38,551 bases of DNA from Thermincola carboxydiphila (GTDB lineage: Bacteria; Bacillota; Thermincolia; Thermincolales; UBA2595): contig JAENZJ010000030.1 of NCBI GenBank assembly GCA_016841325.1, positions 1 to 38,551 of the forward strand, given 5' to 3'. Within the stretch, counting starts at the first letter, position 1, and each line of letters begins with the position of its first letter. The notes below the pieces were generated by a model, which worked only from the letters and a program-made list of their open reading frames with translations, was not told where the DNA came from and ran no database searches. Below, one piece after another: positions 1 through 38,551 of this stretch. The position numbers and the translations under genes are program-made.

Positions 1-1472
1 AGTATCTTAGGTCAGTCAGTTACATTCCGAGCCCCGATTACAAGGGGACTGAAAGCAATCCCACGCGATGGCAAGAATAGCAGCCCCTAGCACCGTTACA
101 TTCCGAGCCCCGATTACAAGGGGACTGAAAGAAAAAATTAGCAACAAATGTTTGCATATATCTATTTACGTTACATTCCGAGCCCCGATTACAAGGGGAC
201 TGAAAGGCATAATTATATATTTGCGGGAATCGTGTTTTTACATGTTACATTCCGAGCCCCGATTACAAGGGGACTGAAAGCAATGGCGTCATCTGTCCAG
301 TATCTTAGGTCAGTCAGTTACATTCCGAGCCCCGATTACAAGGGGACTGAAAGGCATTTGCGTAGTAAGTACTGAGCCTGTAGGCATCCAGTTACATTCC
401 GAGCCCCGATTACAAGGGGACTGAAAGACTATTTTCACTCCTCAAGTTTCAAAGTCTGTTTCTTAGTTACATTCCGAGCCCCGATTACAAGGGGACTGAA
501 AGCAGACATCACTTCATAACGGCGTTTTTGGTATGTTTCAGTTACATTCCGAGCCCCGATTACAAGGGGACTGAAAGTACATTTCCCGCCCTATATCCTC
601 GATGCTCATTCCGATGTTACATTCCGAGCCCCGATTACAAGGGGACTGAAAGAGTGTCTCCCATTCCTTCTGCAAACTGTCCTGCATATGGTTACAATCC
701 GAGCCCCGATTACAAGGGGACTGAAAGGACCAGCAAGAACACGATATAGAGAAACATAAACATGTTACATTCCGAGCCCCGATTACAAGGGGACTAAAAG
801 TCCAATGTGCGGTACAATGTGGACTCTTGGAGAGAGGTTACATTCCGAGCCCCGATTACAAGGGGACTGAAAGGAAACAAGTGGATTGCCGCCGACCAAG
901 CAACGTATGAGTTACATTCCGAGCCCCGATTACAAGGGGACTGAAAGTGTATTCCTGAAGCAGATTGTACATCAATCTTCCCCCCGTTACATTCCGAGCC
1001 CCGATTACAAGGGGACTGAAAGTAATATGCAAAACTTAAACATGGGGCCGACTGTTCTTTGTTACATTCCGAGCCCCGATTACAAGGGGACTGAAAGCAA
1101 AAACACTTGCTGATAATGCTCAATCTACAGCAGACGTTACATTCCTAGCCCCGATTACAAGGGGACTGAAAGAGCCTTACTACTGCAACTGCAACTGCAT
1201 TTACTGTTGAGTTACATTCCTAGCCCCGATTACAAGGGGACTGAAAGGTGGTCAGGTTATCACCGGTTGAAGCTGAGTCAGCCAGGTTACATTCCGAGCC
1301 CCGATTACAAGGGGACTGAAAGGCATTAAAAAGTCGGTTAAATCTGACAGACTGCTTCTGGTTATATTCCGAGCCCGATTACAAGGGGACTGAAAAAAAG
1401 ATAATCTGCAGATTTTTGAGCCTGGGCTGCTGCCGTTACATTCCGAGCCCCGATTATCCGATTACAAGGGGG
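1..1472 (+). CRISPR. CRISPR array, 20 repeats, trailer end
   Basis: A 37-nt repeat beginning GTTACATTCC and ending GGGGACTGAAAG recurs at 19, 95, 170, 244, 317, 391, 466, 541, 616, 691, 764, 837, 911, 986, 1061, 1136, 1211, 1286, 1361 and 1435, separated by spacers of 36-39 nt. The repeat carries a short internal CCCC/GGGG inverted repeat and a GAAAG 3' end, as in many type I-B or type III repeats. Orientation is inferred from decay. The first repeats are identical, while variants collect to the right: ACAATCC at 691, ACTAAAAG at 764, CTAGCC at 1136 and 1211, a lost C and a final A at 1361, and a broken last copy at 1435. The leader and any cas genes should therefore lie left of the window. 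Bases 1-18 are the end of a further spacer. Confidence 0.99.
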
Positions 1473-1581
1473 TGTTCGCGCACCTTCCCTTTGCGCATAG
1501 CATAACATTGGTGACATTTTTCACAAAATATATGGAAACGATGTTGACAACCCCCACAATCTAAGTTAAAATATAAATACA

Positions 1582-1597
1582 GTATAGATGTCTATAC
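1582..1597. promoter_or_regulatory. Operator O1 (GntR-type palindrome)
   Basis: GTATAGATGTCTATAC is a perfect 7-bp inverted repeat around TG. It begins 10 nt after the P1 -10 box, so a bound dimer would cover the transcription start. The identical sequence recurs at 1770 and a near copy lies in front of the GntR gene at 5131. Confidence 0.8.
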
Positions 1598-1639
1598 AAC
1601 ATCTGCTGACATTACAAAATACCTCCATCTATCGGGACC

Positions 1640-1681
1640 GGAGTAATCCGGCCTGGGCAGCCTACGGCTGCTTATTTTTTT
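1640..1681 (+). terminator. Hairpin plus T-run between P1 and P2
   Basis: A small hairpin (CCGGA, GTAA, TCCGG) is followed by a second (GCAGCC, TAC, GGCTGC, about 1655-1669) and then TTATTTTTTT. It would stop transcripts from P1 after about 100 nt, making either an attenuator or the 3' end of a short RNA. Readthrough control has not been shown. Confidence 0.65.
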
Positions 1682-1769
1682 GCCTTAACTTAATTCATTT
1701 TGTCATCTGACTACTGGCAAAAAATATTATTGACTGCATCCCGGAAATGTTGTAACATGTCCTTAAAAA

Positions 1770-1785
1770 GTATAGATGTCTATAC
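1770..1785. promoter_or_regulatory. Operator O2 (GntR-type palindrome)
   Basis: This is an exact second copy of GTATAGATGTCTATAC, starting 12 nt after the P2 -10 box. P2 is the last promoter before the methyltransferase operon, so O2 is probably the main control site for genes 1966-4931. Confidence 0.8.
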
Positions 1786-1965
1786 AGCTATATAAGCTCC
1801 TGATTGTGTGCAGGCACATTTGGAGCGGGCGAATTCAGCGGAGGTGATACCGGGAAAAAAAGCGGGATCCTTAGCCACCGGGACAAATTTTCATGGGAGA
1901 GAATAATAGGGTAACAGAAGATTAACACTATCATTGGAAATGTAATACAACAGGGAGGTTTTAAT

Positions 1966-2763
1966 GTGATAATTATCGGCGAAAAGCTGAACAGTGCGAT
2001 TCCCAGTGTGCGCCAATTGATTAATGATAAAGAAACTATGGCGATTCAGGAGCTGGCCCGCAGGCAGGCCGAGGCCGGGGCTGATTACCTTGATTTAAAT
2101 ACGGCACAGGGTGAAGAACTGGATAATATGGAGTGGCTGGTGAATACTGTCCAGGAAGTAACTGATGTACCATTATGTATTGACAGCACCGAGGCAGCGG
2201 CTGTCAAAAGGGGCCTGGAGGCTGTTAAGGGTGATAAGAGCAGAGCCCTGGTCAACTCCATATCCATGGAAAAGAAGCGCATTGAAGAAATGCTGCCCCT
2301 GGTCCTGGAACACGGCTGCCCGGTTATTGGTTTGACAGTTGATGATAATGGGATCCCCAAGACCGCAGAGGAACGAATCAGGCTTACAGAGCAAATGGTA
2401 GAACTCCTTGCCAGGAAAAACTATGACCTGTCCAAACTTTACATTGACCCGCTGGTCCTTCCACTGGCTGTGCACCATACCAATGCCAAAATGTTTTTTG
2501 AATGTATCAGCGAAATCAAGCGCCGGTTTAATGTGAAGACAGTATCCGGATTAAGCAATATTTCCTTTAATATGCCTAAACGGAAGGTGATTAACCGCTA
2601 TTTTCTTGCCATCGGCATGGCCTTCGGGATGGATGCCGCTATTCTTGACCCCCTTGACGGAAAAATGATGACTGCGGTTACTGCTACAGAAGTCTTAATT
2701 GGCAATGACCGTTTTGCGAAAAATTACCTGAAGGCATTCCGTGCCGATCAATTAAAAGATTAA
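1966..2763 (+). CDS. MtrH/AcsE-like methyltetrahydrofolate methyltransferase (MT II)
   Basis: The 265-residue protein is the size of AcsE-type methyltetrahydrofolate:corrinoid methyltransferases and has the pterin-binding TIM-barrel landmarks: GEKLN near the N-terminus, DLNTA, CIDS, NSIS, SGLSNISFN and a late DPLD. In O-demethylase operons of acetogens (OdmD, MtvA) such a protein is methyltransferase II, moving the methyl group from the corrinoid protein to tetrahydrofolate. That role is inferred here from its neighbours, a UroD-like methyltransferase and a corrinoid protein. The start is GTG, 7 nt after an AGGGAGG site; the overlapping ATG at 1964 runs straight into TGA. It is the first gene of the operon behind operator O2. 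Confidence 0.9.
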   Translation: MIIIGEKLNSAIPSVRQLINDKETMAIQELARRQAEAGADYLDLNTAQGEELDNMEWLVNTVQEVTDVPLCIDSTEAAAVKRGLEAVKGDKSRALVNSISMEKKRIEEMLPLVLEHGCPVIGLTVDDNGIPKTAEERIRLTEQMVELLARKNYDLSKLYIDPLVLPLAVHHTNAKMFFECISEIKRRFNVKTVSGLSNISFNMPKRKVINRYFLAIGMAFGMDAAILDPLDGKMMTAVTATEVLIGNDRFAKNYLKAFRADQLKD

Positions 2764-2845
2764 CAGAAAGGGTGGTGATGTCAGGCTTCGGAAAATGAAA
2801 TGCCCGGGAAATTACTAACTTGAAACAGAGGAGGAAAGAAACCAG

Positions 2846-4018
2846 ATGAGTAACAAGGAACAACTGTATCAGGAAAGACTAAACCGCTACATGACTGCAA
2901 TGGATTGCGGCAAACCCGATAAGGTGCCGGTCTGTTTCGGTATCGGTGAATGGGCAATCAAATATACAGACTATACTTTTCAGGAAGTATTTTATGACTC
3001 TGAAAAAGCCAACAGGATAGTGGAAGACATGCTGCCAGACTTTGATGTTGACATTTTTTCAGGTGGTCCGACATTATGGTGGCCTCCCATGTTTGATGTG
3101 ATGGGTTCCAAATTGTACAAGTTCCCCGGTATCGGATTAGAAGAGGATAATACCTTCCAGTACAATGAAGAAGAATATATGAAGGCTGAAGATTATGATG
3201 ACTTTATTGCCAATCCCACCGAGTGGCTGGTGAAAAACTTTCTGCCCCGTATCAGCGCCGAGTTTGCGGAGCCCGGTTCATACAGGGCCACTATTGCCCT
3301 GATTAAGAGTTCTGCCGCCTTTGCCATGTTCGGCGCCGCTGCGGGTGCGGCAGCACAGAGGTGGGCTGTGGAGTATGGTATGGTCGGACAGTTTACAGGT
3401 TTTACCAAGGCCCCTTTTGATACCTTGGGTGATGCCCTGCGGGCCATGAAAGGCATACTTACCGATTTGCGCCGCCGCCCTGATAAGGTCCTGGCTGCCT
3501 GTGAGGCCATTGTACCTCATAATATTTATGGCGGTATTGCCGGACCCGGAGCAGATACCCGTTTCCCCTGTTTTGCCCCGCTGCACCGCGGAGCTTATCC
3601 CTTCCTGAACCCTGAGCAGTGGGACAAATTCTACTGGCCGACCCTGAAGGCAGTTATTGAAGGCCTGTGGGCCAAAGGCAAGAGGATGTTCTTCTTTGCC
3701 GAGGGCAACTGGACCCCGTATCTGGAGAAAATTGCCGAACTTCCGGAAAAGAGTATCGTTTTCGACATTGACACAACTGATGCCAAAAAAGCCAGGGAAA
3801 TTCTCGGCGGTAAGTTCTGCCTGCAGGGAGGCATTCCCACTACCCTGCTGACTTACGGTACACCGGAAAAGGTTAAAGAGCATGTGAAGCGGACTATAGA
3901 CGAACTGGCCGGTGACGGAGGCTTTATCCTGGCTCCGGGTGGTGTGCTGATGGGTGATGCCAAAAAGGAAAATATTTTGGCTGCCATTGAAGCGGCAAGG
4001 GAGTATGGAGTTTATTAG
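2846..4018 (+). CDS. UroD-superfamily corrinoid methyltransferase (candidate MT I)
   Basis: This 390-residue protein belongs to the uroporphyrinogen decarboxylase superfamily, shown by its C-terminal GGIPTTLLTYGTPEKVKE and GGFILAPGG segments. In corrinoid systems such proteins take a methyl group from a substrate and pass it to Co(I) of the corrinoid protein. The HxCG zinc motif of MtaA-type enzymes is absent at the usual place, where FFFAEGNW is found. This fits the separate branch of large substrate methyltransferases seen with O-demethylases, and metal ligands would have to be assigned by structure. The start is ATG after GAGGAAAG. An MT II gene lies upstream, and a small ORF and a corrinoid protein lie downstream. 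Substrate unknown; a methoxylated aromatic is the obvious first guess. Confidence 0.85.
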   Translation: MSNKEQLYQERLNRYMTAMDCGKPDKVPVCFGIGEWAIKYTDYTFQEVFYDSEKANRIVEDMLPDFDVDIFSGGPTLWWPPMFDVMGSKLYKFPGIGLEEDNTFQYNEEEYMKAEDYDDFIANPTEWLVKNFLPRISAEFAEPGSYRATIALIKSSAAFAMFGAAAGAAAQRWAVEYGMVGQFTGFTKAPFDTLGDALRAMKGILTDLRRRPDKVLAACEAIVPHNIYGGIAGPGADTRFPCFAPLHRGAYPFLNPEQWDKFYWPTLKAVIEGLWAKGKRMFFFAEGNWTPYLEKIAELPEKSIVFDIDTTDAKKAREILGGKFCLQGGIPTTLLTYGTPEKVKEHVKRTIDELAGDGGFILAPGGVLMGDAKKENILAAIEAAREYGVY

Positions 4019-4106
4019 AAATGGTGTAACCGGACCGGTGTCCATTAACAGAGCAGGACCGGTACTGTTTACCGGCGCCTATTTAACAGAACAGGAGGGA
4101 GAATAA

Positions 4107-4277
4107 ATGTCTGAAAAAGAAACAACTTTTGTACCTGATGCAGGTAAATGTGTGCCATGGGAAGTCAAATTAAAGGAATTGGGAAAGCTCCCCGGAAATG
4201 AGGAAATCGTTAAGAAAAACTGGGAAAACCTGGATGAATTTGCATATAACTTTATCTGGTTTTGGGTCCAGCGTTAA
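4107..4277 (+). CDS. Small Trp-rich protein, 56 aa, unknown
   Basis: A 57-codon ORF starts with ATG 8 nt after a strong AGGAGGGA site and stops 33 nt before the corrinoid protein gene. The peptide begins MSEKETTFVPDAGKCVPWEV and ends with an aromatic stretch, FAYNFIWFWVQR. It has one Cys and four Trp, and no signal peptide. Position, ribosome binding site and spacing all argue that it is translated. I know no named family for it. It could be a subunit or chaperone of the UroD-like methyltransferase, or a docking piece for the corrinoid protein; both are guesses. Confidence 0.75.
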   Translation: MSEKETTFVPDAGKCVPWEVKLKELGKLPGNEEIVKKNWENLDEFAYNFIWFWVQR

Positions 4278-4310
4278 AAACCTTAAACAATCAAAAGGAG
4301 TGACTTAATT

Positions 4311-4931
4311 ATGGCAGCAGATGCTTTATCCAATGCAATCACCGAACTGGAAGAAGAACAGGTGGTGGCCCTGGTCAGGGAGCGCCTCGAAAACGGAGTG
4401 GCTCCCCTGGAAATTGTAAATGCCCTGCAGGAAGGGATGGTAGAGGTCGGCAAGCGCTTTGAGTCAGGTGCATATTTCCTGAGTGAACTTATCATGGGCG
4501 GCGAAATCATGAAGGACGCCATGACTGTCCTGGAACCCCGCCTTACCGGAGCCAGCGGTGACTATAAGGGGAATATTGTTATCGGTACTGTAAAAGGTGA
4601 CATCCATGACCTGGGTAAAGATATTGTGGTTATGTTATTAAAAGGCTCCGGATATAATGTCATTGACCTGGGTGTAGATGTGCCCAAGGAGAAATTTGTG
4701 GAAGCCCTTAAAGAATCCCAGGCGCCTCTGGTGGGTATGAGTGTACTCCTGACCGGATGCCAGGCAGCCATGAAAGAGGCCATTGATGCTATCAGGGCTG
4801 AAGGAATTGATGCCAAAGTACTCATCGGCGGCAACTATATCGATGAGGTTGTTATGGACTTTGTCGGCGCCGACTTTTTTGCCAAGGATGCCAGTGACGG
4901 GTTGAAGGTTGCTGAAAAGGTGTTCAGTTAA
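4311..4931 (+). CDS. Corrinoid protein 1 (B12-binding, MtaC/OdmA type)
   Basis: The 206-residue protein has the two-part layout of methyltransferase corrinoid proteins. A helical cap domain (about residues 1-85, with EVGKRFESGAYFLSELI) precedes a Rossmann cobalamin domain with the DxHxxG signature GDIHDLGKDIV, whose His is the lower cobalt ligand. It also has SVLLT and the GGNYID loop. It would shuttle the methyl group between the UroD-like and MtrH-like enzymes of the same operon. The start is ATG after AAAAGGAG. It is last in the operon and is followed by a terminator at 4992-5023. Confidence 0.93.
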   Translation: MAADALSNAITELEEEQVVALVRERLENGVAPLEIVNALQEGMVEVGKRFESGAYFLSELIMGGEIMKDAMTVLEPRLTGASGDYKGNIVIGTVKGDIHDLGKDIVVMLLKGSGYNVIDLGVDVPKEKFVEALKESQAPLVGMSVLLTGCQAAMKEAIDAIRAEGIDAKVLIGGNYIDEVVMDFVGADFFAKDASDGLKVAEKVFS

Positions 4932-4991
4932 ATATTGCCCCATACCTGCAGCCGCAAAATGAGTACCGGTTAAATTCCGTATTTAAGCATA

Positions 4992-5026
4992 TAATAGAGG
5001 CCCGTTGCAACAGGCCTCTATTATTA
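4992..5026 (+). terminator. Hairpin terminator after corrinoid protein 1
   Basis: A perfect 11-bp stem (TAATAGAGGCC, 4992-5002, paired with 5013-5023) with a 10-nt loop is followed by a short T/A-rich tail. It separates the first operon from the GntR gene. Confidence 0.75.
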
Positions 5027-5092
5027 ATTCCTGCCGAAGCGGGCGCAAAGGCGAGAGCCGGGAGCGCTTCATTTCAGCACACTGTCGCCGTA

Positions 5093-5146
5093 TTGACAAT
5101 AGCAATTTATTTGGCTAAGATTATAGAATAGTACAGATGTCTATAT
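5093..5146 (+). promoter_or_regulatory. Promoter and operator O3 of the GntR gene
   Basis: TTGACA (5093-5098), a 17-bp spacer and TAAGAT (5116-5121) form a good housekeeping promoter. GTACAGATGTCTATAT at 5131-5146 matches 14 of 16 bases of operators O1 and O2 and sits 10 nt past the -10 box, the same distance as O1 from P1. This points to autorepression by the GntR protein, perhaps with weaker binding because two bases differ. Confidence 0.78.
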
Positions 5147-5159
5147 AAGGCTGGTTATT

Positions 5160-5927
5160 ATGAAAATATTACTCACTGATGGGGAAAAAATTGATAAGAA
5201 TTCAGTTATTCCGGTGTATTATCAGTTGGCCAGGTTGTTTGAAAGACAGATTTTTGAGGGAAAACTGAAACCGGGAGAAGCCCTGCCGCCGGAAAACGAG
5301 CTGGCATCATCCTACGGGATTAGCAGGATGACGGTCCGCAGGGCAATTTCCGAACTGGTCCAGGCAGGGCTGGTGCATACCCAGAAGGGTGTGGGGACCT
5401 TTGTCTCCAAACCCAGGCTGGATAACGTCGTTTTTGAACTAAATGACTTTCGTGATGAGATCAGTAAACGGAACATGAAACCCAGTACGAAACTGCTGGG
5501 AGTAAAGATTGTCAAGGCCGACAGGCGGTTGGCCAAGAAACTGGAAACAACCCCGGGGAAACGGTTGTTGAGTTTTCAGATGGTTTTATCGGCTGATGAG
5601 GAACCTTTAATATTTGAAAAAAAGTTTGTGGTATTTTCCAAACAGAAGCCTATTTTGGAATCAGAACTCAATGACCCGTCATTGTCAAACCTGGCTTCTG
5701 TGCACAGTGACCATACCCCCTCTATGAGTAAAAAGGTCCTGCATGCGTCAGTGGCAACTGAAACCGAAGCCAGGCACCTCGGCATACCGGTTAAGGCGCC
5801 GGTTTTTATGATGGAACAGACTGTATATGATTCTGATAAAAAGCCCATGGGCTGGGGGACATCTGTATTCAGGGCAGACCGGTATAAGCTTACGAGTTAT
5901 ACCGGGTGGTCTGCAAAAGACCAGTAA
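5160..5927 (+). CDS. GntR-family regulator, HutC/FarR type with UTRA domain
   Basis: The protein has 255 residues. Residues about 15-85 are a GntR winged helix (VYYQLARLFERQIFEGKLKPGEALPPENELA..., then SRMTVRRAISELVQAGLV and the wing GVGTFVS). The rest matches a UTRA ligand-binding domain, ending with FRADRYKL. HutC-type members normally repress and release DNA on binding a small substrate. Palindromic sites in front of this gene and in front of the methyltransferase operon make it the likely local repressor; the ligand would then be the methylated substrate or a product. The ATG lies 13 nt after operator O3 and no strong ribosome binding site is visible. Confidence 0.93.
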   Translation: MKILLTDGEKIDKNSVIPVYYQLARLFERQIFEGKLKPGEALPPENELASSYGISRMTVRRAISELVQAGLVHTQKGVGTFVSKPRLDNVVFELNDFRDEISKRNMKPSTKLLGVKIVKADRRLAKKLETTPGKRLLSFQMVLSADEEPLIFEKKFVVFSKQKPILESELNDPSLSNLASVHSDHTPSMSKKVLHASVATETEARHLGIPVKAPVFMMEQTVYDSDKKPMGWGTSVFRADRYKLTSYTGWSAKDQ

Positions 5928-5946
5928 AGTTAAGGTGGGTAACGGA

Positions 5947-6576
5947 ATGAACCAGGATTTGATTAATGCCATAACGGAACTTGATGAAGACAAAGCGCTT
6001 GAATTGGTGCGGGAAAAAATAAACAAAGGGGAATCACCTCTGGAGATTGTGGAACAGTGCCGGCTGGGTGTGGAAAAGGTTGGGAAACGATATCATGATC
6101 AGACTTATTATTTATCAGACCTGATCATGTCAGAAGAGATCCTCAGGAGTGTCATGGAAATACTGGAACCCCATTTTTCTGAGATCAGGACCCAAAATAG
6201 TGTCAAAATCGTCATTGGTACCATCGAAGATGATATCCATGACCTGGGAAAAAACATCATAATCAGCTTACTGCGGTCTGAGGGCTTTGAAGTATATGAC
6301 CTTGGAGTGGACGTCAGGCCGGAACAGTTCATTGAGAAGATAACTGAGACAGGGGCAGCCATAGTCGGCGTTTCAGTTGTCCTGACCTTCTCCATAAATT
6401 ATGTAAAAAAACTGGTCAGGTTAATCGAGGAAGCCGGTTTGCGGGATGACCTGAAGATAATTATAGGTGGTTATCCCGTTGATGAAATGATCAGGGAATA
6501 TACCGGGGCTGATTACTTCGAAAATGATGCCAAAAGGGCAGTGAAACTGATAAAACAAATTGCCGGCCTGGCATAA
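5947..6576 (+). CDS. Corrinoid protein 2 (B12-binding)
   Basis: This 209-residue protein is a paralogue of corrinoid protein 1, with the same cap domain (VEKVGKRYHDQTYYLSDLIMSEEI) and cobalamin domain. It keeps the full signature DDIHDLGKNII, SVVLT and GGYPVDE, so it should bind cobamide with a His ligand. I chose ATG 5947, after AAGGTGG and 19 nt past the GntR stop; the same frame is open further upstream but overlaps the GntR gene. It shares a transcript with the regulator rather than with the methyltransferases, so it may serve another methyltransferase encoded elsewhere. Confidence 0.92.
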   Translation: MNQDLINAITELDEDKALELVREKINKGESPLEIVEQCRLGVEKVGKRYHDQTYYLSDLIMSEEILRSVMEILEPHFSEIRTQNSVKIVIGTIEDDIHDLGKNIIISLLRSEGFEVYDLGVDVRPEQFIEKITETGAAIVGVSVVLTFSINYVKKLVRLIEEAGLRDDLKIIIGGYPVDEMIREYTGADYFENDAKRAVKLIKQIAGLA

Positions 6577-6635
6577 AAACGAATTTAACAAGTAATATTA
6601 ACAGCAGCATTAATGAATTGGGCAGGTGGCATATT

Positions 6636-7295
6636 ATGAAGACAGTGGCTATTGCATGCAATACTTTGAAAGACGAAGTGATGATGACTGCAAACGAACT
6701 GGAAGTTGCTTATCCGATTCTGTGGATTGAGTCCGGACTGCACCAGACCCCGCAAAAGCTCAATCATGGTATCCAGAGGCAGATTGACAATATCAGTAAT
6801 GTCGATAATATTGTCCTGCTGTTTGGGAGCTGTGGCAATTCTCTGCTTGGATTAAAGTCACGTGAAGCCCGGATTATTTTTCCCCGGGTAGATGATTGTA
6901 TCTCCATGTTCCTGGGCGGCAATGAGCGCAAAAAGGAGTGGGAAAGCCAGGGACACTCCTATTACCTGACCAAAGGCTACCTGGAGAATGAGGCCAATAT
7001 CTGGACTGACTATACCTACAGCCTGGCCAGGTATGGTGAAGACAGGGCCCGGAAGCTGATGCGGGTGATGTTAAAGCATTACGACAGGCTCAGGGTGATT
7101 GAAACAGGCGCCTATGATTTGGATCCCTTTATTGATGAAACCCGGGATATTGCAGCCAAACTGGAACTTGACCATGAGGTGGTCAAAGGCTCTCTGGATA
7201 TTTTATATAAGGCACTCCGGGGAGACTGGGACCGGGATTTTGTCATTATTAATCCGGGAGAAACGGTTGAATATGCTCATTTGGGGATTTGTTAA
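6636..7295 (+). CDS. DUF1638-family protein
   Basis: The 219-residue soluble protein matches the DUF1638 family, with the typical opening MKTVAIACNTLKDE, then LFGSCGNSLLGL, PRVDDCISMFLG and a late NPGET. The conserved Cys residues (CG and DDC) suggest a metal or cofactor site. The family's biochemical role is not settled to my knowledge, but its genes recur beside corrinoid methyltransferases, as here. ATG 6636 follows an AGGTGG site; an in-frame TTG at 6618 is less likely. A GC-rich hairpin follows the stop. Confidence 0.85.
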   Translation: MKTVAIACNTLKDEVMMTANELEVAYPILWIESGLHQTPQKLNHGIQRQIDNISNVDNIVLLFGSCGNSLLGLKSREARIIFPRVDDCISMFLGGNERKKEWESQGHSYYLTKGYLENEANIWTDYTYSLARYGEDRARKLMRVMLKHYDRLRVIETGAYDLDPFIDETRDIAAKLELDHEVVKGSLDILYKALRGDWDRDFVIINPGETVEYAHLGIC

Positions 7296-7320
7296 GGAGG
7301 GGCTGCCCCCTCCTGATTTT
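7295..7320 (+). terminator. GC-rich hairpin after the DUF1638 gene
   Basis: AGGAGGGG (7295-7302) pairs with CCCCTCCT (7307-7314) around a 4-nt loop. Only GATTTTC follows, so termination may be partial and the MFS gene may receive some readthrough. Confidence 0.6.
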
Positions 7321-7344
7321 CATAAACACCTTTGAATAAAGTAA

Positions 7345-8604
7345 TTGACAGGGAAGGGTTTGAATATTGACGTGGAAAATATTGCAGAAATTGCTAACAA
7401 TACCGGTCTGTCGTCTGTCAGGTCTTACCGGCTGAGGATGGCTGTCATCCTGGGCGGTTTGGCAGCGCTAGGACCATTGTCTATTGACATGTATTTACCT
7501 GCTCTGCCCGGTCTGGCCAGGGATATGCAGACCAGTGCTTCAATTGTGCAGCTCAGCCTGACTTTTTTTCTGCTGGGGCTGGCCTCGGGGCAATTGCTGG
7601 CAGGTCCCTTGAGTGACATTCGCGGACGCAGAATGCCGCTGCTGGCCGGACTCATTGTCTACAGCCTGACTTCACTGCTGTGCGCCCTAAGCCCTTCAGT
7701 CTGGACACTGATTGGATTACGCTTTGTCCAGGGCCTGGCAGGGGCGGCAGGTGTGGTGATTTCACGGGCTATTGTCAGGGACCTCTATTCAGGTACAGAG
7801 ATGACAAAGTTTGTCGCCGGCCTGATGCTGGTTACCGGAGCTGCTCCGGTTGTGGCCCCTCTTGCAGGGGGACAGCTGCTGCGGTTCACTGCCTGGCACG
7901 GGGTTTTTTTCGTCCTGGCTGTAATCGGATTGGGGTTGACCCTTGCCGTTTTTTTCGGTATCCCGGAGACACTGCCTGTAGAACGGCGCTCAGGGGGAGG
8001 CCTCAGAAAAACCCTCTCCACCCTGCGCAGCCTGGCTGCTGACCGGGTTTTCATGGGATATGCCCTTTCCCAGGGGTTTGTGTCTGCAGCACTGTTTGCC
8101 TATATTTCCGGCTCACCATTTGTCCTTCAGGACATCTATGGGGTCTCACCCCAGGTGTTCAGCCTGTTGTTTGCTGTCAACAGTTTTGGGATTATCCTTG
8201 CCGGACAGCTTACCGGCAGACTTTCCGGTATAGTCAGTGAAACAAAAATGTTTATTACCGGCATCGGTATGTCATTTTTGGGAGGGATTACGCTGCTTGC
8301 TGCTGTACTTGGCGGGGCAGGGCTGGTCTTTGTCCTGCCGCCGATGTTCCTGGTTGTGTCCAGTATGGGAATTGTTGGGTCTGCAGGTTTTTCCCTGGCC
8401 ATGGAGAACCAGCGTGAATCGGCGGGAAGTGCATCAGGACTGCTTGGAGTGCTTTCGTTTATATCAGGCGCTCTGGCTGCCCCTCTCGCCGGGCTTGGTG
8501 GAGGCCGGACAGCCGTTCCCCTGGGCATAACAATCGCAGCTGCCGGCATAGGGGCTGTCCTGTGTTATGTTTTCCTGGTGCGCCGGGTGAGAGGACGGGT
8601 TTAG
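7345..8604 (+). CDS. MFS drug exporter, Bcr/CflA type
   Basis: The protein of up to 419 residues has about 12 membrane helices. The Bcr/CflA signatures are visible: LGPLSIDMYLPALP in helix 1, GPLSDIRGRRMPLL in the helix 2-3 loop (MFS motif A) and RFVQGLAGAAGVVISRAIVRD in helix 4. Members expel drugs or small amphipathic compounds by proton antiport. The exact start is unclear: TTG 7345, TTG 7360 and GTG 7372 are all in frame, and the best purine-rich site (GGGAAGGG, 7351-7358) is poorly spaced for each. The MATE gene follows after 13 nt. A role in exporting the demethylated product of the neighbouring pathway is possible but not shown. Confidence 0.9.
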   Translation: MTGKGLNIDVENIAEIANNTGLSSVRSYRLRMAVILGGLAALGPLSIDMYLPALPGLARDMQTSASIVQLSLTFFLLGLASGQLLAGPLSDIRGRRMPLLAGLIVYSLTSLLCALSPSVWTLIGLRFVQGLAGAAGVVISRAIVRDLYSGTEMTKFVAGLMLVTGAAPVVAPLAGGQLLRFTAWHGVFFVLAVIGLGLTLAVFFGIPETLPVERRSGGGLRKTLSTLRSLAADRVFMGYALSQGFVSAALFAYISGSPFVLQDIYGVSPQVFSLLFAVNSFGIILAGQLTGRLSGIVSETKMFITGIGMSFLGGITLLAAVLGGAGLVFVLPPMFLVVSSMGIVGSAGFSLAMENQRESAGSASGLLGVLSFISGALAAPLAGLGGGRTAVPLGITIAAAGIGAVLCYVFLVRRVRGRV

Positions 8605-8617
8605 GGAGGAGAAGAGA

Positions 8618-9976
8618 GTGGATAATTCCCGCAAATTGGGAGAAGAGAAGGTTTCTAAGCTTTTAATGAAGTTTTCCATTCCTGCAGTGGTAGGAATGCT
8701 GGTAAATGCCGTGTACAACCTGGTGGACCGGATTTTTATCGGAAATGCGGTGGGTTCCCTGGGCATAGCCGGGACCACCATAGGTTTTCCGGTGATGATG
8801 GTGATGATGGCTTTTGGGATGCTTATCGGCATTGGGGCTACATCTCTGATTTCCATCAAACTGGGTGAACAGAAAAAGGAAGAGGCAGAACTCATTGCCG
8901 GCAATGCCTTGGTTTTATTGATTGCCGTTTCTGTGCTGTTCTCCGCTGCCGGACTGCTGTTCATCACTCCCATTTTAACTGCCTTTGGGGCCAGTGAGGC
9001 AGTACTGCCTTTTGCCAGAGACTATATGAGGATTATCCTGTGGGGGACCGTTTTTTCTTCAATAGGTTTTGGGATGAACAACTTCATTCGTGCTGAGGGC
9101 AATCCCCGGATAGCCATGTATACCATGCTGCTGGGTGCTGTTTTGAATACGATTCTGGACCCCATATTTTTGTTTGTCTTCAGGTGGGGTATGAGTGGAG
9201 CGGCATTTGCCACCATTCTGTCCCAGGCTGTATCTGCGGCATGGGTGCTCTATTATTTTCTCGGCGGCAGGAGCCAGCTGAAACTAAGGTTTAAGAATCT
9301 GAAACCACAGGTGCCAACGGTGGGGAAAATAACCGCCCTTGGGCTGCCGCCCTTTGCCATGCAGATTGCGGCCGGAATATTGGGAGTAATCATGAACAGG
9401 AGTTTATTCACATATGGCGGAGACCTTGCCGTATCCGGCATGGGAGTCGTAATGAGTGTTATGACCGTACTGATAATGCCTGTTATAGGAATCAGCCAGG
9501 GGGTTCAGCCGATAATTGGATATAACTATGGTGCCCGGAAGTTTGACCGGGTTAAAGAGGCTTTGAAGCAGGGCATACTGGTGGCTACCGTGGTTGTCTG
9601 TTTCGGTTTCCTGGTAACAATGCTGATACCGGAACAGCTTGTGGCCCTGTTCAACCGGGAAGACCAGGAACTTATCAGCTTTGGAGCCCATGCCCTGAGG
9701 GTGTTTTTCGCTTTCCTGCCCATAGTCGGGTTCCAGATTATTTCAGCCAACTATTTTCAGGCCGTGGGTAAACCCAAACATTCCGCTTTTTTGAGTCTTT
9801 CCAGGCAGGTACTGGTTTTGATTCCGGCCCTGCTAATCCTTCCCAGGTTTTTTGCCCTCGAAGGGGTGCTGATGGCGGGACCGCTGTCAGACCTGATTTC
9901 ATCAGTCATAACAGGTGTCTGGCTATTTAGGGAATTAAAGCACCTGGATGCCAGGCACCAGGAGAGTTGTGCCTGA
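8618..9976 (+). CDS. MATE-family efflux transporter
   Basis: The 452-residue membrane protein of the MATE family shows two related six-helix halves. Typical segments are FSIPAVVGMLVNAVYNLVDRIFIG at the start, GIGATSLISIKLGE, NNFIRAEGNP and, in the second half, GISQGVQPIIGYNYGA and ANYFQAVGK. It uses a Na+ or H+ gradient to expel cationic drugs or metabolites. The start is GTG after AGGGAGGAG, 13 nt behind the MFS gene, so the two exporters are probably co-transcribed. A terminator follows. Confidence 0.95.
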   Translation: MDNSRKLGEEKVSKLLMKFSIPAVVGMLVNAVYNLVDRIFIGNAVGSLGIAGTTIGFPVMMVMMAFGMLIGIGATSLISIKLGEQKKEEAELIAGNALVLLIAVSVLFSAAGLLFITPILTAFGASEAVLPFARDYMRIILWGTVFSSIGFGMNNFIRAEGNPRIAMYTMLLGAVLNTILDPIFLFVFRWGMSGAAFATILSQAVSAAWVLYYFLGGRSQLKLRFKNLKPQVPTVGKITALGLPPFAMQIAAGILGVIMNRSLFTYGGDLAVSGMGVVMSVMTVLIMPVIGISQGVQPIIGYNYGARKFDRVKEALKQGILVATVVVCFGFLVTMLIPEQLVALFNREDQELISFGAHALRVFFAFLPIVGFQIISANYFQAVGKPKHSAFLSLSRQVLVLIPALLILPRFFALEGVLMAGPLSDLISSVITGVWLFRELKHLDARHQESCA

Positions 9977-10028
9977 AATGTATCATTCTCACATAATAAT
10001 ATAAAATATTGACACCGGAGTGAGCAGA

Positions 10029-10070
10029 CAGGGGTGTCCCATGGTTAACAGTGGGGCACCCTGATTTTTT
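10029..10070 (+). terminator. Terminator after the MATE gene
   Basis: A hairpin of roughly 10 bp (CAGGGGTGTCCC against GGGGCACCCTG, one bulge) is followed by GATTTTTTT. It closes the exporter operon. Confidence 0.85.
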
Positions 10071-10146
10071 TAAAAGCAGAGTAAATTTTCAAAAAATTTG
10101 TGCAAAAACACGAGAACTTTTGTCTAATGTGAAGGGAAATTGTACC

Positions 10147-10224
10147 ATGAGTAGAATATTAATACTAAAAAAAGACGTACTTAAGCATATAGTAATATCA
10201 ATAATGATAACCTTTTCTAATTAA
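10147..10224 (+). CDS. Possible 25-aa peptide upstream of the cytochrome gene
   Basis: ATG at 10147 follows AAGGG by 10 nt and opens a 25-codon frame (begins MSRILILKKD, then a hydrophobic run) that stops 28 nt before the cytochrome start. It could be a leader peptide or a remnant of an exported protein's N-terminus. Nothing beyond position and ribosome binding site supports it. Confidence 0.25.
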   Translation: MSRILILKKDVLKHIVISIMITFSN

Positions 10225-10252
10225 TTGGGTAACCTTGGGGGGAATTCACTTT

Positions 10253-13200
10253 ATGCCGGTTTCACCTGCAATACGATCATCAGAAAAAGCAAATAAACGC
10301 AATAACTTTTTAATAGCAACAATACTTATAACAATAGCGGTATTGCTGGGAATGACGATATGGAAGATTATTCCTGCAGAGGCTGTCAGGAAAACTGTCT
10401 GGCAGACCCCTGCTACTGCTGCTGTTTATGCAGTAGCAGCTGATGACATCGATGGTGATAATGTCAGGGAAGTGGTCTACGGAGGGCAGGACAGCAAGCT
10501 TTATGTGAGGAAATACATTCACTCCACCAGGTTAACGGAGCCTTACCAGACTTTTGGCATCACTGCGGGAATGTCACCTGAGATAATTAAGCTGCGGGAC
10601 CTTGACGGGGACGGAAACCAGGAAATAATAGTGGCCGGTCCGGACAGCAACCGGGTTGAGGCCTATACCTTTTTTAATAACACCCTTGCACAACTCTTCA
10701 GTGTTCCTGTCAGCGGTAATGTGTTGGACCTGGCAGTCGGTCAGCTGACTGATGCCAATGGCAATACCGGCATCGATGTGGCTGCACTTACTTCTGCAAA
10801 TAAAGTAGAACTGGTGTACAACGATTCGGGCACCTGGACCACGGGCTACACCGCCAATACCGTAAACGAGCCTAAGAGGGTTGAAGCATTTGTATATGAT
10901 GGCTTACAGGATGCGGTGGTGGTAACCACCGTTTATGGTGTAAGGACCTTTTTCTTTGACGGTGCGGATAATCCGCCTCCGGTCTGGGAAGTAAACGGGG
11001 TTGTCAACGGGACAGATACATATAATGTGTTTGCCCCCCTGGCCGTTTCCGGTGATATAGTAAACAGCTCCAACAGCAACGGCACTGACGGGGTACCGGA
11101 AATAGTTGTCGGTACCCAGGACCTGAAGGCAGGGAAGAGCGATATTGTGGTCACCCTGAACGGCAGGACCGGGGCTGAAGTCTGGAAAAGTACCGGTGGC
11201 AGGATCCTGGGGCGTATCAATGATATCAAGGTCCAGGCGGTCGGGGGCACTCAGCCTGATAAGAAGTTTATTGCCGTAGGTACCGGAGCGGCCCGTGATT
11301 CCGGAGGCAACCCGGTTGACGGGCAGTATGTACTGCTGTTTCAGGTTGACGGTTCGGGTCTGAATAACCCTAATTTTAAGCAGGGCACCGGGAGCACCTG
11401 GCGGGGTTACCTGGCCCCGGCCGGAGAAGTGCTGGCAGTTTACCAGGGTTACATCGACCATTCGTTAAACAATTCATCAGATACCAACATTATTGTGATC
11501 ACCGGGGATAAGACGGACGGGACCCAGGAAAACAGGGTTGTCAAGTTATGGTATACCGGAAGTGACAACACGCTTAACTACGATACATTTAATGATGTAA
11601 ATAACTATTATCAGCTAAACAAAGATGCTTCCTATACCTGGTCACCCCGGAGCACCTATTTGATTGACAGTGCTGCCATTAATCCACAGGATAACTGGCG
11701 GGATGTGGTGTTTACCCGGCCCGGGACAGGCGGGGCAGAAGTGCTCAGTTTTGACTACAAGGCCCCGGCTATTACTTCATACCCCACTGTTTCGCCTGAT
11801 CCGGTTGTTAACCCATGGAACAATAATGTCACCATATCGGTATCTGCCAGCGAGGGGTGTTATGTTAAAGTCGAAATCTTAAGAGGCAGTAATGGTTCCG
11901 TATTTGCCACACTGGGTCCCAGGGTAGCAGATTTCAACGGTACCAGCGCTGAAACCAGCCTCGTTTGGGATGGTACCGACGGTGCCGGGAACAGGTACAC
12001 TGAGACGACATATAAAATTAAGGTTTGGGTTTATGACAATGAAACCCAGTTTGACGGTAACAGCCCGCTAACCCTGCCCTATGAGACACAGGCAAGGTCG
12101 TATGCCACTTATCCCGGTTCATACAGTTATTATACCGTAAGCTATGACTCTACTAATCCGGAACTGACCCTGGAATTCTTTAAAGATGTTAACCGGACTA
12201 TACCTCTCAGCGTTTACAACGGCAATCCCATTACCCGGTCCGGCGCTCCGGTTTATCTTAAGATAACCGCTTCTGAATACCTGGCACCGGAGACGGTGTT
12301 CTATACAGTTTATGATGTGCACCCCCAGGTCCGGACAAGTCCCGGGACAACAGATAACTTTACTTTTAATGGAGTCTGGAACCTTGAACTGCCTGCTGAG
12401 GACGGAATTGCCCGGATTGAGATCGAAGGAAAGGACAATGGAGGGAATCCCGGAAACATAACCCGGGAGGTTATAGTAGATAATAGTGTCACTCAGCCAA
12501 TAGTAACAGCATCTGACAATTTAAACGGAAAGGTTACTCTCAGTATTTCAGGTATAGACCCGGACCACAAATATGTCAGGATATACCGCGGTACGGTAAG
12601 TGGTTTCACTCCTAATGAATACTCTCTCCTGGCGAGCTTTACCGATTTTTCGGCAAAATCTTATGTAGATAAAAACGTTCAGCCTGACCAGATTTATTAT
12701 TACCGGGTCCAGCAGGAGGACCACGTTGAAAACAAAGCCTTTTCAGGCGAGGTTTCCGGAAAGGCGCTGCCGGGACTGACCTTTACTCTGGATTACTATA
12801 CAGACCCCGGATGGACCCAGCTGCTGTCCAAAAACCCGGATGGCAGGTATGTAACAAACCTGAGGTCACCTATCTACATTAAATTTACCGCCAGCAACCC
12901 CCTGGTGGCTGCGCCATCATACATAGTTGATGCACCTGGCAGCACAGCAAATGATATTACTGAACCGGTGACCGCCTCCTGGGTCAGCGGGCAGGTTTAC
13001 CAGGGGGTATGGGGAGTTACTGTACCGGGCAATGACGGCCCTGCCAGTGTAAAGGTTACGGCAGCAGATATTTTCGGGCAGTCCCTGGTTAATAACGTGC
13101 CGGCAGCGGGCGGCACTGTGATCGTGGACACGACTGCTGCGGCGCCGCACCTCTGGGCTGAGCCGGGCCCTGCCAGTGTTAACCTGAAGTGGACCAGGGA

Positions 13201-15964
13201 AAGTGATGTCAAAAACACAAAAATATACCGCAGTACTAACCAGGATTTTGTTCCCACTGATTCGGGAATCGGGACTAATCTGATTACAACTGTTTCCGGG
13301 ACCGTTTATCATGACTCTGGCCTTGATCCTGAACAGACATATTATTACAAGGTTGTTGCTGTTGACTGTGCCGGCAATGTTTCGCCGCCGTCTGACAGGG
13401 CTTCAGTACAGCCGGAGTTCTCGGAACCTCATCCGGCTCCGGTAATTGTCAGGGCTGATCCCACCAGTAAGCAGATAATTTATATTGTTTTTGACGAACC
13501 GGTGGTGATCAGGAGCAACCCTGCCGACTGGACGGTAACCCAGAATGTATACGGGACACCGCCTGAGGTAGCTTCTGCAGAGGTTACTGACGACCGGCGG
13601 GTCATCAGGGTAGTCCTCAGTGGGGAACAGGGAACAGGAAACCAGCTGACCCCGCTGACATATACCCTGAACCTGACCGGTATTGAGGATGATTACGGGA
13701 CCCCCCTTCCCGAAGATAATGTGACCAATCAGGTATCATGGGAGGCCTTTACCCCTCACGGGAAGTTCTCCCAGTGGTCCGGGGGGACTGTCCCTGCCGG
13801 GTCCTCGACAGTACTTTGCGGCCTCTGCCACAGCGCCCATAACGCTTCTGGCAGTTCACTGCTTCCTGATACCACCATTAAAAAGGTCTGCTTCATCTGT
13901 CACAGTATAACCGGTTCCAGTGCCCTGAAGGTTGAAGGTGAATTTGTTTCCCGGAGTGTGTATGGTATGCCTTATTCCTTTACTCTCCATAAGTCCCTGG
14001 ACAGTGATGACCCCGGATATGACGTGCTCTCGTGTGTTGACTGCCACAACCCTCATGGTGACGTACAGGACAAAAACACTGATAACACCATATATCCAAA
14101 GCTGCTGCGGGTTGCTGATGCAGATGGTAACAAATACTATCAGGGTAACCAGGTTTGTTTGGCATGCCATGGCAATGTGGACCGCAGTTTTGAAGATGGG
14201 ACATATTATGCCAACACCGGAGGGAATCATATTAATCCTGTTGACCCTGATAATATCAATGCATCAAATACCACCGGCCCTGTCCATTATGATAATGTCA
14301 ATTTTGGTGATTTTCTTAATCCCGATTCCGGGACTCAGATAACATGTATGAAATGCCATGAAAAACACGGCTCCCGGTATGAGAGTCTTCTGGATGACAG
14401 CCTTGCCGGCAGTGAGGAAGCCCTCTGCTTCAAATCAGGCTGCCATGGGCCGGAAAATCCCGCCAAAAATATTTATGACCGGTTTTTCGGTACGGGCAAA
14501 GTTTCCCGGCATGACATCGGCGGCACCGGCGGCAAGGGCAGGGTCGAATGTACCAACTGCCACGGCCCGCATACTGTTGACAATACCCTTACTGCAACTA
14601 CCGGCAAGATCAGTGACCCGGACAATACCAAGCTGGCATATCTGGGTGGGCCGGAAAATAACTTCTGCCTAAAGTGTCATGATGGCGGCCCGCCCCAAAA
14701 AACCAGGACTGAGACTGCGGTTGTTCCATATACGGTCAGTTTTGACAAAGACATCACCACCAATGGTTCCGGATGGGATAAATCATGGTTCACCAATACA
14801 GGGCACTATACCCAGTCTGGCTTCCAGACACCCCGGCGCTGCAGGGGGTGTCATACCTGGCATGGGTCCCAGTATTTATCCCTGATGAATGAACCAATTG
14901 ACCGTGATTTTAATTACAGTTTCAATTCCAGCAACAGCCCCTACTGTCTGGGGTTATGCCACCGGGCATCAATAGGCAACTCCTATGTGGAAACTGAAAT
15001 TAAAACTGTATTTAATCCCGCTAACTCCCCATACCGGCATCCTACCTTTGATGTTAACGGGGTCCATGATAATACAGAAGACCTGGCTGCTAAAAATGTG
15101 ACCAGGCATGCCGAGTGTTCTGACTGCCATGATGTCCACACAGCAAAGGCTGATGGTTCTGAACAGGGCCTTTTGGGACAGGTGACCGGGCTTGACATCA
15201 CATGGAGCGGGACTCCGTGGGAATCTTTCAGCGATGCGGAGCTGGTACCGCTGAATCCCGGTGATGAGCAGTACCGACTGTGTCTCAAGTGCCACAGCCC
15301 TTATTCCTATAATTCGCCTCCGGTAACACCGTCGTCTGTGGGGTCGTGGCAGGGTTCTTTTGACCAGACTGATATCGCCATGGAATTCAATCCCGATAAT
15401 CCTGCTTTCCATGCAGTAATCGGAGAGAGTAAAGTACCGACTTTCGTATATAATGACGATACTTACTATTATGGAAAGTTTGCCGGTTCATGGACGGCGG
15501 ATGCGGAAATGAAGTGTACTGACTGCCACAGCTACCCGGGCCGGAGGGGGCCCCACGGTTCCCCCAACAGGTTTGTACTTAAAGGCCGATGGGATAATAC
15601 TACCGGAACAAGCGGGACATCCGGTCATCTCTGCTTCTATTGTCATGACTATGACTTTTATACAGGAGCAGACCCTGGCACTGAGACAGTCAGATCCCAG
15701 TTTTCCAGGGTAGGAAACTATAACCTGCACAACAGCTCCGGCGGTTCCCACGGGAGCGCCGGCTGTGTGCAGTGCCATGGGGCGGTCCCCCATGGCTGGA
15801 ATAAAGACGACAGCGGGACAGGAGGTCTGTCCCTGGTTACCTCCGCTGACCCGGCGCCCTATAGTGACGGGGTGGGAATTACGTCAATCAACACTGTAAA
15901 CACCACCCCTGGTGACTGGAAAGGCCATGGTGCCCAGTGGTCATGCGTAAAAAGCTGTCACTAA
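10253..15964 (+). CDS. Giant multiheme cytochrome c with beta-propeller, Ig and FN3 domains
   Basis: This 1903-residue exported protein has an N-terminal hydrophobic segment (about 20-42, ending PAEA), probably a signal peptide or anchor. Residues about 45-430 hold FG-GAP/VCBS-like propeller repeats (DIDGDNVREV, DLDGDGNQEI, DGVPEIVVG). A FlgD-like Ig domain follows near 500-620, then at least two fibronectin III-like units (around 745 and 960) and another Ig-like unit. From about 1189 come 13 CxxCH motifs plus three atypical ones: CFKSGCH (CX4CH), CLGLCH and CVKSCH (CX3CH). The last one ends the protein. Such architecture fits a wall- or surface-exposed electron carrier for extracellular electron transfer in Gram-positive metal reducers. 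ATG 10253 follows GGGGGGAA; an in-frame TTG at 10235 lies before that site. No cytochrome maturation genes lie next to it. Confidence 0.93.
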   Translation: MPVSPAIRSSEKANKRNNFLIATILITIAVLLGMTIWKIIPAEAVRKTVWQTPATAAVYAVAADDIDGDNVREVVYGGQDSKLYVRKYIHSTRLTEPYQTFGITAGMSPEIIKLRDLDGDGNQEIIVAGPDSNRVEAYTFFNNTLAQLFSVPVSGNVLDLAVGQLTDANGNTGIDVAALTSANKVELVYNDSGTWTTGYTANTVNEPKRVEAFVYDGLQDAVVVTTVYGVRTFFFDGADNPPPVWEVNGVVNGTDTYNVFAPLAVSGDIVNSSNSNGTDGVPEIVVGTQDLKAGKSDIVVTLNGRTGAEVWKSTGGRILGRINDIKVQAVGGTQPDKKFIAVGTGAARDSGGNPVDGQYVLLFQVDGSGLNNPNFKQGTGSTWRGYLAPAGEVLAVYQGYIDHSLNNSSDTNIIVITGDKTDGTQENRVVKLWYTGSDNTLNYDTFNDVNNYYQLNKDASYTWSPRSTYLIDSAAINPQDNWRDVVFTRPGTGGAEVLSFDYKAPAITSYPTVSPDPVVNPWNNNVTISVSASEGCYVKVEILRGSNGSVFATLGPRVADFNGTSAETSLVWDGTDGAGNRYTETTYKIKVWVYDNETQFDGNSPLTLPYETQARSYATYPGSYSYYTVSYDSTNPELTLEFFKDVNRTIPLSVYNGNPITRSGAPVYLKITASEYLAPETVFYTVYDVHPQVRTSPGTTDNFTFNGVWNLELPAEDGIARIEIEGKDNGGNPGNITREVIVDNSVTQPIVTASDNLNGKVTLSISGIDPDHKYVRIYRGTVSGFTPNEYSLLASFTDFSAKSYVDKNVQPDQIYYYRVQQEDHVENKAFSGEVSGKALPGLTFTLDYYTDPGWTQLLSKNPDGRYVTNLRSPIYIKFTASNPLVAAPSYIVDAPGSTANDITEPVTASWVSGQVYQGVWGVTVPGNDGPASVKVTAADIFGQSLVNNVPAAGGTVIVDTTAAAPHLWAEPGPASVNLKWTRESDVKNTKIYRSTNQDFVPTDSGIGTNLITTVSGTVYHDSGLDPEQTYYYKVVAVDCAGNVSPPSDRASVQPEFSEPHPAPVIVRADPTSKQIIYIVFDEPVVIRSNPADWTVTQNVYGTPPEVASAEVTDDRRVIRVVLSGEQGTGNQLTPLTYTLNLTGIEDDYGTPLPEDNVTNQVSWEAFTPHGKFSQWSGGTVPAGSSTVLCGLCHSAHNASGSSLLPDTTIKKVCFICHSITGSSALKVEGEFVSRSVYGMPYSFTLHKSLDSDDPGYDVLSCVDCHNPHGDVQDKNTDNTIYPKLLRVADADGNKYYQGNQVCLACHGNVDRSFEDGTYYANTGGNHINPVDPDNINASNTTGPVHYDNVNFGDFLNPDSGTQITCMKCHEKHGSRYESLLDDSLAGSEEALCFKSGCHGPENPAKNIYDRFFGTGKVSRHDIGGTGGKGRVECTNCHGPHTVDNTLTATTGKISDPDNTKLAYLGGPENNFCLKCHDGGPPQKTRTETAVVPYTVSFDKDITTNGSGWDKSWFTNTGHYTQSGFQTPRRCRGCHTWHGSQYLSLMNEPIDRDFNYSFNSSNSPYCLGLCHRASIGNSYVETEIKTVFNPANSPYRHPTFDVNGVHDNTEDLAAKNVTRHAECSDCHDVHTAKADGSEQGLLGQVTGLDITWSGTPWESFSDAELVPLNPGDEQYRLCLKCHSPYSYNSPPVTPSSVGSWQGSFDQTDIAMEFNPDNPAFHAVIGESKVPTFVYNDDTYYYGKFAGSWTADAEMKCTDCHSYPGRRGPHGSPNRFVLKGRWDNTTGTSGTSGHLCFYCHDYDFYTGADPGTETVRSQFSRVGNYNLHNSSGGSHGSAGCVQCHGAVPHGWNKDDSGTGGLSLVTSADPAPYSDGVGITSINTVNTTPGDWKGHGAQWSCVKSCH

Positions 15965-16081
15965 AAAATGGAGGAACTCCTGGATTTATCTAGAATATTC
16001 AGTATGTAGACCGGGCTGCAGAATCTGCTGGTGGAAACCGGAGGCTGTCATTAAAATCTGTTAAGGGTGTGGTTTACATAC

Positions 16082-16996
16082 ATGAGGGTTAAGCACTTAT
16101 TAATTGTTGTCTTTATTATGGCCGTGGCGGGACTCGCGGCAGTCATGGTTTTTACCGGGGACGGCGAAGGTGAGCCTGCCGCCGGACCCCGGTTTCTGTA
16201 TGAAATAACCGGGGGAGACGGGAAGAGAGGGCTCAGGGAGCCGGTATATGCCGCGGCAGATGAAAAGGGCCGTATCCTGGTTGCCGACAGCGGCAACCGC
16301 CGGGTGGCGGTATTTACCCCAAAAGGTCACTTCCTTCACGAAATTGGCGGACCTCAGTCTGAAAAACCTCTTTCTTATCCCTATGGCATAGGTTTGCTGG
16401 GAGGACAGGTCCTGGTTGCCGATCCCGGTGCAGGCGCCCTTTACGAATACTCAGCAGCAGGAGACTACGTGAAAACTTGGTTTGGCCCTGAAAAGGGTAT
16501 CCAGCCGGCCCAGGTTTTTATTACCCCCGACAGGAGTGTTTACATCACAGACATGGCCGGCAAACAGGTCCTGGTCTTTGATAAGGAAGTCAGCCTGATT
16601 AGGACTGTCCGGTCACGGCAGGTTTCCCTGGGATCCCCCCAGGGTTTGGCGGTAACCGCTGATGGTTCTATATGGGTCGCAGACGGGGGTAACTATAATG
16701 TTAAGCTTATCAGCCCCTCAGGAGAAACAAAGAAGGTTTTTGACGGCGGGCCCAGCCAGCCCCTGAGCATGGCCAAAGGTCTGGCTGTCGACTCCGAAGG
16801 CCGAATTTATGTGGCTGATACCCTGTCAAATGCGGTCAGGGTATTTGATGAAGACGGGAACAGCCTTACCGGTCTCAGGGCGGAACCGGACAAAAAGAGC
16901 AATTTCAGCATGCCGGTGGGAATATCTATAGATGAAAATGATAAAATATATATTGCCGATCAGGGGAATAACAGGGTTCAGGTGTGGGGTTACTGA
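16082..16996 (+). CDS. NHL-repeat beta-propeller protein, membrane-anchored or secreted
   Basis: The 304-residue protein starts with a basic, hydrophobic segment (MRVKHLLIVVFIMAVAGLAA), an anchor or signal. Five or six NHL repeats follow, each with a pattern like GRILVADSGNRRVAVF, VYITDMAGKQVLVF, GRIYVADTLSNAVRVF and KIYIADQGNNRVQVW. NHL propellers bind proteins or other ligands and are common beside multiheme cytochromes. It lies 117 nt after the giant cytochrome on the same strand and may share its transcript. ATG 16082 is chosen so that the signal begins with MRVK; GTG 16067 is in frame upstream. A terminator follows at 17028. Confidence 0.88.
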   Translation: MRVKHLLIVVFIMAVAGLAAVMVFTGDGEGEPAAGPRFLYEITGGDGKRGLREPVYAAADEKGRILVADSGNRRVAVFTPKGHFLHEIGGPQSEKPLSYPYGIGLLGGQVLVADPGAGALYEYSAAGDYVKTWFGPEKGIQPAQVFITPDRSVYITDMAGKQVLVFDKEVSLIRTVRSRQVSLGSPQGLAVTADGSIWVADGGNYNVKLISPSGETKKVFDGGPSQPLSMAKGLAVDSEGRIYVADTLSNAVRVFDEDGNSLTGLRAEPDKKSNFSMPVGISIDENDKIYIADQGNNRVQVWGY

Positions 16997-17027
16997 TTAA
17001 TATGTGGCTGAATAGTAGAAAGGTGCT

Positions 17028-17050
17028 GGCTCTTAGAGCCTTATTTTTTT
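17028..17050 (+). terminator. Terminator after the NHL gene
   Basis: GGCTC, TTA, GAGCC makes a 5-bp stem directly followed by TTATTTTTTT. It closes the cytochrome-NHL unit. Confidence 0.8.
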
Positions 17051-17140
17051 GGCCCCTAATTCACTTATAGATGAAGATATTGTGGTTGTTTTTTGGGAAA
17101 TTGCTGTATTGTTTAGGTTACAGCATTGTCATCCAGTATC

Positions 17141-17220
17141 TTGCGCTCTAGCTAAATATTTAGTATAATATTAAATTACAAAATAAATAATTATAAATGG
17201 TTATAAATAACTATAAATAA
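17141..17220 (+). promoter_or_regulatory. Promoter and three 10-bp tandem repeats before the HTH-RNase J operon
   Basis: TTGCGC (17141-17146), a 17-bp spacer and TATAAT (17164-17169) form the promoter. Downstream, 17191-17220 is three tandem 10-bp units: TTATAAATGG, TTATAAATAA and CTATAAATAA. Repeats at one helical turn put identical faces on the same side of the DNA, as small DNA-binding proteins often need. The next gene encodes such a protein. Confidence 0.6.
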
Positions 17221-17238
17221 AGCAATAAGGTGATGCCT

Positions 17239-17463
17239 GTGTCGAAAGATTATGAACACAATAAAATTAAAAGTAAAGCAGATTATCCTGAGATAATGAC
17301 AGTCAACCAGGTTGCCGAGTATTTTCAGATAAGTGAAATGACTACATACAAACTGGTACAGGATGGGAGCATTCCGGCCTTTAAAATCGGCCGGCACTGG
17401 CGCGTCAAGAGGGACGACCTGGATGAATTTATTGAAAGACTAAAACGGGGTGAAAGAATTTGA
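17239..17463 (+). CDS. Excisionase-type (MerR-like) HTH DNA-binding protein
   Basis: The 74-residue protein contains the helix_turn_helix_17/excisionase fold: IMTVNQVAEYFQISEMTTYKLVQDGSIPAFKIGRHWRVKRDDLDEFI. Members bind DNA as small winged-helix proteins and act either in phage excision or as transcription regulators. No integrase or phage gene is near, so a regulatory role is more likely. GTG 17239 has the best spacing from AAGGTG; ATG 17233 and GTG 17230 sit too close to it. Its stop overlaps the RNase J start by 4 nt (TTGA), implying translational coupling. Confidence 0.88.
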   Translation: MSKDYEHNKIKSKADYPEIMTVNQVAEYFQISEMTTYKLVQDGSIPAFKIGRHWRVKRDDLDEFIERLKRGERI

Positions 17464-19157
17464 CTACAATACACAGGAGTGGAACCAAAACGAAAAAAGC
17501 TAAGAGCTGCCTAAGTATTATACCCCTTGGGGGGGTGGGGGAAATCGGAAAAAACATGATGGTCTTTGAGTACGGTGAAGACATCATAGTTGTTGATGCC
17601 GGTGTTGCTTTCCCCGGGGAGGAACTGTACGGGATAGACCTGGTAATTCAGGACATCAGGTACCTGGTGGAAAACAGGGAACGGGTACGGGGCATTTTTA
17701 TTACTCATGGCCATGAAGACCATATAGGCGCTCTGCCTTACGTCCTTAAAGAGATTGAGGCACCTGTCTATGGTACCAGGCTTACAATTGGCCTGATCAG
17801 AAAAAGGCTGACAGAGCATGGTATGGATAAAGCCGCCAAACTGATTGAGATTGACTCGGATGATGTTATCCATGCGGGAGTATTCAAGGTGGAGTTTTTC
17901 CGGATTAATCACAGTATTCCTGACGGGGTAGGCCTGGCAATTGATACCCCTGAAGGACTGGTGGTCCATTCCGGGGACTTTAAGCTTGACCATACCCCCA
18001 TTGATGGCAGGGTAACCGAACTGCACAAGCTGGGCTCTTATGGTGACAGGGGAGTCCTGGTCTTAATATGTGACAGCACCGGGGTGGAAAATGAAGGATT
18101 TACACCTTCAGAAAAAGTTGTTGGCGAGACATTTGCGAAAGAGTTTGAAAGGGCAGAAGGACGGATCATTATTGCAACATTTGCCTCAAATGTCCACAGG
18201 ATTCAGCAGGTGGTAAATGCCGCCGTGGAGCATGACCGTAAGGTTGCTGTGGTGGGCAGGAGTATGGTAAATGTGGTTGAGGCAGCCAGGGAACTGGGGT
18301 ATTTATCCTGCCCGGATTCAGTAATGATAGATATTGATGAAATTAATAAGTATGCCCCACACCGAATTGCCATAATAACAACCGGCAGCCAGGGGGAGCC
18401 GATGGCTGCCCTGACACGGATTGCTGAAGGCAGTCACCGGCAGATCGTGCTTGAACCGGGAGATACCGTAATTATATCGGCAACCCCTATTCCGGGAAAT
18501 GCCAAGCATGTCTACCGGACAATAAATAACCTCTTTAAAGGAGGCGCCCGTGTGGTCTACAGGGATGTTGCCTCTGTTCATGTCTCCGGACATGCTGCCA
18601 AAGAGGAAATCATGACCCTGATTAATATGGTTAAACCACAATTCGCCATGCCATTCCACGGTGAGTACAGGCACCTGGTAAAGTTTAAAAAAACTGCTGC
18701 TGAACTGGGCATTCCCGAAAGAAATGTTATCATCAGCGCTATCGGGGACAGAAATGTTTTTCAACGGGGAAAATTCAGCAAGCAGGACAAAGTCCATGCA
18801 GGCAGTGTAATGATTGACGGATTGGGTATAGGTGATGTGGGAAATATCGTTTTACGGGACAGGAAGCATTTGGCCGAAGATGGAGTTGTTGTTGCCGTTC
18901 TCACCATTAACAAGACGACTGGGGCTGTGGTATCCGGTCCCGACATAGTGTCACGCGGGTTTGTGTATGTCCGTGAATCTGAGGAATTGCTGGCCAAAAT
19001 GAAGCATGAACTGGATCGGACGGTAAAAATCTGTGAAGATACCCAAATCAGGGAATGGGCCGCAATTAAGGAACAGATTCGCAAGACATTAAGTAATGTG
19101 ATGTACTCCGAGACAAAAAGGAAACCGCTTATTTTACCGATAATTATGGAGGTATAG
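17460..19157 (+). CDS. rnj: Ribonuclease J
   Basis: The 565-residue protein is a metallo-beta-lactamase/beta-CASP ribonuclease, which degrades and matures RNA with 5'-exo and endonuclease activity. Visible signatures are LGGVGEIGKNM, the zinc motif THGHEDHIG, NHSIPDGVG, HSGDFKLD, CDSTGVE, the beta-CASP TTGSQGEPMAAL, and VHVSGHA with MPFHGEYRHL. Length fits the RNase J1/J2 family. The start is TTG, coupled to the HTH gene by a TTGA overlap and preceded by a GGGGTG site. The DUF454 gene begins 1 nt after the stop. Confidence 0.96.
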   Translation: MTTIHRSGTKTKKAKSCLSIIPLGGVGEIGKNMMVFEYGEDIIVVDAGVAFPGEELYGIDLVIQDIRYLVENRERVRGIFITHGHEDHIGALPYVLKEIEAPVYGTRLTIGLIRKRLTEHGMDKAAKLIEIDSDDVIHAGVFKVEFFRINHSIPDGVGLAIDTPEGLVVHSGDFKLDHTPIDGRVTELHKLGSYGDRGVLVLICDSTGVENEGFTPSEKVVGETFAKEFERAEGRIIIATFASNVHRIQQVVNAAVEHDRKVAVVGRSMVNVVEAARELGYLSCPDSVMIDIDEINKYAPHRIAIITTGSQGEPMAALTRIAEGSHRQIVLEPGDTVIISATPIPGNAKHVYRTINNLFKGGARVVYRDVASVHVSGHAAKEEIMTLINMVKPQFAMPFHGEYRHLVKFKKTAAELGIPERNVIISAIGDRNVFQRGKFSKQDKVHAGSVMIDGLGIGDVGNIVLRDRKHLAEDGVVVAVLTINKTTGAVVSGPDIVSRGFVYVRESEELLAKMKHELDRTVKICEDTQIREWAAIKEQIRKTLSNVMYSETKRKPLILPIIMEV

Positions 19158-19158
19158 C

Positions 19159-19440
19159 TTGTTTAGATATTTCTGGATAGCTATAGGAATTTTGTCACTA
19201 ATTTTAGGAATACTGGGGATAGTGCTCCCCCTGCTGCCAACAACACCCTTCGTGTTGCTGGCTGCGGCGTTGTTTGCCAAGAGATCCACCCGACTTTATA
19301 ATTACCTGATTACAAATAGATACTTTGGTCCTGTAATCAAGAGCTGGCAGGAAACACGAACAATTCCACTCAGGGCTAAGATTATCTTAGTGGTGTTAAT
19401 AGGGATATCTGTTGTTGTTACAATTATATACTGGACATAG
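19159..19440 (+). CDS. DUF454 (YbaN-like) small membrane protein
   Basis: The 93-residue protein has two hydrophobic segments around a short polar loop: residues 4-36 with LSLILGILGIVLPLLPTTPF, and 68-91. LPTTPFVLLAAALFAKRS followed by NRYFGPVIKSW is the usual YbaN/DUF454 pattern. Function is unknown. The start is TTG after TGGAGG. It directly follows the RNase J gene, so it should be co-expressed with it. Confidence 0.88.
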   Translation: MFRYFWIAIGILSLILGILGIVLPLLPTTPFVLLAAALFAKRSTRLYNYLITNRYFGPVIKSWQETRTIPLRAKIILVVLIGISVVVTIIYWT

Positions 19441-19532
19441 CCGTACTCCGCAGATCTAAACTGTGAACTGTTCCTTCGGATTTCGCCCTAAGTTGAGTGA
19501 CAAGGATACATTAAACCGTGTTAGAAAAGGAC

Positions 19533-19555
19533 GAGGCTGAAATATTTTCAGCCTC
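19533..19555 (-). terminator. Perfect 10-bp hairpin, probably terminator for the minus-strand small gene
   Basis: GAGGCTGAAA and TTTCAGCCTC pair around TAT. Read on the minus strand it follows the small gene at 19578-19772 and is trailed by CGTCCTTTTC, a modest T-run. On the plus strand no T-run follows, though it may still protect the end of the RNase J-DUF454 mRNA. Confidence 0.6.
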
Positions 19556-19577
19556 TCACTGTACCCTGCAGATTTCA

Positions 19578-19772
19578 TCAATTACTGACCCGACGGTATT
19601 TGATAAGTTCGGTATCAGTTTTATTTCTGGTATATTTAACTTTTGCTTCATTTAGTAACTGCCTTGAATTATGTTCTGCTCCATAGACGGGATCACCATG
19701 GAAATAGGGCCTGCGATAACCTCCGCAACCTCTGAGAATACCAAAAGGATTTCGTCTTTCTCCACTGCCCAT
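19578..19772 (-). CDS. Small basic hypothetical protein, 64 aa
   Basis: This 64-residue ORF begins MGSGERRNPFGILRGCGGYR and ends in a basic, Lys/Arg-rich tail. ATG 19772 has a GGAGG site 8 nt upstream; the in-frame ATG at 19787 overlaps that site. An AAAGGAGG further upstream and a hairpin after the stop suggest a real transcription unit. It has no membrane segment and I recognise no family; the Gly/Arg/Tyr-rich start recalls some spore-associated small proteins, which is only an impression. Confidence 0.5.
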   Translation of the reverse strand: MGSGERRNPFGILRGCGGYRRPYFHGDPVYGAEHNSRQLLNEAKVKYTRNKTDTELIKYRRVSN

Positions 19773-19877
19773 ATTATAGCCCTCCATTTTTTATAAGCTG
19801 ATTTTTGAAACTTACCTCCTTTCAATTTGGTTTCCGCCGTTTATTCTATTACATAATTTTGATGAGAAAGTGATTAA

Positions 19878-19935
19878 TTTGTGACCAAACTATGAAAATA
19901 CTACGTAACGTAGTATTTAACAATTTGGTCACAAA
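19878..19935. repeat. 58-bp nested double palindrome
   Basis: TTTGTGACCAAA (19878-19889) is the exact reverse complement of 19924-19935. Inside it AAATACTACGT (19896-19906) is the exact reverse complement of 19908-19918. Both centre on 19907. The element lies between two divergent small genes and ends one base before the -35 box of the plus-strand promoter. Confidence 0.85.
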
Positions 19936-19936
19936 A

Positions 19937-19965
19937 TGGACAAAGTTTGACTATAATTATATGAT
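19937..19965 (+). promoter_or_regulatory. Promoter of the His-rich membrane protein gene
   Basis: TGGACA (19937-19942), a 17-bp spacer and TATGAT (19960-19965) form a plausible sigma-70-type promoter directly abutting the nested palindrome, which could be its operator. Confidence 0.55.
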
Positions 19966-20021
19966 AAATTTAACTGTAGTATCTTGGGATTTAAATTTAA
20001 CAGTTAGTGAGGTGAGTACAG

Positions 20022-20339
20022 TTGGAGCAGAAAAATAACATTAATACCCTATTCATAATTGGTGGGATTGTTCTTTTTTTAGCCATTATCTATTTTGGTA
20101 AAAACGGGACGTTTTTGAGTAAAATCAATCCTGGTGATTATCTGTGGCTGGGGCTATTCTTGTTATGCCCTTTGATGCACCTGTTTATGATGAGGGGACA
20201 TAATCATTCTTCGCACAACCATCCTTCGCACAACCATCCTTCGCACAACCATCCTTCGCACAATCCTTCTTTGGAAGGACACGACCATTCTTTACAAGAA
20301 CAGGACCATCCTTCTGAGGAATCAGGTCGCAGACCCTAA
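20022..20339 (+). CDS. Small membrane protein with His-rich tail (DUF2933-like)
   Basis: The 105-residue protein has two hydrophobic segments (about 9-25 and 40-56, LWLGLFLLCPLMHLFMMRGH). A soluble tail follows with SHNHP repeated in tandem, encoded by four 15-bp DNA repeats at 20211-20270 (the last degenerate), then GHDHS and QDHPS. The tail has many His residues that could bind Cu, Zn or Ni. The pattern matches DUF2933 proteins, often found next to isoprenylcysteine-type methyltransferases in metal-response loci, as here. The start is TTG after GTGAGGTGAG. The metal role is inferred. Confidence 0.75.
   Translation: MEQKNNINTLFIIGGIVLFLAIIYFGKNGTFLSKINPGDYLWLGLFLLCPLMHLFMMRGHNHSSHNHPSHNHPSHNHPSHNPSLEGHDHSLQEQDHPSEESGRRP
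20211..20270 (+). repeat. 15-bp tandem repeat within the His-rich gene
   Basis: TCGCACAACCATCCT is repeated three times exactly and once imperfectly (20211, 20226, 20241, 20256). It codes for the SHNHP units and can expand or shrink in frame by slippage. Confidence 0.9.
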
Positions 20340-20448
20340 CCATTACAATCTTGTAAACAATCAATCCCTGAATGAACGGGGGTGCCAGGATTACAGATGT
20401 TTTAAGATGGCTTTCCGGTAATAATTATCTGTAAAGGGTGGGAAACTG

Positions 20449-21105
20449 ATGCACGGTGAAGGGATATTCGCTTATGGCTTGTGGAGCCTGGTAGTAATAA
20501 ATGTTGCCTTGTTTGTTTTCTTTATCGTAAGCTTCCTGTTACCGTTCAGAAAGCGGGAATGGCGTTCCATGGGAGTTACGGTTGCGTTTTTTACTGCACT
20601 GTTCACTGAGATGTATGGATTTCCTCTGACAATTTACTTATTGACTGGTATTCTTGGAGCCAGGTACCCGGTCCTGGATCCTTTTTCACATGCCCATGGA
20701 CATTTATGGGTGGTCTTATTTGGCGGTGGTGCCACCATGCTGAATATCATACATCTGGTAAGCAACGGTCTGGTGATTACGGGTTTCATCATCATGTGGA
20801 GAGGGTGGAAGATGATTCATTCGGCACAGGATATGCTCGTTACAACCGGAATATATTCATATGTCAGGCATCCGCAATATTCAGGTCTTTTTATGGTGAT
20901 TACTGCAATGTTGATTCAATGGCCGTCAATTATGGCCCTGGTTATGGCTCCAATACTGGTGATTGTTTATTATCGGCTTTCCAGGAAAGAGGAGCAGGAT
21001 GTGACAGAGAAATTCGGTGATGAGTACAGACAGTATATGAGAAGAACCCCCATGTTTGTCCCGCGTCTCCGGCGAAGCCAAGAGTCACAAGCTTCAGCCG
21101 GATAA
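20449..21105 (+). CDS. Isoprenylcysteine/phospholipid methyltransferase-family membrane protein
   Basis: The 218-residue protein has about five membrane helices and the ICMT/PEMT C-terminal signature: GIYSYVRHPQYSGLF, then RKEEQDVTEKFGDEYRQYMRRTPMFVP. Such enzymes methylate lipids or membrane-bound small molecules with SAM; the bacterial substrate is unknown. ATG 20449 follows AAAGGGTGGG. It lies 109 nt after the His-rich gene, a pairing seen in metal-resistance regions, and just before the UbiB-like gene. Confidence 0.88.
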   Translation: MHGEGIFAYGLWSLVVINVALFVFFIVSFLLPFRKREWRSMGVTVAFFTALFTEMYGFPLTIYLLTGILGARYPVLDPFSHAHGHLWVVLFGGGATMLNIIHLVSNGLVITGFIIMWRGWKMIHSAQDMLVTTGIYSYVRHPQYSGLFMVITAMLIQWPSIMALVMAPILVIVYYRLSRKEEQDVTEKFGDEYRQYMRRTPMFVPRLRRSQESQASAG

Positions 21106-21130
21106 ATCGTGTTATTAGAGGGGGCGGAAA

Positions 21131-23179
21131 ATGTCAAACATAAACAGGTTATTAAAAATCAGCACTGCATTTTACCGGGAAATGAAGGCATATAATAAAT
21201 TCAAAAAACTTGATCCGGCAGAAAAAAAGCACAGTAAAATACCTAAACAATTTGTACAAAATCTCGTTAAGTTATGACCTGCTTTTGTAAAACTTGGCCA
21301 GGTTTTGAGTACCAGGCCGGATTATATCCCTGAAGAATATATTGATGCTTTGGAGGTTTTACATGATCAGGTCCCACCCTTCCCTTTTACAGAGGTTCAG
21401 TCTATTATAGAAAGTGAATTTGGCGAAGAAATCTATGAGATTTTTTCTCATTTTGAAAAGAGGCCGGTTGCTTCGGCATCCCTTTCCCAGGTCCATTTTG
21501 CGGCACTTAAAGATGGGATAAAAGTTGCTGTGAAAGTTCAAAGGCCGCTAATTCAAGAGCAGATTAAAGATGACTTGGCTGTTTTATCCTGGCTTGCCAG
21601 GGTTGCCGGTAAATTCTACGGTAAACTCCTGCGCAATATTAACTTAGAGGAAGCGGTCCGGGAATTTAAACGTTACACCATCCAGGAGTTGGACTTTTCA
21701 CTTGAAGCTAAGACTTTAGATCGGTTCCGGGAGAACTTTAAGGACTGGGATGATATTAGTTTCCCTGAAGTTTACCGGGAATACACTTCGGCAAGAGTGT
21801 TAACCATGGAACGTGTGTCGGGGTTAAAGCTTCATGAGGTTAAACGGAAACTGTCTCAGGAAAAGCGGAATAAACTTAACCAGCGCCTTATAGAAATGGA
21901 ATTAAAAATGTTTATCACAGACGCATTTTTTCATGCCGACTTGCATCCCGGAAACATCTTTTTTCAGGAAGATGGCGGGATAGCAGTGATTGATGTGGGT
22001 ATGTTCGGCGAATTAAGTGACGAACACCGGGACCGTTTTCTCTTATACTGGCTGGCAGTAGTCGAGGAAGAAAAAGAGCGGGCCTTCTCTCATTTGATAA
22101 AGCTGGGGAAGAAAACCGAAGATGCTGATCTGGATGGATTTTATGCAGAGTTTTCCAAAACTCTGGATCAATTCTTTGCCAGCAGGGTATCAGAAAGAAG
22201 TTTTACTAAAACATGGATGTCAATTCTTACCATCGGTGCCCGATACGGGTTCCAATTTAACAGTCACCTGTTACTTCAGGCGAAGGCCCTTACCACGGCA
22301 GAAGCTTTAACGTTTGTGCTGATGCCGGATTTAAAATTTAATGAGGTTGCCCGTCCGATAATTACACGTGAAATAGGGGAACGCGCAAAGCCAAAGGAAA
22401 TCAGAAGACGCCTTAAACAAACCTTCCCGGAATGGCTGCTTGTTGGGGAACTTCCGGATAAATCAGCTCTGTTCTCTGCAGCGGAAAAGAATAAATCGGA
22501 CAGGGCCTGGAAAGAAATTGCCAATATTACGGCTGCCGAACTGGAAAGGCATAAGAACGAAGATCCGGAAGTAGTTCATGGTGAATATGCTGTTGAAATA
22601 GATGAAAATATTGAGAGGGTCTTTAATTTTACTACCCGGTTTGCCCAATACGCTCTCTGGCATCCAACCTATACTGAAAAGTCAAAGGTGATTCATGTTT
22701 CCGGAAGGTATATATCATTGACACCTGAAGTCGTCGGCTCTATCTTCAGACTTGATGAAATCGCTGACGGCAACACCGTTTTAAGCAACGGGGAGATAAC
22801 TGAGTTTGAAAGAAACAGGATGTGGAAATGGAAGGCACCCCTTTCTTTCCTCCCTGTGATTCAAATTGGCACCTGTTTCAGCTATGAAGACCTGGGAAAT
22901 AACCGGACCAGATTGCATGAGTATTTTTATTATCTGGATAATCCGCTGATGGACTTTCTGGCTAGTCAGCGTCTTTTAGGGTCAGTGGAGGCTTTAAAGG
23001 CGCATATTGAAGAGGAGCTTAAGGGGGTTAAACACCTCATTGAATCCGGGTATTATGAGCCGGAAGATATGGAGTATCTGTGGGATGATATCTTAAAAAC
23101 AACAAGGGTAGTTAATGTTGACGATATTCCGAAACCTGTTAAATTAGAAGGCCATGTTGACTATACTTATATAAAATAG
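21131..23179 (+). pseudogene. UbiB/ABC1-family kinase fused to SRPBCC domain, interrupted by in-frame TGA
   Basis: ATG 21131 (after GAGGGGGCGG) opens a frame of 48 codons that meets TGA at 21275, then continues in the same frame to 23179 for 634 more codons. Protein on both sides is one UbiB/AarF kinase-like domain: before the stop an N-terminal extension ending NLVKL, directly after it PAFVKLGQVLSTRPD (the KxGQ motif), then SASLSQVH, VAVKVQRP, HADLHPGN and IDVGMFGE. The stop replaces the conserved Gly of the LGP motif, where GGA would be expected. From about codon 470 an SRPBCC/polyketide cyclase-like domain follows (FNFTTRFAQYALWHPTY, RMWKWKAPLSF), an unusual fusion. UbiB proteins act in quinone or lipid metabolism. 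A restart at TTG 21306 would lack the KxGQ motif. A sequencing error is possible. Confidence 0.85.
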
Positions 23180-23194
23180 GGCAGGGGGTGCAGC

Positions 23195-23887
23195 ATGAAA
23201 CGTAAAGGAATACACGAACCGACTATAGAAGATATAGTTGAAATAAGTGGTATAGAAACCTTGCATCCCGGAGGTTTCGCCCTAACCAAACGTACTGCTG
23301 AACTGGCAAATTTGAAAGAAGGGCTAAAGGTCTTAGATGTATCCAGTGGCAGAGGGACTCAGGCAATTTATTATGCAGAGAATTTTGGGGTCACAGTAAC
23401 GGGTATAGATTTATCAAAAGAAATGGTTGCCACAGCTACGAAAAATGCACAAAATTCGAAGATGAGGGATAAAATCTCGTTTGTAAAGGGAGATTCACAA
23501 AGTTTACCTTTTCAAGACAATTTGTTTGATGTAACAATTAATGAATGTGCAGTCGGTATACCTGATGACTCTCAAAAAGTACTTAACGAAATGGTGAGGG
23601 TAACCAAACCGGAGGGGACCATTGTAATACATGAATCAACCTGGCTGAAAAATTTCAGTGATGATGAAAAAGATGACCTATCTGAAAGATATGGGACTAC
23701 CCCACTTGAATACGATGAATGGATAGCAATGCTAAAAATAGCTGGAGTAAAAAATATAGTTACAAAAAGAATTTTAGTACGTCATGGCTTGACTGGATTA
23801 AGGAAAGGATTTGAGAATAGAGAGGCATTTTACAAAGCAATACTCGATGGAAAACTGGGCTATTGTCTGTTTAAAGGTACAAAATAA
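23195..23887 (+). CDS. Class I SAM-dependent methyltransferase
   Basis: The 230-residue protein has a methyltransferase_11-type Rossmann domain: motif I VLDVSSGRGTQA, GIDLSKEMV, GDSQSLPFQDNLFDVTINECA and VTKPEGTIVIHE. Length and motif order resemble UbiE-like or arsenite methyltransferase relatives, but the Cys pattern of ArsM is not seen. It lies 15 nt after the UbiB-SRPBCC gene with an AGGGGG site, so the two form an operon. Together they suggest modification of a lipid or quinone. A strong terminator follows. Confidence 0.9.
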   Translation: MKRKGIHEPTIEDIVEISGIETLHPGGFALTKRTAELANLKEGLKVLDVSSGRGTQAIYYAENFGVTVTGIDLSKEMVATATKNAQNSKMRDKISFVKGDSQSLPFQDNLFDVTINECAVGIPDDSQKVLNEMVRVTKPEGTIVIHESTWLKNFSDDEKDDLSERYGTTPLEYDEWIAMLKIAGVKNIVTKRILVRHGLTGLRKGFENREAFYKAILDGKLGYCLFKGTK

Positions 23888-23939
23888 TAAATCGGCCAAA
23901 CAATGGATAAACATGACATTTAGCAAAAATAAAAAAATA

Positions 23940-23976
23940 AAGAAGGCGGAATATATCCGCCTTCTTTGTTTTTTTA
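23940..23976 (+). terminator. Strong terminator after the SAM methyltransferase
   Basis: AGAAGGCGGA (23941-23950) pairs with TCCGCCTTCT (23956-23965) around ATATA, followed by TTGTTTTTTT. Confidence 0.93.
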
Positions 23977-23978
23977 TT

Positions 23979-24062
23979 TCAAGAGGGTTCATCCAGCTTT
24001 GTTTCTGCTGTTCCACCGGCATTGTGGCAGCTGAAGCAGAGATCTTCCACTAATGTGAAGTA
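23979..24062 (-). pseudogene. C-terminal remnant of a c-type heme protein
   Basis: On the minus strand an open frame without a start reads VEDLCFSCHNAGGTAETKLD and ends in TGA at 23979. The CFSCH heme motif in that context is typical of multiheme cytochromes. It lies right after the stop of the Fe-S reductase remnant and may be the last piece of a lost downstream gene. The piece is short, so this is tentative. Confidence 0.4.
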
Positions 24063-24068
24063 AACAAA

Positions 24069-24515
24069 CTAATTCTTCTTCACCATTGTGCTGTCTTTGA
24101 GCATCTCCACAGCTGCACCCATGAACCTGCCGACATTATCTGTAGGATCCTCTACCTTAATGCCTAATCCTTCTGCCACGATGGTTGTGAAATCCTTCTG
24201 CCGTACTTTGGTTTGCATCGCACAACTGGTGGCATTAAACTGAGAACCGCAGCCGGCACAATTGGTAATCAGGTACTCCGCTCCGGTGGCTTCTGCTTTC
24301 ACAACCCGTTTACTGCCTGCATGAGCAACTGTGGGCAGGGAGTCAAATGCTGAGACAAGGCCGCAACAGAGGCCGTTTTCTTTAATATGCTGCATTTCCA
24401 CTAACTCTAATCGGGGATTGCCTTTAACACATTCCTGGGTTCTTCATAGTGGCCAAACCAGCGGCCCACGTGGCAGGAGTCGTGATATGTCACCTTTTGG
24501 TCCCAGGGACATAAT
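24069..24515 (-). pseudogene. Remnant of HdrB/GlpC-like Fe-S reductase (CCG domain)
   Basis: On the minus strand, 24515 to about 24415 encodes [20 protein letters not shown] and on to VLKAIP, then hits TAG. The family continues in another frame as [18 protein letters not shown], then AEATGAEYLITNCAGCGSQFN, to the stop at 24069. The junction lies in a CCCC run at about 24417, so loss of one base is the simplest cause. YHDSCH, GLCCG and CAGCG are the paired Cys motifs of heterodisulfide-reductase-type CCG domains. The N-terminal ferredoxin part is missing. The gene is both truncated and frameshifted, so it should be dead. Confidence 0.8.
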
Positions 24516-24594
24516 GCGCTATCCTCCTTTTGCGACCGAATGTTCTTTCTATATTTTATCATCAAGTAATACGGTGAAACAATAGATATTTATG

Positions 24595-24623
24595 TTTACG
24601 ATTTAAAAACTGCGTATTATAAT
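24595..24623 (+). promoter_or_regulatory. Promoter of the thioredoxin-CcdA operon
   Basis: TTTACG (24595-24600), a 17-bp spacer and TATAAT (24618-24623) lie about 75 nt upstream of the thioredoxin-like gene. The -10 box is perfect and the -35 box is weak. Confidence 0.5.
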
Positions 24624-24699
24624 AATATTAGAAATTACTAATATATTCCTGAATATATATTTTTTCAAAGAAACAGATACAAATATTGGGGGGATAAAA

Positions 24700-25140
24700 T
24701 TGAAATTTAAAGCAGTTGTATTGATTTTGCTGGTAGCTGTATTAGCTGCCTTACTGGCTGCCAAGGGCTTCCGGACAAATCCCGGGACGGGTGGGTATAC
24801 CTTAAACGGGGCAATTTCCCAGTCTGCAAACCTGATAAAACAGGCCGGACAAGACGGTAAGCCTGCCTGGCTTTTGTTTCATTCAAAGACCTGCCAGTCT
24901 TGTATTGAGATGGAAAAAGTGTTTAACACACTAAAACCCGAATTTGAAGGAAAAGTGACTTTTGTTGACATCAATGTGAATGACCCGACTGAGCGAAACC
25001 TGTGTACTAAGTATAAAATACAGTACATCCCCACAACTTACTTTTTTGATCCTGCCGGCAATATTACGTTTGATTTTGTCGGGGTGATACAGGTGGATGA
25101 AATGCGGGCTAAACTAATGGCCCTTACAGGGGAGGGATAA
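24700..25140 (+). CDS. Membrane-anchored thioredoxin-like protein (CxxC)
   Basis: The 146-residue protein has an N-terminal hydrophobic anchor or signal (about 3-22) and then a thioredoxin fold with the redox motif HSKTCQSC and the conserved cis-Pro segment YIPTTYFFDPAG. It should face outward and carry out thiol-disulfide exchange. The CcdA-like gene begins 1 nt after its stop, and CcdA proteins pass electrons across the membrane to exactly such thioredoxins. The start is TTG after GGGGGGAT. Possible clients are apocytochromes such as the giant cytochrome; this is inference. Confidence 0.92.
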   Translation: MKFKAVVLILLVAVLAALLAAKGFRTNPGTGGYTLNGAISQSANLIKQAGQDGKPAWLLFHSKTCQSCIEMEKVFNTLKPEFEGKVTFVDINVNDPTERNLCTKYKIQYIPTTYFFDPAGNITFDFVGVIQVDEMRAKLMALTGEG

Positions 25141-25141
25141 A

Positions 25142-25831
25142 ATGGAAGAAATTGTTGCCCGCTACCTTTCTCAGGCCCTGACCGGTTACTCGATACTGGC
25201 AGTAGTACTGATTTTTGCCGGAGGGATAGTTACAAGCATGGGTCCATGCAATATGTCCATGATCCCTGTCCTTATGGCCTATGTGGGCGGAACATCAGAT
25301 ATATCCAGGGCAAAGAGCTTTTGGTTATCATTCTTTTTCACTCTGGGGACATCAACTACTTTTGCTTTACTGGGTGTGATTGCTTCAGTTATCGGCGGGT
25401 TTTTTGGTATCTCCAAATCGGTTTTAATTTATATTGCAGCAATGGTGAGCATACTGGTAGGGCTAAAAATGCTTGGGCTGATAAATTTCACCCTGCCAAA
25501 TTATGGAGCACGAATTCTGCGCAGGCCGCAGCACGGGGGGATTTGGCCGGCATTCCTTATGGGACTTGTTATTGGTTTGGCCGGCTCCCAGTGTGCCACT
25601 CCCATACTGTTTGCTATCCTGTCTCTGGTGATGAGCAAAGGTCAAATACTATATGGGGCAGTGCTTCTGTTTTTATACGGTTTAGGCAGGGGAGTGCCTG
25701 TGATAGCAGCAGGGACTTTTACCGGTTTTGCCAAGGGCCTTCCCGGTCTAAACCGATGGGCAGGAGTTTTTGAAAAAGCTGCTGGTATGGTCTTAATAGG
25801 CATTGGGCTCTATTTTGCATGGACAGCATGA
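25142..25831 (+). CDS. ccdA: CcdA-like thiol-disulfide transmembrane electron carrier
   Basis: The 229-residue protein has about six membrane helices, the short CcdA/DsbD-gamma type. One Cys lies in helix 1 (GGIVTSMGPCNMSMIPVL) and another in a later helix (GLAGSQCATPILFAILSL), the pair that relays electrons from cytoplasmic thioredoxin to the outside. It is adjacent to the membrane thioredoxin, its likely partner. In cytochrome c biogenesis system II, CcdA and ResA keep apocytochrome cysteines reduced; the other members (CcsA, ResB) are not in this window. Confidence 0.93.
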   Translation: MEEIVARYLSQALTGYSILAVVLIFAGGIVTSMGPCNMSMIPVLMAYVGGTSDISRAKSFWLSFFFTLGTSTTFALLGVIASVIGGFFGISKSVLIYIAAMVSILVGLKMLGLINFTLPNYGARILRRPQHGGIWPAFLMGLVIGLAGSQCATPILFAILSLVMSKGQILYGAVLLFLYGLGRGVPVIAAGTFTGFAKGLPGLNRWAGVFEKAAGMVLIGIGLYFAWTA

Positions 25832-25907
25832 AAAGGGGGGGTGATAGCCTTGGAAGAGAGACCATAAATGGGGTGAATTGTTAATATGAAAGGGTCGGTG
25901 TAGATTC

Positions 25908-26552
25908 ATGAACAAAGACCTGTTGAGAGAACTAAGGGAAGCAGTATTATCAGATGAGCAGGAGCTGGCATTGAGGATAGCCGGAACGGCTTTGACAAAA
26001 GAAATATCTGCAGCAGCTTTGGTTGAGCAGGGCTTGTATCCGGCAGCATGCGAGATAGCCCGAAGTTATGGAAATGATGAAACATGTTTGGCAGAAATAC
26101 TGGCAAAATTTGAATTAATTCAGTTGCTGCTTAGTATATTAATTCCAAAACTGCGAGATGAAAGAAAAGGAGCAGAACGCGGGCGGTTGGTGATCGGTTC
26201 GATACAGGGTAACATGATAGATTTCGGTAACCTGATACTGAAAATTTTATTCATTGTATCCGGTTTTGGCGTAGTTGACCTGGGGACAGATGTCACTCCC
26301 GAAACATTCACAGAGCAAGTGCGCAGAGAAAAACCTGACATCCTTGCAATAGCCGTGTACACAAAAGAGTCATTGCCCCTGGCAGTAAATACTGTTCAGC
26401 TTTTAAAGCAGAATGATCTAAGGCAAGACATTAAGATTATGCTGGGAGGCTGGGCGGTAACGCCTGAATTTGTAGTTGAGGCTGGTGCGGATATTTATGC
26501 AGTAACAGCTGAGGAGGCGGTGAAACTTTGTTTGGCTGCCGTGGGGACCTGA
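25908..26552 (+). CDS. Degenerate corrinoid-type protein lacking the DxHxxG His
   Basis: The 214-residue protein has the layout of a methyltransferase corrinoid protein: a helical cap (residues about 1-85, GLYPAACEIARSYGNDETCLAEIL) and a Rossmann domain (GFGVVDLGTDVTPETFTEQV, MLGGWAVTPEF, GADIYAVTAEEAVKL). Where relatives read GDIHDxG it reads GNMIDFG, so both the Asp and the cobalt-ligating His are lost, and the SxLxT loop has become VYTKES. It either binds cobamide without a protein ligand, binds something else, or acts as a regulator or decoy. The start is ATG. The Cys-rich protein and the UroD-like methyltransferase follow on the same strand. Confidence 0.88.
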   Translation: MNKDLLRELREAVLSDEQELALRIAGTALTKEISAAALVEQGLYPAACEIARSYGNDETCLAEILAKFELIQLLLSILIPKLRDERKGAERGRLVIGSIQGNMIDFGNLILKILFIVSGFGVVDLGTDVTPETFTEQVRREKPDILAIAVYTKESLPLAVNTVQLLKQNDLRQDIKIMLGGWAVTPEFVVEAGADIYAVTAEEAVKLCLAAVGT

Positions 26553-26597
26553 ACGGTACTGCATATACAGTCAGGACTCAATGGGGAGTGATTAACT

Positions 26598-26924
26598 ATG
26601 AAAGTAAGCATCAATATTCAGGCAGGAATCTGTGGATTTGAAACTACTGTCATAGCATGTGGTTCCGAAGTAAAAGAGCCTGCCGGGATTGAAATTAAAA
26701 GTAACTGTGAAAAGATTCTTGCACTGGGGGAGTCCGTCAGGGAAGTTAGGGGATTGGACGAATTAACCATGGGTTTTGATGGCGTAATAATGTCTGAGGC
26801 AAGAAAGATTCTTAAGGGATGCTGTGCCGGTTGTGTTGTTCCTGCGGCCGTTTTTAAAGCTATGCAGGTTGCGTCCGGGTTAGCCCTGCCAAAAGATATA
26901 TTAATTTCAATGACCAAAGAGTAG
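26598..26924 (+). CDS. Small Cys-rich protein linked to corrinoid methyltransferases
   Basis: The 108-residue protein has Cys in QAGICGFETTVIACGS, SNCEKI and a cluster ILKGCCAGCVVPAAVFKAM. The spacing suggests a metal or Fe-S site. I recognise the type as a conserved small protein of anaerobes found near corrinoid genes but cannot give a secure family name. ATG follows GGGGAG. It lies between the degenerate corrinoid protein and a UroD-like methyltransferase, and a terminator follows. Confidence 0.75.
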   Translation: MKVSINIQAGICGFETTVIACGSEVKEPAGIEIKSNCEKILALGESVREVRGLDELTMGFDGVIMSEARKILKGCCAGCVVPAAVFKAMQVASGLALPKDILISMTKE

Positions 26925-26979
26925 TAAAATAACGTAACTCAAATTTGCTAATTTAGATAAAATAGCCGTAAAGAATAAT

Positions 26980-27010
26980 CAGGTGGGGCGAGTGTTCCCG
27001 CCTGTTTTTT
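26980..27010 (+). terminator. Terminator after the Cys-rich gene
   Basis: CAGGTGGG (26980-26987) pairs with CCCGCCTG (26997-27004), one G-T pair, followed by TTTTTTG. It separates the corrinoid-like/Cys-rich pair from the methyltransferase, which has its own promoter. Confidence 0.85.
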
Positions 27011-27018
27011 GTTTTAAA

Positions 27019-27048
27019 ATGGAACAGTTGAAACAACAATTGTTCCAT
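27019..27048. promoter_or_regulatory. 12-bp inverted repeat upstream of the sigma-54 promoter
   Basis: ATGGAACAGTTG (27019-27030) and CAATTGTTCCAT (27037-27048) match as an inverted repeat at 11 of 12 positions with a 6-bp spacer. It lies about 75 bp upstream of the -24 element, a usual position for an enhancer-binding activator. Confidence 0.6.
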
Positions 27049-27120
27049 GCCGGTCCAGTTCAAGTATTAAATGCGGCATCCGGCTCCATTCATCAATTGG
27101 GATTAACAGCGTTCTACCCA

Positions 27121-27136
27121 TGGTATGATTCTTGCA
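27121..27136 (+). promoter_or_regulatory. Sigma-54 (-24/-12) promoter
   Basis: TGGTATGATTCTTGCA has GG and GC separated by exactly 10 bp and differs from the consensus form TGGCACGATTCTTGCA at two positions. Transcription would start near 27147, about 28 nt before the TTG start at 27176. It implies an activator of the NtrC type, which is not encoded in this window. Confidence 0.7.
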
Positions 27137-27175
27137 TAAAATGTTTGTTAAAATTCTAAATGGGGGGTAACGTTT

Positions 27176-28222
27176 TTGGATAATCTAACTTCAAGACAAA
27201 GGGTATTGGGCTTATTAAACGGCGAAAAGACAGACAGGCCGGCCTGTTACAGTGGCACAGGGACGGTCTGGGGGGCGGCATTGGAACACTTTGGGTACAA
27301 TTTTGCCGATGCTCATCATGACCCGGAGAAGATGGCCAACTTAGCGATTTTTCCTTTTGAGACGGCAGGTTTTGAATGTGCCCTGATGCCGTTTGATATC
27401 TGTGTTGAAGCCGAATTGATGGGGTGTGAAATCAACTATTTTAGCAACAGCGACGAATCAATATATCCAAATATAAAGAAACGTTTAATTCTGAAACCCG
27501 GCGAAATCGAAGGAGTGGAAGCTCCTGATGAAGTTATGGCAGCCAGGGTACCCGTAGTCTGTGAAGCAGTCAAACAAGCCAAGGTTAAGTATGGTAATCA
27601 GATTGCCATTGGAGCACATATTCTTGGGCCATTTACCCTGGCCACTCATCTTATGGACTTTAATGAACTGCTGATGACTGTTTTTAAAACACCTGAAAAG
27701 GTTCAGGGATTGCTGGAGAAATTAACACCTTTACTAATTAAAGTTGCTGCGGCCTATGTGGATGCGGGCGCAGATTATATTAGCCTCAGGGAAATGTCGG
27801 GAACAACCGACATTATCAGCCCCAAGCAGTTCAACCAGCTACTTCAGCCGGAATTAATCAAAATCATTCACCAGTCTAATGTACCCATAATACTTCATAT
27901 CTGTGGTAACACAAATAAGATTGTTAATAATATGGCAGACTGTCAGGCCAATGCAATAAGTGTTGAAACACGAAACGACCTCGCTAAAACACGGCAGGAC
28001 ATTGGACCTGAACCGTTAGTTTTCGGCAATATCGACGGTTTTGGGGTTCTGGTTAAAGGGACACCGGAGGATGTGGAAAAAGAAGTTATAAACTGCTTAA
28101 GGAATGGGGTGGATGCCGTGTGGCCCGGCTGTGAAATTTCGTTGAAAGCTCCTCTGGAAAACTTAAAGGCTATGGCAGGGGCAGTGGAAAAACACGGTTC
28201 CGCAGAATGGCACCGGTTTTAG
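27176..28222 (+). CDS. UroD-superfamily methyltransferase, MtaA/MtbA-like
   Basis: The 348-residue protein belongs to the MtaA/CmuA branch of the UroD superfamily. The zinc motif HICGN (HxC) follows NVPIIL, the third ligand is likely in WPGCEISLKAPLENLKAM, and ISLREMSGTTDIISPKQF is the typical segment before it. MtaA-type enzymes transfer a methyl group between a corrinoid protein and a thiol such as coenzyme M; in bacteria the acceptor or donor varies and is unknown here. The start is TTG after GGGGGG. A sigma-54 promoter at 27121 drives it. The nearest corrinoid protein, at 25908, is degenerate, so its true partner may be elsewhere. Confidence 0.88.
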   Translation: MDNLTSRQRVLGLLNGEKTDRPACYSGTGTVWGAALEHFGYNFADAHHDPEKMANLAIFPFETAGFECALMPFDICVEAELMGCEINYFSNSDESIYPNIKKRLILKPGEIEGVEAPDEVMAARVPVVCEAVKQAKVKYGNQIAIGAHILGPFTLATHLMDFNELLMTVFKTPEKVQGLLEKLTPLLIKVAAAYVDAGADYISLREMSGTTDIISPKQFNQLLQPELIKIIHQSNVPIILHICGNTNKIVNNMADCQANAISVETRNDLAKTRQDIGPEPLVFGNIDGFGVLVKGTPEDVEKEVINCLRNGVDAVWPGCEISLKAPLENLKAMAGAVEKHGSAEWHRF

Positions 28223-28261
28223 ATAGGCAGATATAATTATCGGTGATAGGTACATAAGAAA

Positions 28262-28297
28262 GTGTGATTTCACACGCTGGAATGTGAATGTTATAAT
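28262..28297 (+). promoter_or_regulatory. Promoter with overlapping palindrome, rhodanese gene
   Basis: TTCACA (28269-28274), a 17-bp spacer and TATAAT (28292-28297) form the promoter. The perfect palindrome GTGTGATTTCACAC (28262-28275) covers the -35 box, so a bound protein would block or alter polymerase binding. The remaining leader to the ATG at 28518 is about 210 nt; it contains a run of nine G (28444-28452) and no ORF that I can support. Confidence 0.6.
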
Positions 28298-28517
28298 TAG
28301 CACAAGACATAATGCTAGCTATTACCATATAATTAGTAAAAATTTGAAAAAGCTTAAGTTATAAGTCGGTTTTTTTTTAGCCAATGTTTTATATCCCTGA
28401 TGGAAGCGCAAGCGCTGTAGTATTCAAGGTAATCTCAACGAAAGGGGGGGGGTGTAATCTTAGAAACCAAAAGCATTGCCAGGCAACTAAAATAAACTAT
28501 TCTAAGAGGTGAGTTTT

Positions 28518-29621
28518 ATGCAATCTTTATCAAAAAAGTCAGCACTAATAAGTATTTTGATTGTACTTGTCCTTATTGCCGCCGGATGCAGTTCCAATGT
28601 TGCCCAGAATACCGTACCCGCTGTCACTGAAACAGAAACTTCAGTTGCCGTGTCTACTCTAAAACTTCATCCGGCAAGCCCGGAAACTGTGGCTGCCAGT
28701 ACTGAACCCCTGGGAGCTTTTTCACTTGATGAAATCGGCCCGTCTGATATTGTAGATGTTGCTTTTGTTGAATCGAAAATCGGTGCTTCGGGATGGGTAA
28801 TTATCGATGCCCGTTCTGCTGAAGATTATGCTAAGGGACATATCCCTGGAGCTATTAACTTTGGCGGCAAAGGTATCGTTACCATTCTTAAGCACCCAAT
28901 GGATGGTCGTGTCTTACCTGCCGAAAAATTTGCTAAATTAATGAGTGAAATGGGAATTAGCAATGATATGGACCTAATTGTTTACGGAAAAGCCAATGAC
29001 TATCATGTATTTATTGAAGGGGCTCCGCTTTATTACGGGGCAAAATCATTCCACTACATGAACGGAGGTTACGAGGCATGGCAGAAAGCAGGTAAGGCGG
29101 TTGAAACCGATCCCGTTAAATTATCACCTGCTACCTTTACTGCCAAGGTTGTTAACCCCAACATGTATGTTTCCACATATCAAATGGCTGAAATCGCTTC
29201 AACCAAGGATCCCAAATATTACCTCATTGATGTCCGCAGTAAGGATGAGTATAATGGTATCGGTTTTGGCACCACCCGTGCCGGACGGATTCCGGGAGGG
29301 ATCTCCTATCCGGTAGATATTAATATGAATAAAGAGGCCGGAGTACTTGCGATTGACAAATTTGCGGAACTTTATAAGGATGTTCCCAAGGATAAGACAG
29401 TTATTATCTATTGCCACCGTGGCTGCCGGACCGCTTTCAGCTTCCTTGCTCTCCGCAGCTTAGGTTATAAGGACGTTCGGATTTATGAAGACTCCTTTGT
29501 TGTATATGGCAACTGGCTGGATTTACCTGTAGAAGAAGAGCATTTCCTTAACCTGCGCGGTGATTTTAAGACATCAGTTGAGAGGGCAGAAATCCTATGG
29601 AAAGAAGCAGGTAAAAGCTAA
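28518..29621 (+). CDS. Rhodanese-domain lipoprotein (sulfurtransferase)
   Basis: The 367-residue protein has a lipoprotein signal ending in LIAAGC, so it should be anchored outside the membrane. It has two rhodanese domains. The first (about 85-195; DARSAEDYAKGHIPGAINF) has LIVYGKAND where the catalytic loop should be and no Cys, so it is inactive. The second (about 215-340; DVRSKDEYNG, GRIPGGISYP) has the active loop CHRGCRT. It probably moves sulfane sulfur, for example from thiosulfate or a persulfide. ATG 28518 follows AAGAGGTGA; the GTG at 28509 lies inside that site. A terminator follows. Confidence 0.92.
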   Translation: MQSLSKKSALISILIVLVLIAAGCSSNVAQNTVPAVTETETSVAVSTLKLHPASPETVAASTEPLGAFSLDEIGPSDIVDVAFVESKIGASGWVIIDARSAEDYAKGHIPGAINFGGKGIVTILKHPMDGRVLPAEKFAKLMSEMGISNDMDLIVYGKANDYHVFIEGAPLYYGAKSFHYMNGGYEAWQKAGKAVETDPVKLSPATFTAKVVNPNMYVSTYQMAEIASTKDPKYYLIDVRSKDEYNGIGFGTTRAGRIPGGISYPVDINMNKEAGVLAIDKFAELYKDVPKDKTVIIYCHRGCRTAFSFLALRSLGYKDVRIYEDSFVVYGNWLDLPVEEEHFLNLRGDFKTSVERAEILWKEAGKS

Positions 29622-29648
29622 TCAGAATCAGATTTTCTTGAAATTTTC

Positions 29649-29684
29649 AGGCCTGACTTTAAAATACAGTCAGGCCTTTTTTTC
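29649..29684 (+). terminator. Terminator after the rhodanese gene
   Basis: AGGCCTGACT (29649-29658) pairs perfectly with AGTCAGGCCT (29668-29677) and is followed by TTTTTTT. Confidence 0.93.
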
Positions 29685-29746
29685 TGCTGTTTGCTATTTT
29701 ACATAACCGTATTTTTCAACTGCTGTAACATGGCCTTCAGATTTTT

Positions 29747-29792
29747 CTATGGTCTGGTCAATATTGACCCGCCGGTTCACTCCAGACCATAG
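29747..29792. repeat. Nested palindromes over the glpC stop codon
   Basis: CTATGGTCTGG (29747-29757) and CCAGACCATAG (29782-29792) are exact inverted repeats. Just inside lies the perfect 14-bp palindrome GGTCAATATTGACC (29756-29769). The element spans the end of glpC. No T-run follows on the minus strand, so it is either an mRNA 3'-end stabiliser or a protein site. Confidence 0.6.
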
Positions 29793-30985
29793 GCCTGCAT
29801 CAGCACCCATACAGGATGAAACGTCTCTGTACCTGACCCGTGGCGAATCTGAACCTGGCACCCTCCACATTCGGTGATTACCGATTGAAATTCATCATTG
29901 GCAACACCATGCCGGACCCGCTCAAATACCGGGTTTCCAATCTGCATGGCTGTATCGTATTTTTCTTTCTTAAAACCATAACTCCCGGATAATCCGCAGC
30001 ATCCCTGGTCAAGGTCGGTCACCCGGACTCCCGGAATCAACCGCAACAGGCGGACCGACGGGGTCCCGATGCCCTGGGCCTTTAGATGGCAGGAGCTATG
30101 GTATCCCAGGGATACCTGAACCTCTTTAAAATCTGTTCTGAATTCACTTTGCTCATGAAGCGCCCAAAGAAACTCGAACAAATCATAAGCTTGCAGCTCA
30201 GATGCTGATACGTCCAATCCCGCATATTCCTTTAATGCTGTACCGCAACTGGTGCACCCTGTGATTAACGGTACCCCGGCACGAATATATGGGTTCATCA
30301 GTGCCAGGTTTTTTTTGGCGGTTTCCTTAGCCTCGCGTACATAGCCATTTCCTTCAAGAGGGGTGCTGCAACAGTGAAAGGGAGGAACAATCACTTCATA
30401 ACCATTGTGTTCCAACACCTTTGTGATGGCGTGACCTGTGGGTGGGTCATTATATGTAACAAAACAGCCGGGGAAATACACTACCTGTTTTCTGTTTTTG
30501 TGCCCTTCTCCAAATGGGTTAAACTTTTTACGGTAAGTGGGGAGCGGCGCTTCACTGGAAATACCCAGCGCTTGTTCCAGGACCTGCCGGAACAGCGGCG
30601 TCCTGAGTAGAGTATTGGTCAAGCCGGGAAGAATAGTCGCCAGTTTGCCCAGATATTCAGCCCGCCCAAACAGGTAATCCCGGATGTTGGACTGCAGGTT
30701 TTTTCCGCTCCCGGACAGTTTCGCATTTTCCTGAGCCCTTGTAATCATTTCAGTGATTTTAACCCCTGACGGGCAGGTTATTTCACATGTTCTACATTTG
30801 GAACAATAATTCAACAATGCTGCTCCAATTTGTAAACCTTCGAGCCGAAAACGCTCGGCATCCGGCCCCAGGACTTTCGGTCCCGGGAACAGAGGGTTCA
30901 CTGCAGCCACCGGGCACATGGCTGTACAGGCACTGCACTTGATACAGGCATCCAGATTCTCTGTCCTGTCCTGCTCATAAATCAT
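29777..30985 (-). CDS. glpC: Anaerobic glycerol-3-phosphate dehydrogenase subunit C
   Basis: The 402-residue Fe-S protein carries two [4Fe-4S] ferredoxin motifs near the N-terminus (CIKCSACTAMCP and CSKCRTCEITCP). Two CCG domains follow (FPGCFVTYND...HCCSTPLEGNG with TGCTSCG; SSCHLKAQG...GCCGLSGSYG with TECGGC). GlpC anchors the GlpAB dehydrogenase and passes electrons to menaquinone. ATG 30985 follows AAAGGTGG by 8 nt; an in-frame GTG at 30997 overlaps that site. It is third in the order glpA-glpB-glpC but lies 115 nt from glpB, with two hairpins in between. Confidence 0.94.
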   Translation of the reverse strand: MIYEQDRTENLDACIKCSACTAMCPVAAVNPLFPGPKVLGPDAERFRLEGLQIGAALLNYCSKCRTCEITCPSGVKITEMITRAQENAKLSGSGKNLQSNIRDYLFGRAEYLGKLATILPGLTNTLLRTPLFRQVLEQALGISSEAPLPTYRKKFNPFGEGHKNRKQVVYFPGCFVTYNDPPTGHAITKVLEHNGYEVIVPPFHCCSTPLEGNGYVREAKETAKKNLALMNPYIRAGVPLITGCTSCGTALKEYAGLDVSASELQAYDLFEFLWALHEQSEFRTDFKEVQVSLGYHSSCHLKAQGIGTPSVRLLRLIPGVRVTDLDQGCCGLSGSYGFKKEKYDTAMQIGNPVFERVRHGVANDEFQSVITECGGCQVQIRHGSGTETFHPVWVLMQAYGLE

Positions 30986-31005
30986 CACTAATGCCACCTT
31001 TCTAG

Positions 31006-31096
31006 GCAGATAGGAAAGTATAAATTTTATCCTATCTGCTTAAAAAACGCTTAGCTTCGCCGAAGGTAAGCTCAAAGGCGCTCAGCGAAGCTAAGC
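31006..31096 (-). promoter_or_regulatory. Two hairpins in the glpB-glpC gap, the first terminator-like
   Basis: Read on the minus strand, GCTTAGCTTCGC (31096-31085) pairs exactly with GCGAAGCTAAGC (31060-31049) and is followed by GTTTTTTAAG, like an intrinsic terminator with a long loop. Next GCAGATAGGA (31039-31030) pairs exactly with 31015-31006, ending about 10 nt before the glpC ribosome binding site. The first would reduce glpC expression relative to glpAB; the second could protect the 5' end of glpC mRNA. On the plus strand the first hairpin is also followed by CTTTTT. Confidence 0.6.
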
Positions 31097-31100
31097 CTTT

Positions 31101-32291
31101 TTAAAGCTGATTTCCCGCAAACCAACCCGTAGCCAGAGAAACGCCTCCGCCACAGGTTTCTGTCCATGGGTCCCAATGAGCCAGCATCCTCCCGATAACC
31201 CGGAGGTTCTTAAAAAGGACTTCCTTGCCACCCGGGCCGACAGGCCGCAGTTCCCGGTCAGCTTCGATGCCAATGCGGGCATAGGGTTGTTCACCCAAAA
31301 ACTCGCTATTTGTCCACTGTGCCGGAACATAGAGGGGGAGGCCCAATACTGTTTCCTGTGCGGTATCTGCCGTTGCCTCAATCCCGCCGCCAAAGATTCC
31401 TCCGGTGGCCAGGATAAAGGAGTCTGCGGAAAAAGCCGTGGGTCTGCCTTTGCTCCTGACAATGGCTCTACTGCATACTTTATTATGGCTCTCAATGCTC
31501 TGGACCCCGGTCCCTGTCAGCAATTCTCCGCCCAGTGATTTAAACTTTTGCTTCAGGGCTGAGTAAAGATTATGCCCACAGGCAGAAGGCGGAAATGAGG
31601 TCATTTCTATTACGGGAAAAGGTGTTCCGGCCAAAACTTCTTTCAGGGGTTCACAAAACGCTGCTGCCAGGCCGGGAAAAAGGATAACCGTTTCGCCGGA
31701 TGTCTGGGGCAGAGAGTCCAGCAGCCTTTTTAACTCAGAAACTCCGGGCTGCGACTGCCAATATTTTGTATAATCCATTCCTGTTACCGGCTTGCCAATG
31801 GTGTGCCAGGATTCGAATGTACCGGTGCGGAACGGAAATATTTCCACCTCGCATTGTGGATAGGCTTTTAATAAATTGGTTTTGATAATTTCCGGGAAAA
31901 AGTCTTTGAGTCCGTATGGGGCCATCAGTATAATCACTTTTGCATTCTTCAGGGGTTCTGTGTTGTGACTGCGGGGTACTATGCCGGCTTTTCTTGGAGC
32001 GCCTAACGGTGTCAATATCTCCTGAAATTCTGACCACGACCCCCGGTAGTCCGGAAAGAGATTTTGAAACCATTCCATTCCGGCATGTACCACAGTTTCT
32101 CCAAGTAAGGCGTAAGGGTGGTCTTCATGGCTTAGGAGCTGCCCGACATCCCCGAAATCCAGGGCGCCTGAACTGTAAGTGAGGCTCCCTGCCCCTTCGG
32201 AAATAATCAGGATTTGTTTGCCCCTTTCCGCAGCCCGGATACCTGCCGTGAGGCCCGCCAAACCTCCGCCGATTATAATCCCATCCCACAT
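31101..32291 (-). CDS. glpB: Anaerobic glycerol-3-phosphate dehydrogenase subunit B
   Basis: The 396-residue flavoprotein opens with the dinucleotide-binding motif MWDGIIIGGGLAGLTAGIRA and contains a late FAD/Gly motif (SFILATGGIFGGGIEA) followed by a glpB-like C-terminus (GGGVSLATGWFAGNQL). It forms the catalytic dimer with GlpA and hands electrons to GlpC. ATG 32291 follows AAGGAGG. The frame is open another 33 codons upstream into glpA, but that part has no family match. The gap to glpA is 23 nt. Confidence 0.92.
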   Translation of the reverse strand: MWDGIIIGGGLAGLTAGIRAAERGKQILIISEGAGSLTYSSGALDFGDVGQLLSHEDHPYALLGETVVHAGMEWFQNLFPDYRGSWSEFQEILTPLGAPRKAGIVPRSHNTEPLKNAKVIILMAPYGLKDFFPEIIKTNLLKAYPQCEVEIFPFRTGTFESWHTIGKPVTGMDYTKYWQSQPGVSELKRLLDSLPQTSGETVILFPGLAAAFCEPLKEVLAGTPFPVIEMTSFPPSACGHNLYSALKQKFKSLGGELLTGTGVQSIESHNKVCSRAIVRSKGRPTAFSADSFILATGGIFGGGIEATADTAQETVLGLPLYVPAQWTNSEFLGEQPYARIGIEADRELRPVGPGGKEVLFKNLRVIGRMLAHWDPWTETCGGGVSLATGWFAGNQL

Positions 32292-32314
32292 GGTAAGTTC
32301 CTCCTTGCATGTCC

Positions 32315-33925
32315 TCAGTTTTCTGTAAATTGCAATATACCGGAATATATTGCGCGCGTTAACTCTGTTTCGCGCAGCTGCTGCCCCCACAGGACAGGTC
32401 TGATCCCTTTCCAGCGTTGATTCAGGAAGTTCCTCAATTCTTCATCAAGGGAATCATATTTTTCTTTTTTCTGCCATAACAGGGGCAGCGCCCTGTATGT
32501 GCAGAAGGCTCCCTGGCAGGTTCCCATACCCAGCCGCGTTTTTCTGCGGATATCTGCCAGATGGTGAGTATCTTCGTCGGATGCTGCTTTTTCAACCTCA
32601 GCCATACTTACCATTTCACATTCACAGAGCATCTGTCCCTTATGGGGGGTCTGCTCAATCTCTTTCAGGACGTCTTCGGCATCTTCCTGAAGCCGTTCCA
32701 GCATTTTTTCCACAGGGGCATAAGGCAGCAGCCGGGCTGCTTTTTTATATACGTGTTCCGGAATTTCAGGCAGCAGGTCTTCCTCAGCCGTATGGCAGGG
32801 GGTTGTGTTACCAAGTTTTTCGGCTACCCTGTCGGATACCTTTTCAGCCATCAGGCGATATGTGGTAAATTTACCTCCGACAATGCTTATAAGCCCCTTG
32901 ATACCATCCTGGAGCTCGTGGTCTATCAGGGCGAAGGAGCGGCTGACATTTCGCCCCTCCTCCTTAACTCCGGGGACATCGTGGTCCTCCCGGTGGAGTG
33001 GTCTGATGCCGGAAAAGGCCCGGATTATGCGGTTTTTCATTATCCCTGGCAGCAATTGTTCACCTATCTCCAAAAGACTTCTGACTTCTTCCTGCTGGGG
33101 ATCGTTATCTTCCGGAGAATCCACGAATTGTGATGTAGTACCCAAAATAGTTATGGTTTCATGAGGGACAAAGATATCCCCGTCACCTGAGGGACGCAGG
33201 CGATTGACCACACGGTGAAAAAGCCGCTGGTTAAAGGCCAGCAGTGTCCCCTTATCACAGATAACATCCAACGGAATTCCGATGGACCCCGCAAGCTGAG
33301 AGGCCCAGGCTCCGGCAGCGTTAACCACAATATCACAGTGCACTGTAAACTGGTGCCCATTCAGGAGGTTCCTGACTGCCACACCGGTAACCTGGCCTTT
33401 ATCCGTGACAAGTCGTTCTGCCTGGTGATATGTCCTGAATTCTCCATTATAATGCCTTGCGGATCTGGCATTGGCCCACACAATCCTAAAACCGTCAACG
33501 GTAGCATCAGGTACTTCAAAAACCCGGAGCACATTTTTGTCCATCAATGGTTCCTTCCGGCATGCTTCAGAAATTGAAACTTCACGTATCGGAATATGTG
33601 CACCGGCACAGGATTTAATCCATTCCTCAACATAACCGGGTGAATCATCTTTTGTTTGGACAAACCAGCCTCCGGTGTCAGAAATACAGTGAGGAGCAAT
33701 TTTCTTTAAAATCAGGTTTTCATCAATACATTCAGCCGCTGACTGAGGGTCTTTTACCGCATAACGTCCGCCACTGTGCAGTAATCCGTGAAAACGTGAA
33801 CTGGTTCCGTGGGCAAGGTCTCCCTGTTCCAGCAGCAAAGCCGAAATACCTCTCATACTCAGGTCGCGCAGGATGCCAACCCCGGTTGCGCCTCCCCCGA
33901 CTATCACTACCTGATAGTCTTTCAT
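32315..33925 (-). CDS. glpA: Anaerobic glycerol-3-phosphate dehydrogenase subunit A
   Basis: The 536-residue FAD enzyme oxidises sn-glycerol 3-phosphate to dihydroxyacetone phosphate. Signatures are VVIVGGGATGVGILRDLSMRG, GTSSRFHGLLHSGGRYAV, GIRPLHRED and a C-terminal BFD-like [2Fe-2S] region with CECEMVS and GTCQGAFC. Length fits GlpA rather than the shorter aerobic GlpD. ATG follows GGGAGGAACG. It leads the glpABC cluster, and a GlpP-type terminator lies in its leader at 34012-34051. No glpK or glpF is present in this window. Confidence 0.95.
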   Translation of the reverse strand: MKDYQVVIVGGGATGVGILRDLSMRGISALLLEQGDLAHGTSSRFHGLLHSGGRYAVKDPQSAAECIDENLILKKIAPHCISDTGGWFVQTKDDSPGYVEEWIKSCAGAHIPIREVSISEACRKEPLMDKNVLRVFEVPDATVDGFRIVWANARSARHYNGEFRTYHQAERLVTDKGQVTGVAVRNLLNGHQFTVHCDIVVNAAGAWASQLAGSIGIPLDVICDKGTLLAFNQRLFHRVVNRLRPSGDGDIFVPHETITILGTTSQFVDSPEDNDPQQEEVRSLLEIGEQLLPGIMKNRIIRAFSGIRPLHREDHDVPGVKEEGRNVSRSFALIDHELQDGIKGLISIVGGKFTTYRLMAEKVSDRVAEKLGNTTPCHTAEEDLLPEIPEHVYKKAARLLPYAPVEKMLERLQEDAEDVLKEIEQTPHKGQMLCECEMVSMAEVEKAASDEDTHHLADIRRKTRLGMGTCQGAFCTYRALPLLWQKKEKYDSLDEELRNFLNQRWKGIRPVLWGQQLRETELTRAIYSGILQFTEN

Positions 33926-34000
33926 TTTCGTTCCTCCCTTGCTTTTTAATCCCGGAAATAGAATTTCTTATGTGCCCACGGTCATTTCCGAGGGCCTGTT

Positions 34001-34051
34001 TTTAACTGAAAAAGCCATTAGCGGGCCGTACGAACGGTCCACTAATGGCTT
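34001..34051 (-). terminator. Leader terminator of glpA, probable GlpP target
   Basis: On the minus strand AAGCCATTAGTGGACCGT (34051-34034) pairs with ACGGCCCGCTAATGGCTT (34029-34012), with one mismatch and one G-U pair over 18 positions, around a 4-nt loop. TTTTCAGTTAAAAA follows. It lies between glpP and glpA. In Bacillus, GlpP with glycerol 3-phosphate prevents termination at inverted repeats in glp leaders, so this is the likely control point of glpABC. Confidence 0.8.
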
Positions 34052-34129
34052 CTCTCATTCTCTAAGCCTGGATTATCAAGTTGTATTGCAGGTGGTCTGT
34101 GTTGCCAATATTATAGGCCTAAACTCATT

Positions 34130-34726
34130 TTATGTCAAATGCAGGTTCCACAAGTTCCTGCGGCTTGTTGTAACAGCCGACAGCCCGTTATCAAGCGCCT
34201 TGTGGACATCCTCTTCCGTGCGGAGCAATCCGCCTCCCAAAATACTTAATGCTGTTGCTTTATGTAATTCATCAATGGCAAACTTAGGTACGGAAGCCGG
34301 CATAATCTCTATGGCGTCAGGGGATGTTTGCTTAATAACCTTCAGGCCGGTGCGGATGGACTCCGAATCAACCAGAAACAGACGCTGGACGGTAATCATA
34401 TTGTTTTCATTGCCGTAACGCAGCAGCTGCCATTTTACAGAAACAATCCCATCGAAACCCCATCGCTTCAGGTAGCGGATACCCGGACTGTCTTTACCGA
34501 TCCCGTTTATCAAATCAATATGGGCCAATAAAAATTTGTCCGGATTTTTGCGGCGGACCTTTAATATTTCTTCCAGGTCGTTAATATCACCACCGACCAA
34601 AATAGCAACTGCTACCCAGGGAATGCCCAGTACCTCTCTGAGGTCCTCAGGATGTTTGACAGCCGGCACAATTCGGCTATTTTTTAAAGCATCATTGAAT
34701 TTTGTCGTGTTCTTCAAAGCAACCAT
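34130..34726 (-). CDS. glpP: Glycerol-3-phosphate responsive antiterminator GlpP
   Basis: The 198-residue protein matches GlpP: a small TIM-barrel-like RNA-binding regulator with VPAVKHPEDL, LVGGDINDLEEIL, LAHIDLINGIGKDSPGIRYL, GIVSVKWQLLRYGNE, LFLVDSESI, IEIMPA and GGGLLRTEEDV. It senses glycerol 3-phosphate and lets polymerase read through leader terminators. ATG 34726 follows a GGAG site. The glpA leader hairpin lies just downstream, so one gene controls the next. Its own promoter is at 34825-34853 on the minus strand. Confidence 0.95.
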   Translation of the reverse strand: MVALKNTTKFNDALKNSRIVPAVKHPEDLREVLGIPWVAVAILVGGDINDLEEILKVRRKNPDKFLLAHIDLINGIGKDSPGIRYLKRWGFDGIVSVKWQLLRYGNENNMITVQRLFLVDSESIRTGLKVIKQTSPDAIEIMPASVPKFAIDELHKATALSILGGGLLRTEEDVHKALDNGLSAVTTSRRNLWNLHLT

Positions 34727-34734
34727 CCCTGTTT

Positions 34735-34818
34735 TCTCCGATGATAGCTAACCGCCGCTAAGTCTCCCATCTTGTCAGGTGGGCGATAAGCAGATCTGGC
34801 TGGTAAAAACCAGATAAC
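34735..34818 (-). promoter_or_regulatory. Structured 5' leader of glpP
   Basis: The predicted transcript starts near 34818. It can form ATCTGG/CCAGAT and then a 10-position stem GCTTATCGCC with GGCGGTTAGC (9 pairs counting G-U) that encloses a CCCACCT/AGATGGG hairpin. No classical terminator follows. I cannot match it to a named riboswitch; a remnant of a transposon end is also possible. Confidence 0.45.
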
Positions 34819-34824
34819 ATAATA

Positions 34825-34853
34825 TTTATATCATAAAATCTTATTAATATCAA
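34825..34853 (-). promoter_or_regulatory. Promoter of glpP
   Basis: On the minus strand TTGATA (34853-34848), a 17-bp spacer and TATAAA (34830-34825) form a promoter back to back with the plus-strand SorC promoter, whose -35 box starts 4 bp away. Confidence 0.6.
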
Positions 34854-34856
34854 TAA

Positions 34857-34885
34857 TTGACAGATTTTGTTTTAAGTAGTATACT
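34857..34885 (+). promoter_or_regulatory. Promoter of the SorC-family regulator gene
   Basis: TTGACA (34857-34862), a 17-bp spacer and TATACT (34880-34885) are close to consensus. Two palindromes directly downstream would cover the transcription start. Confidence 0.75.
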
Positions 34886-34898
34886 TATGCACAGAAGG

Positions 34899-34932
34899 TG
34901 TGCAATTGCACAAAAGTGTGCAAATGCACACT
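34899..34932. promoter_or_regulatory. Tandem operators for the SorC-family regulator
   Basis: TGTGCAATTGCACA (34899-34912, perfect palindrome) and AGTGTGCAAATGCACACT (34915-34932, 8-bp arms around AA) share the half-site TGTGCA. Their centres are 18 bp apart. They sit between the -10 box and the start codon, as expected for autorepression by a tetramer such as a SorC/CggR protein. Confidence 0.8.
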
Positions 34933-34964
34933 TTGGCAGACCGAATTAAAGATAGTGTTGGTGA

Positions 34965-35894
34965 TTGGAAGTGGATTATTTATTAAAGGTTGCCAGGTTA
35001 TATTACCAGGAAAACATGAATCAGCAGGAAATTGCGGAATACCTCAATATTTCCCGGGTCAAGGTTTATAGATTATTAATGAAGGCCCGGGAACAGGGAA
35101 TTGTCAAAATTGAGTTACATGCTCCCGCTCAGGACTTCAGTGAACTCGAAATAAGGATAGAAAAGAGTTTTGGAATAAAGCAGTGTATCATTGTTCCCAC
35201 ATCAGATTCCATAGACATTGTATATAACGGATTTGCAAATGCACTGGCCAAAATTATTGACAGGGACTATAAAGACGGGATGAGCATAGGAGTTGGATGG
35301 GGGCAGACTATCAAGGGCACCGTGGAAAGAATCACTTTCAATAAGAAGTATAATATGAAAGTGTTTCCGGTAATTGGCGGCTCGGGTCTGGTTTATGACA
35401 GTGATGATATCCACGCAAATTCAATTGTCTCTTTACTCGCCGGCAAATTAGGCGCAGCCGGGTACATTCTTAATTGTCCTGCCATCATCGATTCTCAGGC
35501 CAGTAAGGAAGTCTTCTTAAAGGAAAGTATTATCAGGACCATTGTTGATCAGTTTGATAAATTGGATTTGGTGATTGTGCCCATTGGATACATTGGTCCC
35601 GATATCACGATTTACAAAACAAGAGATATTATGGCTGAAGATATCGAATACCTCAGCAAATTAAATGTTGTCGGTGATATCAATTCCAATTTCATTGATG
35701 CCAATGGAAACCTGGTACCAAACAGGATTCAGGACCGGATCATAAACGTTACTCTGGAAACGCTGAAAGAAACAAAAAATACTGTAGCCATCTGTAATGG
35801 CGCCAAGAAGATCGATGCCACCAGGGCTGCACTGAAGACGGGTGTAATTAACACACTTATCACTGATACCAGTATTGCAGAAAAATTACTTTAA
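34965..35894 (+). CDS. SorC/DeoR-type sugar-binding transcriptional regulator
   Basis: The 309-residue protein has an N-terminal HTH (VARLYYQENMNQQEIAEYLNISRVKVYRLL) and a C-terminal SorC sugar-phosphate-binding domain (GIKQCIIVPT, GMSIGVGWGQTI, VFPVIGGSG, then AICNGAKKIDATRAALKTGVINTLITD). Such proteins sense a phosphorylated sugar or polyol. The start is TTG 34965, with GTG 34971 as an alternative. It precedes the FGGY kinase gene, whose product could be its ligand, and is divergent from glpP. Confidence 0.92.
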   Translation: MEVDYLLKVARLYYQENMNQQEIAEYLNISRVKVYRLLMKAREQGIVKIELHAPAQDFSELEIRIEKSFGIKQCIIVPTSDSIDIVYNGFANALAKIIDRDYKDGMSIGVGWGQTIKGTVERITFNKKYNMKVFPVIGGSGLVYDSDDIHANSIVSLLAGKLGAAGYILNCPAIIDSQASKEVFLKESIIRTIVDQFDKLDLVIVPIGYIGPDITIYKTRDIMAEDIEYLSKLNVVGDINSNFIDANGNLVPNRIQDRIINVTLETLKETKNTVAICNGAKKIDATRAALKTGVINTLITDTSIAEKLL

Positions 35895-35917
35895 ACGTTC
35901 TACAGGGGGTCAAAAAA

Positions 35918-36001
35918 TTGAACATGGTATCTCGCGATAATGTAAGTCATTTTAACCGCGGCACTTTTTGTAAGGGATGGGTTGTAACCACTAAACCATG
36001 A
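35918..36001 (+). CDS. Possible 27-aa peptide between regulator and kinase
   Basis: TTG 35918 follows an AGGGGG site by 8 nt and opens 27 codons ending in GTFCKGWVVTTKP. Nothing but its ribosome binding site and position supports it; it may be a leader peptide or chance. Confidence 0.2.
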   Translation: MNMVSRDNVSHFNRGTFCKGWVVTTKP

Positions 36002-36074
36002 TACCCAAACAGGGTCCGGGGTTATTATTTATGCAAATGAAAAGAATCACAAACATTAAAAGGAGGTTTTCTGA

Positions 36075-37628
36075 TTGAGTGGGCATTTAACATTGGGAAT
36101 CGACATCGGGACAACAAACGTCAAAGCCTGTATTCTTGACACCAATACAGGTAAAGTAATTGCTTCAGGTTTTCAGCCACACCCATTATTCATCCCGAAA
36201 CCCGGTTATGCTGAGCAGGAAGGGGACAACTACTGGCAGGCAGTGGTATCTGCAATTAAGCAGTGTCTGGAGCAGGGCGTTTCCCCGGATGATATAGCTG
36301 CAGTCGGTCTGTCCGGCTTGGTCGGGGTTACCCTGCCGATCAGTCGGGAAGGCAGACCCGTAAGGCCCGGAATGATTTGGATGGATGCCAGGTCAGAGGC
36401 TGAGTGCCAGGAGATTCGCGAAAGAGTTGGAGAAGATAAGATTAATTACAATAACGGGAACAGGATCGCCCCCTGGTTTATTGAACCCAAAGCCCTCTGG
36501 ATGAAAAAACATGAACCTGAGCTTTTCGAAAAAACCTACAAATTCTTATCTCCCGCCGGTTATTGTACATACAGGTTGTCAGGAGAATTTACCATCAACA
36601 CCGGGGATGCAGGATTATTTTACCCGTATGACTATCAAAATGAGAGATGGAATCCCGAAATAGCTGAAGGTATCGGTATTCCCATGGATAAGTACCCCAC
36701 GATTTACCGGTCTCACGAGGTTGTTGGAGAAGTGACGGCTGAGGCTGCAGCTGAAACAGGGCTTAAACAGGGAACCAAAGTTGTTGCCGGTGGAACAGAT
36801 ATCAGTTCAGCAGCACTGGGCAGCGGAGTTACAATTGCCGGACAAGCCTTTTATTCCATGGGGACAGGCTCTAACATCGGTATCATGATTCCGACTGAAC
36901 AGAGGGTGGAAGAATACAGGATATTAAAATGGCCGCACGTTTTGCCGGGTTTGACCATGTTTGATGCACCAATGGCCTTTACAGGCGCTTCCCTTAAGTG
37001 GTTTGCGGATAATTTTGGTGCCAATGAAAGGTCAATGGCCAGTCAAACCGGTTTAAACGAGTTTTCCCTGCTGACTATGCAGGCAGAAAAGACAAAGCCC
37101 GGTGCGGACGGTCTTTTGTATCTGCCGTACCTGGGGAACACTTTATCTCCAAACTGGAACTCAACATCCAAAGGTGTATTTTTTGGTGTGACCCTCGCCA
37201 CAACCCGGGCACATATGATCAGGGCTGTGATTGAAGGGGTTGCCTTTGACATTTATTCCAATGTGAAGATTGCCTTAGGTGCAGGAGTAAAAATTGACAA
37301 GCTCATCCTCAACGGAGGTCCCACCAAGAGCCGGTTCTGGAATCAGATAACTGCAAATGTAGTCAATATTCCTCTTGAGACCACCAATATTGATGAAGCT
37401 GCTCCACTGGGAGATGCCATCCTGGCGGCAACCGGAGCGGGTCTTTATAAAAACCCAACTGATCCTCTGAAAGACATTGTTCAGACAACCGGTACAATAG
37501 AGCCTGATCCCAGGATTCATGAGATGTACGAGGAACAATACCATATTTGGCGGAGGGTTTACTATAACCTTCTTAAAGAAATGGAAGACCTTCATCATCT
37601 CCAGTACAAGTACCATGTTAGTAATTAA
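36075..37628 (+). CDS. FGGY-family carbohydrate kinase, xylulokinase-like
   Basis: The 517-residue protein has both FGGY halves: the N-terminal phosphate motif GIDIGTTNVKACILD, GLSGLVGVTLPI with WMDARSEAE, and the C-terminal GVAFDIYSNVKIA, LNGGPTKSRFWNQITANV and DEAAPLGDAILAATGAG. It phosphorylates a sugar or polyol with ATP. The opening differs from glycerol kinase, so it does not replace the missing glpK. The start is TTG after AGGAGGT. Between a SorC regulator and a UroD-like methyltransferase, its substrate may be a methylated sugar or polyol; that is speculation. Confidence 0.92.
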   Translation: MSGHLTLGIDIGTTNVKACILDTNTGKVIASGFQPHPLFIPKPGYAEQEGDNYWQAVVSAIKQCLEQGVSPDDIAAVGLSGLVGVTLPISREGRPVRPGMIWMDARSEAECQEIRERVGEDKINYNNGNRIAPWFIEPKALWMKKHEPELFEKTYKFLSPAGYCTYRLSGEFTINTGDAGLFYPYDYQNERWNPEIAEGIGIPMDKYPTIYRSHEVVGEVTAEAAAETGLKQGTKVVAGGTDISSAALGSGVTIAGQAFYSMGTGSNIGIMIPTEQRVEEYRILKWPHVLPGLTMFDAPMAFTGASLKWFADNFGANERSMASQTGLNEFSLLTMQAEKTKPGADGLLYLPYLGNTLSPNWNSTSKGVFFGVTLATTRAHMIRAVIEGVAFDIYSNVKIALGAGVKIDKLILNGGPTKSRFWNQITANVVNIPLETTNIDEAAPLGDAILAATGAGLYKNPTDPLKDIVQTTGTIEPDPRIHEMYEEQYHIWRRVYYNLLKEMEDLHHLQYKYHVSN

Positions 37629-37670
37629 CAGCAAATAAAAAAATCGTCTTTTATGCGGAGGACAATAAAA

Positions 37671-38551
37671 ATGAATTCCAAAGAGAGAGTCTTAATGTCA
37701 CTTAATCACCAGGAACCGGACAGGTGCCCGATAAACTTCCGGGCAACTGATGCCGTTGTAAATATGGTGTGCAACCATTATAAAAAGGACTACTATGGAT
37801 TACTTGACCACCTTAATGTTGATTTTCGGGAGGTTTTTCCCGATTATGTGGGTCCGGAGTTTAAAAAACTGGATGACGGGACTCAGCTTGATATGTGGGG
37901 GGTAGGACGCCAGGAGTTAATTACCGAAATCAGCCGTGATGTCTATGTCAACTATTCCCCGTTAGGTTCGGCGGAAACTGTTGAAGAAATCAGGAATTAT
38001 GACTGGCCCTCAGCTGACCTGTTTGATTTCAGCCAAATGGAAAAAAAGTGTGACCAGTTTAAGGGCTATGCAATTTCAACCCCGGGAATTCACGCCGAAG
38101 GGTATCATGGTGTGTTCCATTTACTGACATATTTGTTTGGCATGGAAAAAGCCATGCTGGACCTGGCGTTAAACGAAGAAATGGTAATGGAAGCCATAAA
38201 GCACATAACCAAATTCCAGGTTGATTATTATGAAAGAATGTTTGAACATGCCAATGGAAAGATTGACTTCATCTTCTATAAAGATGATTTTGGTTCCCAA
38301 AACAGCCAGTTAATAAGCCGGGAAATGTTTTTGCAGTTTTTCGCACCAAGTATGAAACAAATAATTGACCTGGCCGACAGTTATGGCGCGGCATTTATTC
38401 TGCATTCATGCGGCAGTGTCATCAACCTGATTCCGGATTTCATTGATTTGGGAGTTAAAGTGCTGGACCCGATACAGACTTCGGCGAAGGACATGGATAT
38501 TAACGTAATAAAGGAAAGATTCGGCGATAAACTAGCCTTTCATGGGGCTAT
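37671..38551 (+). CDS. UroD-superfamily methyltransferase, partial (right edge)
   Basis: ATG 37671, after GGAGG, opens a frame that runs off the window after 293 codons. It reads MNSKERVLMSLNHQEPDRCP, the usual opening of MtaA/CmuA-type proteins, and later has FIFYKDDFGSQNSQLISREMF and the zinc motif HSCGSV (HxC), followed by LDPIQTSAKDMD. The start lies 42 nt after the FGGY kinase stop, so the two are one operon. The end and any corrinoid protein partner are outside the window. Confidence 0.9.
   Translation, partial: MNSKERVLMSLNHQEPDRCPINFRATDAVVNMVCNHYKKDYYGLLDHLNVDFREVFPDYVGPEFKKLDDGTQLDMWGVGRQELITEISRDVYVNYSPLGSAETVEEIRNYDWPSADLFDFSQMEKKCDQFKGYAISTPGIHAEGYHGVFHLLTYLFGMEKAMLDLALNEEMVMEAIKHITKFQVDYYERMFEHANGKIDFIFYKDDFGSQNSQLISREMFLQFFAPSMKQIIDLADSYGAAFILHSCGSVINLIPDFIDLGVKVLDPIQTSAKDMDINVIKERFGDKLAFHGA

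Follow-up and report, generated by a model that had tools for sequence, protein, structure and literature searches.

The window is the whole of contig C22 (38551 bp) and ends inside an operon that, judging from its gene content, probably serves as one transcription unit to take up an O-methylated polyol or sugar and to process it by corrinoid-dependent O-demethylation and by phosphorylation. The preliminary description had read a SorC regulator, an FGGY kinase, and a UroD-like methyltransferase as one module, and this is confirmed: the three genes form a run on the + strand, in an order that is kept on one contig in each of two relatives. The UroD gene is truncated by the contig end, so that the window shows only the left half of an operon that is larger than these three genes. 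The rest lies on contig C37 (19606 bp, reverse strand), which holds a CUT2 sugar ABC importer, a corrinoid protein, and a methyl-tetrahydrofolate (methyl-THF) methyltransferase. The features are as follows.

34857 to 34885, + strand: promoter-like site TTGACA-17-TATACT upstream of sorC, with 11 of 12 consensus matches; as a class, such sites are not in excess here (6 found vs 5.3 expected in shuffles)
34965 to 35894, + strand: SorC/DeoR-type sugar-phosphate-responsive regulator (Pfam Sugar-bind PF04198, 9.7e-58)
36075 to 37628, + strand: FGGY carbohydrate kinase (FGGY_N 6e-55, FGGY_C 2e-30)
37653 to 38551, + strand, with its 3' end on C37 19606 to 19421 (reverse): UroD-superfamily methyltransferase (MT1; URO-D 2e-11)
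C37 19302 to 17875, reverse strand: substrate-binding protein (SBP), operon continuation
C37 17763 to 16744, reverse strand: permease, operon continuation
C37 16707 to 15166, reverse strand: ATPase, operon continuation
C37 15135 to 14158, reverse strand: second permease, operon continuation
C37 14118 to 13465, reverse strand: corrinoid protein, operon continuation
C37 13434 to 12640, reverse strand: MtrH-like methyltransferase (MT2), operon continuation

The C22-C37 join is based on synteny and on a terminal overlap of only 5 bp (GCTAT), which is in frame and supplies the 60 residues missing from UroD. In Thermincola and HGW-Firmicutes-14 (L016 and L017), the whole operon runs unbroken on a single contig in the order SorC-FGGY-UroD-SBP-permease-ATPase-permease-corrinoid-MtrH, divergent from glpP-glpABC, and the SorC regulators are 84 to 86% identical to the one described here. 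The corrinoid protein and MtrH that had been proposed as a check to the right of the window are thus present, both on C37 and, without a break, in the two relatives. MtrH adjoins the module in three Thermincolaceae genomes, and none was found near the related Syntrophobacteraceae locus (L018). Only 24 bases separate the FGGY and UroD genes. The UroD start is more likely the ATG at 37671 than position 37653, because GGAGG precedes it and it fits the MNAKERV start of the homologs.

A profile search of solved structures with the methyltransferase, which we refer to as UroD1, returned only MtaA as the best match (1e-12) and CdmB as a distant one (8e-4 over 77 residues), and its modeled fold matches MtaA first and HemE next. 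An identity as HemE was rejected, since the profile matches are limited to MtaA and CdmB and the genome carries a separate HemE-like gene elsewhere (465 bits). The metal site of UroD1 is His-Cys-His (H251-x-C253 with His337 at the third position), and 7 of the 8 other non-HemE UroD proteins of the genome that entered the alignment carry Cys at the third position. The resulting His-Cys-Cys zinc site, the mark of the UroD-superfamily S-methyltransferases (SCMT/Mlp; PMC10418091), is not found in UroD1. Orthologs of UroD1 paired with this kinase are rare, being limited to a single bacterial family plus one MAG of the Syntrophobacteraceae. The motif E-X14-E-X20-H, which we take to be the metal motif of the Acetobacterium aromatic MT1, was searched for in UroD1 and is absent, so UroD1 is not classed as an aromatic O-demethylase, an assignment that the carbohydrate gene context also leaves unsupported. 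The systems acting on methoxylated aromatics (MtvABC, OdmABC, VdmABC, and MtoABCD) and on chloromethane (CdmBCA) do share with this operon a UroD-superfamily MT1, a two-domain corrinoid protein, and a methyl-THF MT2, and they transfer methyl groups anaerobically to tetrahydrofolate, as proposed here. They differ in that the present genes belong to an operon with SorC, a sugar/polyol importer, and a kinase, and in the metal motif of the MT1.

The corrinoid protein contains helical and B12-binding domains (PF02607 and PF02310) and the DxHxxG motif (DLHDIG...SALL...GG); it scores best against the MtgC (betaine) models but under their cut-off. The MtrH-like MT2 passes the methyl-THF methyltransferase model NF005719 (321 vs 259 bits). 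We infer from these genes a chain in which the CUT2 importer would take up the O-methylated compound, the UroD-type MT1 would transfer its ether methyl to the corrinoid protein at Co(I), and the MT2 would hand the methyl on to tetrahydrofolate. From there it could enter the Wood-Ljungdahl pathway, because the genome encodes acetyl-CoA synthase. The FGGY kinase would phosphorylate a polyol or ketose, either before or after demethylation, and SorC would sense a phosphorylated intermediate.

The genome encodes a single FGGY kinase, that of the operon. This kinase falls below the NCBIfam equivalog cut-off of its nearest family, xylulokinase (XylB; 349.7 vs 380.25 bits), and far below that of glycerol kinase (GlpK; 164.2 vs 590.35 bits), and its structural model is closest to LsrK and xylulokinase with no discrimination between them. 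The operon SBP matches many sugar-binding proteins, each weakly. The autoinducer-2 (lsr) operon likewise combines a SorC-type regulator, an FGGY kinase, and a CUT2 ABC importer, whereas methyltransferase genes are added here. Despite this similar architecture, an assignment to Lsr was rejected, as the scores are far under the cut-offs for LsrR (120.8 vs 486 bits), LsrK (231.4 vs 528 bits), and LsrA (367.6 vs 586 bits).

As an independent test, we compared the orthologous clade of this kinase (62 to 93% identity, with the next relatives at 34%) across 23 aerobic loci from SAR11 (an abundant ocean group), rhizobia, Caballeronia, and an actinobacterium and 3 anaerobic loci, using 54 outgroup FGGY loci as controls. 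At the aerobic loci, the orthologous kinase and importer are accompanied by a MocD/MocE/MocF-like oxygenase set (21, 20, and 19 of the 23, respectively), and an alcohol dehydrogenase is present at 14. UroD and the corrinoid protein occur at all three anaerobic loci and at none of the 23 aerobic ones. The two sets are never found together at one locus of the clade, and neither was detected at the 54 outgroup loci, which, with the conservation in relatives, led us to reject a chance adjacency of FGGY and UroD. Across whole genomes, a MocD-like protein is encoded by 10 of 10 aerobes and 0 of 4 anaerobes, and a UroD1-like protein by 3 of 3 anaerobes and 0 of 10 aerobes.

The best NCBIfam match of the MocD-like protein is GntB, and the MocE-like protein lies under the MocE family cut-off (107.7 vs 136.15 bits). 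The aerobic clusters have a MocD-like membrane oxygenase, a MocE-type Rieske ferredoxin, and an FAD reductase in common with rhizobial mocDEF, which act on the rhizopine 3-O-methyl-scyllo-inosamine, an O-methylated cyclitol; MocDEF-type O-demethylase function is itself a published model whose mechanism is unsolved. The rhizopine genes are, however, described with mocB, mocA, mocC, and inositol catabolism and no FGGY kinase, and the operon SBP is far below the rhizopine-SBP cut-off (34.9 vs 420). The same types of parts recur in the 6-O-methyl-D-galactose clusters of marine Flavobacteriia, which encode an oxygenase, a ferredoxin, a ferredoxin reductase, a zinc-dependent alcohol dehydrogenase, and an esterase, and whose adjacent alcohol dehydrogenases did not oxidize formaldehyde in vitro (PMC10033563). 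That system differs in using a cytochrome P450 and galactose pathways, with no corrinoid version, FGGY kinase, or CUT2 importer described.

The FGGY-UroD pair, the recurrence of which had been named as a check, is found in orthologous form in Thermincolaceae and Syntrophobacteraceae and also in nonorthologous form. HGW-Firmicutes-14 carries a second, unrelated operon that joins an FGGY kinase to UroD, a corrinoid protein, and MtrH within an erythritol-type pathway (kinase, polyol-phosphate oxidase, EryC-like, TIM-type, and RpiB-type isomerases, and transaldolase). It resembles erythritol (ery) catabolism (PMC11508834) with the methyltransferase genes added and, unlike the window operon, includes isomerases. 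Operon content, this recurrence, and the aerobic oxygenase-type clusters together support the preliminary proposal that an O-methylated sugar or polyol is demethylated and phosphorylated, a prediction from sequence.

A common gene neighborhood is not by itself proof of a common substrate, and both demethylating activities are predicted from sequence. The oxygenase set might hydroxylate an unmethylated polyol in the aerobes, with the anaerobic corrinoid set serving an unrelated methyl donor that happens to share the operon. We regard this as improbable, given that two chemically different methyl-removing sets replace one another beside a shared kinase and SBP and that the second HGW-Firmicutes-14 operon independently repeats the association. 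Somewhat less improbable, although still unlikely, is a pathway of demethylation and phosphorylation without ether cleavage, in which the methyl group is borne by nitrogen or sulfur, for instance in a methylthio sugar or in an amino polyol with an N-methyl group. There are corrinoid systems for both N- and S-methyl compounds, the corrinoid protein has its highest score, although under the cut-off, with MtgC, and membrane desaturase-like oxygenases, such as GntB, the best match of the MocD-like protein, also hydroxylate nitrogen-containing substrates. Against it, UroD1 has a His-Cys-His rather than a His-Cys-Cys site, the N-demethylating MT1s known to us are of the MttB/MtmB type and not UroD, and the importer and kinase belong to carbohydrate families.

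The preferred reading, O-demethylation of a polyol or sugar, has a narrower version suggested by the genes that diverge from the operon, a close linkage that lies outside the preliminary description.

29777 to 30997, - strand: GlpC, anaerobic glycerol-3-phosphate dehydrogenase subunit C (NCBIfam equivalog, 411.7 vs 278 bits)
31101 to 32390 (open frame; likely start near 32288), - strand: GlpB, subunit B (TIGR03378, 191.5 vs 174.15 bits)
32315 to 33925, - strand: GlpA, subunit A (TIGR03377, 687.7 vs 552.8 bits)
34130 to 34726, - strand: GlpP-type glycerol-3-phosphate responsive antiterminator (PF04309, 9.7e-50)

In each of the three Thermincolaceae genomes, GlpABC and GlpP adjoin the module in divergent orientation; glpC holds the same position in L016 and L017, and GlpP adjoins SorC there too. 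A simple scan of the glp leader found no terminator for GlpP. This linkage suggests glycerol 3-phosphate, or a polyol phosphate like it, as an intermediate for at least part of the carbon skeleton. The substrate could then be a small O-methyl polyol such as O-methylglycerol, converted to glycerol 3-phosphate and, via GlpABC, to DHAP, a special case that we consider possible but doubtful. GlpABC and GlpP are genuine by curated cut-offs, and the route needs no isomerase or aldolase. Two of the three genomes encode no FGGY kinase besides that of the operon and therefore have no separate GlpK. Of the 9 family genomes, GlpA is encoded by the 3 with the kinase and by none of the other 6, one of them of the same genus, but this co-occurrence is statistically weak because the family members are few and related. 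The kinase, however, scores nearest to xylulokinase and far from GlpK, GlpABC are absent from the Syntrophobacteraceae locus, a GlpA-like neighbor occurs at 1 of the 23 aerobic loci, and our literature search yielded no abundant natural O-methylglycerol.

Plants and algae commonly contain O-methyl sugars and cyclitols, compounds whose methyl ether is chemically stable. Those corrinoid O-demethylases for which we found a description have methoxylated aromatics as substrates, with relatives for halo-, N-, and S-methyl compounds. The literature search returned nothing on point for corrinoid demethylation of sugars, inositols, or O-methylglycerol, nor for the SAR11 FGGY cluster. If true, an anaerobic route for sugar and polyol methyl ethers would supply a branch that has been missing from carbon and C1 cycling. 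We see about an even chance that SAR11, rhizobia, and subsurface anaerobes share as a nutrient some O-methylated polyol or sugar not yet described, which is taken in by the same importer, phosphorylated by the same FGGY kinase, and demethylated by interchangeable enzymes (MocDEF-like with O2, corrinoid UroD without), and that the HxC...H UroD branch is a large group of corrinoid O-demethylases acting on aliphatic carbohydrate ethers. The swap of oxygenase for corrinoid enzymes around one kinase and importer would be a clean case of nonhomologous replacement, and it would make rhizobia or Caballeronia, which are genetically tractable, a place to look for the compound, with the result then transferable to SAR11 and the anaerobes. 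Many UroD-family methyltransferases have no known function, and for some of them this reading would also suggest a class of substrates. The HxC...H UroD branch is present in 37 of 398 genomes sampled from the phylum, in many cases next to sugar ABC transporters and FGGY kinases.

The three genes that the preliminary description had read as one module for the use of an O-methylated sugar or polyol are all present as it had them, with glp genes divergent from them:

34965-35894, + strand, SorC-type regulator
36075-37628, + strand, FGGY kinase
from 37653 (probable start 37671), + strand, UroD-family protein
divergent from the module, - strand, glpP, G3P-responsive antiterminator (PF04309)
divergent from the module, - strand, glpA, glpB and glpC (curated cut-offs exceeded by each of the three subunits)

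The kinase and UroD genes are 24 bases apart, and a near-consensus promoter-like site starts at 34857, the same position at which the module had been taken to begin. The UroD gene is cut because the window (C22, 38,551 bp) is an entire contig. Searching the genome with the URO-D family located the C-terminal fragment at the end of a second contig, C37, whose reverse strand starts GCTATTGACACC; the window's last bases are GGGGCTAT. The two ends share just 5 bases, but the reading frame continues unbroken into a 359-residue protein, UroD1. Next on C37 come genes for a periplasmic sugar-binding protein, an RbsC-type permease, a sugar ABC ATPase, a second permease, a corrinoid protein with the domains B12-binding and B12-binding_2, and an MtrH-like methyl-THF:corrinoid methyltransferase. 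The last two had been expected to the right of the window, and both also occur in loci from a Thermincola ferriacetica MAG (L016) and HGW-Firmicutes-14 (L017), where the order GlpC-B-A-P, SorC-FGGY-UroD-SBP-Perm-ATPase-Perm-Corr-MtrH lies on a single contig. The module's proteins are 84-93% identical to their counterparts in these loci, and the glp genes 72-85%. The unbroken L016 and L017 loci independently confirm the join. Methyl-THF from the module could enter the Wood-Ljungdahl pathway, a route available because the genome encodes two CdhC/AcsB copies. In this strain only, a MalT-like LuxR regulator adjoins the MtrH gene (C37 [L009], 9897-12377); L016 has a homolog of window gene 20449-21105 at that place, which means that relatives differ by a rearrangement of the right flank.

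A profile of relatives of UroD1 (METHYLTRANSFERASE) matched MtaA and CdmB in the PDB, with HemE absent among the matches, and the AlphaFold model (pLDDT 90) best matches MtaA, followed by HemE. The E-X14-E-X20-H motif of aromatic MT1 proteins was not found in UroD1. Alignment with eight further UroD proteins encoded in the genome, none of them HemE, shows that UroD1 retains His-X-Cys at 251 and 253 and has His337 at the third site, where seven of the eight carry a second Cys; the remaining one, UroD_b, has lost all three residues. His-Cys-Cys is the S-methyltransferase site and is altered in O-methyltransferases (PMC10418091).

Using the kinase as the query against 84,980 species genomes, we identified 26 loci with identities of 62-93%; the hits ranked after them reached 33-34%. 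Mid-range relatives may be missed by the peptide-pattern contig scan. These loci form one clade (mean column identity of 77% over 16 sampled members) with long outgroup branches. Two are from Bacillota, one is from Syntrophobacteraceae, and the remainder are from aerobes (aerobes and anaerobes being labeled here by taxonomy): rhizobia, Caballeronia, Xenophilus, Paracoccus, SAR11, and one Microbacteriaceae. The aerobic loci share the window's importer (sugar-binding proteins 43-49% identical). Beside it and the kinase lie a fatty-acid-desaturase-type oxygenase (21 of 23 loci, both misses being contigs under 4.6 kb), a MocE-type Rieske ferredoxin (20/23), and an HcaD/AndAa-type reductase (19/23), with genes in GC-rich aerobes called from open frame and homology only. 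Most aerobes outside SAR11 add a class-III-type alcohol dehydrogenase (14/23 of all aerobic loci) and an esterase-like hydrolase, which a PanB-like protein replaces in SAR11. None of the 23 has UroD or the corrinoid protein. The three anaerobic loci all have both, two have MtrH, and none has the oxygenase set; none of these six components accompanies any of 54 outgroup FGGY loci. Whole-genome searches gave the same picture: all 10 aerobes searched have the MocD-like oxygenase and none of 4 anaerobes does, while a UroD1-like protein was found in 0/10 aerobes and 3/3 anaerobes. The anaerobic module is rare, limited to one family, Thermincolaceae, to which the window belongs, and one Syntrophobacteraceae MAG (3/398 and 1/297 sampled genomes). 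One importer and one kinase paired with two unrelated putative demethylation machineries is the pattern that a shared O-methylated substrate would predict. MocDEF is the ferredoxin-oxygenase set for rhizopine, 3-O-methyl-scyllo-inosamine (PMC10107442), and described 6-O-methyl-galactose clusters comprise oxygenase, ferredoxin, reductase, esterase, and Zn-ADH (PMC10033563). In SAR11, the PanB-like gene (ketopantoate hydroxymethyltransferase family) adjoins the MocD-like oxygenase (L034:15449-16261 and other loci), the pair occurs twice in L034, and the PanB-like protein possibly provides the C1 acceptor step.

GlpA occurs in three of nine family genomes, exactly those with the module; the six without it include a congener. 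The window kinase is the sole FGGY kinase of its genome, as is its counterpart in L016's genome. Together, these patterns favor G3P or a similar polyol phosphate as a putative intermediate. However, the kinase does not score as GlpK-like, and elsewhere it is found without the glp genes. Candidate compounds are a small O-methyl polyol and an O-methyl cyclitol or ketose.

The FGGY-UroD pair recurs, as anticipated, in L016, L017, the Syntrophobacteraceae locus, and a second, unrelated HGW-Firmicutes-14 operon (L113:11072-18831 and L117:2933-13269). The latter reads UroD-FGGY-TIM-EryC-like-GlpO-like-FAD oxidoreductase-DUF1667-like-SorC-CUT1 importer-RpiB-transaldolase-corrinoid-MtrH-DeoC, the names RpiB, transaldolase, DeoC, and DUF1667 coming from sequence reading rather than family scans. 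Its UroD and FGGY proteins are each 29% identical to the window's. Its isomerases have a parallel in erythritol catabolism (PMC11508834), and the operon is predicted to use an O-methyl tetritol or similar compound. Within the phylum, 398 genomes were sampled, and 37 of them encode a UroD of this type. An FGGY kinase lies within ~1.5 kb in 5 of 30 fetched loci, HGW-Firmicutes-14 included, and a simple regular expression found the HxC...H pattern in 18 of the 30. In a wider view of 18 loci, about half have sugar ABC genes and seven have corrinoid genes. At L114:8848-9912, an HxC...H UroD (36% identical to UroD1) is flanked (4196-7537 and 10545-13686) by an apparent ROK kinase, a NanE-like epimerase, a glycosidase-like protein, and activase-like genes; with names assigned by reading alone, this is another apparent sugar-type setting for the HxC...H branch.

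The window holds two further methyltransferase sets. A separate corrinoid cluster at 1966-7295 comprises MtrH-like, UroD, two corrinoid, GntR regulator, and DUF1638 proteins; its UroD reads FxE where the HxC motif would be and also lacks the third ligand, a metal site unlike that of the sugar-linked UroD. The third set on the contig, at 25908-28222, has a divergent corrinoid protein and an MtaA-type UroD (283 bits against a cut-off of 244, methylcobalamin:CoM methyltransferase) beside thioredoxin-like and CcdA-like genes. A 1,909-residue protein with 13 CxxCH heme motifs, at 10235-15964, is a candidate extracellular multiheme cytochrome.
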